A model generated the notes under the pieces. That model was not told where the DNA came from and did not search any database. It worked only from the letters and a program-made list of their open reading frames with translations. The translations under genes and the position numbers were made by a program. Below are positions 1 to 64,000 of a stretch of DNA of 64,000 nt, piece after piece. Numbering within the stretch: the first letter of the stretch is position 1; every line of letters starts with the position of its first letter. The stretch covers positions 3,977,001 to 4,041,000 of the forward strand of contig JAUPFP010000001.1 in assembly GCA_036925085.1 (NCBI GenBank), in the 5' to 3' direction. Origin of the DNA: Brachycybe producta (lineage: Eukaryota; Arthropoda; Diplopoda; Playtdesmida; Andrognathidae).

Positions 1-340
1 TATTGTGCCAAAGTTTACTTCTTGAATTTGGACCTAAAAACACACAAAGATAAATATTTATTGATAAATTTGTGCGGAATATTTTGAAGAAATAAACTTT
101 TTTCAGGAGTTATTATCAAAAAAAATATTTTCAAATATATTAAAAGCTAGAATAATCTTAACTAGACTAGAAAGGATAATTTGATAAACTAAGATACTAG
201 AATTAGTATTTTTTTAAACTTACCTTAAGAAATACAATTTTTTCATTAAAGAGCGATATATTTTCATTGTTTAACTATTGTAAAATAAGCTCATTTTTAA
301 ATAATAATAATGGACATATTTTTTAAAATTAGTGTAATTA
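1..340. other. AT-rich intergenic sequence
   Basis: Very AT-rich with poly-A/T runs. I see no coding potential, RNA gene or complete repeat element. Confidence 0.6.
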
Positions 341-775
341 CTAGTGCTCGGATTTTTATGCAATTATCAAGCACATGTTTCTCAATATGTGGCCCAAGTG
401 CCAATTATAAATTATGCTTTTTCTAATTAAAAAGGCTGGTTAGTGTCAACTAGTCAGCTTGTCAACTAGAATTCTAGCCTCTACCCAGTGTTTTTGATTG
501 AAAAAAATTAACCATAATTATTGGTTGATCAAAACTGGAGGATGGAGTCAAAATTTGAACTTTTTTAAAACTTCATTCAACTGGTGAAAAATAGAAGAAA
601 CGTAGCCCCAACCCATTCACTATCACAGGCAATTAGAAATCGGGACAAACAGACGTTGGCTCCGCCCTTTTTATGACAACCGTCAACTTCTAATTGGTTG
701 CCTCACAATTGGCACTTGGGCCCACAGATTGAGAAACATTTGCTTGATATTGCATAATAATCCGAGCCCTAACAA
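341..775. mobile_element. F1 foldback (MITE-like) element, copy 1
   Basis: The two ends are inverted copies of about 75 bp: the left end reads GTGCTCGGATTTTTATGCAA and the right end reads TGCATAATAATCCGAGCCC. Inside each end are ATGTTTCTCAAT and GGCACTTGGGCC-type blocks in mirror order. Related copies lie near 25.25, 28.47 and 36.12 kb. The centre (about 535-700) carries material related to the 38.67 kb foldback and to the hairpin at 60.67 kb, so it is nested. No coding capacity; non-autonomous. The superfamily is not identifiable from the ends. Confidence 0.75.
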
Positions 776-959
776 TTACTACTCTAGTTTTCAGCACATT
801 TTAAATTTCGACTTAGAAAATGGCTTTTTTTTAAATTTAAATACAAGTTTAAAGGAGAAATTAAAACAATGTTAGAAAGTGGGTTTTATATAATAATTCA
901 CAACCTAAAAACTCATCCTAACTTAAATTAACATAAATTTAAACCTAACCAATTTGCAA

Positions 960-1310
960 AGCAACTTAAATGTAGGTTCAATAGTGAACCACAGGGTTTA
1001 GTGAACTACTGGGCTTAGAGAACCAGTGGCTAAGTGGACAAATGAGCTAACACTTGATCATTGAGATAAGTGGAATTTTGGTCTACGTGAACCACTGAGC
1101 TAAATGGACTTTTAGGCTTAGTTAACTACAAAGTGGACCACTTGGTATAGTTCTCCAATAGGGAGAAATATGGTCTAAGTGAACCACTGGGCTAAGTGGA
1201 CCACTGAGCTAAGTGAACCACTGGGTTAAATGGATCTTTGTTCTTAGTCGACCACAAAGTGAACCACTGGGCTTAAGAAACCATTGGGATTAAGGGAATC
1301 ATTAAATGTA
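960..1310. repeat. Degenerate minisatellite (about 20 bp unit)
   Basis: Irregular tandem repetition of AGTGAACCACTGGGCTAAGT-like units, with variants such as GTGGACCACTGAGCTAAGT. Copies are diverged and spacing drifts. No reading frame of interest. Confidence 0.7.
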
Positions 1311-2202
1311 GAGATTACGAGCCTTAAAGTCAAAGTGCCTTAAAAATGCATTTGACTTCAAAATGAAAAAACAAGTAAATTTCACGATTTTCTTGTGAAT
1401 ATTTCACTATTTTTTTTGTAATAATAAATTCAGTGAGATAAAAGTATTTTCATGTATTTTTTTTGTGTGTGGATATATCTTTGAAAATAAACTTTTCATG
1501 AAAGTCTAAAAATGTCAATTTTGATGTTGATCTATGTGACAACTCCATTTTAACAATAAAATATTCTATTATTCAATATTATACAATATAATATTATAAA
1601 ATAAACAACAATTGTGTAGAATATTAAGATATGAAAAATTTATCTTATTATTTAAATCCAATTTTGTCTTTTTTCAATATATATTCAATATAATAAGCTT
1701 TTAAATTTATTTCAAAAATACTATATATTTACATTAAATGTTTGCAATATTAAATCTTGTAGTTTTTCAAAATATTATTATTGTGTCGGTGAGTTTATGA
1801 ATTTTTATTTAATATTTTAAGTAAATAAGTTGATGGATAAATGGATTTAAAGTGAATTTTTTGTTTGTTTTCTAATGTAAACTTTTTAGTTATTTATTTT
1901 GTATTCAAAATTTTTTTTTTTAAAAAAAAGAGACTAGAAAAATACTCAAAAAAAAAAAGACTAGAAAAATACTCAAAAAATAATATTCAATACACTTGAT
2001 GCACGATGATTATTTTAAGTGGTTTTTAGTGTTTACTTTAACTAAGAAACAGTTAAAACATTATTTACATTGAATTTCAATGGGAATTTTTCTTCATTTC
2101 TGGTGTATTGCAGGTGTTGTTCAATTAATACTTACAGGGGGAACTTTTACATTTTCCATTGAAACTCATTACTAACTAAGATGTATGTAAACCACAAAAT
2201 CA
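1311..2202. other. AT-rich intergenic sequence, no gene seen
   Basis: AT-rich sequence with short homopolymers and a small direct duplication around 1930-1980 (AGACTAGAAAAATACTCAAA twice). No exon-like segment, RNA gene or complete element was recognised. Confidence 0.55.
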
Positions 2203-3025
2203 AGAAGGAAACTTAATACTTGAACTTCTACTTGAACTCTCTCTCTCTGAGTATGGTTCCAATATAGAAAATCTATTTTTTCTTAATAAGAAGAAAACTT
2301 TGTTAATTATTAGTTATTTGTTGTTTTTTATGCAAATTGCTTAGAAATTATGCAAACTGCCTGGTTTTCACTTTTACTTTTTAAGTTTCATGCATAATTT
2401 AATTATTGATCCTATTTAATAAAATCATTAAAGCGATATGCAAATTTACACACAACGACAACAAAATGGCTCAAATTCAACAAGGAAACTCAGCACTTTA
2501 ACTTAAACTTAAACCCTCAGAACAAGGCTCCAACGTGACTCCAACTCAACAACTCCAACTCAAAAATACTGAATAAAAAACAAAGAGTTTTTCTATGTTG
2601 GAACTCTGTTTTGAGAGTACAAGTTTAACTTCAAGTGCCAAGTTTTATATTTGAATTTGAACCTAAGCTACACACAACAACTATAGCTGAAACTCAACAA
2701 GGAAACTTAGCACTTGAGCTTAAACCCTCAGAACAGGGTTTCAACATAGAAAACCTCTTTGTTTTATTCAGTATCTTCGAGTAGAGATTGTCTATGTTGG
2801 AACCCTGTTCTGAGGGTTTAAGTTTAAGTTCAAGTTCAAGTGCTAAGTTTTATTTTTGAATTTCAGCCTAATTTACACACAATAACTATGGCTAAAACTC
2901 AACAAGGAAGCTTCGCACTTGAATTTAAACTTAAACCCTCAGAACAGGGTTTCAACAGAGAAAAAACTCCAGTATCTTCGAGCAGAGTTTTTCTATGTTG
3001 GAGCCCTGTTTTGAGGGTTCAATTT
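2203..3025. mobile_element. F2 foldback elements, partial copy plus three tandem copies
   Basis: A partial copy (2203-2280) is followed by three tandem foldbacks at about 2479-2665, 2695-2869 and 2896-3025. Each has a left arm with CCCTCAGAACAGGGTTTCAA and a right arm that is its inverse (TTGGAACCCTGTTCTGAGGG), then AAGTTCAAGTGCCAAG-type ends. The short open frame across 2840-3136 is a by-product of this repeat. Other copies lie near 9.1, 12.9-13.8, 22.5 and 62.9 kb. Confidence 0.75.
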
Positions 3026-4099
3026 TTATTAAAAAAAATGTTACAATACCTTTTGTTTTTCCAAATAAATAGAAATGAGATACTTTACAATTTTGATGAT
3101 GATTATGATGATAAATTTCAAAATTTCTCACATTAATTAAAATTAAAATATAAATATAATCCACATTGTTTTCATGTAAAAGTCACATTTATAATATTTA
3201 TAATAACAATTTTATCTCATAATGTTTTTTTTTATGCCACACACCTCACAGGTGGCTCCTTAGCTTTTGTTTAAAAAAAAACACACACAATCAAAAGTTA
3301 AATCAAATGTCATCAATAAATCAATCAATCAAATGATTGAAGAATAGAACTAAAAAAGACATTGTGGCCGACATATAGAAGGAGACTTTAAGCCTAAGTG
3401 ACCATCACACACACAGAGAGAGAGAGAGACAGAGAAAGAAAGACACACATATGACAAAAACATAAAAGGTCACATCATGTGACATAAAATGTTGTTGTGT
3501 GTCTCTTTCATTGTAATTTAAAACAACATCTGTCACAAACATAAATCCACTTAAAATTATCTTTTTGTTGTTCTTATTGAAATATCTCTCATAATATGAA
3601 GTATGGAAAAAAAATTACAACCACAAATACAAATACAAATTTTTCACTATTTTTATCTGCGATGCTTTTTCTAGGTGTGAATGTTGTATTTTTTTGTGTG
3701 TTTGTGCTGAGGTTTCTGATTGGATGGATTGGAGTAGAATAGCAAAAAAAAAAAGCAATGGAAGATGCTTAAAGACTAGAGGGCGTCACTTGTCCTTACA
3801 TCTTAGTTGTCATGACAACTACACTCTTTTTTTCATTTCTCTTGGTTTTATTCTCTCTCTCTCTCTCTCTCTCTATTATGTATATTATACAAATAATCCT
3901 TTCTTTTTATCTTTTTATCTCATTTTCTGTCTCTATTTGTGTGTACGTGCATGCGCGTGCGTACTTGCTTATTGTGTCAGTGGGAACAATGCCTGATATT
4001 CTGTAGGAAAATATAAAAATACACTAGTTTAGTTATTGTTCTTATTGGCACAATAAGAGTATCGGCATTGGCAGGTGGGTTTTTTGCAAAAACTCAACT
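3026..4099. other. Intergenic sequence with microsatellites
   Basis: Holds an AC/GA microsatellite near 3405-3432 and a (CT)n tract at about 3851-3875, set in AT-rich DNA. Short open frames at 3694-3996 and 3812-4006 run through the CT tract and give low-complexity Leu/Ser/Tyr peptides. I do not regard them as genes. Confidence 0.6.
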
Positions 4100-4620
4100 G
4101 ATTTACTTTGTGGGCCCCATGGGCCTGGTGGATTTTCTGGGCATCATGGGCCTGGTGGATTTTTTTGACCTCATGGGAATGGTGTATTTTCTGGGCATCA
4201 TATGGGCCTGGTGGATTATTTTGGACTCATGAGAATGGTGGATTTTCTGGGCCTTATGAGAATGGTGGACTTTCTGGGCATGCTGTGAATCATGTGCCTG
4301 ATAGACTTTATGGTTTTTATGGGCCTCGTTGACTTTGGGCATGGTGTGAAGCATGGGCCTGGTGGTCTTTACTGTTTTATGGACCTGGTGGACTTCGTGT
4401 GTCTTATAGACATAGTCGACTTTGTGAACCTTATAGACTCTTAGTGGTCTTTACGAGAATGGCGGACTTTCTGAGCATGGTGTGAATTATGGGCCTTGTG
4501 GAATTTAGGGTCTTTATGAACCTGGTGAATTTTGTGGGGTCTTATGAGAATGGTGTGAATCATGGGCCCTGGTAGAGTTTGTGGTCCTCATGGAGGTGGT
4601 GGGCTGTGATCACTAACGTT
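4100..4620. repeat. Degenerate minisatellite, GGGCCTGGTGGA core
   Basis: Irregular tandem repeat built on ATGGGCCTGGTGGATTTTCT and ATGAGAATGGTGGACTTTCT variants. It produces spurious His/Lys-rich (minus) and Trp/Gly-rich (plus) frames. A weakly similar stretch of CCCATAAAG-type units occurs at 28.27-28.44 kb. Confidence 0.75.
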
Positions 4621-5492
4621 TTGTGGGCTGAGCCAGAATTCATTCTATAAGTTTTAAGAGTCCATACCTCACATTCTGTTCTTTTAGATATATTTTTTTC
4701 ATTTTGTCTTCTTTATGGTTCGCGTGTTTTCTTTCAAATTGAATTATAATTTAAAATATGCTACGTTTTTTTAGACCCAATGTGTGTACTTTTTTTTTTT
4801 ACAGTTTTCTCATTTGTGTGCCAAAGAATTGACATAAAACATTGTTGTTTTTTTATGAAACGAATCTAATATCAGAAACCCTTTTTTTTCTGTTCAAAAA
4901 GGAGTCAGTAAAAAATTGTTTAAAATGTATTTTCGAAAATGTTTATTTTTCATGAAATATTATTATAAAGTGTGCAAAATTTCAAAGTAAGAGTAAAAGC
5001 AAACAATATATTTTTTTATTTGTATAGTTGAAATTGCATACAAAATATGATAAGAAAAATTCTGAAAATTTCTATTTTGTAATTGCAATATATTCAGGTT
5101 TAGAAATTTCTTTTTTTTCCCCACATTTTAGAAACAATTTTGAGAAAAATTTGAAATTATCTTAGAAACTAGAATGAGTTATAATGCTCACTCTCCAAAT
5201 GACTTTTTTTTTTCTAACATGAAGTTGAGCTACCTGTATAGACTGTATTTATCTTGCTTAGAATTTTTTTTGAAGCATAAATTCAAAAAAAAAATTATCA
5301 GTTTAATTGCTTAAAATTTAAAATATTGCAAATAAATTTAGTATTGTTTTAATAACGGTACTGTCAGTTTCAAAAATTTCGTTTCTTGTTTTTAAAACTT
5401 GGAGAGAAAAAAAGTTCTATAAAAAGTTTATTTTGAAAGATACCATCATCAAAATACATTTTATTCATTTATTTGCTATTTATTTTTTTCTG
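4621..5492. other. AT-rich intergenic sequence
   Basis: No gene seen. About 5154-5245 contains an F3-like fragment (GAAACTAGAATGAGTT ... GAGCTACC). Confidence 0.55.
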
Positions 5493-5807
5493 TAATACCG
5501 TCGACACACATACACAATTAAACGCATTTAAATATTAAACACGTTCTACAGAGCCCTGTGAAGGACAAACGGACAATATGTCGAATTCAATTTATTCAGT
5601 TAATAATCTCAAAATATTGAGTTAATACTTAAATATAATTATATAAACTATTGACAAAATATTGATTTAGTATTTTAATTTAAAATATTAATAATTAAAG
5701 TCAATTTTTATTTGGTGTTCATGTCCTTAACTGGATTCCGTATAATTCACCTAAACACATTTAATTTGAATTCATTTAGCTCATGTGTGTACATGTACAA
5801 GGTATTA
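5493..5807. mobile_element. Short TIR element (MITE), copy 1
   Basis: Begins TAATACCGTCGACACACA and ends TGTACATGTACAAGGTATTA, giving terminal inverted repeats of the form TAATACCTTGTACACAC. A reverse-oriented relative lies at 21068-21348 and shares most of the interior (for example GAATTCAATTTATTCAGTTA). No coding capacity. Two copies with matching ends support a mobile origin; the superfamily is unknown. Confidence 0.75.
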
Positions 5808-5824
5808 GGGTTGGAATACACAGA

Positions 5825-6135
5825 CCACTTTTTAACCACTTTTCAACTGCAAAATGAGGTCGAAGGTGGTTAGGCTGTGGTTGGGCTGTTGTTACAATGT
5901 ATTTTTAAGGAAAGACTCAAGGTGGTTAGTTTTGGTGACAACCCTACTTTCAATTTGTAGTCAAAATGTGGCCTATGTGCCAACAAACCACTTTTGGTGG
6001 TTGATTCCTACTGCAAAATGATGTCGAGCTGTTCTCATTAGAGATCACTTCGAATCTTTCCATAAAAAAATACATTGCCAACCACAACACAACCACCTGA
6101 AACCACACTTTGCAGTCAAAATCGACTACCTAAGA
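5825..6135. repeat. Inverted-repeat element rich in AACCAC/GTGGTT
   Basis: The left half carries GGTGGTTAGGCTGTGGTTG and ATGTATTTTTAAGGAAAGAC. The right half carries their approximate inverses (CTTTCCATAAAAAAATACAT ... AACCACAACACAACCACC). The structure is a foldback with an internal GTGGTT/AACCAC duplication. No coding capacity. Confidence 0.6.
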
Positions 6136-6466
6136 TGCGAATATTGCAAAATACTATCTTCTTTTCTTTTTGCATAATTAACAGAGTTAAATTAATAAAT
6201 AATATACCTTAATTAAAAATTTATCAACATTTTTTTCTTTTTGAGCTGAAACATTTTAACGTTATTTTAAATATTTTACATTGTTTTAAAAAGCAAAGTT
6301 CTTTAAAAATTGCAAATACTACACACTTGAAAATTTAATGATTTTTCAACAACATATTGAAATTTGCATAAAAATGATAAAGTATTAATAAAGTTGTAAA
6401 AGTTATTTAAGATGTTTTATTAACAAACTGATTTAGTCTGCGATTCTGAAGAACAAAACTAAAGAG

Positions 6467-6606
6467 AAACTAGAAGGGTAGCTGAACCACTTAATAGTAA
6501 TTTTCGTGTTGATATCTTCTATAGACTGACATAAAAAAGCGTATTTTAAAAGATATCAACATGAAATTGCAATTACATGTTTGAGCTACCCGTCTAGTAT
6601 CTAGTT
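6467..6606. mobile_element. F3 foldback element
   Basis: The left arm AACTAGAAGGGTAGCTGAAC pairs with the right arm GTTTGAGCTACCCGTCTAGT. The inner arms TCGTGTTGATATCTTC and AAAAGATATCAACATGA also mirror each other. The small size and perfect nesting of the arms fit a non-autonomous foldback transposon. Confidence 0.7.
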
Positions 6607-6707
6607 CCTTTTGTCTTTGCTCCTGAAATTCAGAATAACCAGAGATCGAGTATGAAATTGAGATTTTCTTAAGAAAAACATCCTTTTCAATTGAAACTGT
6701 GTTAGTT

Positions 6708-7309
6708 AGTAACTAGAGACGTAGTTGAATCACTTAATAGTATTATATTTGGTAGGAAAATAATTGCGGTTTTTGTTTACTACAATGAAACTCATGTGTT
6801 TTTAATATAAATGTAATTTACATTGTGTTTGTGTTAAGATCAGTTGAAAGTGCGTTTTGCGGTCTTGTATTTGAGTAATATTGACTTTGGATTTATTGTT
6901 TATTGTGTTTCAATTTAGGCTATTGAATTAAAAATGGACAAGTAACAAATATTTTCAACAATGGTAGCTGCTGCCAAAAATACATTTCGAGATTTTATCA
7001 ACTCCAGGACTCCGGAATTTGACACCACCGGAATAAATAAACTTGTAATTAATTGACAAAAATGTGCGATTAATAAAGTTAATTATTAATTCGTAAATTT
7101 CGTTATTAGATGAGAAAACAAAAACCGCAATTATTTTCTTACCAACCTAATAATTTTCATGTTAATATCTTTCAAAATAAACTTTTTATAAAAAAAAAAT
7201 TAAAAAAAAAATAGTCATCAGATTGAAGTTGGCTCGTTTTTAAACTGACCTTTAAAATATATCAACATGAAAAATACTTTTTCAGTGTTTAAGCTACCCT
7301 TCTAGTTTC
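6708..7309. mobile_element. F3 foldback element interrupted by a mariner MITE
   Basis: F3 left arm (AACTAGAGACGTAGTTGAAT) and right arm (AAGCTACCCTTCTAGTTTCT) are separated by about 560 bp because a mariner-type MITE (6748-7150) sits inside. The intact neighbouring F3 copy (6467-6606) shows the uninterrupted sequence CTTAATAGTAATTTTC, so the insertion can be placed within the arm. Confidence 0.75.
6748..7150. mobile_element. Mariner-type MITE, copy 1 (TA target)
   Basis: Terminal inverted repeats read TTGGTAGGAAAATAATTGCG at the left and, inverted, at the right (CAATTATTTTCTTACCAACC). They match the general form of mariner ends of the Hsmar1/cecropia type (TTAGGTTGGTGCAAAAGTAA from established knowledge). 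The host repeat is split at TA with TA on both sides. The interior (about 340 bp) has no transposase frame. Other copies: 28943-29365 and 30403-30545. Confidence 0.85.
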
Positions 7310-7820
7310 TAAAAATACATTAAAAGTTTCTTTAGATTTTTTGCTCCTAAAAGTCAGAATAACCAGAAATCGATTATGAAAACTAGTTTTTCATAAGGAA
7401 AATGTCATTTTCAACAATTTTTTTTTAATATTAAATAATAATGTCAACATTTTTTGAAAATATGCACATTTTAGCAGATTTTTTTTTGTTATTATCAACT
7501 TAAAATTAATCAAGTAAATTGCGTTTATTGTTGATTTTGTCAAGCGTGTCATATGTGCTATTTTTTTTTTAAAAAAAGCACTGACGACAAAGTTTATTTG
7601 ATCTTTTAATGTCTTAAAAACTTGTTATGAAAAACATGAAACGAGAAGATAAGAAAAGTTATTTTGCTTAAATTCTGAACAAAATAAGACTTCATTTTTT
7701 TTTAAAAAAAAATCTATAACTTCGTTAATTCTTTTAAAATGATTTATATGAACAGCTGATTTACGAACTCCTGGTTAATTCTGTCTTTTCAGAAGAGCAA
7801 AATACAGGGAAAGTAGGCTA

Positions 7821-8669
7821 GTGTTTTAAAAAACTAGAAGAGTTCCTCAATCACTTATTAATATTTTCATTGTTTTGACATCTTTCAAAATAAACTTTTT
7901 ATAGACAAAATTAAAAATATCGTCTGCTAATAGTTGGGTCGGTTTCAAACTGACATAAAAAGTTTATTTTGAAAGATATCAACACGAAAATATTCTTAAG
8001 TGATTAAGCTACCCTTCTAGTTTTTAAAACACATTCAAGTTTCTCTTAAGATGGTTTATGAACAGCTGATTATTTTAACTCTTGATTAATTCTGTCTTTT
8101 CAGATCTTGAGCAAAATACAAAAAAAAAACTAGTTTAGTGTTTTAGAAACTAGAAGAGTTCCTCAGTCACTTGAGAGTAGGCTTTTTTTCTTCATTGTTT
8201 TGATATTTTTCAAAATAAACTTTTTATAGACAAAATTAAAAATATTAGCTTCTGCTTGTAGTTGGGTCATTTTCAAACTGACATAAAAAGCTTATTTTGA
8301 AAAATATCAACATGAAAATACTCTTCAGTGACTGAGCTACCCTTCTAGTTTTTAAAACACATTCAAGTTTCTCTTAAGATGGTTTATGAACAGCTGATTT
8401 TCGAACTCTTGATTAATTCTGTCTTTCAGAAGAGCAAAATACAGAGAAACTAGGTTAGTGTTTTAGAAACTAGAAGAGTGCCTCAATCACTTATGAATAT
8501 TTTCATTGTTTTGATATTTTTCAAAATAAACTTTTTATAGGCGAAAATTAAAAATATCATCTGCTAATAGTTCGGCCAGTTTCAAACTGACATAAAAAGC
8601 TTATTTTGAAAGATATCAACACGAAAATATTGTTCAGTTATTAAGCTACCCTTCTAGTTTTTAAAACAG
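7821..8669. mobile_element. Three tandem F3 foldback elements
   Basis: Three copies start at about 7821, 8138 and 8458, spaced about 317-320 bp. Each has mirrored arms of some 80 bp: AAACTAGAAGAGTTCCTCAA ... TTCAAAATAAACTTTTTATA and the inverse, ending AAGCTACCCTTCTAGTTTTT. The linker (GGTTTATGAACAGCTGATTT) is repeated as well, so a unit of element plus linker was tandemly duplicated. Confidence 0.8.
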
Positions 8670-9278
8670 ATTCAAGTTTCTCTTGATTTTGCACCTGAAA
8701 GACAGAATAATGAGAATTCGAGAGGCCCCGTTTACACTTGAAAACCACCTTAGTATATGTTTTATTCTGATATAAAATGTAAGCATTTGATAGCATAAAT
8801 CATATTTTTGCATGTGCTGCCACTTAGTGGTCAACGTCATTCTTTGGCTTTGTTCAGAGTTAATTTCAATCAATTTTAATCACTGGTATCATTAATAAGA
8901 TTAGATTCAAATACAATAAGAAAACTTGATACTTAGATATCTGGATTTGCAATATTGAAATCCTTCTTTGAGGGTTCAAAGTGCTTAATTTTCTTCTTCA
9001 ATTCGGATCTAAGCTTAGCTTCAAAGTGGGAGCACACACTCAAAAACAAGTGTTAAGCACACATGAGACCCTTGTAATTCTGAATTTTTTTTTTGTATTT
9101 TGAGCTACAACTTGAACCCTCTGAGCAGGACTCCGACATAAAAAAACTACCTTTGATTGAGTACCCATGAAGAGGATTTTTATGTTTGAATCCTGCACAA
9201 AGGGTTCAAGTTTGAAGTTCAAGTGTCAAGTGTAATGTTTGAATTTGAGCCTTTTATAACTAAAATATACAGGGTGTG
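8670..9278. mobile_element. Downstream flank with F2 foldback remnants (8915-8995, 9095-9245)
   Basis: 8670-8914 shows no gene. A half F2 element lies at about 8915-8995. A full foldback lies at 9095-9245, with GAACCCTCTGAGCAGGACTC mirrored by GAATCCTGCACAAAGGGTTC. This flank contains the 3' region of the minus-strand gene that ends at 9279. No clear AATAAA is placed close to the stop. Confidence 0.6.
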
Positions 9279-10391
9279 CTAATTCATTTTTTCTGTTTGT
9301 TTTTCAGGAAGACTCATTTTTTTTAAACTGGAAGGATTCAAAATGACTTCTTGTTTTGCATTTTGCTGTTCTTTAATTCCAATGTTTTGTTTGTCTTTTG
9401 AGCTTTCTTTTTCTTCTTCCAATTGTGCATTTTGAAATTCTACTTCTTGAAAGTCACTTGAGCAACTGCTACAACATTCTGATTCCACACTAATAACACT
9501 AAAGTCCTGAGGAGTATCAGATGAAAAGATACTTTCAGGAAATGAGGAACTTCTGGAGTCAATTGTTCTCTTAGGATCTGGTGGTGGAGGATAGGGGCTA
9601 GAATGTTTTTGAAACTGTAGTGGTGTCGGTGGCCGACGTGGCCATAGATCGGATGATGATGATGATGATGGTAGTGGTGGTGGTAGTTGCTGCAGTGCCG
9701 AAATGCTAGGTCCCATTTGTGTGGTACTGGCAGGTCTCCAAGAATGTATGCTTGCCGGATACGAAACCGTTGATTTTCGTCGTATTCCATCGTCGAGACT
9801 TATTCGACGGTCACACTTGTCACACTTGTTTGCAAACGCACAGATGATGACACGTATTCCACAAATGACAAGCCCTAAAGCAATCAAAGTTGGTCCAATC
9901 AGTTGTAGTTCCAAAGTATGAAATGCATGGTCACCAATGCCCACAAATGTAATGACCATTCCCACCACAATCATACCGATGCCAAGGTAGAGCAACACCG
10001 AGGCACCGAGTGTCTCGCGATACTTTGGACCAGGTCTATGCCACTGATACACTCCTGATACTTTCTGTTGTTGTTGCGTATTATTGTTTTTCGAAGATGC
10101 ATTTCGATCACAACTTTGTCCAACTTTATTTCGCGACAACCATCGTCGATAAGCGGACATTTGTCGCGACCGATGATCTTGCGGTGGTGGATATGCTTGC
10201 AGTAATTTCTGATTAGATACCGTTCCAGGAACATCCGATTGCCATGCTGGCGTTCCCATTCCACTACTGATTGCTCTTCCTTGTAACATTCTGGAGGTTG
10301 TCCCATTTTGCGACATTCTTGTCGCTGTTTGTTGTGATCCATTGCGATGAGAGGCAATTATGGACCGACTTACCACTCCTGGCACTGGCAT
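9279..10391 (-). CDS. Two-pass membrane protein with Pro/Ser-rich cytoplasmic tails, single exon
   Basis: Intact 370-aa frame starting MPVPGVVSRS and ending KQTEKMN before the stop. Residues about 130-152 and 163-186 are two hydrophobic segments separated by a short polar loop (GDHAFHTLELQ), with GPTLIALGLVICGIRVIICA as the second. A CDKCDRR motif follows the second segment directly. The N-tail (1-129) is basic with a QQQQ run. The C-tail has PPPLP, an SSSSSS run, PYPPPPDPKR and an acidic/Lys stretch, so most of it is probably disordered. The paired helices with GP before the second resemble the TMEM200/PIRT type of small two-pass proteins; this is tentative and no function is claimed. Codon use is more GC-rich than its flanks, and no in-frame stop or frameshift is seen. 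The Ser run is a (TCA)n microsatellite in the DNA. An upstream non-coding exon cannot be excluded. Confidence 0.82.
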   Translation of the reverse strand: MPVPGVVSRSIIASHRNGSQQTATRMSQNGTTSRMLQGRAISSGMGTPAWQSDVPGTVSNQKLLQAYPPPQDHRSRQMSAYRRWLSRNKVGQSCDRNASSKNNNTQQQQKVSGVYQWHRPGPKYRETLGASVLLYLGIGMIVVGMVITFVGIGDHAFHTLELQLIGPTLIALGLVICGIRVIICAFANKCDKCDRRISLDDGIRRKSTVSYPASIHSWRPASTTQMGPSISALQQLPPPLPSSSSSSDLWPRRPPTPLQFQKHSSPYPPPPDPKRTIDSRSSSFPESIFSSDTPQDFSVISVESECCSSCSSDFQEVEFQNAQLEEEKESSKDKQNIGIKEQQNAKQEVILNPSSLKKMSLPEKQTEKMN

Positions 10392-10849
10392 GTTGATTTA
10401 CACTTTTCAAAATTATGCCACATTTATAAAAAGGGATCAAACGAGAGGCAATCCAAACGAGAGGCAATCCAAACGAGAAAAAAATGTGTGTAAAAATTTA
10501 TCTGCAGTAGTTTTTTCGAGTGTGAAGCAATGTTGTTTATTTGTTTGCACACACTGAATGTTATTTGAAGTCACGCAATGACAACACCCGCCGCCGCCAC
10601 CATTTTAATCAATATAAGGCAATTAAATGAAGTCATGCAATTTAGTTATATCTGTAGAACCTTTTTTTTCTTTCTTTCTTGTCAATTTAAATAAAATAGG
10701 TACACAAAAGTCAATGTTTTCACACTTTAATTTTAATGGAACCATGTACAACAATACATGATGATAATAGCAACTAGATTGTTTATCATATGACAGTTGC
10801 CAAGCAACATCTTAGTTGTTAGTGACAGTTATGATGAGGCAAATAACAA
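10392..10849 (-). promoter_or_regulatory. Presumed 5' flank of the membrane-protein gene
   Basis: Lies directly upstream of the minus-strand start codon. It contains a direct repeat of AAACGAGAGGCAATCC at about 10439-10480 and a short GC-rich island (CCCGCCGCCGCCACCATTTT, about 10587-10606) that stands out in AT-rich DNA. No TATA box or initiator can be assigned with confidence; the promoter role is inferred from position only. Confidence 0.35.
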
Positions 10850-11350
10850 CTGCGGTACTTACTGTGGCAACTGCAAATGTGTTTGTGGCAACTGCAAATG
10901 TGTTTGTGGCAGTTGCAATACTGACAATTGAGGCAATAGCATTGATTCAAATATCATGATGGCAGTTTCAGTGTTGACTGCAGTAGTTGCAGCACTATTT
11001 GAAGCAACTGTTGACATGGTTAATGTTGACATTTCCAAGATTATGATGAAAAGTACAATACTGACAATGTCAAATATGCTAATTTTAAGCAATGTTGACG
11101 TGTTTTTTTGTGGCAATCATATAAATTGATGATGGGTGTTTGTAATACTGATGCTAGTAATTAGTAATTACAATACTGTTGTTGGCATTTGCATTATTGA
11201 TGATGTTATTTGCAATATTGATGATGTTATTTTGCTATATTGATGAATCGATGATGCAAATTATAATATTGATGATGCAAATTGTAATATTGATAATTCG
11301 CAATCTCTTTACTCATAATGCCAATTATAATACTGAAGAACAGTTGCAGT
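10850..11350. repeat. Degenerate minisatellite with GCAACTGCAAATGTGTTT units
   Basis: Starts with near-perfect 21-bp repeats (GTGGCAACTGCAAATGTGTT, about 2.5 copies), then drifts into AATATTGATGATGCAAATT-type repeats. The minus-strand open frame at 10859-11116 is a translation of this repeat. Confidence 0.7.
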
Positions 11351-11877
11351 TGTGCTAGGTGGAATGTCATTCACTCAATTGTTTAAAAGTGGCAATTATT
11401 GATATTTCCACTGATAACATTATTGATTTAACAACTTCATGTCGTTTAATGCAAATTGCATTTACATATATTAAACCAATAAACCAAATCCATTGTTGTA
11501 CATAATTACAGCATCTGATATTGTCCAAATTAAAATACTGATACTAACAATTAGAAATGATTACAGTGGTCACTTGACTTTGTTTGCCGGCTAAAGTCTT
11601 GTTTTGATGCTAGTCATCTTCTCCACGTGTTTTGACCAACTTATAGCTCTTATTTTGGTTCCAACCATTACACAAGTCTAATAAACTGCGGTGTTTCATC
11701 ATTGTAGTCATTGGTGTTTATAAAGCCGGTTGTTCCGCTTCTAAAAACTCAATATATGTTTACTAATGGTTGTCATGACAATCATGTGAAAGGCCATTCT
11801 GTGTGTATGATCGATTACATATATTGTCCTATATTTGTATGTATAATATTATATTGAAATGCCTGACATACATAGGC
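11351..11877. other. Intergenic sequence, nothing recognised
   Basis: AT-rich and non-repetitive as far as I can see. No exon with matching splice sites, RNA gene or terminal repeats was recognised. Confidence 0.5.
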
Positions 11878-12785
11878 CTAGTCCATGAATATTTTCAAAA
11901 AATGAAAATCTTCTAAATGTCCTTAAAAGCACTGAAACGAACTCAGGAGGGCCCAACAGACGTCTGAGGACCAGAAAAGCTCATAAATTTAAAAAAAACC
12001 ATGGACTCTAGGTCATTTACTATAGTCCATAAATAATTTCATTGTTTGACATTTTGAAAAGGGGCTGTGTGTCCATATGTCTGTATGTCTGGAAGTCTGT
12101 ATATCCGGAACCCAGAGTTTGTGGGTCGAACAACTCAAGAACAGAATGAGATAAAGACATGGTGCTTTTTATTTGATTCAGTGGGTCAATATGATGCTCC
12201 TCCTGACAAAAAAGCAGAAAATTTTACTCAGGGGTTATTTTTTTATGAATTTTTTAGAAACAAATTTTGAGTTTTTGGTCATAACTTTTTGTGGGCCAAG
12301 CAACTCAAAAACGGGGCCACCTACAACGAAATGTCATCAGACCTAAAAAGATGTACACTTTCTGACGATGAAAATGGGAAAAAAAAAATTGAAATTTTAA
12401 AGTGATCTGATGTAAGAAATTTCGATTTTTTAAAAACGTATTTTTTTTAAAAAAATTGAGATTGTTGTACCAGTTGTAGCATTTGAAAGGGGGACTATTC
12501 CTATTATTTAGGAGGGGTGTTCCTTTCTATGTTCTGTTATTATTTTTGTATATTATAATACATGTGACGTATTCTCATTTTTAAAAATATTATTACACAT
12601 GAGTAACGCATGCGCATCACATGTAACTATGAAAATTTTTATTTTTTTGAATTTATGGGTTTTTACGATCCTCGGTCCTCGGAAGTCTGTTGGGTTCCCT
12701 GAGTTTATTTTAGTGCTTTACAGGGCATCTGGCTTTTATTTTTTGCCATTTTTTGAAAATATTCATGGACTATATATAGTCTTGG
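11878..12785. mobile_element. TIR element of about 0.9 kb
   Basis: The left end (TAGTCCATGAATATTTTCAA ... GAACTCAGGAGGGCCCAACA ... TCTGAGGACC) is inverted at the right end (GGTCCTCGGAAGTCTGTTGG ... GAAAATATTCATGGACTATA), so the terminal repeats are about 110 bp. The interior has TTTGTGGGTCGAACAACTC and ACTCAGGGGTTATTTTTTTATG blocks that recur, inverted, at 39300-39830. A lone end is at 20555-20700. Short frames at 12067-12270 and 12599-12949 are inside it and look non-coding. Superfamily unknown. Confidence 0.75.
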
Positions 12786-12894
12786 AATATTTCTTTAACT
12801 TCAAAAATGCTTTGCATGTGGACCAGAAGAGCGGAAGTAGGCCTAAATATTGCATAACATTAAAGATATTATTTATTGTTCAAATTGTGTTTTA

Positions 12895-13770
12895 TAGGGT
12901 TTCAAAACTGTGTTTATGTTGGAACCCTGTTCTGAGGATTCCAGCTTAAGGCCAAGTGTCAAGTTCCGTTTCTTGAATTTTAGCAGTAATGATAAAAAGC
13001 AAACTTAAGGAATTTTTATTCAAATTAAAATGACGTCATTAATTGAGCTTCATTGTATAATAAACGCCCATATTCATAAAATAAACTTGGCACTTGAACT
13101 CTCTGAACAGGGTTTCAACATAACCTCTGTTCATAGTTACTCAATGGATCAAGAGTTTTTTTCTATGTTGGAACCTTGTTCTGAGGATTCAAGACTCAAG
13201 TTGAAGGCCAATGACAATTAGTTTCTTTTTTAAAAAATAAAGAGCAAACTTAAGGAATTTTTATGCAAATTAAAATGACGTCATTAATTTTTTTTCTCAT
13301 TGTATAATAAAGGCCCAGATTCATGAAATAAACGGGGCACTTGAACTCTCTGAACAGGGTTTCAACTTTCAACATAGAAAAACTCTGTTAGTAGTTACTC
13401 AATGAACCAATAGGTTTTTTTATGTTGGAACCTTGTTCTGAGGATTCAAGTTTAAGGCCAAGTGTCAAGTTCCTTTCTTGAATTTCAGCAGTAATGATAA
13501 AAAGCAAACTTACTGAATTTTTATTCAAATTAAAATGATGTTATAAAACTGACATCGTTTCGATTTTAGTTGATTTTTTATTATGTAACAAAGGCACAGA
13601 TTCATGAATGAAATTTGGCACTTGAACACTCTGAACAGGGTTTCAACATAAACTCTGTTCATAGTTACTCAATGAACTAAGAGACTACAGGCTTTTTTGT
13701 TGTATATTGGAACCCTGTTCTGAGGATTCAAGTTAAAGGCCAAGTGACAATTTTCTTTCTTGAATTTCAG
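12895..13770. mobile_element. F2 foldback elements, half copy plus three tandem copies
   Basis: A half element (about 12895-12980) is followed by foldbacks at about 13085-13215, 13330-13480 and 13613-13770. Arms are CACTTGAACTCTCTGAACAG and the inverse CTGTTCTGAGGATTCAAG. The linkers are repeated too (AAAGCAAACTTAAGGAATTT, CAAATTAAAATGACGTCAT), so element plus linker was tandemly amplified with a 245-280 bp period. Confidence 0.75.
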
Positions 13771-13825
13771 CCATAAAGATAAAGAGCTAACTTAAAGAAT
13801 TTTTATGCAAATTAAAATGACGTCA
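13031..13825. promoter_or_regulatory. Three consensus CRE octamers (TGACGTCA) in the F2 linkers
   Basis: TGACGTCA occurs at 13031-13038, 13276-13283 and 13818-13825, always in the context AAATTAAAATGACGTCAT. A fourth linker near 13537 has the mutated TGATGTTA. The octamer is the palindromic CREB/ATF site. Whether it is used here is unknown; its repetition follows from tandem duplication. Confidence 0.4.
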
Positions 13826-14122
13826 TAAGATCGCCTGACATCGATTCTCCATTGTGATTGGATAATTGTGGAGGTTTGGAACTATTTTTTGTATCCAGTT
13901 GATGGCGTATGAATACAATAAAAGGTAGGATTTCTATTGGTTAATTAGCCTTTAACGATCAGTTAGAGGCTAAAATCTAAGAGAACTCTTAAGTGTATGT
14001 CAATGACTTGAAAATGTTAGCCTCTAAACGGTGTCGTTATTTTAATATGAATAATACGAGGCGGTTATAAGGTTCAAAGTTGATAAAAAGGGGATTTTTT
14101 GGCGCGAATTCGTCATTAGTTG

Positions 14123-14163
14123 TTGCCGCAGTTTTTGTTTGTGCTACGGTTTAACTGCGGCAA
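14123..14163. other. Perfect 11-bp stem hairpin
   Basis: TTGCCGCAGTT (14123-14133) and AACTGCGGCAA (14153-14163) are exact inverses around a 19-nt loop, followed by a T-rich stretch. A transcript of either strand would fold. Function unknown. Confidence 0.6.
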
Positions 14164-14318
14164 TTTATTTTAAGTGTTTTAATTTAAAAGGTCAGAATTG
14201 TGTCTTAATTTTATTGGCTTTTAATTATACGATTTTGGATGGTTATTTTTAATTAATCTAATGATTTAAACACTTAAATAAATTTTAATTAAGCTTCATA
14301 AGCTTCATGTTAAAAAAA

Positions 14319-14404
14319 AATCGTTGCATAAATCGCAAATGAAACAAAAGAATAATTTATTCGTGTTTTAATTTTGTTTTATTTGTGATTTTTATGCAAC
14401 GATT
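14319..14404. repeat. 86-bp foldback, miRNA-precursor-like size
   Basis: The left arm AATCGTTGCATAAATCGCAA and right arm TTTTTATGCAACGATT are inverse. Pairing continues inward (AAATGAAACAAAA with TTTTGTTTTATTT) to a central loop near 14352-14370. It is either a small foldback repeat or a hairpin RNA; expression data would decide. Confidence 0.5.
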
Positions 14405-14767
14405 ATTTTAAATTTTGAAGAATTATTTATATTAGACGTTAAAATAGCTTCTATATGCGGGCGATTTATTGCTTTTTTTTCGCGGTTGTGTCGCTCTTTG
14501 TGCGTAACTTAGATGAGCATATCGCAACCTTAGTTTGGTGGCTCGAGACTCGTTAATCGGAAAAAAAATACCCAAATTTTACGTTTAAATTTCAGTTTTG
14601 TGGGTTTTGGAAGAGAGGAAGAGGGGGAGGGGGGGGGGGGGGGTGGTGACCTTTTAAAATGTTTTAATTTGAGCAATATTTACACGGAAATATTTACGAT
14701 TTTACTGTCCTGAAAAAACAAACACAAGTTTTAAACGCGTTTATGAATATTCCGCCGGTTAAGTGCA

Positions 14768-14970
14768 AAATTAAGAAACTAGAAAGTGTTTTAAAAACTG
14801 TAAGGGTAGTTGAATTATTTAAGGTTATTTTTCGTTTTCGAAGATATCTTTCAAAATAAACGAAAATTTAAAAAAATATCGTTTGTTAATAGATCCAACT
14901 AGGTCATTTTCAAATGGATAAACTTTTATTTCAAAAAAATCAATTTGATTTGAGCTGCCCTTTAGTTTTT
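14768..14970. mobile_element. Degenerate F3 foldback element
   Basis: AAACTAGAAAGTGTTTTAAA ... GAAGATATCTTTCAAAATAA at the left is matched by TGAGCTGCCCTTTAGTTTTT at the right. It is more diverged than the 7.8-8.7 kb copies. Confidence 0.5.
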
Positions 14971-15689
14971 TAAAAAAAACAATAGTTTTTCTTAATTTTG
15001 TACGAGAAAGGCATTTACACTTTAAAACGCGACACTTAACTGTTGATATTATTTAATTTCGGTTTTATTTGCGAATTATTTATGTCGTTATTTGTCAATA
15101 ATTTTCTGTTTTGCGAAAAAAAAAATATATTTTCGATTAGGAGTCGATTAGCCTCTAAGCAGGTGATTGTTCAGCTTTGAATATTCAACTTACGTTGCGT
15201 TTTCTGCACAACTTAACTTCTTTTGAACACGAAAAACCACTCTTTGACACATAACTCGAAACTTGAACGTTATGCGAAATCGTTACTTAAAAAATAAAGC
15301 TAAGCTTTAATATGACGCAGCTTTGTTTAACTTTGTTTAAGCTATTGCTTAAGAAACATTTTTGAAAAATACTGTCATAAATTGTAATTTCTTTAACTAA
15401 ACTCCATTAACTTGTTTTCAAACTTTATAATGTTCTGTGTTTAATTAAAAATAACTAATTATATTTTTTTTTGTTTATTTTCAGGTTATAAATTGGAATT
15501 ATGGGTCCATTTTTCTTGAATTTGGCTTAAGAGGGGTTAATTGGAGAACACTTTGTTTCTTTCTTCTGATTGTCTTATTGTCTTAATTGTGTTTGTTTTG
15601 TATGTGTAAATGTGTAATTTTTAATTTATATTTGGAAGTGTTGAAGTGTTAATTAATTTTTATTTTCAATTTCTATTTCAAATTTTTCT
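14971..15689. other. AT-rich non-coding sequence
   Basis: No gene, RNA gene or clear repeat recognised. Confidence 0.5.
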
Positions 15690-16786
15690 CCGGCCTGGGG
15701 TTGGCTAACGTTCAACCCTGGGCCCATGGTTATAAATTGGGGGATGTAAAAAAAAAAAAAATTAGGCATTTTAAGGGTTTGGTTTTTTGGTGTCCCATTT
15801 TTTTTTTTTTGCTTTAATTTCCGTTAAATTTCAAATTTTTTTTTCTTGCTAAACGTTTTTCGATTTGGAGTTGACTAATGTTCAACCCGGGGACATGATG
15901 ACAAATTTGGGGATGTCCGTTAAAATCTTGACATTTAAGGCTTTGGTTTTTTGGTGTCCCATTTTTTTTTGCTTTAATTTCAGGTTAAATTTTAAATTTT
16001 TTTTCTTCCGACCTGGAGTTGGCTAATGTTCAACCCGGGGGACATGATGACAAATTGGGAATGTCTGTTAAAATCTTGACATTTAAGGCTTTGGTTTTTG
16101 GAGTCCATTGTACTTAGATTTCGGTTAAAGAAGTTTTTCGAAAATGTTTTTCCTGGCTTTTCGCTTTTCCGGCCCTGTGGTTGGCTAATGTTCAATCATG
16201 GGCTCATGATTACAAATTAAAAATGGCAAAAAAAAAATCTGGCTTTAAATGTGGTTGGATTTTTGGATCCGGTTTGCATAAAATTCGACAAATTATTACA
16301 GTAGTTTCCCGGGAATTAAATGGGGTCCAGTTTGTAATAAATTTGGGCTCGATTTTTGCTGTCCATTTCTAGACCTGGGTTTTGCTAACTTTCAACCCTG
16401 GAAACATAAATTGGCAATGTTGGTTAAAAAAAATACTACTTAAGGGTTTGATTTATTTTGTTTCCATTATTAATTTTTGGTTAAATAATTAAAAAAAAGT
16501 CTTGTTTTTCCCTTGCTCTTCATTTTTTGACCTTGTTCAATGACCATGTTAATGTTCAATTCAGGGCCCCGATTACAAATTTTGGAATGTTGGATAAAAT
16601 CTGACATTAAATGGGGTTCGTTTTTTGTGTTGTCATTGAATGTCCTTTGTGATACTTTTCTTTTCTTAACATTTTAAATTGTTAGTGTTAACTTTTCCAA
16701 AAAACTATTCTGTGTTTTGTCTTTTCCTGGCTCTTCGCTAAGCGACCTGAGGTTGGCTAACGTTCAACCTCGGGGCATGTCTAGGT
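15690..16786. repeat. Tandem array of about seven units with a GGTTGGCTAA-GTTCAACC dyad
   Basis: The motif GGTTGGCTAATGTTCAACCC (GGTTG and CAACC form a dyad) recurs, with variation, at about 15698, 15870, 16016, 16179, 16379, 16546 and 16751, spaced 146-205 bp. Between motifs the units share GGGGACATGATGACAAATT, AAATCTTGACATTTAAGG and TTTGGTTTTTTGGTGTCCCA. The first three units are the most alike and the later ones degrade. No coding frame runs through it. Confidence 0.75.
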
Positions 16787-16843
16787 CCGAAACTTCGAAA
16801 CATGCAGAGCCGAAGACGACTCCGGATAAACCTGTAAGTACTC
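16787..16843 (+). CDS. Candidate first coding exon (MSRSETSK...), unproven
   Basis: ATG at 16787 opens a 19-codon frame (MSRSETSKHAEPKTTPDKP) ending at a strong 5' splice consensus, CCT|GTAAGTACT. The segment is CpG-rich compared with its surroundings and charged in composition. Against it: the ATG falls in the last unit of the upstream tandem repeat, no family is recognised, and no convincing second exon was found. The best acceptor I see, before ATCCCAGCTTCAG near 17390, gives only about 25 more codons. Treat as a hypothesis. Confidence 0.2.
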
Positions 16844-17516
16844 AAGATTCCTTATATCGAAATGGCTTTTTCTGCGAAAGTTTTTGAATTCTGAACTAAA
16901 GAGTGGAAACTTAAGAAACCAGAGAAATTACCATTTCGAATTTTTTCAAAGCGAGTCCAGAGACCTCAAAAGGAGACATGCTCGCATGGTAGCACAAACC
17001 CGACCGGTTCGCACCCTGGAACCGTGATAGTTTTTCCTCCCCTTACATTATTAAATATATATTTTCTGATCCGCTACTTGTGAGTGTGCGTATTTTTAGC
17101 TCTATACTTATTCGTGCTTTTATGTTGTGTTGTCCCGTGGTAAGCTACTAAAACGATTAAATCTGGATGTGGCGATGAAGTTCCGTAATGCACACTTCTG
17201 TCGTTGGTAGCATTGGCGACAGTTGAGGTAGGAGTTGTTGCAAATTGGCAATATTTTTTTTTTGTTTGTGTTCTTGTCTCTTTAAATGTTAAAAGTTTCA
17301 TTGCACTACTGACGTCTTAGTGTTTCGGGACACGAACACGCACGAAAGTTACGAAACTTCCCAATCCTACACTTCCCTTCCCTTCCAGATCCCAGCTTCA
17401 GTTGTGTGTCATTCGGTGTCTTCAGTTGGAGCTTATTTTTTGATGATTTTTCGAACAAGAACCTAGAGTTCCCACTAGATTGTGATTCGTGGTCACAGAA
17501 TCGTCACAAATATACA
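16844..17516. other. CpG-containing non-coding sequence, possible regulatory tract
   Basis: No gene accepted here. A 75-codon minus-strand frame at 17074-17301 is low complexity (Thr/Lys/His) and not recognised. CpG-containing stretches such as GGGACACGAACACGCACGAA (17324-17346) may mark a promoter, by inference only. Confidence 0.35.
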
Positions 17517-17790
17517 CAGGGGCGGATTTACCAATAGGCAGAGTAGGCAGCTGCCTAGGGCGGAAAATTTTTGGGGGTGGCAAATTGTAAAAATTTTTTT
17601 TTGGAAATTTGTTTTGGATACAAAAAAAATATTGTAAAACAATAAACTGTCTAATATGACCACTTCCGACAAAACAGTTGACATTACCATTGTTAAAAGC
17701 ATACAAAAGTAACTTTATTACTTTAAGAAAGTATAGGCCATGTGTTTTCAGTTGCTGCCTAGGGGCGGCAAAATGGTAAATCCGCCACTG
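17517..17790. mobile_element. hAT-type MITE with perfect 8-bp target site duplication
   Basis: The left end is CAGGGGCGGATTTACCAATA and the right end is the inverse, GTAAATCCGCCACTG. Subterminal GGCAGCTGCCTAGGGCGG and CTGCCTAGGGGCGGC also mirror. Flanks are identical octamers, AATATACA at 17509-17516 and 17791-17798. CAGGGGCGGAT-type ends with 8-bp duplications are typical of hAT elements. At 274 bp with no transposase it is non-autonomous. The perfect duplication suggests a fairly recent insertion. The minus-strand frames at 17422-17910 and 17493-17702 cross it and are spurious. Confidence 0.9.
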
Positions 17791-18357
17791 AATATACATT
17801 ATGTCTCGTAAATATTCGTAATCGGTATGTCGGATTTTTTTTAAAAAAATTTCTTTGTAAACCTTTGAAAAAAACGACTTTCGATAAATGATCGGCGAAA
17901 TGTACTCCACACCCTTCCAACGACGACGGTAGCTTTTATTATAGTATATTTATATAAATTATTCGCTTATATATTAACGGTGTTTTAATATATGTGGAAA
18001 TTTTTATAAATATAATAAGCTATAATTAAAATCTACTGCTAGGTCTTAACTAACTAAAACGAACTTCGATTCGTTATATATTCGTTATAGAAATCAAAAT
18101 CTCCGGTCTCGATTTGTGGCTCTGCAACCTAGTCACACTCACTCCTGTGGTGCAAACACGAACACGATATTCGTTATAAACATATTGTTACATTTTTTTT
18201 GGGGATTTTTGTGGAAAAATTTTTTGGTTGTGGTTTGGGGGGGGGGGGGTGACTTCGGGAGTTTTAGTGTTATTTAGTGGGTTTTGGGTGTAGGATGCTC
18301 TTTTTTGTCTTCGAATTTTGCTTCTTTGTGCGTTTCTGCGGTTTTTTGTTTTCCGCG
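17791..18357. other. AT-rich non-coding sequence with a G run
   Basis: No gene seen. A G run lies at about 18237-18249. TTCGTTATA-type motifs recur at 18060-18180. Confidence 0.5.
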
Positions 18358-18448
18358 TTTAACTTGAAACCGTACTTTTAAGCTGTTTTTTTAAGCTTTG
18401 TGGTACGGTTTCAAGTTGAGATTACGAAGGACTTGGGGGTATCCTTCG
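18358..18448. other. Two adjacent strong hairpins
   Basis: Hairpin 1: AACTTGAAACCGTAC (18361-18375) is exactly inverse to GTACGGTTTCAAGTT (18403-18417). It extends by U-G/U-A pairs to 18358 and 18420 and has a further AAGCT/AGCTT pairing inside the 27-nt centre. Hairpin 2: CGAAGGA (18425-18431) and TCCTTCG (18442-18448). Two unrelated perfect stems a few bases apart suggest a structured RNA or a small foldback relic. The strand is not determinable. Confidence 0.5.
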
Positions 18449-18849
18449 ATAGTCTCCTAATTTTGTTACTTAATATGAATTTTTTTTAATTGTATTTTCA
18501 GGAATTGTATTTTTGTATTTGTATTTGTATTTTTTTTTTTAAATAAAATTCTGCTGTTTTGTTGTTGTGGTTTATTTATGAAATTTTGAATCTTTTGTCG
18601 TAAAGTGTATAATTAATGAATGTACTGTATGTACTTAATTTTGACTTGCACATTAATTTTTCTTTTAAGACTTTATTTTCAGATTAAGCTTCAAAAATAA
18701 TTAATTTGATTTGTGTGTGGGTGGGTCTTATTAATACGAGGTTTGTAAATTGGTTATTGTAATAATTGAAGAAGTTTTCGAGGCTCGAGATTGACAATTT
18801 AGAAACCTTTTATCTCCTATTTTTAGGTGGCTTTTAGTCACGCTGTTTT

Positions 18850-19440
18850 TTTTTTGGCAAATAGTTGCGTGGGCAACTCATCAGTGGGCTCAGAGATCGA
18901 ATTGCGAGATCTCTTCGGGTCTAGCGAGTTCTACTTTTTAATAAGGTATATTAAATTTTCAGTAACGATTAATGCCGATTTTTAAAAAAAAAAACATTTG
19001 TTTCGTGTACCATCTTTTTAAGGTTTAAGTTGCTTGTTTTACCAATAGTTGCGTGGGCAACTCAGCAGTGTGGGCTCAAAGAGATCGTATCTTTGAGATT
19101 TCTTTGGGTCTTGCAGTTTCTACTTCTTATTGAGGTTCATTCATTTAAAAAAAAAAGCGATTAATGCCCATTTTTACTTCTAATAGTCACCGAATTGTCC
19201 CTTGAACTTTAACCTAAAATTGAATTTATTTATATTTCTGTATAGCTTCTGAGGTTTGGTTCTTCGAAACTTCGACATTAATTTATTCAATGTAAACTTC
19301 TATCCAGACTCATGTGGTTTGTATATCAGTCATGCAGAATTATGAATTTTCGAGGTTTGAATTTTGAAGTTGAAAACTTTTAAAATTATTTTTTAGGTTG
19401 TTGCTTGGTTGGTTTTCTCGGAAACTCGTCAGTGGCTTTT
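18850..19440. repeat. Repeated structured block GTTGCGTGGGCAACTC (about three copies)
   Basis: Copies at about 18863 and 19044 share GTTGCGTGGGCAACTCA, AGTGGGCTCA, an AGAGATCG hairpin region and TTTCTACTTCTTA-type ends. A degenerate third copy is near 19395-19430. In copy 1 AGAGATC pairs with GATCTCT; in copy 2 CTCAAAGA pairs with TCTTTGAG. Pairing thus persists although the sequence changed. Unit spacing is about 180 bp and then about 350 bp. Confidence 0.5.
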
Positions 19441-19524
19441 GTGTTTGGCAAATTTATCATTTTAATGGTAAAGTTATATAAATATTTTTTTTTTAGTTTT
19501 CGTATTAATAATAATAATAGTAAT

Positions 19525-20152
19525 AGATGCTTTGCGAACTGTAAAACGAAATGTGAGAAAATACGAAATACATTAAAAATACGATATATTTAAAATTATT
19601 TCGTATTTTCAGTCTAATTTTACAAGTGTCGTTACGATATTTTTTCTATTTTTCGTGACGAAACATTTCTTATATTTCGTTACCACGAAATAGTCGCGCA
19701 TGCGTGTTTGTTGACATTTTGGTCAAAAAAGCAGCCATTTTTTTTTCCCACTTCAAACAAACGATAGAATATTTTGAAGAAATTAGTGCATGTAATCTCC
19801 AGGAAAGTATTAAATTTACTCAACAAAAAGCAGCAGATGTTAGGTTAAAGGTAGGTTATAATATTTAATTGTTTTTTACTTTTTATTTATTTGCTGTTAT
19901 TACCATTTCCATCCCTTGTTGTCGCCGTCGTGATTTCTGGTTTTAGTAATGCACATAGGTACTTTTTGTTTCAGGTTTTAATTGTAGCCAAAAATGTGAT
20001 ATTTCGTGTTTTATTTTAATTTTTTTCGTTTTGGCAGAACGCAAACCATTAACGAAATTTAATTACGAAATAAATAAAAAACGAAATTAATTAAAAATAT
20101 ATCGTTTTCATTTTATTTCGTGTATTTTTTGGACGAAAAATCGCAAAGCATC

Positions 20153-20153
<1 letters not shown>
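19525..20153. mobile_element. TIR element inserted in a (TAA)n tract
   Basis: AGATGCTTTGCGA at 19525-19537 is inverted exactly at 20141-20153 (TCGCAAAGCATCT). Both flanks are TAA repeats, so it inserted into a TAA microsatellite, probably the tail of the LINE at 20154-20540. The interior has many CGAAAT/ATTTCG motifs and an exon-like segment near 19757-19850 ending at a GTAGGT donor. Superfamily not assigned. Confidence 0.75.
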
Positions 20154-20193
<40 letters not shown>

Positions 20194-20540
20194 GAATCTT
20201 TATTACATATCTTAAGGAGAATAAAGAAACATGAGCATATTGGTAAAAAATATAAAACCATAAAAATCAACACAACATCCCAATGTGAACAAATTAGAAA
20301 TAAGATAACATAATCATTCAAGTAAACCCTTCTCTGAACGCCATTTTAAAATCTGCATGGAATATAATTTTGTACGTAAAACATCAGGTGTAGGAGAGTG
20401 GACAACTTCATGTGGCAGACAGTTCCAAATTGGAATACAGCGATTGAGATATAGCTCATCTTTCGACGTTGACGACACCTCTGATTTGCCCACATGCCCC
20501 CCTTGTTTGTGAATTAAGTGACTTTAAATGTTTAAGTTAT
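20154..20540 (-). pseudogene. LINE (non-LTR retrotransposon) 3' end with (TTA)n tail
   Basis: Read on the minus strand, about 20330-20500 encodes LNRCIPIWNCLPHEVVHSP followed by TKLYSMQILKW. This is the WN-LP-vv pattern found at the C-terminus of LINE ORF2 proteins. A stop, a short 3' UTR with AATAAAGATTC and a (TTA)n tail at 20154-20193 follow. The rest of ORF2 is missing, as expected for a 5'-truncated copy. The clade cannot be fixed from this tail. Confidence 0.7.
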
Positions 20541-20554
20541 CAGGGCGCTTTTTG

Positions 20555-20700
20555 GGGCCCATTTTTCCAAACCCCGTTTATGGGCTTTTCTGGTCCTCGG
20601 AAATCTATTCAGCCCTCCTGAGTTTGTTTCAAGTGTTTTTCAGGGCATTTAGATTTACATTTTTTTTTAAATTATTCATGGATTATAATATTCCATGAAT
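20555..20700. mobile_element. Solo end of the 0.9 kb TIR element
   Basis: Contains GGTCCTCGGAAATCTATTCA, CCTCCTGAGTTTGTTTCAAG and ATTATTCATGGATTATAAT in the same order as the right end of the element at 11878-12785. No partner end is nearby. Confidence 0.65.
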
Positions 20701-21067
20701 ATTCAAAAAATGGTGTTGTTGTTGTGTTGTTCATGTTAAATTGTTTCTGTTTTGTGTGATTGTTTAATTTGTGTTTCTTTAAATTGTTTGTGTTGAGTGT
20801 TGTTCATGTTGGGTTTTGGTCAAGTTGTATGTTCTTTTTGTTAGTCTTATGTTTGTCATGTTAAAGTAGTTTAGTGTGTTGTTTATGGTCTACAAACACT
20901 TGAGTGTTAGTCTCTTTCATTTGAGTGGGTTGTAAAATAAATCATACAGTTGGCATTTTCTTATTGATTGTGTATTTTGTTTATATATATATATATACAG
21001 TCAATAATACTTATGTAAAGTTCTATATAAACAACGAAAATGTGACGTATTTTGTACAATTGTTACC
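20701..21067. other. AT-rich intergenic sequence
   Basis: GT-rich simple sequence (TGTTGTTGTGTTG, GTTCATGTTAAATTG) and a TA run near 20985. No gene seen. Confidence 0.5.
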
Positions 21068-21348
21068 TAATACCTTGTACACACTGTCACACATGAGTTA
21101 AATGAATTCAAATTAAATGTGTTTAGGTGAATTATACGGAATCCAGTTAAGGCCATGAACACCAAATTAAAAATTGACTTTTATTATTAATATTTTAAAT
21201 TGAAATACTAAATCAATATTTTAATGTCAATAGTTTATATATTATATTTTCAGATTAACTGAATAAATTGAATTCATATTTAGGGCTCGGTAGAACACGT
21301 TTATTATTTAAATGCATTTAAATTATTAGGTGTGTGTACTAGGTATTA
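21068..21348. mobile_element. Short TIR element (MITE), copy 2
   Basis: Starts TAATACCTTGTACACAC and ends GTGTGTGTACTAGGTATTA. It is the reverse-oriented relative of 5493-5807, with a shared interior (TGTGTTTAGGTGAATTATAC, GGAATCCAGTTAAGG). Confidence 0.75.
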
Positions 21349-22494
21349 GTATTGATACCTTTTAAGTGGCCTCAAAAGATTTAAAAAAAAAAACAAATTC
21401 AAAAAAGGTTCCTTTTAACTTGTATTTTTTAAGAGGAGGGTTTATCATAAAAAAAAACTTAAATTTCAACGTGGAATTTTTTCTGTTGAAATCCTGTTGA
21501 AAGAGTTAATTGACGTTTAAAAGTATGTTTGAATTAGAGTAATAAGATGTTGATTTTTCACTTTTTTTTTTCTTACCACCTTGTAATATAGGCAATTTAA
21601 GGATTCTATTTCTTGCACGCAAATATTGAATTCAGATATATTTAATAACTTGTGTGTAATATTAATATAAGAAAGTGCTTTTTTCATTCAGAAATTTTTT
21701 TTTTTTTGAAAATAACCAAATTTAAATGCCATACTATATATTTATATATAAATGGTCACATGATACACACCTACACACACACAAAAAAAAAACAATTGCA
21801 ATTTAGAATTGGTTAGTAATTGATATACATGTATATCAAAAGTTATTGTTTCAAAAAAAAAATGAAAACATGTATTTTTAAATTGTATGTTTGTCATTTT
21901 GGCTAAGAAGAAACCATGGAGACAGTGAAAGTCTGCGTAGGTGAGTGAGGATATATAGAGTAAGGGGCCAAATGGTGGGGGCCCTTTGAGATAATGAAAC
22001 TTGTCTCTATTCTGAAAATAACTAGAGGAAACCACTCAAATCTAATAAAAAAAAACCTATTGGTTATTTGATTATCAACAAAAAGACACACTTTGGTGGT
22101 TCTTTTTCATTGAAAAACTTTTTTTTTTTTGGTTGTTGAAATTTTGGTGTCAATTTATTATATATAGAGATACATGCTGTATATACATTATTTTGTCTGA
22201 TTTCTGTCTGATTCTTTAATATTTATATTTTTCTGCCTATTTACGTTGAAGGAAGAAAATTACATGGGCGTCAATGGTGAGCTAAAAGAAAGTTATGGAA
22301 ACATCTTTTCTGAATCTAGATTAATCTTGTTTTTATTGAGTTATCTGAGAACCAAGAGGTTTTTTTTTCTTCTCATTCATAAATTTCATTTATAAATATT
22401 TAATTTGTGATTGGTCAGCACTGAAGAAAAATAAATGCAATGACGCATGTACACGAAATAAAAAAGGCCTGAAGTACTTTAGGACCAAATTCAA
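21349..22494. other. AT-rich intergenic sequence; half F2 element at about 21470-21520
   Basis: Poly-A/T-rich. Only a half F2 repeat and the candidate start exon at 21916 (listed separately) stand out. Minus-strand frames at 21742-22035 and 21903-22091 are low-complexity and not supported. Confidence 0.45.
21916..21940 (+). CDS. Candidate 5' coding exon with optimal Kozak and donor, unproven
   Basis: AAACCATGG gives a near-ideal start context. The frame reads METVKVCV and then meets TAG|GTGAGTGAGG, a good 5' splice site. No second exon was found before the lectin cluster, and 25 nt is too little to name a protein. The N-terminus vaguely recalls the first strand of kinesin motor domains, but that is not evidence of identity. 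Confidence 0.15.
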
Positions 22495-22655
22495 GAAAGA
22501 AATTTAACACTTGATACTTCAGCTAAAATCTTCTGAACAAGAGTTTCATTACAGAAAAAAGAGCTGTCCAATGATATTTTATAGATTCATGGAGCCTTGC
22601 TTAGAGGGTTCAAGTTCAGTTACAAGTGCTAAATATTCTTCTTGAATATTGGCTC
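22495..22655. mobile_element. Diverged F2 foldback element
   Basis: AACACTTGATACTTCAGC ... TCTTCTGAACAAGAGTTTCA is mirrored by AGCCTTGCTTAGAGGGTTCA ... AGTTACAAGTGCTAAAT. It lies downstream of the first lectin-like gene. Confidence 0.6.
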
Positions 22656-22935
22656 TTAGTTCTATTGGACTATATGACCACCATTGTGACCATTTGTGTT
22701 TGTTGCAACAAAAATACAAATGGTGGCCATATTCATCTGTTTGTCTTATTTAATCTATCCAATTTATGGATAGAATTGAATGATTTTTGATTTTCTACAA
22801 TTTAATGACCCAACTCTGGTTAATTCATTCTAAACAAAATGGTTGCCTGATTGCCATTAAAAAGATATATAAAAAAATTATATTTGTGAGCAATTTGTGT
22901 TAATAATGACAAAAAAAACGGCTTCCATAATTTTT

Positions 22936-24700
22936 TTAAGATATAATTATTGGGTAATTATTTTCGCAAACAGAAATTGTGTTTAAATTAACTGAATTTT
23001 GACCATCATTTGGCAAATTGCGCCAAGACCAATGGCAATCGTCACAGTTGGCAATTGCAACGTACGACTCGTTCAATGTTTGCCTTGCATACCAGTAGTC
23101 AAAGATGACGTCATTCCATTCGCTTCCATCAACAAACTTAAATCGTTCTTTTGTTGTTGAGCGATTCATTCCTATCCAGAAAAAGACATTGGAAGCAGAT
23201 TCAGGATAGACTTGAAGAACTGCCTTTTTGATGAAGTTGTGCATTTCTTCGTTCTTGTCAAGTACCATACGTTTGCTTAGACTTCTGCAATATTCGTAAC
23301 TTTCTAACCAGGTCTTCATCGTGACGCTGCTATTTACGAAAATGACCAAATCGTCCTTTTGAACGCATGATTCACACGATAGTTCTTTACAAAAGAAACA
23401 TATTTTTGTTAGGAATATGTTGCCATTTTTTATGACAATAAAATGAAATATACTTACTGTCACAGTTGTCAGTGAGTGGATAAGGACAAATGCAATAGTA
23501 ATCAAATCCATTGTCAAGAATTATTGGTTTGCATGCTCCAGAATGTAAGCAAGGATTTGGTGTACATGGATCGAGACTTATCTGTTTGAATTGAAAGAAA
23601 GAAGTTATTGGCACCAACAAGTTTTAGTGACATTGGGCATAAGTTCAAAATACAGCAAAGAGTTGAGCTTAATTAGATCTTGCTATATTTTTGCAAGATT
23701 TAATTGAAAGCTTGAACACTTTTAGTTGCAAACGAACTCTTCCATGCAAATCTGCTAGCAGAAGTTCTTTTTGCAAGATTTTGTGTGCTCTGAAGGACTT
23801 CTTGCGAAAGTTGCTTGTGAGATACAGTATGCTGCAAAGATTTGTGTTGAAGATCTGATTGCAAAAATTGCTTGTAAGATTTGCTTACAAAATATGCTTT
23901 AGATTTGCTCGTTGTATTTGCATTCATCATTTATTTGCAGTATTTAGCTATTTGCAAGATTTGCTTGCAAGAATTGCTAGCATAAATTTGTTTGCAAGAT
24001 TTTCTTGAAGGGCATTGCAAAAGGTGCTTGCAAAATTTTCTTGAAGGACATTGCAAAAGGTGCTTGCAAGAATATGTTCTAAGGTATGTCTGCAAGATTT
24101 GCATTGAACATGATATGCTTGCAAGATTTGCGTTGAAGATTTGCATTGAAGATTCGCTTGCGAGATATGCTTGCAATATATGCTTGCAAAACTTGCTTGT
24201 TGAATTTTCATCCATCATTAACTTGTAAGGTTTACAATGCTTTTTGCAAGGCTTTTTTTTGGACTTACCTTTGCAAATAACCATCATTGTTACTTGCAGA
24301 GTAATTTAAACAAATTCCAATATAATTCAAGATGTTAAAACTGAGTAAAGATTGTTTGCAAGATCAACAAGAAAAAAATTAGGATTACCTGTTTGATTTC
24401 ATAAAAATCACTGTTTGGTTCTGGAGTTAACAGTCCGACCTGCCATGAGTAAACCATAACGATTTGGCAGGTACCTTTGGTACTATGTTCAGAACTTATG
24501 AAGTTAAAGGCAGTATACATTTTAGTTTTCCTTGCAAGAAGGGCACATTCTGTGACTAGAACATTTTCATATTTTGCAACCGTTGTAGAAACAGATTTCA
24601 TGCCATGAATAATATTGTAGCTAACTGATGGTTGGATTATTGTTTGGATGGGCAAAATGCAAATGAATGAGATGAAGGCTAAAAGATAATAATTATTCAT
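22936..24700 (-). CDS. Secreted PAN-EGF-CTLD lectin-like protein, paralogue 1 (3 exons)
   Basis: Exons (minus): 24700-24389, 23581-23458, 23384-22936; 885 nt, 294 aa, phases 0 and 1. Splice sites: donor CAG|GTAATC, acceptor AACAG|ATAAG, donor ACA|GTAAGT, acceptor AAAG|AACT. Exon 1 starts at MNNYYLLAFISFICILP, a signal peptide; an upstream in-frame Met at 24748 is less likely. Exon 1 continues as a PAN/apple-like module with two cysteines (TECA, TCQI). Exon 2 is an EGF module with six cysteines (DPC, NPC, GAC, YYC, ICP, NCD). Exon 3 is a CTLD: paired LSCESC at its start, [28 protein letters not shown] and SVCENNY. The canonical inner disulfide pair is not evident; instead there is a local NCDDCHW. 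Intron 1 holds a TTGCAAGATTTGC minisatellite. It is the most diverged of five tandem copies. Role inferred as extracellular recognition or adhesion; ligand unknown. Confidence 0.88.
23640..24290. repeat. Intronic minisatellite (TTGCAAGATTTGCTTGCAAG-like)
   Basis: Fills most of intron 1 of paralogue 1 with degenerate units of CTTGCAAGATTTG and CTTGAAGGGCATTGCAAAAGG. Open frames at 23700-24287 on both strands are repeat translations. Confidence 0.75.
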
Positions 24701-25250
24701 TTTTACTAACAGATTTTTCGAATGAATTTTTTTCATAAAATGTTTCACTGATTTTTAGGGAAATTGTTTTTATTTGAAATCTAGGACCCACTTTTGATAT
24801 TGTGTTGCTAATAAACAAGATTTTCTGTTGTTGTTTTTTTGATCTCAGTTTTCTGTTTTTTTCGTACAATACAATATTATAAATTATTTTATGAATAAAT
24901 TATGAATCTGATCAGGATTTCTGACAAGTGACAAAGGTGTTTTCACAGCAAGTTGCTCAGTTAGCATATTTATAAAAAAAAGCTCTTCATGTTGCAGAAA
25001 AAAGTTCAAAATCTAATAAAATGATACTGTCATAAGTTCACAAAAACACACAACATTTAGCATAGTTATGTATGATAAATGGATACTTGTGACTATCTAA
25101 CTTAATGACATTTAGCTGAAGAACAGCAGGTTGGTCTCACTTGTCAAAAGATAAGATTTCAAGCAAACAACTGCTGTTACCACAACTACAACCAGAAACA
25201 TATGTTTAGCAATAATACTTTACAGAATAACTTTAAAATGGTCATAACTA
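24701..25250. other. Upstream flank of paralogue 1
   Basis: AT-rich, no repeat element recognised. It must contain the promoter of paralogue 1, but no TATA box can be assigned with confidence. Confidence 0.4.
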
Positions 25251-25520
25251 GTGGTCGGATTTTTATGCAATATCAAGCATATGTTTCTCAATTTCTGGCC
25301 CAAGTGCCATTTGTGAAGTAATCATCATCATTGTTTGAGCAACTGTACTTATGCTGTTTTCTATTCAAAAAGGCATGCTAGAGGCTAGATGCCTGATTAC
25401 TATCAGTTGCCAACTAGAGTTCTAGCCTCTCACCAGTATTTTGGATTGATACTGGATTGTTACTTCACAGTTGGCACTTGGGCTACAGATTGAGAAACAT
25501 TTGCTTGATATTGCATAAGT
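25251..25520. mobile_element. F1 foldback element, copy 2
   Basis: GTGGTCGGATTTTTATGCAA, ATGTTTCTCAATTTCTGGCC and AAGTGCCATTTGTGAAG at the left are inverted at the right (CACAGTTGGCACTTGGGC ... GATTGAGAAACATTTGC ... GATATTGCATAA). The right terminus is cut short. The middle has TGCTAGAGGCTAGA and AGAGTTCTAGCCTCT, also mirrored. Confidence 0.7.
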
Positions 25521-25842
25521 TGCAATGCAACAGTAAAGAAAAATGGTACCACAAGAAAAACCTCTCATTATCATTTCCATTTTTATTGGCATAAACATAT
25601 ACAATATCATATTTATTAAGTCATAAATGACTTTTCCAAAAAAAAAAAGGTTTAAAATGTGTTTTCAAAAAGTTAATTAACAAAAATTTCAAACTTGCTG
25701 AAAATGTAACCAAAAAGTGTCAAAATGCATGCAATTTTGTAAAACCAACAAATTTATAATTGCTGAAATTCTTTTATACACATGTGTTTGTGAAAAAGAG
25801 GGCCTTTTGTTTCAATTCAAAGTAAGGATTTAGACGACTTTT

Positions 25843-27875
25843 TTAAGTTACAGTTGTAGAATAATCATTTTCGCAAACACTAAGTGGATAATACAACCCT
25901 GACGTTTGAGCATCATTTGCTAAACTTGTAAATCTGTAACGTGTAGCATAGTTGATAATTGCAACATATAGCTCGTCATTTTTCATATCAGGTTCAAACC
26001 TTTCGAAAGAACCATCAGAGACGGTACCATCGACATAGGTGTAATTTTGGGTTGAACTGGTGCGATTCATTCCGATCCAAAAAAATAAACGGTTCAGGGG
26101 GTTTTTCGAAAAGAGAGAATATACCGTGTTATAAATTAAGCTGTCCTTGTAACTGTCTTTGTCGATAACCAGTCTCATGTTTAAACTACGGCAATATTCG
26201 TAGCTTTCAAGCCAGGTCCTCGTCCTTGCTTCTGTGGTGTTGGTGTTCACGTAAATTATACTTCCATCCCTTGCATTACATGTTGTGCATGTTTTACTGT
26301 GAACTACAAATACATAGGAACAAATTCTGCATTAGCATGTTTTTTTCATGGGTAAGAATGTCAGATGTTCTCAACTGTGGATACGCTGAAAACTGCGGAC
26401 ATATACTGTGGATGGTGTTAAGATGTCAGATGTGTGTTTGTGTCGGCATGTCAGTTGTGTGTCTTTGTGTCGGCATGTCAGTTGTGTGTCTTTGTGTCGG
26501 CATGTCAGTTGTGTGTCTTTGTGTCGGCATGTCAGATGTGTGTTTGTGTCGGCATGTCAGATGCGTGTTTGTGTCGGCATGTCAGATGTGTGTTTGTGTC
26601 GGCATGTCAGATGCGTGTGTGTCAGCATGTCATATGTGTCGTTGTGTCGGCATGTTGGATGTGTGTTTGTGGTGGCATGTCGGATGTGTGTTTGTGTCGG
26701 CATGTCAGATGTGTGTTTGTGTCAAGATGTCAGATGTGTTTGTGTCAAGATGTCAGATGTGTGTTTGTGTCAGGATGTCAGATGTGTGTTTGTGTCAGGA
26801 TGTCAGATGTGTAAGGATGTTAGCTGTGTTTCGGTTGTCAGATGTGTCTGTATGTCAGATATTTGTCAGGATGTCAGGTGTGGCAGAATGTCATGTGTCA
26901 GGATGTGATGTGTGAGATGTTGAAGGATTTCAGATGTGTCAGGATGCAGCACCTGATACAAATAGAACTTACCAGCACAATTACTTTCATCAAATGGGAA
27001 AGAACAGCGACAGTTGTAGTTGGTACCGTTGTTGCGAAGTATAATGCTACATGCTCCATTTTGGCAAGGATTTGGTTTGCAAGGATCTGGAATCATCTGC
27101 AGAGTTTTAAAATGTTTACAATTACAAATAGTCAAAAAACAAACATTGAATTCTGCTTAGATCTGATTAGGTGTACAACTTCCAGTATTTAGCTATATTT
27201 CTTCTTGTCAGATGGTTCTTTTAAAATAAATTCCAATTGTATTAGAAACTAGAAGAGTAGAGTAATTAACTTGTAGCATTTTATGATGATAATTTTCATA
27301 ATAATGCTAATTAAACCATCAAAATATACTATTGTTGCCTTTTTAAGTCTATTAAAAAGTTTATTTTGAAAGATATTGTCATAAAATTACTACCATTCGA
27401 TTCTTTTACTCCTTATGGCAAAATCAATGCCATAATTGGAAATGCTTTGTTATTTTGTTATGCGATTTGCCACACAGTTTAAGATAAGCAATTAATACAC
27501 ACATTGCAATTACAACAAGGACACACACAAATGCAGAAATTTGATTAATTAAAGAAAATTTGCCTTTTGGATTTCATAAAAATATTGGTTTGATTTTGCT
27601 GTAACCAGTTGTTTATTTTCTCCTTGGTTAAATGCAAGAATTTGGCAATTGCCAGTAATGCCGGAGTTGTCAAATATAAAATTAAAAGCATTATGCATGT
27701 CAGATTTGCCACCAAGAGATGCACATTCTGAAATGGACACATTCTGATAAGAATCACGCGGTTCTGCCATAGACACCAATCCGACATTCTTTTTATACAG
27801 AATGTAATGACCATTGTTCAGTACCAAAATTATGCAAATGACAACCATAAAACACAAGAAATGAAAATTATGCAT
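25843..27875 (-). CDS. Secreted PAN-EGF-CTLD lectin-like protein, paralogue 2 (3 exons, GC donor)
   Basis: Exons (minus): 27875-27564, 27096-26973, 26303-25843; 897 nt, 298 aa, phases 0 and 1. The intron 1 donor is AAAAG|GCAAAT (GC-AG intron); the other sites are CTGCAG|ATGATT, CTG|GTAAGT and TTGTAG|TTCAC. Exon 1 begins [18 protein letters not shown] (signal peptide), followed by the PAN-like module ([28 protein letters not shown]). Exon 2 is an EGF module, [15 protein letters not shown] ... NCRCSFPF ... NCAG. Exon 3 is a CTLD with a KTCTTC pair, [43 protein letters not shown] and SVCENDY; its LPNDGQ equivalent is LANDAQ. Intron 1 carries an F3 element and intron 2 a 25-bp minisatellite. An AATAAA lies at 25587-25582 on the minus strand, about 255 nt past the stop. 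Its CTLD resembles that of paralogue 5. Confidence 0.88.
26402..26940. repeat. Intronic 25-bp minisatellite (CGGCATGTCAGATGTGTG)
   Basis: Roughly twenty copies of a 24-26 bp unit containing GGCATGTCAGATGTGTGT inside intron 2 of paralogue 2. Units become shorter and more diverged toward 26900. The three Cys/Val-rich plus-strand frames here are repeat translations, not genes. Confidence 0.85.
27240..27415. mobile_element. F3 foldback element in intron 1 of paralogue 2
   Basis: GAAACTAGAAGAGTAGAGTA at the left; TTAAAAAGTTTATTTTGAAAG and ATATTGTCATAAAATTACTA toward the right. It is a diverged member with a degraded right arm. Confidence 0.6.
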
Positions 27876-28471
27876 TTTTGTTTTTGGCTGAGAGACAAAA
27901 AAAAAGTTGCTGGACAAAGTTGTTTCACTTTGTAATATTTTTTAGGTAAAAATCTCTTGTTTTATTTTGAACCTTTTTTATGGTTTTTGGATGTCTGTGT
28001 GTTATATGAGTTTTGGTAATAAATTGTTTTATGAATAACTTATGAATTCTGTCATAGAATATGATAACATATTGTGGCACAGCATCAAATACAATTTCCG
28101 TGTTATTTTATGACAAGAATCTTCAGAAATTCTGATTTGGTGGAGAGCAATGAAACAAAATGTCACTTGTCAGGAAAAATGGTGCTTATTTTCTTTTCTT
28201 TTTTGATAAATGATTATTTGGCTTTTGATCAGTCAATTTTATATAATAAACTTTGTATTTATGCATACTAGCATATAATAGAGACCTACAAACCCCATGT
28301 GACCTACAAAGCCATATGTACCCCAAAAAAATCATTAGGCCCATAAAGCTCATTAGGTGCATGAAGGCTATCAAGTCGAGTCCGTAAAACCTATTAGATA
28401 CACAAAGTCCTGTAAGCGCCTCAAAAACAATCATGTCCTTAAGCATAGAAGCCCGTAATTCTTATTTGCAG
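27876..28471. other. Upstream flank of paralogue 2 with a CCCATAAAG-type repeat
   Basis: AT-rich. 28270-28440 has loosely repeated ACCTACAAA and CCCATAAAGCTCATTAGG units resembling the 4.1-4.6 kb minisatellite read on the other strand. No gene seen. Confidence 0.45.
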
Positions 28472-28875
28472 CTAATTAGTAGGGCTCAGATTTTTAGGCT
28501 AATATCAAGCATATGTTTCTCAATCTTGTGGTCTCAAGTGCCAATTGTAATTTAACAATTCCGTTTAGATCAACCAACAATTATGGTTTTTCAATCAAAA
28601 ACACTGGTTAGAGGCTAGAACTCTAGTTGACAACTGATGGTAACCAGACAGCTAGCCTCTAATTAACTTTTATGATGATGATGATTATGATGATGATTTC
28701 ACAATTGGCACTTGAGCCACAAACTGAGACATTTGCTTTGATCTTCTTCTTTCCCAGGACCCACGTCCCACACAACGTGGGGTCGGTCAATGATGATGAT
28801 GATAATGAGCCATTTGGCCCCGAATTGGGCGAGATGTGTTGATATTGCATAAAAATCTGAGTCCTACTAATTAGC
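28472..28875. mobile_element. F1 foldback element, copy 3, with a nested insertion
   Basis: Ends CTAATTAGTAGGGCTCAG and CTGAGTCCTACTAATTAG are exact inverses, making this the best-preserved pair of F1 termini. The right arm is interrupted at about 28738-28845 by sequence containing CCCACGTCCCACACAACGTG (itself a hairpin) and GATGATGATGATAATGA. No coding capacity. Confidence 0.8.
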
Positions 28876-28942
28876 ATGTGCAAATAACATGAAATGATGC
28901 CATAATTTCATAAACAATACATAAAATGAAGGTTTTATTTTA

Positions 28943-29365
28943 TTAAATTGGTAGGAAAATAATTGCGGTTTTTGTTTACTGCAATTGAAACTCAGTTGTT
29001 TTCAATATAAGTGTAATTACTAATTACATTGTGCTTGTGTTAAGATCATTTGAAAGTGCATTTTGCGGTCTTGTATTTGAGTAATAATGTTAACTTTGGA
29101 TTGATTGTTAATTGTGTTTCAATTTAGGCTATGAAATTGAAAATGGACCATAAAACAATTAAATATCTTCAACAATTAACGTAGCTGCTGCCAAAAAAAA
29201 ATGCATTTCGAGATGTTATCAACTCTCGGACTCCGGAATTTTACACCACCGGAATAAATAAACTTGTAATTAATTTGCAAAAAGGCGTCAATATTAATTA
29301 TTAATTCATAAATTTTGTTATTAGCTGAGAAGACAAAAACCGCAATTATTTTCCTACCAATCTAA
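28943..29365. mobile_element. Mariner-type MITE, copy 2
   Basis: Ends TTGGTAGGAAAATAATTGCG and CGCAATTATTTTCCTACCAA are exact inverses. The interior matches the copy at 6748-7150 closely (for example TTTTGCGGTCTTGTATTTGA and ACACCACCGGAATAAATAAA). TA borders flank it. No transposase frame. Confidence 0.85.
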
Positions 29366-29617
29366 TACTTTCTAACCAAATTTACTCATGTGTGTTTCCA
29401 CATTAAAATTACTTAGAATTTTATTATTATTCTATTAATTGAAATTACACATTTGTAGTTTTGCATACTGTTTATTTTAAACTGTCATATTACATCAAAA
29501 TCACACCAAAACACACTGGGAAAATCACACATTGTAATGTTGCAATATGATAAAATCCACAAACATTATATTATTGATAAATTCAAACTTTTGTCAAATT
29601 GTTAAAAAGCATATTTT

Positions 29618-31926
29618 TTATGGTGGTTCCAAAAGTATAGGGAAATTAGATTCACAAACAGAAATTGAAGTTGTAGGTTGACCATCATTTGGCAGATTTA
29701 GCCATGACAATTCACCATTGTCACCGTTGACCATTGCAACACAAATGTCATTTTGTGAACTGCCAGCTTTCCAAGGTGAAAAAGAAGTGTCCCATTGAGT
29801 TTGGTCGACAAAAGTGAAAGTTTCAGCCGTAGAAGAACGATTCATTCCGAGCCAAAAAAAGACACTTTGATCACCGAGTTCATCATCCGATTGATAATTA
29901 TCTTTTATGGCCTGAATGATGAAATCGTGTTTCTCTTGGTTATTGTCAACGACCAATCTTTGAGCCCTATTTCTGCAGGTTTCGTAACTTTGTAGCCATG
30001 TTTGTCCTGTTACTTTGGAGTCGATGAAAACGATCAAGTCACCTTTTTTAGAACACTTTTGGCAGGACAGATCTATTAAAACCCAAAAACACTTTTCTAT
30101 AGATAGGTGGACAATGGTCAGTTTCAAAATTCCATATTGAAACTGGCGCCAAGAGATGTGAAAAAAAATTACAAGTGATTAATTAATGAAAAGCATGATT
30201 TGAAGCTGAAACAATTCAAACTTTGTTAGAAATTAGAATTGTATTTGTTAATTATATCATTATATTTTAAAATAAAAATTTTTATTGCAAAATTTAACAA
30301 TTTTGTTTATTGATGCATTGCTTTTTTATAGCAAGCTAGATAAATTTTAAAATTAATATTTTGAAATTGCCATAAAATATTATCTGGAAGATAGACCTAA
30401 TTTTAGGTTGGTAGGAAAATAATTGCGGTTTTTGTTTTTTATCAGCTATAATAACGAAATTTGTGAATTAATAACACTTATATTGAAAACAATTGAGTTT
30501 CAATTGCAGTAAACAAAAGCCGCAATTATTTTCCTACCAACCTAATATATAAATCTACAATTCTAGTTTCCAACAAACTTTGATTATTTAAACTTATATT
30601 TACGAAGGAAACAAAACACGGGTTTTAGGGTACAATTATAATTGTCGTGCTATTGGCGCAAGTCTCAACGTGGTGCTTTCCTATTGGCTTACGTACCATC
30701 ACAGTCATTGTATAGTGGGTATGGACATTCGCAATAGTAATATTTACCACTGGTTAGAATAGTAGGATAACATGCCGCACCATGATGACAGGGATTTGGG
30801 CTGCACTGATCTGGAATAGTCTGAGAAATAGTAAAAAAAAACAATCAATTGTTAATTAAAGCAATTTATAATTTCACCACTGTACATCGAGCTGATTGCA
30901 GGCGTACTGAGTTGAGTTGAATTGAATTGGTTGTAAACATTGTCAGTCACTTTAAAGTCTTTCTTGTTTGACAATTTGTCAAACATTCTAACCTATTACA
31001 ACCATATGACATGACAACATGCAACAGTATACAACACCAGCACAATACAACATAAAAGTACAACTGGCCTGTTTCACAAAAGTACAAGTTTGTAAGTAAC
31101 AAGTAATTTTTTTTACAAGTGTATACTTGTAAACTACAAAAGATCACTTGTAACTATCAAGTGTAGATGACAAACTTGTGACTGACACTTGTGAAATGCC
31201 TGTTCCAAAAAAACTTGTGATTACAAGTACAAGTAATCTACAATTGTTATTGACAATACTTGTAGTTTTGTGAAATGGGGTCCAGTAAGTCCTCGACAAG
31301 CAAATTCACTTGTAACTTAAGAACTTTTACTTAAGATTGTGTTTCATAAAATTACTAATTATATTTTTTACAAGTTACAAATATAAACGCTTGTAGAAAA
31401 TGGCTAAACAACTTGTCAAATTTGGAGTCAAAACAAACTACAAGTTGTAGAAAATGCTTTGTGAAACACTCGTATTGGTAACTTGTAAATATTAGAATTA
31501 ATTACTTGTAATTTGTAAATTGTTTGAACTTGTATTTTGATGAAACAGAGGTCAGTTGCAATTTTTTTTTTGTTAAAAAAAAAGTATATTTACCTTTTGC
31601 AAAATATAGAAATCTGTGCCACTTTCGGTAACTGTGTTACTGTCCCACTCCCAAACGAAACTTGCTAAAATTTGGCATGTTCCTGTTTTCTTGCCAGCAT
31701 TATCATGAATAAAATTGAAAGAATTGTGTTGTTGAAGGTTGCCACCAAATGATGCACATTGCGCAACAGTTACATTCTTGTGTATTTCAAGTGGATCCTT
31801 AACGAACTTCTTTCCTGGTGATTTCTTGTAAATACTTGTTGGGTCACTTGCTTCAACATTCAATTGCATTGTGTTGTAACATAGCAAAATGATACTTATC
31901 TGTACTATTGTGATAAAATGCTGCAT
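29618..31926 (-). CDS. Secreted PAN-EGF-CTLD lectin-like protein, paralogue 3 (3 exons)
   Basis: Exons (minus): 31926-31594, 30820-30697, 30072-29618; 912 nt, 303 aa, phases 0 and 1. Sites: CAAAAG|GTAAAT, TCTCAG|ACTATT, GATG|GTACGT, TAATAG|ATCTG. Exon 1 is MQHFITIVQISIILLCY (signal) plus a PAN-like module (TVAQCASFGG, FNFIHDNAG, TCQIL, GTDFYILQK). Exon 2 is an EGF module: PDQCSPNPCHHGAAC, YYYCECPYPL, DCDG. Exon 3 is a CTLD: LSCQKC, TWLQSYETCRN, FFWLGMNRSS, FTFVDQTQWD, DICVAMVNGDNG, LNLPNDGQ, SVCESNF. A cysteine is present at the canonical C2 position (ICVAM) but the C3 partner before SVCE is absent. A minus-strand AATAAA lies at 29476-29471, about 142 nt past the stop. Introns carry a TIR element (intron 1) and a mariner MITE (intron 2). 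The CTLD is nearly identical to that of paralogue 4. Confidence 0.88.
30403..30545. mobile_element. Mariner-type MITE, copy 3 (internally deleted)
   Basis: Perfect termini TTAGGTTGGTAGGAAAATAA and the inverse ending CCTACCAACCTAA. The 143 bp consist of the two ends of the longer family member, in reverse orientation to the 28943 copy, with the middle missing. Sits in intron 2 of paralogue 3. Confidence 0.85.
31067..31553. mobile_element. TIR/foldback element rich in ACTTGTA/TACAAGT
   Basis: Left end GGCCTGTTTCACAAAAGTAC and right end TATTTTGATGAAACAGAGGTC are approximate inverses. The interior repeats ACTTGTAA and TTACAAGT many times in both orientations, so it can fold extensively. It occupies much of intron 1 of paralogue 3. 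Confidence 0.65.
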
Positions 31927-32404
31927 TTTTCTAGATGTTGTTGTTTCTTGATAAAATTCTAATTAATATAAGTTACAAGAATATGATTTATGTCACAAGT
32001 TACTTTCAATTTGTCATGTGGTAGTAGTAGTGCTGTGATGTTTTTATTGTTTCGAAAATGTTGCCAATAGCAAACATTAATAACTTTAGTTCACTTTCAT
32101 TCCTAGTTTTGTTTTCTAATTGTTCATTTATTTTTTTTTTGTTATGTGGCCATGATTAAAGTTCTATTGTATGAATTGCATTATTCAATTATATGAATTA
32201 AGACTTCTTTTTTGTTTTCATTATGTTTCTGCTGCATAATTAGATCCATTAGTGAATGTTTTTTTTCATTGATTTTCATTTTGTCATTTAATGTGATTTA
32301 TATTTTACTTACACTGTTTTTGTTTTGTTGTTGCTTTATTCATTGTTTATTTTGTGTAATATTTGTAGTTAGATAAACAGTTAGTGAGAAATTTTTATTG
32401 GCGG
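31927..32404. other. Upstream flank of paralogue 3
   Basis: AT-rich with TTTTGTT runs. No element recognised; it presumably contains the promoter. Confidence 0.4.
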
Positions 32405-32860
32405 TATTGATAAAAAGACATTGCATTTTGTTATTATTGCAAATTTTTGCATTTTAACACTCTGAACATTACATAAAAATTGCATGTTGCAATTGCATTT
32501 TTTTGCATTTTAACACCTAAAAATGACATAAAAATTGCATGTTGCAATTATTGCAATTTTTTGCATTTTAATACCTAAAAATTACATAAAAATTGCATTT
32601 TGTTATTATTGCAAATTTTTGCATTTTAACACTCTAAAAATGACATAAAAATTGCTTGTTGCAATTATTGCAATTTTTTTGCAATTTAATACCTAAAAAA
32701 GGCATAAAAATTGCATGTTGCAATTATTGCAATTTTTTGTATTTTAACACTTAAAAATGACACAAATTATTGCAAATTTTTACATTTTAACATCTAAAAA
32801 TTACATAAAATTGTATTATTGTAAATTATTCATTACAACACTGAAAAATTACTTAAAAAT
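32405..32860. repeat. Minisatellite of about 60 bp (TTGCAATTATTGCAATTTTT)
   Basis: About seven units containing AAAAATTGCATGTTGCAATT, TTTTTTGCATTTTAACACC and TAAAAATGACATAAAAA. Lies between paralogues 4 and 3. No coding frame. Confidence 0.75.
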
Positions 32861-33006
32861 AACTCTTTGCTTAAAACCTATATATTTATTTGAGTGATGC
32901 AAATGTATAAATGAATCACAATCTTGCAATAATAATTATCTAAAGGTATTATTTTCTAAAACACAAACTTTGTTTTTTTGCAAACAAAAAACAAAACAAA
33001 ACACAC

Positions 33007-35016
33007 TTAAGTAGTATCTAAAAGCAAAGGGTAGTTATTTTCGCAAACAGAAATTGAAGTTGTAGGTTGACCATCATTTGGCAGATTTAGCCATGACAAG
33101 TCACCGTTGTCACCGTTGACCATTGCAACATAATTGTCCTTTTGTGGGCTACCAGGTTTCCAAGGTGAAAAAGAAGTGTCCCATTGAGTTTGATCGACAA
33201 AAGTGAACGTTTCAGCCGTAGAAGAACGATTCATTCCGAGCCAGAAAAAGACACTTTGATCAGCCGATTCATAATTATCTTTTATGGCCTGAATGATGAA
33301 ATCGTGTTTCTCTTGGTTATTGTCAACGACCATTCTCATGTCCCTCTTTCTGCAGGTGTCATAGCTATCTAACCATGTTTGTCCAGTTAGGTCGGTGTAA
33401 AGGAAAATAACGCTGTCACCTTTCTGAGTGCATTTTGAGCATGAAAGAACTATGAAAACCCCCCCAAAAATAGTTTTCTATACTTGTTTATGTGTGGACA
33501 AGTGGTACATTGGGTTAGTTTATGTTGAAATGCTATGTTGACACTAGTGTCAATTTTGAAGCCGTGGCCTCTACTGGTGCCTAGTGTCAACTAAGCTATT
33601 TTAGTATATTATGATACGTACCATCACAGTTATCTTTCAGTGGGAAAGGACACATACAATAGTAATTTATACCAGTTGTACGAAAAATTGCTTTGCACGT
33701 CCCAGTACGTTTGCAAGGATTTGGATTACACTGATCTGGAGCAGTCTGAAAAAGATTGCAAACAATGTTACATTAAAATTTGCATGTTTTGCTCAATTTG
33801 AACTTTTTTGTGCAAATTGCAATATGCACAGACAATAATCAGTAAAGTCAATTTTTTTTTTGCTTAAAATTGCTACAAAATAAACGTGAAATGACCATTA
33901 CAATTACAAATACAATTAGTACTCTGCTAGCAGCCAAATAGGCCTATGGCAGAGGGACATAAAAGTCCACATGCAGCATTAAGCATTGTCAAGCACATGT
34001 ATAAAAAACCAAAATGAATAGACAAATGTCAATCCCACAAAACAAAATTTTCCCCATTCACCACTTCCTCAGGAAGAGAGTTCCATTGTCTTATAACTCT
34101 AGGAAAAAAAGACCAATAATATGAATCTGTCCTAGGAAAAACCTCCTAATTTTCCTAGAGTGGTCAGCCCTGGTTCCAACCCTTTTCGATGACACTCTGA
34201 TACTACATGAGTGCCATATTATGTAAAATAATAATCAGTTTAAGCCTAAATAAAGATGTATTAAATGCACAATTTGCATAGGTTTTTTTTTTTAAAAAAA
34301 ATTGCATAAAGTTGTTTAAAGTTTTTTTTAAAAACATTTTTTGGTCAGAATGATATTCTACGTACGAAGAGTTTGTTAGACGAAATCGTTTTTGATTTTT
34401 CATTTTCTGTTATTACTTTTGATTATTGCAGCTGTGTTAATTGTTTCAGACATTTAATTATGCTTTTATTACATAACATACACTTTTTATTAGCATAAAA
34501 CGAACAATTACTATAGTTTGTATATTTTTGCATTTTTAGATATATTTTCAATATGCATAAAACGCATAATTTCTAAACAAAAATCAATATATAAATAAAT
34601 GCATATCACAAACGCACACATAATAATGCAATAAAAACTGAACTTGCATAGCATATACAATTATAATAACATAAAAACATTGCCTGTTCTATTGCATAGA
34701 AATCCGTGCCAATTTCATCAGTCATTTTCTTTTCCCATTCTTCCCAGTAGTAACTTAGCATGATTTCGCACGTACCCGTGTTACCTGATTGATCAGGAAT
34801 AAAATTAAAAATATTGTGTTCTGTAATATTGTCACCAAGAAATGCACATTGGGTAAATGTCACATTCTTGTGGGTTTCAATCGGAGTTCCATTAAACTTT
34901 TTGCCTGAAGTTTTGGTGTACAAAAGTGATTTTACTGTTAATGCTTGACCATCAAATGGTTTTTTAGAAATTAATAAAATTAAACAAATTAATAACAACA
35001 TTACTAAAGGATGCAT
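33007..35016 (-). CDS. Secreted PAN-EGF-CTLD lectin-like protein, paralogue 4 (3 exons, GC donor)
   Basis: Exons (minus): 35016-34684, 33745-33622, 33449-33007; 900 nt, 299 aa, phases 0 and 1. The intron 1 donor is GAACAG|GCAATG (GC-AG); the others are TTTCAG|ACTGCT, GATG|GTACGT and TCATAG|TTCTTT. Exon 1 is MHPLVMLLLICLILLIS (signal) plus a PAN-like module (KKFNGTPIETHKNVTFTQCA, FNFIPDQSG, TCEIM, TDEIGTDFYAIEQ). Exon 2 is an EGF module: PDQCNPNPCKRTGTC, YYCMCPFPL, NCDG. Exon 3 is a CTLD: LSCSKC, TWLDSYDTCRK, FFWLGMNRSS, FTFVDQTQWD, NYVAMVNGDNG, LNLPNDGQ, SVCENNY. The first exon is closest to paralogue 5, but exons 2 and 3 are closest to paralogue 3, so the gene is a mosaic. A minus-strand AATAAA lies at 32890-32885, about 117 nt past the stop. 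Intron 1 holds a LINE fragment. A (TTG)n tract adjoins the start codon. Confidence 0.88.
33890..34205 (-). pseudogene. LINE 3' end in intron 1 of paralogue 4
   Basis: On the minus strand this encodes RTDSYYWSFFPRVIRQWNSL followed by PEEVVNGENFVLWD and a stop. That is the FFpRv-WN-LP signature at the C-terminus of LINE ORF2 proteins. About 110 bp of its 3' UTR (TGCTTGACAATGCTTAATGC ... CATAGGCCTATTTGGCTGC) recur at 63388-63500. 5'-truncated and inactive. Confidence 0.8.
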
Positions 35017-35019
35017 TTT

Positions 35020-35020
35020 C

Positions 35021-35061
<41 letters not shown>
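35020..35061. repeat. (TTG)n microsatellite abutting the start of paralogue 4
   Basis: About fourteen TTG units begin three bases upstream of the minus-strand ATG and so lie in the presumed 5' UTR as (CAA)n. Confidence 0.9.
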
Positions 35062-35063
<2 letters not shown>

Positions 35064-35975
35064 AAAACTGATACCGTAATGGTTTTAATGATGCTAGATT
35101 CTATTTGTCACACACATATGTCACATGTCATTGGTGAGATTGACATTTGCACATATTACATGTATAGTCCATAATTGCACCATATGGTACATTATAGTCC
35201 ATTATTGCAAATATTCATTCAGATTTCTTTTCTGATTGCTTATTCAGTTTATTAAATGTACCATTATTTAAATTAAATTAAATTGAATTGAAATTTCTTT
35301 TGTTTAACAATATGTATGCCACTTACATTGTTTAGAAGGCAATAATAATTGCATAATTTGAATCCATTAGTTTATTATTGATTTTCTCTATTGTAAATTG
35401 TATTGTATTGTGTTATACCTTTTAATAGACAGGTATTATTAATAATAAATCAATAATTCATTCAGAACTAACAGTGTCAGCACTTAATTATAGCTTTGTG
35501 ATATTATTAATGTCACAGATACATGTTGATATATTTAAAAAAAATAAACATTCTTGTCATTTTGCAATAAGTGTTTAGTAAAAATGATTTTCAAAATGTT
35601 ATATAGGCCTACTGTTTATTTTGAAATATATATTAATGAAAATACTTTGAGTATGTATTCGTGTGCTATTCTAGTTTTTAATACACATTAAATTCTGTCT
35701 TATAAGGCTACTTCTATATTCTATGTTTAATATGAAAATATTTATCTGAACTAACTTGTAAGAACTTGATAATAATAACTGAAAACAGTACGCCATATTT
35801 AAGTTGCTATAAATAGTTTATTTTGAAAGATATTGTGATGAAAATACAGTTAAAAACATTGCTTTAACACATCTTTCTTTCTGAACACTGAAAATCTTTT
35901 TAAAGCTATCGTTAATTAATTAACTAATAAATAACAAAATAGGTGTAAATTGAAAGGGCCCACCTGGTGTTAATT

Positions 35976-35976
<1 letters not shown>
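35062..35976. other. Upstream flank of paralogue 4
   Basis: AT-rich. F3-like fragments (TTTATTTTGAAATATATATT, TTTATTTTGAAAGATATTGT) lie near 35610 and 35820. No gene seen. Confidence 0.45.

Positions 35977-36055
<79 letters not shown>
35977..36055. repeat. (AAT)n microsatellite
   Basis: About 25 AAT units. The minus-strand Leu-rich frame at 35920-36177 is its translation. Confidence 0.95.
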
Positions 36056-36056
<1 letters not shown>

Positions 36057-36114
36057 TAATAACAATAATTATAATATGAATAACAACAATAATAATAATA
36101 TGAACAATAACAAT

Positions 36115-36430
36115 GATATTCGGCTTTGTATGCAAAATATGAAGCAGATGTTTCTCAATCTGGGGCCCAAGAGCCAATTGTGAAGAGACACTCCCATTTA
36201 GATCAACCGACTATTATGATTTTCTCAATCAAACATACTTGTTAGAGGGTAGAACTCTAATTGATAACTGAATGTGTGTAGACACCTAGCCTCTAACCAG
36301 CCTTTTTGATTAGAAAAAGGCATATTTGCAGTTGTAATCTAATGATGATGATTATTATTTCACAATTGGCACTCTGGCCACAAATTGAGAAACATTTGCA
36401 TAATATAACTTGCATAAAAATCCGAGCATT
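36115..36430. mobile_element. F1 foldback element, copy 4
   Basis: ATGTTTCTCAATCTGGGGCC and AAGAGCCAATTGTGAAG at the left; inverse at the right (CACAATTGGCACTCTGGCC ... AATTGAGAAACATTTGC ... AAAAATCCGAGCA). The left end is less well preserved. Confidence 0.7.
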
Positions 36431-36560
36431 AATAATAATAGTGAAAATAGTAACATAATAAAATAACCATTATTGTTGTGCAAATAGTAATAATCCTACA
36501 ATCAGAACTAGTAACTATAGAACCAGTGAGTTTTTAAATAGATTTAAACCAAATTTTTTT

Positions 36561-38152
36561 TTATGAATAATCATTTTCGCAAACTGAAATTGGTGGCAAA
36601 CCAATTTGCATTTGACCTTCATTTACCATATTACGAAAGGACCAATTGACACTCGGACTGTTAGTAATTCCAACATAGAGTGTATCTTGAGCCGTGTATT
36701 TTTCAAACGGTTCGAATGAACCATCTGAAAGAGTGCCATCAACATATCTGAATTTTTCAGTATTAATGGTTCGATTCATTCCTATCCAAAAAAAGACCCT
36801 CGAATATTGCGGATAGACTTTTGTTATGGTCTCTATGATGAAGTTGTGCTTTTCTTGGTCTTTGTCCAATAACATCCTCATTCCCAAACTACGGCAATAA
36901 TCGTAATTATCGAGCCACGTCCTCGGATCTGCTGTGCTGGCGTTGACAAAAATGATCAAGTTGCCATTTTGATTACATGTATCACATGACATTTCTGTAA
37001 TTTTGGAAGCATTTATGATTGGTATTTATTATGACAACAATATTGTGACAAAAGTGTGAACATTGCTTTCATACCTTCACAATAATTTCCTCCTAAAGGG
37101 AATGGGCATGTGCAGAAAAAATTGTTGCCATTTCTGCGAATCATTATTCTGCATTCTCCATTATTTCGGCATGGATTTTCTGCACAAGGATCTGGAATGA
37201 TCTGAAAAATTACAAAAAAAACATTGTTAATTAAAGATGACATTTGGATATTTGCCTTAAGCACCACCACACATGCCCTAATGCCTATTGCCCTAAAAGG
37301 ATGATTAAACAGTTGAGCATGCATTTTTGTGAAATTTTCATTCCTCATTTGATCAAAAATTGAGTGACTCTCACTATCCGCCATGTTGTTACTAGGTTAA
37401 ATTTCGTTGAACAACAAGAAGTTACTAATTTAACCATTCAATATGTGGTTAACCACACTGTGTCTATGCAGTTTAGTTAACTCTATTGTTCAGATATTTA
37501 AACTTGATTAATGTTACCAGAATTTTTTCCATTAGAATATTAATTATGGTTAACCTTTTTAACTGCAATTAATTTTTTTTAAAGCTTTGTCTACCAATAC
37601 ATTTGTAATTGGTAAAAGCAAATTTTTAGAATAACATTTTGACAGAACAATAGACAAAACACGTATATAACATAATATGTTATGGTTGCTTTGTATATAA
37701 ACATAACTGACGCGAAAACATATTCAAACAAAGTCAGATGACGTGAAAACACAATGCTAATCCAGTGCAAGTGCCAAGTATACTTTCTAGTCCATAAATA
37801 TTACAAATATTAATTTTGCCTTTTCTAGTTGGTAGAAATCCGTACCAATTTCGTCAGTCATATTATTTTGCCAGCCTTTCCAATAGTAATTTAGTAGAAT
37901 TTGGCAAGTGCCCATCTTGCCCAAATGATCATGAATAAAATTAAATATATTGTGATCATGTTTGTCACCAAGTATTGCACATTGTGAAAGTGTCACATGA
38001 TTGTGTATTTGAAGTGGATCTCCATTAAATTTTTTTCCTGATGTTCTTGTGTACATCACTGATTGTCCAGTTGTTACTTGACCATTCAATGGTTTAGAAT
38101 AACTTAGTAAAGTTAAACCTATCAGTGTTGTTAAAATGACTAAAATGTTCAT
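36561..38152 (-). CDS. Secreted PAN-EGF-CTLD lectin-like protein, paralogue 5 (3 exons, GC donor)
   Basis: Exons (minus): 38152-37820, 37201-37075, 36994-36561; 894 nt, 297 aa, phases 0 and 1. The intron 1 donor is GAAAAG|GCAAAA (GC-AG); the others are TTTCAG|ATCATT, GAAG|GTATGA and ATTACAG|AAATG. Exon 1 is MNILVILTTLIGLTLLS (signal) plus a PAN-like module (KKFNGDPLQIHNHVTLSQCA, FNFIHDHLG, TCQIL, TDEIGTDFYQLEK). Exon 2 is an EGF module, IPDPCAENPCRNNGEC, FFCTCPFPLGG, YCEG, one codon longer than in the other copies. Exon 3 is a [67 protein letters not shown]. Exon 1 is closest to paralogue 4 and exon 3 to paralogue 2. It is the most upstream gene of the array; the poly-G run at about 38160-38170 lies just before its start. 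Confidence 0.88.
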
Positions 38153-38478
38153 TTTTTTTGGGGGGGGGGGCTTTGTTGTTTTATGACCAAACTCTAATGT
38201 TCAAATGATGAAGAAATTTCTGCTTGTACCAATTATAATTATTGTTTTCAACTTGTTTGTTGTCAATAGCAAATTTTGCTATTTTTAAGTTTGGCTATAA
38301 TATTGCTAGACTTGTTTTCTATTATTGGTTGGTTGGTCTATTTAATTTATTATAGTTAAAATGAATAAGCTTTTTAATTGTTTTATTATGTGTATCACTT
38401 AGATGACAGTTGTTGTGTTGAAACATTTATGAGAGTTGTAAGCCTAATACAATTTGTAATATTCATTTCTCAAATTAT

Positions 38479-38520
<42 letters not shown>

Positions 38521-38674
38521 CAGGTTTTGCGCACACAATAGGATTTATAAACCTAATCAATTAATCACATTTTTATTGAACAAGAAATGTCGTACAAAAC
38601 ACTAATTAATTATTGTGTTGTTACCCATTAGAAATTTTAGTTAAATGTCAGTAGAGTTAGGCGTTTTTTTTACA
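38153..38674. other. Upstream flank of paralogue 5 with (GA)n
   Basis: Contains a G run at about 38160-38170 and a (GA)n microsatellite at about 38482-38520. The plus-strand frame at 38378-38605 runs through the GA tract and is not supported. Confidence 0.5.
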
Positions 38675-38822
38675 TTGGGATGAAAATTTGAACGTTTTGA
38701 AAATTTCAACTGGTGAAAAATTGAACAAAAGGTGGCCTTTGCCTATGATAGTCTCAATGGGTGAGGGCAATGTTTCATCTATTTTTCGCTAGTTGAAATT
38801 TTCACCCCAGTGGAAACTAGGC
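38675..38822. repeat. Foldback repeat, TTTCAACTGGTGAAAAAT arms
   Basis: AAAATTTCAACTGGTGAAAA at the left and TTTTCGCTAGTTGAAATTTT at the right are near-inverse. A related half occurs at about 535-600 inside F1 copy 1. Confidence 0.6.
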
Positions 38823-38962
38823 CTTAGGGTGAAAACATGCAAAATTGAACTGCGACTTCAGTGTCATATTAAAAACAAGGAATTCAAGGAACCCTCTATA
38901 GACCTCCATTGCTTTAATATATGCTTTCATATATCAAATAACCAACTTTTTTTCATTGCTAC

Positions 38963-39275
38963 ACGTGTGTGCATGAGTACGCACATGAACTCATGTGCTC
39001 GCATGAGTACACACATGTACACACGTGTGCACATGTGTACGCACATTTACACACATGCACACATGAGTACGCACATTTACACACATACGCACATGAGTAC
39101 GCACATTTACACACGTGCAAACATGTGTACGCACATTTATGCACATGCGCGCATGCGTATGCACATTTACACACGTGCGCGCATGTGTATGCACATGTAC
39201 ACTTGTGTGCATGTGTATGCACATGTACACACTTGTGTGCACATGTACACATGTGTGCGCATGTGTATATAGATA
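38963..39275. repeat. Minisatellite of about 30 bp (ACACATGTGTACGCACATTT)
   Basis: About ten units of alternating purine/pyrimidine CACATGAGTACGCACATTTA type. Because ACACATGTGT is self-complementary, long spurious frames (His/Cys/Tyr-rich) appear on both strands. Possible Z-DNA-prone tract, by inference from composition. Confidence 0.85.
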
Positions 39276-39299
39276 AACACATGTATGTACTCACGTACA

Positions 39300-39830
39300 T
39301 GACATAGTTACATGTGATGCGCATGCATCATTCATTTGTAATAATATGGTTTAAAATGAAAATACGTCACAAAAATAAAAACAGAACATAGAAAGGAATA
39401 CCCCTCCTAAATAATAGAAAAGTCCCCCTTTCGAATGGTACAACTGGAAAGAGGAAGAATCTCGGTTTTTTTAAAAAAAATTACATTTTTAAAAAATCGA
39501 AATTCTATATATCAAATTGCTCTAAAATTTCAATTTTTTCCAGTTTCATCGTAAGAATGTGTACATCATTTTAGGTCTGATAACATTTTATTGTAAGTGA
39601 CCCCGTTTTCGAGTTGTTCCACCCACAAAAAACTATGACCAAAAACTCAAAATTTGTTTCTAAAAAATGCATAAAAAATAACCCCTGGGTAAAATTTTCT
39701 AATTTATTGTCAGGAGCATCATATTGACCCACAGAATCAAATAAAAAATACTGCATGTCTTTAACTCATTCCGTTCTTGAGTTGTTCGACCCACAAAATC
39801 GGGTTCTGGACACAGACACACACATCCTTT
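39300..39830. mobile_element. Inverted relative of the 11878-12785 element interior
   Basis: Reverse complement of about 12060-12640: shared blocks include GGAATACCCCTCCTAAATAAT, CCGTTTTCGAGTTGTTCC and ATAACCCCTGGGTAAAATTT. The terminal repeats seen at 11.9 kb are absent, so this copy is truncated or belongs to a related family. Confidence 0.7.
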
Positions 39831-39859
39831 TTTGCCCCTTGTCTTGCATGATCCTATAT

Positions 39860-39889
39860 ACCTCCATTGCTCTTTAGAGCAATGGAGGT
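39860..39889. other. 30-bp near-perfect palindrome
   Basis: ACCTCCATTGCTCT, then TT, then AGAGCAATGGAGGT: a 14-bp perfect stem with a 2-bp centre. A half copy (ACCTCCATTGCT) occurs near 38908. It sits about 180 bp before the satellite block. Confidence 0.75.
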
Positions 39890-40067
39890 CAAAAAAACAT
39901 ACTGTAGTAAAGAATCGAAGAGGTATCACCTTATCTAAGGTTCGGAGAGTAAGAGGTGTGCTCATAAACGAAGGACGCTCCACTCCTGGCAACCTTCTTT
40001 CATTCGCTTTTCTACTCACTATTTTACTTATTTTTTTGCCCCACTTTTATCAAAAGTAGCCAAAATA
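39890..40067. other. Unique sequence bordering the satellite block
   Basis: No gene or repeat recognised. A minus-strand 106-codon frame at 39699-40019 crosses from the truncated repeat into this stretch and is not supported. Confidence 0.4.
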
Positions 40068-41335
40068 GCTATTTTGTGTCCATTTGCGCCACGGATTTGT
40101 GTCCATTTGGTCATTTTTGCCGCCATTTGGTCATTTTCGCCGCCATTTTGTGTCCATTTGTCCAGTTTCGGTGCCATTTTATGTCCATTTGTACATTTTG
40201 CCGCCATTTTGTGTACATTTTCGCCGCCTTTTTGGTTCCATCTTTGTCGCCATTTTGTGTCCATTTTCGCTGCCAGTTTGTCCATTTTCGCCACCAGTTT
40301 GTGTCCATTTTCGCGGCCAGTTTGTGTCCATTTTCGCGGCCAGTTTGTGTCCATTTTCGCGGCCAGTTTGTGTCCATTTTCGCCGCCAGTTTGTGTCCAT
40401 TTTCGCGGCCAGTTTGTGTCCATTTTCGCCACCAGTTTGTGTCCATTTTTGCCGCCAGTTTGTGTCCATTTTCGCCGCCAGTTTGTGTCCATTTTCGCCG
40501 CCAGTTTGTGTCCATTTTCGCCGCCAGTTTGTGTCCATTTTCGCCGCCAGTTTGTGTCCATTTGCGAAGCCATTTTGTGTCAATTTTCGCCACCTTTTTG
40601 TGACCATTTTCGTTGCCATTTTGTGTCCATCTTCGCCGCCATTTTGTGTCCATTTTCGCCGCCATTTTGTGCCCATTTTCGTCGCCATTTTGTGTCCATT
40701 TTCGCCGCCATTTTGTATCCATTTTCACCGCCATTTTGTATCCGTTTTCACTGCCATTTTCACTGCCAGTTTGTGTCCATTTTCGCGGCCATTTTGTGTC
40801 CATTTTCGCCGCCTTTTTGTGTCCACTTTCGAGCCATATTCTATCCATTTTTGACGCCATTTTCTATCCATTTTCGCCGCCATTTTGTGTCCACTTTCGC
40901 CGCCAGTTTGGGTCCACTTTCGCCGCCAGTTTGTGTCCATTTTCGCCGCCAGTTTATGTCCATTTTCGACGCCATTTTGGGTCCATTTTCGCCGCTTTTT
41001 TGTGTTCATTTTTTGCCGCCGTTTTGTGTCCATTTTCGCAGCCAGTTTGTTTCCATTTTCGCCACCTTTGTGTGACCATTTTCGACGCCATTTTGTGTCC
41101 ATTTTTGACGCCATTTTGAGTCCATTTTTGCTGCAATTTTGGGTCCATTTTCGCCGCTTTTTTGTGTTCATTTTTTGCCGCCGTTTTGTGTCCATTTTCG
41201 CAGCCAGTTTGTTTCCATTTTCGCCACCTTTGTGTGACCATTTTCGACGCCATTTTGTGTCCATTTTTGACGCCATTTTGTGTCCATTTTTGGCAACCAT
41301 TTTGTGTCCATTTTTGCTGCCATTTTTCATCTTTC
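40068..41335 (+). repeat. 23-bp satellite array, left arm (GCCGCCATTTTGTGTCC)
   Basis: Roughly 55 units of a 23-bp monomer made of TTTGTGTCCATTTTCGCC and GCCAG or GCCAT, on the plus strand as written. A GCCAG subtype dominates 40265-40565 and GCCAT the remainder. A seven-monomer block (about 161 bp) is duplicated: about 40979-41117 and 41140-41280. Because 23 is not divisible by 3 and the unit lacks stops in all phases, long spurious frames with a 23-residue period appear. The same monomer, inverted, forms 58385-59735. Confidence 0.95.
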
Positions 41336-44300
41336 ATTTTGTCATCCTTTCATCCTTTTGTCTTATTTTCTTTTCATCCATTCATCTTTTCATTATTTCA
41401 TCCTTTCATTTTTTCATTCTTTCATCCTTCTGTCCTTCCATCCATCTGTCCAGATCTGCTTGTCCATCTGTCTGTCTGTCTGTCCACCCATCCATCCACC
41501 TGCCTGTCTGTCCACCCATCTGTCTGCCCATTCACCCATCCGCTCATCCACCTGTCCACCCGTTTATCTGCCCATCCGTTTTCCATCTGTCCTTCCATAT
41601 TACCATTTTTTTGTCCATCCATCCATCTGTCCATCCTAATCTGCCATATGTCCATCCATCCACCTATCTGCCCATTTATTCATTCATCCTTTCATCCATT
41701 CATCTTTTCATCCATTCATCTATTTATCCTTTCATCCATTCATCTATTTATCCTTTCATTCATTCATCTATTTATCCTTTCATCCGTTCATCTATTTATT
41801 CTTTCATCCATTCATCCTTTCATCCATTCATCCTTTCATCCATTCATTCATTCATCCATTCATGCATTTATTCATCCATGCATCCATTCATCCTTTCATC
41901 CATTCACACCCTTTATCCCTTCAACCTTTTATCCATTTATCTATTCACCCATTTGTTCTTTCATTCAGTCATCCTTTCATCCAGTCATCCTTTCATCCAG
42001 TCATCCTTTCATCCAGTCATCCTTTCATCCAGTCATCCTTTCATCCAGTCATCCTTTCATCCAGTCATCCATTCATCCTTAAATCTGTTCATTCTTTCAT
42101 TCATCCATTTTATCATCCTTTCATCCATTTATCTATTCACCCTTTTGTTCTTTCATCCATTCATCCTTAAATCTGTTCATTCTTTCATTCATCCATTTTA
42201 TCATCCATTCATCCATTCATCCTTTCATCCATTCATCCTTTTATCAATTCATCCTTTCATCCATTCATCCTTCCATCCTTTCATCCATTCATCCTTTCAT
42301 CCATTCATCCTATCATTCATTCATCCATCTTTTCATCCATTCATCCAGTCATCCTTTAATCCTTTCATCTATTCATCCATTCATCTTTTCATCCATTCAT
42401 CCTTTCATCCATTCATCCATTCATCTATTCATCCATTCATCTTTTCATCCTTTCACCCACTCATCCTTTCATCCATTCATCCTTTCATCCATTCATCCTT
42501 TCATCCATTCATCTTTTCATCCATTCATCCATTCATCTTTTCACCCATTTATCCTTTCATCCATTCATCCTTTCATCTATTCATCCTTTAATCCATTCAT
42601 CCTTTCATCCATTCATCCTTTAATCCTTTCATCTATTCATCCATTCATCTTTTCATCCATTCATCCAGTCATCCTTTAATCCTTTCATCTATTCATCCAT
42701 TCATCTTTTCATCCATTCATCCTTTCATCCATTCATCTATTCATCCATTCATCTTTTCATCCTTTCACCCACTCATCCTTTCATCCATTCAACCTTTCAT
42801 CCATTTATCTTTTCATCCATTCATCCTTTCATCCATTCATCCATTCATCCTTTCATCCATTCATCTATTCATCCATTCATCTTTTCATCCATTCATCCAG
42901 TCATCCTTTAATCCTTTCATCTATTCATCCATTCATGTTTTTATCCATTCATCCTTTCATCCATTCATTTTTCATCCATTCATCCTTTCATCCATTCATT
43001 TTTTATCCATCCATCCTTTCATCCATTCATCCTTTCACCCTTTCATTTATTCATGTTTTCATCCTTTCATCCATTCATCCTTTCATCCATTCAACTTCTC
43101 ATCCATTCATCCTTTCATTCATCCTTTTATCCTTTCATCCATTCATCCTTTCATTCATTCATGTTTTCATCCTTTCATCCATTCATCCATTTATCTATTC
43201 ATTATTTCATCCTTTCATCCATTCATCCATTTATCTATTCATTATTTCATCCTTTCACCCTTTCATCCATTCATCCTTTCATCCATTCATCCTTTCATCC
43301 ATTCGTCCTTTCATTCATCCATTCAGCCATTTGCCCTTTCATCCTTTTATTCATTCATCCATTTGCCCTTTCATCCATTAATCTATTCATCCTTTCATCC
43401 AATCATCCTTTCATCCATTTATCCATTCATCCTTTTATCTATTCATCCTTTCATCATTCACCCTTTCATCACCCATCCTTTCATACATTCATCCTTTCAT
43501 ACATTCATCCTTTCATCCATTTATCCATTCATCCTTTTATCCATTCATCCTTTTATCCATTCATCCATTTATCCATTCATCCTTTTATGCTTTCATCCAT
43601 TCACTTTTCATCCATTCATCCTTTCATCCATTCATCCTTTTATGCTTTCATCCATTCATCCTTTCATCCATTCATCCTTTCATCCATTTATGTTTTCATC
43701 CTTTCATCCTATTATTCATTCATCCTTTCATCCATTCATCCTTTTATGCTTTCATCCATTCATCTTTTCATTCATTCATCCTTTCATCCTTTCATCCTTT
43801 CATCCATTTATGTTTTCATCCTTTCATCCTATTATTCATTCATCCTTTCATCCATTCATCCTTTCATCCTTTCATCCATTCATCCTTTTATGCTTTCATC
43901 CATTCATCTTTTCATTCATTCATCCTTTCATCCTTTCATCCATTTATGTTTTCATCCTTTCATCCTATTATTCATTCATCCTTTCATCCATTCATCCTTT
44001 CATCCTTTCATCCATTTATGTTTTCATCCTTTCATCCTATTATTCATTCATCCTTTCATCCATTCATCCTTTCATCCATTCATCCTTTGATCCTTTCATC
44101 CTTTTATCCATTCATCTTTTCATCATTCATCCTTTCATCCTTTTATTCATTCATCCTTTCATCCATTCATCCTTTTATCCATTCATCCTTTCATTGTTCA
44201 TCCTTTCATCCTTTTATTGTTCATCCTTTCTTCCATTCATTCATCCTTTCATCCATTCATCCTTTCTTCCATTCATTCATCTTTTCATCCATTCATCCTT

Positions 44301-47300
44301 TCATCCATTCATCCTTTCATCCTTTCATCTTTTCATCCTTTCATCAATTTATCCATTCATCCTTTCATCCTTTCATCTTTTCATCCTTTCATCAATTTAT
44401 CCATTCATCCTTTCATCTTTTCATCCTTTCATCCATTTGTTTTCATCCTTTCATCCATTCATCCTTTCATCCATTCATCCTTTCATCCATTCATGCTTTC
44501 ATCTTTTCATCCATTCATCTTTTCATCCTTTCATCTATTCATCCTTTCATCCATTTATCCATTCATCCTTTTATCCATTCATCCTTTCATCCTTTCATCC
44601 ATTCATCCTTTCATCACCCATCCTTTCATCCATTCATCCTTTCATCCATTTATCCATTCATCCATTCATCCATTCATCTTTTCATCCATTCATCCTTTCA
44701 TCCATTCATCCTTTCATCCATTTGTTTTCATCCATTCATCATTTCATCTTTTCATCCTTTCATCCATTCATCTTTTCATCCATTCATCCATTCATCTTTT
44801 AATCTATTCATCCATTCATCCTTTCATCTATTCATCCATTCATCCTTTCAATCATTCATCCTTTCATCCATTCATCCTTTCATCCTTTCATCCATTCATC
44901 CTTTTATTCATTCATCCTTTCATCATTAATCCTTTCATCCATTCATCCTTTCATCCATTTATCCTATCATCCATTCATCCTTTCATCCAGTCATCCTTTC
45001 ATCCAGTCATCCTTTCATCCAGTCATCCTTTCATCCAGTCATCCATTCATCCAGTCATCCTTTCATCCAGTCATCCATTCATCCTTAAATCTGTTCATTC
45101 TTTCATTCATCCATTTTATCATCCTTTCATCCATTTATCTATTCACCCTTTTGTTCTTTCATCCATTCATCCTTAAATCTGTTCATTCTTTCTTTCATCC
45201 ATTTTATCATCCATTCATCCATTCATCCTTTCATCCATTCATCCTTTTATCAATTCATCCTTTCATCCATTCATCCTTCCATCCTTTCATCCATTCATCC
45301 ATTCATCCTTCCATCCTTTCATCCATTCATCCATTCATCCTATCATTCATTCATCCATCTTTTCATCCATTCATCCAGTCATCCTTTAATCCTTTCATCT
45401 ATTCATCCATTCATCTTTTCATCCATTCATCCATTCATCTATTCATCTATTCATCCATTCATCTTTTCATCCTTTCACCCACTCATCCTTTCATCCATTC
45501 ATCCTTTCATCCATTCATCCATTCATCCATTCATCTTTTCACCCATTTATCCTTTCATCCATTCATCCTTTCATCTATTCATCCTTTAATCCATTCATCC
45601 TTTCATCCATTCATCCTTTAATCCTTTCATCTATTCATCCATTCATCTTTTCATCCATTCATCCAGTCATCCTTTAATCCTTTCATCTATTCATCCATTC
45701 ATCTTTTCATCCATTCATCCTTTCATCCATTCATCCATTCATCTATTCATCCATTCATCTTTTCATCCTTTCACCCACTCATCCTTTCATCCATTCAACC
45801 TTTCATCCATTTATCTTTTCATCCATTCATCCTTTCATCCATTCATCCTTTCATCCTTTCATCCATTCATCTTTTCATCCATTCATCCATTCATCCATTC
45901 ATCTATTCATCCATTCATCTTTTCATCCATTCATCCAGTCATCCTTTAATCCTTTCATCTATTCATCCATTCATCTTTTTATCCATTCATCCTTTCATCC
46001 ATTCATTTTTCATCCATTCATCCTTTCATCCATTCATTTTTTATCCATCCATCCTTTCATCCATTCATCCTTTCACCCTTTCATTTATTCATGTTTTCAT
46101 CCTTTCATCCATTCATCCTTTCATCCATTCAACTTCTCATGCATTCATCCTTTCATTCATCCTTTTACCCTTTCATCCATTCATCCTTTCATTCATTCAT
46201 GTTTTCATCCTTTCATCCATTCATCCATTAATCTATTCATTATTTCATCCTTTCATCCATTCATCCATTTATCTATTCATTATTTCATCCTTTCACCCTT
46301 TCATCCATTCATCCTTTCATCCATTCGTCCTTTCATTCATCCATTCAGCCATTTGCCCTTTCATCCTTTTATTCATTCATCCATTTGCCCTTTCATCCAT
46401 TAATCTATTCATCCTTTCATCCAATCATCCTTTCATCCATTTATCCATTCATCCTTTTATCTATTCATCCTTTCATCATTCACCCTTTCATCACCCATCC
46501 TTTCATACATTCATCCTTTCATACATTCATCCTTTCATCCATTTATCCATTCATCCTTTTATCCATTCATCCATTTATCCATTCATCCTTTTATGCTTTC
46601 ATCCATTCATCTTTTCATCCATTCATCCTTTCATCCTTTCATCCATTTATCCATTCATCCTTTCATCGTTTCATCCATTTATTCTTTAATCCTTTCATCC
46701 ATTTATGTTTTCATCCTTTCATCCTATTATTCATTCATCCTTTCATCCATTCATCCTTTCATCCATTCATCCTTTGATCCTTTTATCCATTCATCTTTTC
46801 ATCATTCATCCTTTCATCCTTTTATTCATTCATCCTTTCATCCATTCATCCTTTTATCCATTCATCCTTTCATTGTTCATCCTTTCATCCATTCATCCTT
46901 TCATTGTTCATCCTTTCTTCCATTCATTCATCCTTTCATCCATTCATCCTTTCTTCCATTCATTCATCTTTTCATCCATTCATCCTTTCATCCATTCATC
47001 CTTTCATCCTTTCATCTTTTCATCCTTTCATCAATTTATCCATTCATCCTTTCATCCTTTCATCTTTTCATCCTTTCATCAATTTATCCATTCATCCTTT
47101 CATCTTTTCATCCTTTCATCCATTTGTTTTCATCCTTTCATCCATTCATCCTTTCATCCATTTGTTTTCATCCTTTCATCCATTCATCCTTTCATCCATT
47201 TGTTTTCATCCTTTCATCCATTCATCCTTTCATCCATTCATCCTTTCATCCATTCATCCTTTCATCCATTCATGCTTTCATCTTTTCATCCATTCATCTT

Positions 47301-50300
47301 TTCATCCTTTTATCTATTCATCCTTTCATCTATTTATCCATTCATCCTTTTATCCATTCATCCTTTCTTCCATTCATCCTTTCATCACCCATCCTTTCAT
47401 CCATTTATCCATTCATCCATTCATCCTTTCATCCATTCATCCTTTCATCCATTTGTTTTCATCCATTCATCATTTCATCTTTTCATCCTTTCATCCATTC
47501 ATCTTTTCATCCATTCATCCATTCATCTTTTAATCTATTCATCCATTCATCCTTTCATCTATTCATCCATTCATCCTTTCAATCATTCATCCTTTCATCC
47601 ATTCATCCTTTCATCCTTTCATCCATTCATCCTTTTATCCATTCATCCTTTTATCCATTCATCCTTTCATCATTAATCCTTTCATCCTTTCATCCTTTCA
47701 TCCTTTCATCCATTCATCCTTTTATCCATTCATCCTTTCATCATTAATCCTTTCATCCATTCATCCTTTCATCCATTTATCCTATCATCCATTCATCCTT
47801 TCATCCATTCATCCTTTCTTCCATTCATTCATCTTTTCAGCCATTCATCCTTTCATCCATTCATCCTTTTATCCATTCATCTTTTCATTCATTCATCATT
47901 TCATGCTTTCATCTTTTCATTCATTCATCATTTCATGCTTTCATCTTTTCATCCATTCATCCTATCATCCATCCTTTCATCTTTTCATCCTTTCATCCAT
48001 TCATCCTTTCATCCATTCATCCTTTTATCCATTCATCTTTTCATTCATTCATCATTTCATGCTTTCATCTTTTCATTCATTCATCATTTCATGCTTTCAT
48101 CCTTTCATCCATTCATCCTTTCATCTTTTCATCCTTTCATCCATTCATGCTTTCATCTTTTCATCCTTTCATCCTTTTATCCATTCATCCTTTTATCCAT
48201 TCATCCTTTCATCATTAATCCTTTCATCCATTCATCCTTTCATCCATTCAACCTATCATCCATCCTTTCATCTTTTCATCCTTTCATCCATTCATCCTTT
48301 TATCCATTCATCTTTTCATTCATTCATCATTTCATGCTTTCATCCTTTCATCCATTCATCCTTTCATCTTTTCATCCTTTCATCCATTCATGCTTTCATC
48401 TTTTCATCCTTTCATCTTTTCATCCTTTCATCTATTCGTCCTTTCATCCATTTATCCATTCATCCTTTTATCCATTCATCCTTTCATCCTATCATCCATT
48501 TATTTATTCATCCTTTTATCCATTCATCCTTTCATCACCCATCCTTTCATCCATTCATCCTTTCATCCATTTATCCATTCATCCTTTTATCCATTCATCC
48601 ATTCATCCTTTCATCCAATCATCCTTTCATCCATTTATTCATTCATCCTTTTATCTATTCATCCTTTCATCATTCACCCTTTCATCACCCATCCTTTCAT
48701 ACATTCATCCTTTCATACATTCATTCTTTCATCCATTTATCCATTCATCCTTTTATCCATTCATCCTTTCATCCATTTGTTTTCATCCATTTGTTTTCAT
48801 CCATTTATCCTTTCATCCATTCATCCATTCATCCTTTCATCCTTTCATCCATTCATCCATTCATCTTTTTATCCATTCATCCTTTCATCCATTCATTTTT
48901 CATCCATTCATCCTTTCATCCATTCATTTTTTATCCATCCATCCTTTCATCCATTCATCCTTTCATCCATTCATTTTTTATCCATCCATCCTTTCATCCA
49001 TTCATCCATTCATCCTTTCATCCAATCATCCTTTTATCCATTCATCCTTTCATCATTCATCCTTTCATCCATTCATCTTTTCATGCTTTCATCCATTCAT
49101 CCTTTCATCCATTCATCCTTTCATCCATTTATCCATTCATCCATTCATCCATTTATCCTTTCATCCATTTATCCTTTCATCCATTTATCCTTTCATCCAT
49201 TCATCCTTTCATCCATTCATCCTTTCATCCATTCATCCTTTCATCCATTCATCTTTTCATCCATTCATCTTTTCATCCATTCATCCTTTCATCCATTCAT
49301 CCTTTCATCCATTCATCCTTTCATCCATTTATCCTTTCATCCATTTATCCTTTCATCCATTCATCCTTTCATCCATTCATCCTTTCATCCATTTGTTTTC
49401 ATCCATTTATCCTTTCATCCATCCATCCATTCATCCTTTCATCCATTCATCCTTTCATCCATTTGTTTTCATCCATTTATCCTTTCATCCATATATCCTT
49501 TCATCCATTCATCCTTTCATCCATTCATCCTTTTATCCAATCATCCTTTTATCCATTCATCCTTTCATCAATCATCCTTTCATCCTTTCATCCATTTATC
49601 CATTCATCCTTTCATCCATTTATTTATTCATCCTTTTATCCATTCATCCTTTCATCCATTTATCCATTCATCTTTTCAACATTTATCCATTCATCCATTC
49701 ATCCTTTCAACCATTTATCCATTCATCCTTTTATCCATTCATCCTTCATCCTTTCATCATTCATCCATTCATCCTTTAATCTTTCATCCATTCATCCTTT
49801 CATCCATTCATCCTTCATCCTTTCATCATTCATCCATTCATCCATTCATCCATTCATCCTTCATCCTTTCATCCATTCATCCTTTCATCCATTCATCCTT
49901 TCATCCATTCATCCTTTCATCCATTCATCCTTTCATCCATTCATCCTTTCATCCATTTATCCTTTCATCCATTTATCCTTTCATCCATTATCCTTTCATC
50001 CATTTATCCTTTCATCCATTTATCCTTTCATCCATTTATCCTTTCATCCATTATCCTTTCATCATTCTCCTTTCATTCATCCTTTCATCTTTTCATCCAT
50101 TCATCCTATCATCCATTCATTCATCTTTTCATCCATTCTTTTATCCATTCATCCATTCATCCTTTCATCCTTTCATCCATTCATCATTTTATCCATTCAT
50201 CCTTTCATCATTCATCCTTTCATCCATTCATCCTTTCATCCATTCATTCTTTCATCCAGTCATCCTTCATCCATTTATCCATTCATCCATTCATCTTTTC

Positions 50301-53300
50301 ATCCATTCATCCATTCATCCATTCATCCTTTCATCCATTCATCTTTCATCCATTTGTTTTCATCCATTCATCATTTCATCTTTTCATCCTTTCATCCATT
50401 CATCTTTTCATCCATTCATCCATTCATCTTTTAATCTATTCATCCATTCATCCTTTCATCTATTCATCCATTCATCCTTTCAATCATTCATCCTTTCATC
50501 CATTCATCCTTTCATCCTTTCATCCATTCATCCTTTTATCCATTCATCCTTTCATCCATTCATCCATTCATCTTTTAATCTATTCATCCATTTATCCTTT
50601 CATCCATTCATCCTTTCATCCATTTATCCTATCATCCATTCATCCTTTCATCCATTCATCCTTTCTTCCATTCATTCATCTTTTCTATCCATTCATCCTT
50701 TCATCCATTCATCCTTTTATCCATTCATCTTTTCATCCATTCATCATTTCATGCTTTCATCTTTTCATTCATTCATCATTTCATGCTTTCATCTTTTCAT
50801 CCATTCATCCTATCATCCATCCTTTCATCTTTTCATCCTTTCATCCATCATCCTTTTATCCATTCATCTTTTCATTCATTCATCATTTCGTGCTTTCATC
50901 TTTTCATTCATTCATCATTTCATGCTTTCATCTTTTCATCCATTCATCCTATCATCCATCCTTTCATCTTTTCATCCTTTTATCCATTCATCTTTTCATT
51001 CATTCATCATTTCATGCTTTCATCCTTTCATCCATTCATCCTTTCATCTTTTCATCCTTTCATCCATTCATGCTTTCATCTTTTCATCCTTTCATCTATT
51101 CGTCCTTTCATCCATTCATCCTTTTATCCATTCATCCTTTCATCCTATCATCCATTTATTTATTCATCCTTTTATCCATTCATCCTTTCATCACCCATCC
51201 TTTCATCCATTTATCCATTCATCCTTTTATCCATTCATCCATTCATCCATTCATCCTTTCATACATTTGTTTTCATCCATTCATCATTTCATCTTTTCAT
51301 CCTTTCATCCATTCATCATTTCATCTTTTCATCCTTTCATCCATTCATCTTTTCATCCATTTATCTTTTCATCCATTCATCCTTTCATCCATTCATCCTT
51401 TCATCCATTCATCCTTTCATCCATTTATCCTTTCATCCATTTATCCTTTCATCCATTTATCCTTTTCATCCATTTATCCTTTCATCCATTTATCCTTTCA
51501 TCCATTTATCCTTTCATCCATTTATCCTTTCATCCATTATCCTTTCATCCATTCATCCTTTCATCCATTCATCCTTTCATCCATTCATCCTTTCATCCAT
51601 TTGTTTTCATCCATTTATCCTTTCATCCATTCATCCTTCATCCATTCATCCTTTCATCCTTTCATCCATTCATCCATTCATCCTTTCATCCATTTGTTTT
51701 CATCCATTTATCCTTTCATCCATTCATCCTTTCATCCATTCATCCTTTTATCCAATCATCCTTTTATCCTTTCATCATTCATCCTTTCATCCATTCATCT
51801 TTTCATCCTTCCATCCATTTATCCATTCATCTTTTCAACCATTTATCCATTCATCCATTCATCCTTTCAACCATTTATCCATTCATCCTTTTATCCATTC
51901 ATCCTTCATCCTTTCATCATTCATCCATTCATCCTTTAATCTTTTCATCCATTCATCTTTCATCCATTCATCCTTCATCCTTTCATCATTCATCCATTCA
52001 TCCTTTCATCCATTCATCCTTTCATTCATTCATCCTTTCATCTTTTCATCCATTCAGCCTTTCATCCATTCATCATTTTATCCATTCATCCTTTCATCAT
52101 TCATCCTTTTATCCATTCATCCTTTCATCCATTAATCCTTTCATCCATTCATCCTTTCATCATTCATCCTTTCATCCATTCATCCTTTCATCCATTCATC
52201 CTATCATCCTTTCATCCATTCATCTTTCATCCTTTCATCCATTTATCCTTTCATCCATTTATCCTTTCATCCTTTTATCCTTTCACCATCATCTTTTCAT
52301 CCATTCATTCTTTTATCCATTCATCCTTTCATCCATTCATCCTTTCATCCATTCATCCTTTCATCCATTCATCCTTTCATCCATTTATCCTTTCATCCAT
52401 TTATCCTTTCATCCATTTATCCTTTCATCCATTCATCTTTTCTTCCATTCATTCTTTATCCATTCATCCTTTCATCCATTCATCCTTTCATCCATTCATC
52501 CTTTCATCATTCATCCATTCATCCTATCATCCATTCATCCTTTCATCCATTTATCCATTTATCCATTCATCCTTTCATTCATTCATTCTTTCATCCATTC
52601 ATCCTTTCATCCATTCATCCATTCATCCTTTCATACATTCATCCTTTCATCTTTTCATCTATTCATCCATTCATCCTATCATCCATTCATTCATCTTTTC
52701 ATCCATTCATTCTTTTATCCATTCATCCATTCATCATTTATCCATTCATCCTTTCATCATTCATCCATTCAGCCTTTCATCCATTCATCCTTCATCCATT
52801 CATCCTTTCATCCATTCATCCTTCATCCTTTCATCAATTTATCCTTTCATCCATTTATCCTTTCATCCATTCATCCTTTCATGCTTTCATCTTTGAATCC
52901 ATTCATCCTTTCATCCATTAATCCTTTCATCCTTTCATCCATTCATCCATTTATCCTTTCATCCATTTATTTTTTCATCCATTCATCCTTTCATCCATTC
53001 ATCTTTTCATCCATTCATTCTTTTATCCATTCATCCTTTCATCCATTCATCATTCATCCTTTCATCATTCATCCTTTCATCATTCATCCTTTCATCCATT
53101 CATCCATTTATCCTTTCATCCATTCATCCATTCATCCTTTCATCATTCATCCTTTCATCCTTTCATCCATTCATCTTTTCATGCTTTTCATCCATTCATC
53201 CTTTCAACCATTTATCCATTCATCCTTTTATCCATTCATCCTTTCATCCATTCATTCTTTCATCATTCATCCATTCATCCTTTCATCCATTCATCCTTTC

Positions 53301-55121
53301 ATCCATTCATCCTTTCATCCATTCATCCTTTCATCCATTAATCCTTTCATCCATTAATCCTTTCATCCATTCATTCTTTCATCTTCATTCTTTCATCCTT
53401 TCATCCATTCATCCTTTCATCTTTCATCCATTCATCCTTTCATCCTTTCATCCATTAATCCTTTCATCCATTAATCCTTTCATCCATTCATCCTTTCATG
53501 CTTTCATCCTTTCATCCATTCATCTTTTCATCCATTCATCCTTTCATCTTTTCATCTATTCATCTTTTCATCCATTCATCCTTTCATCCATTTATCCATT
53601 CATCCTTTCATCCATTTATTTATTCATCCTTTTATTCCATTCATCCTTTCATCCATTCATCTTTTCAACCATTTATCCATTCATCCATTCATCCTTTCAA
53701 CCATTTATCCATTCATCCTTTCATCCATTTGTTTTCATCCTTTCATCCATTCATCCTTTCATCCATTCATCCTTTCATCCATTCATCCTTTAATCTTTTC
53801 ATCCATTCATCCTTTCATCCATTCATCCTTCATCCTTTCATCATTCATCCATTCATCCATTCATCCTTTCATCCATTCATCCTTTCATCCATTTATACTT
53901 TCATCCTTTCATCCATTTATCCTTTCATTCATTCATCCTTTCATCTTTTCATCCATTCATCCTATCATCCATTCATTCATCTTTTCATCCATTCTTTTAT
54001 CCATTCATCCATTCATCCTTTCATCATTTATCCATTCATCCTTTCATCATTCATCCATTCATCCTTTCATCATTCATCCATTCATCCTTTCATCCATTCA
54101 TCCTTTCATCCAGTCATCCTTTCATCCTTTCATCCATTTATCCTTTCATCCATTTATCCATTTATCCTTTCATCCATTCATCCAGTCATCCTTTCATTCA
54201 GTCATCCTTTCATCTTTTCATCCATTCATCCATTCATCCTATCATCCTTTCATCCATTCATCCTTTCATCCATTCATCCTTTCATCCATTTATCCTTTCA
54301 TCCATTTATCCTTTCATCCATTTATCCTTTCATCCATTCATCCTTTCATCCATTCATCCATTCATCCTTTCATACATTCATCCTTTCATCTTTTCATCTA
54401 TTCATCCATTCATCCTATCATCCATTCATTCATCTTTTCATCCATTCATTCTTTTATCCATTCATCCATTCATCCTTTCATCCATTCATCATTTTATCCA
54501 TTCATCCTTTCATCATTCATCTTTTCATCCATTCACCTTTCATCCATTCAGCCTTTCATCCATTCATCCTTTCATCCTTTCATCCATTTATCCTTTCATT
54601 CATTCATCCTTTCATGCTTTCATCTTTTAATCCATTCATCCTTTCATCCATTCATCTTTTCATCCATTCATTCTTTTATCATTCATCCTTTCATCCATTA
54701 ATCCTTTCATCCATTCATCCTTTCATCCATTTATCCTTTCATCCATTCATCCTTTCATCATTCATCCTTCATCCATTCATCCTTTCATCATTCATCCTTT
54801 CATCCATTCATCCTATCATCCATTCATCCTTTCATCCATTCATCCTTTCATCCTTTCATCCATTTATCCTTTCATCCATTTATCCTTTCATCCATCATCC
54901 TTTCATCCATTTATCCTTTCATCCATTCATCCTTTCATCCATTTATCCTTTCATCCATTCATCCTTTCATCCATTCATCTTTTCATCCATTCATTCTTTT
55001 ATCCATTCATCCTTTCATCCATTAATCCTTTCATCCATTCATCCTTTCATCCATTTATCCTTTCATCCATTCATCATTCATCCTTTCATCCATTCATCCT
55101 ATCATCCTTTCATCATTCATC
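41336..55121. repeat. 13.8 kb satellite of 8-bp CATCCATT/CATCCTTT units
   Basis: Almost wholly CATCCATT and CATCCTTT octamers in mixed order. The left edge (41396-41650) is a transition of TCTG/TCCA/CACC tetramers. Longer blocks are repeated: a segment with CCTTAAATCTGTTCATTCTT at about 42085 and 45080, and long stretches from about 42.0-44.8 kb recurring about 3.0 kb later. A CATTTCATGCTTTCATC block recurs at about 47.9 and 50.75 kb. All long plus-strand frames here (up to 1655 codons, Phe-His-Pro-Ile-Ser) are translations of the repeat. Confidence 0.95.
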
Positions 55122-55221
55122 NNNNNNNNNNNNNNNNNNNNNNNNNNNNNNNNNNNNNNNNNNNNNNNNNNNNNNNNNNNNNNNNNNNNNNNNNNNNNNN
55201 NNNNNNNNNNNNNNNNNNNNN
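55122..55221. other. Assembly gap (100 N)
   Basis: Exactly 100 N, the usual placeholder for a gap of unknown size. The sequence class changes across it, from CATCC satellite to polypurine satellite. The distance and relative orientation of the two sides are therefore not assured. Confidence 0.98.
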
Positions 55222-58200
55222 GAAGAGAAGAGGAGAGGAGGAGAAGAGAAGAGGAGAGGAGGAGAAGAGAGGAGAGGAGGAGAAGAGAAGAGGAGAGGAG
55301 AAGAGGAGAGGGGAGGAGGAGAGGAGGGGAGGTGGGGAGGAGAGAAGAGAAAAGAGGAGAAGAGGAGGAGTGGAGAGAAGAGGAGGAGAGAAGAGGAGAA
55401 GAGAAGGAGAGGAGGAGAGAAGAGGAGAAGAGAGGAGAGGAGGAGAAGAGGAGAGGAGGAGAAGAGAAGAGGAGAGGAGAAGAGAAGAGGAGAGGAGAAG
55501 AGAAGAGGAGAGGAGAAGAGAAGAGGAGAGGAGAAGAGAAGAGGAGAGGAGAGAAGAAGAAGAGAAGAGGAGAGGAGGAGAGAGAAGAGGAGAGGAGGAG
55601 AAGAGAAGAGGAGAGGAGGTGAAGAGAGAGGAGGTGAAGAGAAGAGGAGAGGAGGAGAAGAGAAGAGGAGAGGAGGAGAGGTGGGGAGGAGAGAGGAGAG
55701 AAGAGAAAAGAGGAGAAGAGGAGGAGTGGAGAGAAGAGGAGGAGAGAAGAGGAGAAGAGAAGGAGAGAGGAGAAGAGAAGAGAAGAGAAGAGGAGAGGAG
55801 GAGAGGAGAAGAGGAGGAGAGGAGGAGAGGAGAAGAGGAGAGAAGGAGAGAAGAGGAGGAGTGGAGGAAAGAAGAGGAGAGGAGAGAAGAGAAGAGGATT
55901 GGAGGAGAAGAGAAGAGGAGGAGAGGAGAAGAGGAGGAGAGGAGGAGTGGAAGAGAGAAGAGAAGAGGAGAGGAGGAGAGGAGAAGAGGAGGAGTGGAAG
56001 AGAGGAGAGGAGGAGTGGAAGAGAGAAGAGAAGAGAGGAGGAGAGGAGGAGAGAAGAGAAGAGAGGAGGAGAGGAGGAGAGGAGGAGAGGAGAAGAGGAG
56101 TGGAAGAGAGAAGAGAAGAGAAGAGGAGAGGAGAAGAGGAGGAGAGGAGAAGAGGAGAGGAGAAGAGGAGAGAAGAGGAGAGGAGGAGAGAAGAGAAAGA
56201 GGAGGAGAGAAGAGAAGAGAAGAGGAGAGGAGGAGAGGAGAAGAGAAGAGGGGGAGAGGAGGAGTGGAAGAGAGAAGAGAAGAGAAGAGGAGAGGAGGAG
56301 AGGAGGAGAGGAGAAGAGGAGGAGAGGAGGAGTGGAAGAGAGAAGAGAAGAGGAGAGGAGGAGAGGAGAAGAGGAGGAGTGGAAGAGAGAAGAGAAGAGG
56401 AGAGGAGGAGAGGAGAAGAGGAGGAGTGGAAGAGAGAAGAGAAGAGAAGAGGAGAGGAGGAGAGGAGGAGTGGAAGAGAGAAGAGAAGAGGAGAGGAGGA
56501 GAGGAGGAGAGGAGGAGTGGAAGAGAGAAGAGAAGAGGAGAAGAGAGGAGAAGAGAAGAGAAGAGGAGAGGAGGAGAGGAGAAGAGGAGAGAAGAGAAGA
56601 GAAGAGGAGACGAGGAGAGAAGAGGAGGAGAGGAGGAGAGGAGAAGAGGAGAGAAGAGAAGAGAAGAGGAGAGGAGAGGAGGAGAGGAGGAGAGGAGGAG
56701 AGGAGAGAGGAGAGGAGAAGAGGAGAGAAGAGGAGAGGAGAGAAGAGGAGAGAAGAGAAGAGGAGAGGAGGAGAGAGGAGGAGAGGAGAAGAGGAGGAGC
56801 GAAAGAGAGAATAGAAGAGGAGAGGAGGAGAGAAGAGGAAGAGAGGAGGAGAGGAGGAGAGGAGAAGAGGAGGAGTGGAAGAGAGAAGAGAAGAGGAGTG
56901 GAGAAGAGGAGGAGTGGAGGAGAGAAGAGAAGAGAAGAGGAGAAGAGGAGAGAAGAGGAGAAGAGAAGGGAAGAGGAGAAGAGAAGAGAAGAGGAGAGAA
57001 GAGAAGAGAAGAGAAGAGAAGAGGAGAGGAGGAGAGAAGAGGAGGAGAGGAGAGGAGGAGGAGGAGGAGGAGAGAAGAAGAGAAGAGGAGGAGGAGAGAA
57101 GAAGAGAAGAGGAGGAGTGGAAGAGAGAAGAGAAGAGAAGAGGAGAGGAGAGGAGAAGAGGAGGAGAGAAGAGAAGAGAAGAGGAGAGGAGGAGAGGAGA
57201 AGAGAAGAGAAGAGGAGAGGAGGAGAGGAGGAGAGGAGAGGAGGAGAGGAGAAGAGAAGAGGAGAAGAGGAGGAGAGGAAGAGAGGAGGAGAGGAAAAGA
57301 GGAGTGGAAGAGGGAAGAGAAGAAGAGGAGAGGAGGAGAGGAGAAGAGGAGAGAAGAGGAGAGGAGAAGAGGAGAGAAGAGAAGAGAAGAGGAGAGGAGG
57401 AGAGAAGAGGAGGAGAGGAGGTAAAGAAGAGGAGGAGAGGAGGAGAGAAGAGGAGTGGAGAGAAGAGGAGGAGTGGAGAGAAGAGGAGAAGAGGAGGAGA
57501 GGAGAAGAGGAGGAGAGGAGGAGAGGAGGAGAGAAGAGGAGAAGAGGAGGAGAGGAGGAGAGAAGAGGAGGAGTGGAGGAGAGAAGAGAAGAGAAGAGAA
57601 GAGGAGAGGAGAAGAGGAGGAGAGGAGGAGTGGAAGAGAGAAGAGAAGAGAAGAGGAGAGGAGAGGAGGAGAGGAGGAGAGGAGGAGAGGAGAAGAGGAG
57701 AGAAGAGAAGAGAAGAGGAGAGAAGAGAAGAGGAGAGGAGGAGAGAAGAGGAGGAGAGGAGGAGAGGAGAAGAGGAGAGAAGAGAAGAGGAGAGAAGAGG
57801 AGAGGAGAAGAGGAGAGAAGAGAAGAGGAGAGAAGAGGAGAGGAGGAGAGGAGAAGAGGAGAGAAGAGAGGAGGAGAGGAGAGGAGGAGAGAAGAGGAGG
57901 AGTGGAGGAGGAGAGAAGAGGAGGAGTGGAGGAGGAGAGAAGAGGAGGAGTGGAGGAGGAGAGAAGAGGAGGAGTGGAGGAGGAGAGAAGAGGAGGAGTG
58001 GAGGAGAGAAGAGAAGAGAAGAGAAGAGGAGAGGAGGAGAGAAGAGGAGGAGTGGAGAGAAGAGGAGGAGTGGAGGAGGAGAGAAGAGGAGGAGTGGAGG
58101 AGGAGAGAAGAGGAGGAGTGGAGGAGGAGAGAAGAGGAGGAGTGGAGGAGAGAAGAGAAGAGAAGAGGAGAGGAGAAGAGAAGAGGAGAAGAGAAGAGGA

Positions 58201-58384
58201 GAGGAGGAGAAGAGAAGAGGAGGAGAGGAGGGGAGGGGAGGAGAGAAGAAGAGGAGAAGAGAGAAGGAGAGGAGGAGAGGAAAAGAGAAGAGGAGGAGAG
58301 GAGGAGAAGAGGAGAGGAAAAGAGAAGAGAAGAGGGGGAGAGGAGATGAGGAGAGGATGAGGCTGAGAAGCTGAGAGGATGAGG
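55222..58384. repeat. 3.2 kb polypurine satellite (GAGAAGAGGAGAGGAG)
   Basis: The plus strand is nearly all G and A, built from AGAAGAGGAGAGGAG variants with an occasional GTGGA. Around 57897-58140 there is an exact 24-bp period containing GAAGAGGAGGAGTGGAGGAG. Purine-only strands of this length can form triplex (H-DNA). The minus-strand Ser/Leu and plus-strand Glu/Arg frames of over 1000 codons are artefacts of composition. Near 58360-58400 it passes through GGATGAGGATGAAAGAATG into the 23-bp satellite. Confidence 0.95.
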
Positions 58385-59735
58385 ATGAAAGAATGAAAAT
58401 GGACCCAAAATGGCTGCGAAAATGGACATAAAATGTTGGCAAAAATGGACACAAAATGGCGGTGAAATTGACACAAAATGGCGGCGAAATGGACACAAAA
58501 TGGAGGCGAAAATGGTTGCAGAAATGGACGCCAAATGGCGGCGAAAATAGATACAAAATGGCGGCGAAAATGGACACAAAATAGCGGCCAAAAACGGAGA
58601 CAAAAATGGCGGCGAAAACGGAGACAAAAATGGCGGCAAAAACAGACAAAATGGTGGCTAAAACAGACAAAATGGTGGCTAAAACAGACAAAATGGTGGC
58701 TAAAACAGACACAAAATGGCGGCGGAAACAGCCCCCAAATGGCGGCGAAAACGTACACAAAAATTAACCTAAAATGGCGGCGAAAATGTACACAAAATGG
58801 CGGCAAAATTATACCGAAAACGGCGGCAAAAATGGACCCAAAATGGAGTCGAAAATGGACATAAAATGGCAGTGAAAATGGACATAAAATGGCGGCGAAA
58901 ATGGACACAAAATGGCGGCGAAAATGGACACAAAATGGCGGCGAATATGGACACAAAATGGCGGCGAATATAGACCCAAAATGGCGGAGAAAATGGACAA
59001 AATGGTTGAGAAAATGGACACAAAATGGCGGCGAAAATGGACACAAAATGGCGGCGAAAATGGACACAAAAATGGCGAAAAAATGACCACAAAATAGCGA
59101 AAAAAATGACCACAAAATAGCGAAAAAAAATGGCGGCGAAAATGGACAAAATGGGGGGCAAAAAATGAACACAAAATGGCGGCAAAAATGGACCCAAAAT
59201 GGTAGCAAAAATACACAAAATGGCGGTGAAAATGGAACCAACATGGCGGCGAAAACGGACCTAAAATGGCGGCGAAAACAGACAAAATGGCGGCAAAAAT
59301 GGACACAAAATGGCGGCGAAAAGGACACAAAATGGTTGAGAAAATGGACAAAATGGCGGCGAAAATGGACAAATGGACACAAAATGGCGGCGAAGATGGA
59401 TACACAAAAGGCAAAAAATGGACACAAAATGGCACCGAAAATACACAAAATGGCGGAGGAAATGGACACAAAATGGCGGAGAAAATGGACACAAAATGGC
59501 GGCAAAGTTGGATACAAAAATGGCCACAAAATGGCGGCAAAAATGGACACAAAATGGCGGCGAAAATGAACCTAAATGGCGGCGAAAATGGACACAACAC
59601 GGCGGCGAAAATGGACACAACATGGCGGCGAAAATGGACACAACATGGCGCCGAAAATGGAAACAAAATGGCGCCTAAAAAGACAAAATGGCGGCGAAAT
59701 GCACACAAAATGGCGACGAAGAAAAGAAAAGGCAC
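58385..59735 (-). repeat. 23-bp satellite array, right arm (inverted)
   Basis: Roughly 57 units of GGACACAAAATGGCGGCGAA plus AAT, the exact reverse complement of the 40.07-41.34 kb monomer. It therefore runs in the opposite orientation. Variants include TGGCTAAAACAGACAAAATG repeated three times at about 58655-58700. Open frames through it have a 23-residue Lys/Trp/Asn period and are spurious. Confidence 0.95.
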
Positions 59736-59935
59736 TAAATGACGCTCAAAAATAGCACTAAAAAGGCGCTACAAATTGGTGCTAAAATGGCGCTTAAAAG
59801 TGGCGCTCAAAAATGAAGCTAAAAAGTCGCACCAGAAGGTTGAGCTAAAAAGTAGCACTAAAGTTGCTAAAAAAAACAATGCTAAAAAGTGGAGTTAAGT
59901 GGCACTAAAATGGCACTAAACAGTTCAGTTTCACA
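59736..59935. repeat. Degenerate satellite edge (GGCGCTAAAA units)
   Basis: Irregular AAAATGGCGCTTAAAAGTGG-type units that decay outward from the 23-bp array, as is common at satellite margins. Confidence 0.65.
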
Positions 59936-60174
59936 TATGCATAGAAACCAAGAGTTTTTTCAAAGACTGAAGTCAAAAAATGGTATCCATATGCACTTGT
60001 AACCATTTACGAAAGCCGCAGTAAGGTCCTAAAGTAAATGTTCGTACAGTTAAAATCCTTTCCGTGCATTATACAGTATATACCGTACATATCTAAATGC
60101 TAAATTAACCCTACATCATTTGTTACGCTTGTGATATACAGTGCGTTTCACAAATACATGTATATGTACATGTA
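59936..60174. other. Unique AT-rich sequence
   Basis: No gene or repeat recognised. Separates the satellite from the Tc1-like element. Confidence 0.5.
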
Positions 60175-60627
60175 TATAGACGCACCCCAAAAATTGGTTA
60201 TATCTCGAGTTAAACTTGATGGATTCGCCTGAAATTTTCACCATAAACAGATCATCTTTTATTACAAACTTTCTGCTAGACAGAAATTTTTTTTCTAAAA
60301 AAGGTAAAAATTAAAAAAATAAACTAGAAAATGACCGTTTCATAATTATAGACGCACAAATGAACTTTTCACTTTTATTAATTATTGTGACACAATAACA
60401 CATTCAGAACACAACAGTAACATTGAAATTTATAAGGTATATGACTGTCCTGATGTTTTAGAACTTAAAACATTCTTTTCTACATTTATACTAGATTTAT
60501 AAACATACTACTACATACATACTACATACATACATACTACTAAACACACTAGATTTATAAACACATTTACTGAAATTTTGCCCGAAGCAGCTAAAATTGG
60601 CACTTTTCAGAGATTTGATATTGTAGT

Positions 60628-61164
60628 ACTAGTGGGGTAACCCGTCATAAATGACAGGAGCAAAAATCACAGGCAATTGTGCCCAGCATTAGAATTTCTT
60701 TTCCTCCGCCCTTTTATGACGTCAGACAAAGTAACAAACCAATTAGAAATTGATGACGTTCATAAAAGGGCGGAGCAAAAGAAATTCTAATGCTGGGCAC
60801 AATTGCCTGTGATAAACTGTAGTTTAATTTTGCTACTATTACCCCCTCCCCTTTTTATATTTGAAAGAGAAAATGAGTTTTTCATTTTCTCTGGTGTGCG
60901 CATGCGTGTCGTTTGTTCTTTTTACTCCTTTCATTTCAATTTCAGTCACCCCCTCCCACTTTTTCCCCCTCCACGTTTCTCTCTCTCCCCCTTTCTACAC
61001 TTTCCAACCTTTTACTCTCTCTAATTTAATATCATGGGGTTCTTGGATGGGAAGGGTGCAACATATAGTTGACCTTGAGAAAAAAAAAGTGGTTCATTCA
61101 TTTAAATTTATATAAATTCCGATGTTACACACACACACACACACAGACCTGGCTTATTATATAT
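60628..61164. mobile_element. Insertion in the left arm, with a perfect-type hairpin and CT/AC tracts
   Basis: Absent from the matching position of the right arm (about 61890), so it entered after the palindrome formed. It begins with a foldback at about 60668-60813: CACAGGCAATTGTGCCCAGC and GAATTTC-TCCGCCCTTTTATGACGT are inverted after a short centre. It continues with CCCTCC/CTCTCC pyrimidine tracts and an (AC)n run at about 61130-61145. Frames at 60803-61115 are low complexity. The related CTCCGCCCTTTTTATGACA occurs at about 660-680. Confidence 0.7.
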
Positions 61165-61185
61165 ATAATAATCATGGCAATCTGC

Positions 61186-61434
61186 CTAATCATCATGTAC
61201 GATGGTGCCCCAAAAGTTTTCTACAGGATTTAAGTCCGGGGGACATGCCGGTCATTCGAGAGTGGTGATATTTTGGTTCCGTAACCGTTCCCTCGTTAGG
61301 TTATTGGAGGGAACTTGGGCATTTTCTTGCTGGAATTCTAAGCTAATGCTATGGAATCGATGTTTTATGGCAGTACATACCCTCGTAACAATGTCTGATA
61401 ATCACTGATATTTGTTTTAGTTGAAATATAGGCT
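61186..61434 (-). pseudogene. Tc1-like transposase fragment, left arm
   Basis: On the minus strand it encodes FQQENAQVPSNNLTRE ... NQNITTLE then a stop codon, then PACPPDLNPVENFWGTIVHD. PDLNPVENFW is the diagnostic C-terminal motif holding the last catalytic acidic residue. The second catalytic position reads E (FQQEN) instead of the usual D. Disrupted by an in-frame stop. Confidence 0.8.
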
Positions 61435-61529
61435 CCCACCAACAGGGGAAAAAATTCAACCTCGATGATTCTGATGGTTTTTATTCTTTTCTTCATATTA
61501 GAAGGATGTAAGGAAAAAACCACAATATT

Positions 61530-61877
61530 TTTTTAAACAAAATTTCGGCAGTGGGAGAGCCTAATTGTATGGGGAATATTTAGTGCCTTTGGAACGAGCA
61601 GCTTAAGTTTTTGAAAAGCAGGCTCAGCCTATATTTCAATCAAAACAAATATCAGTGATTATCAGACATTGTTACGAGGGTATGTACTGCCCTACAACAT
61701 CGATTCCATAGCATTAGCTTAGTATTCCAGCAAGAAAATGTCCCAGTTTCCTCCAATAACCTAACGAAGGAGGAATGGTTACAGAACCAAAATATCACCA
61801 CTCTCGAATGGCCGGCATGTCCCCCGGACTTAAATCCTGTAGAAAACTTTTGGAACACCATCGTACGTGATGATTAG
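61530..61877 (+). pseudogene. Tc1-like transposase fragment, right arm
   Basis: Begins in the spacer with SLIVWGIFSAFGTSS (Tc1 mid-domain, compare the VWG-FS-G pattern). After a frame change it continues with FQQENVPVSSNNLTKEEWLQ and NITTLEWPACPPDLNPVENFW, ending at TAG 61875-61877. Spacing between FQQE and the E of PVENFW is about 35 residues, as in DD34/35E enzymes. The first catalytic D region is missing and there is a frameshift, so it is inactive. Confidence 0.8.
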
Positions 61878-62230
61878 GCAGATTGCCATGATTATACTAC
61901 AATATCAAAACTCTGAAAAGTGCCATTTTAGCTGCTTCGGGCAAAATTTCTGTAAACTGTGTTTATAAATCTAGTTTAAAGTATGTAGAAAAGAATGTTT
62001 TAAGTTCTAAAACATCAGGATAGTCATATACCTTGTTAATTTTAAAGGTACTGTTGTGCTCAGAATGTTATTTTGTCACAATAATTAATAAAAGTGAAAA
62101 GTTCATTAGTGCGTCTATAATTATGAAACTGTCATTTTCCAGTTTTTAATATTTTTAATTTTAACCTTTTTAAGAAAAAATCTTCTGCCTAGCAGAAAGT
62201 TTGTAATAAACGATGATCTGCTTATGTTTA

Positions 62231-62657
62231 TTCAGAAGAAACGAGACGAAATGAAAACCCACCTATTTTATTTAACATGATTATTTTTTTATTATATAAT
62301 TATTAGTTTTGAATTTATATTTTAATTGATTTAACATGGGACATTTTTTTTCAATCTTTGAGTTATTTTTAGCTTTATTACCGAAATTTACCGATGTTAC
62401 TGGTTTCGGTAATGATGCCATTACCGAAAAACCGGTAATGCTATAAGATGACCGCTAATGGAAACCTTAATTATGGCAAGTTTTCTGAAAGACAGAAAGA
62501 ATAATCAGAATTCGAAAAATCAGATCTACAAACAAAGCCAATAGAACATGTTTTAATTATGAATTTTAATTAGCCAGTTGTAAGTTCGACAATGTTCCGA
62601 ACCAATCAAAAAAGGTTTCACATTTTACTTACGAATGGCAACCAACAAAAATAGAAA
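62231..62657 (-). other. Presumed 3' UTR and downstream of the NSFL1C-like gene
   Basis: Follows the stop codon of the minus-strand exon. A minus-strand AATAAA at 62379-62374 lies about 280 nt past the stop and could be the polyadenylation signal. A GTAAGT directly after the stop (about 62625) is probably fortuitous. ACCGGTAATG/CATTACCGAAA inverted motifs occur at 62380-62435. Confidence 0.45.
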
Positions 62658-62790
62658 TCATTGAATTCGTTGAACGATTACGGCATTCACGAGTCCCGCA
62701 TCTTTCAAAGAAACGCCGTCTTCGGTTAGTTCTCGGTTGGGAAACGTCGTCATTAGAGTAAAACAGGTGGCTGCATACTGAGGCCTCGCA
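62658..62790 (-). CDS. NSFL1C: Terminal coding exon of an NSFL1C (p47) orthologue, UBX domain C-terminus
   Basis: Too short for a routine frame scan but clear. After a strong acceptor (TTCTTTTTTGCTTTGCTCGATAG) the exon begins with the last base of a split codon and encodes 43 residues ending in TGA at 62660-62658. They start ARPQYAAT and continue [16 protein letters not shown] and [16 protein letters not shown]. From family knowledge, p47 ends with the same pattern (ARP-AAT-F-LMTTFP-KEL ... LLNAVIVQRL), the last strands of its UBX domain including the FP-R p97-binding loop. p47 is the adaptor that recruits the p97/VCP ATPase to Golgi and ER membrane fusion. p37/UBXN2 paralogues are the main alternative. 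The preceding exon should end in GA to give D-ARP. The rest of the gene lies beyond the right edge; 62791-64000 holds only intronic repeats. Confidence 0.88.
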
Positions 62791-62869
62791 CTATCGAGCA
62801 AAGCAAAAAAGAAACAAAAGTCGATCAAGTCGATTTGGAAACAAATTTTCTAACATAATAAAATAAATC

Positions 62870-63030
62870 TGACCAAGAACTTCAACTTGAACTCTCCATA
62901 CAGGGTTCCAACATAACGCTTTGCAGAGCTATTCAATAAAACAGATATCTTTTTTCTTCAGAATTGAAACCCTGTTCTGAGAGTTAAAGTTGAGGTTTAA
63001 TGACTAAGTGTCATTCTTTTATATGAACTT
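62870..63030. mobile_element. F2 foldback element in the NSFL1C-like intron
   Basis: AACTTGAACTCTCCATACAG, GGGTTCCAACATAA at the left; GAAACCCTGTTCTGAGAGTT and AATGACTAAGTGTCATT at the right. Confidence 0.7.
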
Positions 63031-63193
63031 TAAACTTTCTTGGCTCACATTAAAAACAAATTGAAAGTGCAATAAATTGTAGAAGGGTAAAAGAAGACGC
63101 TAGAAGATTTGTAAAAATAAACATTTTATAATTTTAAAAAAGGCCATAAAAATTTCCCTTTGAAAGACATGAGGGGCCAGCAGACATTGAGAG

Positions 63194-63370
63194 TGTATTA
63201 GAAACTAGAAGAGTAGTTGAATCATTCCATGGTAATTTTCACGTTGACATATTGTCCAGTTAAAGCTAAATCATTTTAAAACTGAACTAAAAAACTTATT
63301 TTAAAAGATAATCACAACATGAAACTTCTAATTAAAGTCACGTAGCAAACCCTTCTAGTTTCTAATATAC
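63194..63370. mobile_element. F3 foldback element
   Basis: GTATTAGAAACTAGAAGAGT and TTTTCACGTTGACAT at the left; AGCAAACCCTTCTAGTTTCT and AATATAC at the right are inverse. A further half arm is at about 63520-63570. Confidence 0.7.
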
Positions 63371-63387
63371 TCAATACTTTTTTATAT

Positions 63388-63500
63388 ATGTGCTTGACAA
63401 TGCTTAATGCTGCATGTGGACTTTTATGTCCCTCTGCCATAGGCCTATTTGGCTGCTTGCAGAGTACTAATTGTATTTGTAACTCTAATTGTAATTACTA
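63388..63500 (+). pseudogene. LINE 3' UTR tail, same family as 33890-34205
   Basis: GTGCTTGACAATGCTTAATG, CTTTTATGTCCCTCTGCCAT and AGGCCTATTTGGCTGC match the 3' end of the LINE fragment at 33.9 kb almost exactly, then TTGTATTTGTAA repeats. No coding part remains. Confidence 0.75.
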
Positions 63501-63683
63501 ACCTTTGAAAAGAAAGTTAACATAAAAATAACCTTAAGTGATTGTGCAACTCTTCTAGTTTCTAAAACAATTTCAGTTTTATCCGAATGTTGCACCTGAA
63601 AGACTCGAGAGAAAGAGTCAAGAGTTTCGAGGGGCGTTTACACTTTAAAAAGGGACTGGCTCACTACAGCTAACTGGGTCACT

Positions 63684-64000
63684 ACAGCTACCAAAAAAAA
63701 ATAGGCCTTTTATTTATCAATACGTTTAGTTTAGATTCGTTTCGGTTAGGTTTCATTATGTTCGGTTAGGTTTGCTTAGGATCGGTAAGGTTAGGTTAGG
63801 TTTGGTTAGGATCGATTAGGTTCGGTTAGGTTTAGGTTAGGATCGGTTAGGTTCGGTTAGGATCGTTAAGGTTCGATTAGGTAAGGTTTCATTAGGTAAG
63901 ATTCGGTTAGGTTATGGAGAAAGGGTTATTTTTTTAGCTGTAGTAACGAGAAAGTGATAAAAAAGGTCTATATTTTGTCCCCCTATTTTTTGGTAGCTGT
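63684..64000. mobile_element. TIR element with internal TTAGG-rich minisatellite (reaches window end)
   Basis: ACAGCTACCAAAAAAAAATA and GGCCTTTTATTTATCA at the left are inverse to TGATAAAAAAGGTC and CTATTTTTTGGTAGCTGT at the right edge. Between them, 63721-63916 is a degenerate 10-11 bp tandem repeat of GGTTAGGATC and GGTTAGGTTC units. The right end coincides with the window end, so flanking duplications cannot be checked. Confidence 0.7.

Follow-up and report, generated by a model that had tools for sequence, protein, structure and literature searches.

A tandem array and a second locus of predicted secreted PAN-EGF-CTLD genes in Brachycybe producta, with signs of exon exchange in one gene

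The window, by which we mean the whole 64,000-nucleotide stretch of the Brachycybe producta (Diplopoda) genome that was analysed, carries a tandem array of five genes, A to E, running from the first exon-3 base at 22936 to the last exon-1 base at 38152, the same bounds as in the initial annotation of this DNA. That annotation had described five minus-strand genes with a common three-exon layout, intron phases 0 and 1 and frames closing at 294-303 amino acids. All of this was recovered when the five models were rebuilt from the DNA: each has three exons, a closed frame, a terminal stop and intron phases 0 then 1, with protein lengths of 294 (A, from an inner Met; 306 from an outer one), 298 (B), 303 (C), 299 (D) and 297 (E) amino acids.

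22936..24736, minus strand: gene A; exon 1 24389-24700 (to 24736 with the outer Met), exon 2 23458-23581, exon 3 22936-23384; 294 or 306 aa; both introns GT-AG
25843..27875, minus strand: gene B; exon 1 27564-27875, exon 2 26973-27096, exon 3 25843-26303; 298 aa; intron 1 GC-AG
29618..31926, minus strand: gene C; exon 1 31594-31926, exon 2 30697-30820, exon 3 29618-30072; 303 aa; both introns GT-AG
33007..35016, minus strand: gene D; exon 1 34684-35016, exon 2 33622-33745, exon 3 33007-33449; 299 aa; intron 1 GC-AG
36561..38152, minus strand: gene E; exon 1 37820-38152, exon 2 37075-37201, exon 3 36561-36994; 297 aa; intron 1 GC-AG; probable exon chimera

The exons of the five genes align along their length and, within the array, pN is lower than pS in 30 of 30 exon comparisons, although most pairs have a high or saturated dS, which leaves the pN/pS ratios themselves rough. 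Together these two observations indicate that the array is more than a chance arrangement of open frames. Read from the sequences, they show purifying selection on the array exons and, with pN below pS throughout, there is no gene-wide sign of diversifying selection. The small proteins are probably secreted, their signal peptides being judged by hydropathy alone. In three of the genes, B, D and E, the first intron begins with GC rather than GT; in gene B no in-frame GT donor precedes an in-frame stop, and in gene E a GT donor 15 bases further on is possible.

The assignment of exon 3 to the CTLD class held up well. The Lectin_C profile (PF00059; curated cut-off 22.6 bits) scored above its cut-off in four of the five genes (A 26.6, C 37.1, D 32.7 and E 23.9 bits) and just under it in B (21.6), and a profile search of exon 3 against the PDB returned an E-value of 5.6e-14. 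The outer cysteine pair, which links the helix to the last strand (C190 and C297), is invariant, a W-[IL]-G-M-N motif is present in 5/5, and the domain opens with a C-x2-C motif. The inner cysteine pair is not conserved in A-E (stray cysteines lie nearby in A and C). In C-type lectins, EPN or QPD and WND are the motifs of the calcium and sugar sites. Neither EPN nor QPD occurs in the CTLD of any of the eight members of the family described below, and WND is not conserved at its site in A-E; the only such motifs seen in the array proteins are displaced: in A an EPN lies in the PAN domain and a WND in an earlier loop of the CTLD, and in B an EPD stands three columns before the site. Given the unconserved motif sites and inner cysteine pair, the name "lectin", which had been used for these proteins, is too strong if it is taken to mean sugar binding. 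For exon 2, the EGF assignment stands on six cysteines in EGF spacing (C122, C127, C133, C146, C148 and C156, invariant in A-E) but not on Pfam, where all five EGF scores fall under the cut-off. The HMM searches that had been suggested as a check of the predicted proteins thus bear out Lectin_C in four of five cases, and neither PAN nor EGF.

The identity of exon 1, initially called PAN-like, rests on predicted structure.

37820..38080, minus strand: mature exon-1 domain of gene E, predicted PAN/apple fold

Comparison of the AlphaFold2 model of exon 1 with the PDB, using VIA-align, supports a PAN fold. Sequence searches were much less telling: no Pfam PAN family was listed for A-E or for the three relatives described below at E up to 10 (a range in which HMMER, by its filters, discards most matches once E exceeds 0.1), the PDB held no sequence match for exon 1, and none of the 26 PAN_1 matches in the genome lies inside the array. 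In profile comparisons hhalign gave a probability of 12-17% for exon 1 against PAN, with scores of 15.1 over 25 columns for the five array genes alone and 9.8 over 14 for the three relatives; as a control, exon 1 scored 17.8 over 18 columns against the family's own EGF profile, and one column shuffle, with an odd and largest score of 129.6, beat the real one. Exon 1 keeps two of the four PAN core cysteines, those that align with the first and the last cysteine of the PAN_1 core, whose disulfide pairing we assume to be that of HGF. Exon 1 is thus a predicted PAN-fold domain too divergent for Pfam.

Most PAN_1 matches in the genome (21 of 26) sit on the same contig as the array, at C1:3.53-3.87 Mb, in what we take to be a cluster of nompA-type matrix genes. 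A derivation of exon 1 from this cluster, 127 kb away, was considered and is unsupported: the cluster domains resemble exon 1 weakly and keep all four core cysteines (11/11). The cluster profiles were built from 19 of 24 matches (26 in the genome), with five short ones omitted and a few ends trimmed or extended by eye, and the cysteine count covers 11 of those 19 domains.

Beyond the array, the family comprises three more genes in this genome, X, Y and Z, which lie on contig C21 and bring the total to eight genes at two loci. Like A-E they have a PAN-like exon 1 and a CTLD, with an EGF domain in Y and Z; unlike A-E they keep the inner cysteine pair of the CTLD, together with W-[DS]-[ND] variants at the WND site. 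The rule of one domain per exon, as first proposed, applies to A-E and to Z, but not to Y, in which PAN and EGF share one exon, nor to X, which lacks EGF. Within the window, tblastn queries with all eight genes of the family, down to a threshold of E 5, found no further credible copy (best outside match E 0.31). A broken E-like CTLD exon is present on contig C2, and in the genome as a whole the Lectin_C profile has at least 15 exon matches. On contig C52, matches to PAN_1 and to the CTLD lie about 1.5 kb apart on opposite strands, and so do not form one gene. The genome further holds 33 matches to the cuticle-protein family PF00379, as befits an arthropod, and 8 weak matches to PF02949. Its mitochondrial contig reads with translation table 5, and the genes read there run cox1, cox2, presumably atp8/atp6, cox3, nad3, nad6, cob, nad2, a gap presumed to contain the rRNAs, nad4L, nad4 and nad1 in reverse, all names but cox1 being assigned by eye; the order published for Strigamia maritima is a different one (PMC4368715). 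A search for viral relatives of the CTLD gave 56 pattern matches, none of which was confirmed.

The exons of the array do not all tell the same history. Exon 1 and exons 2-3 yield conflicting trees, and the conflict disappears once gene E is omitted, which is why E looks like an exon chimera. Gene B was considered as the chimera in its place: with B omitted the best trees still differ, exon 1 departing from the exons 2+3 tree only marginally (AU 0.037 for nucleotides, 0.068 for amino acids), whereas with E omitted they agree. With all five genes and nucleotide data, exon 1 rejects a B+E grouping at the margin only (AU 0.049 under GTR, 0.076 under HKY), and A+B is not rejected by exon 2 taken by itself (AU 0.13 and 0.18). 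With Z as outgroup exon 1 does not reject C+D (0.15), and it does not discriminate between C and D as the closest partner of E.

A second anomaly concerns the CTLD exons of C and D.

29628..30101, minus strand: gene C stretch covering nearly all of exon 3 and 29 bases of intron 2; matches D 33017-33482 at 83.7% (blastn)
33017..33482, minus strand: gene D partner stretch of the apparently homogenised C-D CTLD exon (blastn; identity jump; families D5 and D8)

Past codon 38 of exon 3, identity between C and D climbs from 78/114 to 299/327 bases, a change as strong as which was seen in 0 of 1000 permutations, and the two exons look to have been homogenised.

Taken together, we lean slightly towards reading these genes as a small family of arthropod mosaic proteins made for secretion, in which a signal peptide is followed by a divergent PAN/apple domain, then EGF and then the CTLD. 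Such proteins would be secreted and glycosylated and would bind protein or glycan ligands outside cells. Because conservation is missing at the EPN/QPD and WND sites, we propose that the CTLD would bind in a calcium-free manner, through its loop surface, while PAN and EGF would provide adhesion or act as a spacer. Gene E may owe its chimeric make-up to recombination in intron 1, the boundary between the PAN exon and the EGF-CTLD pair: its PAN exon is of the C/D type, whereas its other two exons are of the B type. The likeness of the CTLD exons in C and D may in turn be due to gene conversion. If intron 1 were left unspliced, B, D and E would each give a protein with the PAN domain alone. A bolder and quite improbable extension would see here an invertebrate recognition system of modular design, whose array members exchange degenerate PAN exons and EGF-CTLD exon pairs via intron 1, and in which weak GC donors let B, D and E yield either the full or the PAN-only protein, making intron 1 both a recombination joint and an isoform switch.

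Small, predicted secreted multi-domain proteins encoded in tandem could also be expected of a gland, as components of venom, saliva or a defensive secretion and not as recognition proteins of the body fluid, and the centipede Lithobius forficatus is reported to have CTLD proteins in its defensive secretion (PMC11170834). The Lithobius proteins differ in layout, however, as they are described there, combining the CTLD with large disordered proteoglycan regions, and the array bears no gene-wide mark of diversifying selection; we consider a gland product unlikely. Somewhat harder still to credit is a role in cuticle or extracellular matrix, with PAN and CTLD attaching to matrix partners and the array supplying dose or stage variants. 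The concentration of the genome's other PAN domains in one stretch of the same contig would suit such a role, but the four-cysteine cores of those domains and their weak resemblance to exon 1 speak against it, as does the absence of any ZP match near the PAN cluster, all five ZP matches lying on other contigs.

Doubt may also be directed at the parts. Were exon 1 an unrelated two-cysteine domain, PAN-like in fold alone, this would account for its want of a Pfam PAN or PDB sequence match, the absence of two of the four core cysteines and a nearly equal score of the EGF control; we regard this as a long shot. Less probable again is partial decay of the array, in which the GC donors of B, D and E would be broken splice sites and full proteins no longer made. 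GC donors in three of five first introns, the weakest CTLD match and highest within-array exon-3 pN/pS in B, and the broken E-like exon on C2 all fit decay, but exons 2 and 3 of all five genes are open and constrained, and GC-AG introns are a known functional class, amounting to 1.2% of human protein-coding first introns (PMC7242645). If transcripts confirm the GC donors, the array would hold an unusual cluster of GC-AG first introns.

Set beside known systems, the favoured mosaic family has familiar parts. The PAN/apple domains of HGF (N domain) and plasminogen share 10-14% identity with exon 1 in aligned rows; in contrast to these proteins, the family has kringle and protease domains in no member, and its exon 1 has only half of the PAN_1 core cysteines. 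Among CTLDs, the exon-3 profile matched PDB chains of the mannose receptor, the PLA2 receptor and mosquito mosGCTL, and the Lectin_C profile is a further link; A-E differ in their unconserved calcium- and sugar-site motifs and inner cysteine pair, in their C-x2-C opening and in being joined to PAN and EGF. Selectins, in which a CTLD is followed by EGF, sushi repeats and a membrane anchor, likewise place a CTLD next to an EGF domain in an extracellular adhesion protein, whereas the array proteins run PAN, EGF, CTLD and stop. The Lectin-PG proteins of the Lithobius secretion are also secreted arthropod proteins with a CTLD, but have large disordered proteoglycan regions and, in the part of PMC11170834 considered, are not said to contain PAN or EGF. 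As to whether the domain order is unusual, as first suggested, we found in the open-access literature, with the listed broader matches judged by title, no paper on a combination of PAN, EGF and C-type lectin domain, and in the main text of PMC4244043 the words lectin, PAN domain and EGF do not appear. The advance is a modest one: the parts are ordinary, and the interest lies in their combination, a second family site and signs of an exon swap in one gene. A PAN-EGF-CTLD family is thereby documented at two loci in one arthropod, providing a compact example of a gene array whose modules, from sequence comparison, seem to have been swapped at an intron.

Models rebuilt from splice motifs agree with the initial annotation in placing five minus-strand genes (A to E) at 22936-38152, each with a PAN-like exon 1, an EGF exon 2 and a CTLD exon 3. 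In all five the three exons are separated by a phase-0 and then a phase-1 intron with frames closed, and the predicted lengths of 294-303 aa hold when gene A is measured from an inner Met. The proteins share 57 invariant alignment columns, EGF cysteines included. pN was below pS in 30 of 30 within-array comparisons (ten gene pairs, each exon) and in 15 of 15 with outgroup Z, a paralogue from a second locus, the ratios themselves being rough because dS is frequently close to saturation. No further credible family copy was found in the window (best outside tblastn match, E 0.31). The similarity of exon 3 to CTLDs was borne out by profile searches: four of the genes (A, C, D and E) exceeded the Lectin_C cut-off and B fell one bit short of it, and a five-row exon-3 profile matched PDB CTLDs (best E 5.6e-14).

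The donor of intron 1, which lies between the PAN and EGF exons, is GC for genes B, D and E; for A, C and Z it is GT. According to one source (PMC7242645), GC-AG introns account for about 1.2% of the first introns of human protein-coding genes; the host's own rate may differ. Gene B has no alternative in-frame donor ahead of a stop 12 bases downstream; gene E has a GT 15 bases downstream of its GC, and gene D has GC and GT alternatives farther downstream. Left unspliced here, B, D and E would yield PAN-only secreted proteins. The donor is probably common by descent in D and E, so the three GC donors are not three independent events.

Conflict between exon trees was assessed by AU tests on five taxa (A-E) and then on four. 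With five, exon 1 best set A+B apart from C+D+E, and exons 2+3 best grouped B+E, and C+D with A. For proteins, exon 1 rejected B+E (best p 0.019) and exons 2+3 rejected A+B (0.0036). For nucleotides, the rejection of B+E was marginal (0.049 GTR, 0.076 HKY) and that of A+B firm (0.0082, 0.014); exon 2 by itself did not reject A+B (0.13, 0.18), nor did exon 1 with the distant outgroup Z reject C+D (0.15). When C or D was omitted, exon 1 and exons 2+3 rejected each other's trees (p 0.003-0.027, nucleotides and proteins); omitting A or B left partial conflict, and omitting E gave AB|CD from both. Because the conflict vanishes without E and stays without C or D, gene E is likely an exon chimera, in which a C/D-kind PAN exon would have been joined through intron 1 to B-kind EGF and CTLD exons. 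Exon 3 of C and D is identical at 78 of 114 bases, then at 299 of 327 past codon 38 (0 of 1000 permutations), as gene conversion would give.

A search of the 295 Mb assembly (queries: exon 3 of A, exon 1 of E, X and Z) found the five array genes, three genes on contig C21 (X, Y and Z, 3.795-3.804 Mb) and one broken CTLD exon on contig C2. The proposed one domain per exon stands for A-E and for Z, which has the same three exons, and fails for Y, where one exon holds both PAN and EGF; in X, PAN is linked directly to CTLD via a phase-1 intron. These layouts leave it uncertain whether one domain per exon was the ancestral state; the phase-0 intron was gained or lost. At least 15 Lectin_C matches occur genome-wide, 6 of them from this family, B and E falling under the threshold of that search. 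The features below were also recorded.

C2:8644464-8644917 (about 3467-3902 of the local piece L027), minus: broken gene-E-like CTLD exon, pieces 84-86% identical to E, frame interrupted
Window 25263-25518, 28591-28661, 36136-36406 and 366-411: a group of related elements with inverted-repeat arms of 48-71 bases that are 83-89% complementary
Window 28941-29019 and 30469-30547: 79-base inverted arms, 94% complementary, 1449 bases apart
Window 26462-26855: tandem array of a 25-base repeat within gene B intron 2
Window about 40000-59500: very long arrays of low complexity in which several frames stay open
Window 9279-10397, minus: one open reading frame of 372 aa, TMEM230/134 similarity sub-threshold only
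C1:12697416-12698753 and C17:4027703-4029047: long cox1 copies in nuclear contigs

The four related elements lie between genes and resemble small non-autonomous transposons; the 79-base arms flank gene C exon 3. Repeats in the low-complexity arrays read FIHSSFHPFI, EEKRR and KWTQNG, and an N run interrupts the region near 55.1 kb; a KWTQNG-type repeat also adjoins the broken CTLD copy. Of the genome's 26 PAN_1 matches, 21 cluster at C1:3527477-3873379, with about 127 kb between the end of the cluster and the array. We take these genes to resemble the nompA type; the contig yielded no ZP match. The 33 chitin_bind_4 matches and a mitochondrion reading by table 5 point to an arthropod host. The mitochondrial contig C442 (15359 bases; genes named by eye) has a rearranged order: nad4L-nad4 share the strand of cox1, and the gene immediately before cox1 is nad1 in reverse orientation. 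The nuclear cox1 copies are probable mitochondrial insertions or assembly joins.

Hydrophobic N-termini occur in A-E and NxS/T sequons in all eight family proteins. We favour a family of putative secreted extracellular binding proteins; a gland role and a matrix role are the rival readings. Within exon 3 of A-E the outer cysteine pair and a WIG-like motif are invariant, and the inner pair is not conserved, but it is present in X, Y and Z. Gene A carries stray motifs (EPN in its PAN domain, WND in an earlier CTLD loop), and gene B an EPD three columns ahead of the EPN/QPD site. None of the eight genes has EPN or QPD within the CTLD, or WND at its own site. Since these motifs, which we take as marks of calcium-dependent sugar binding in C-type lectins, are absent from their CTLD sites, the CTLD would be expected not to bind sugar via calcium.
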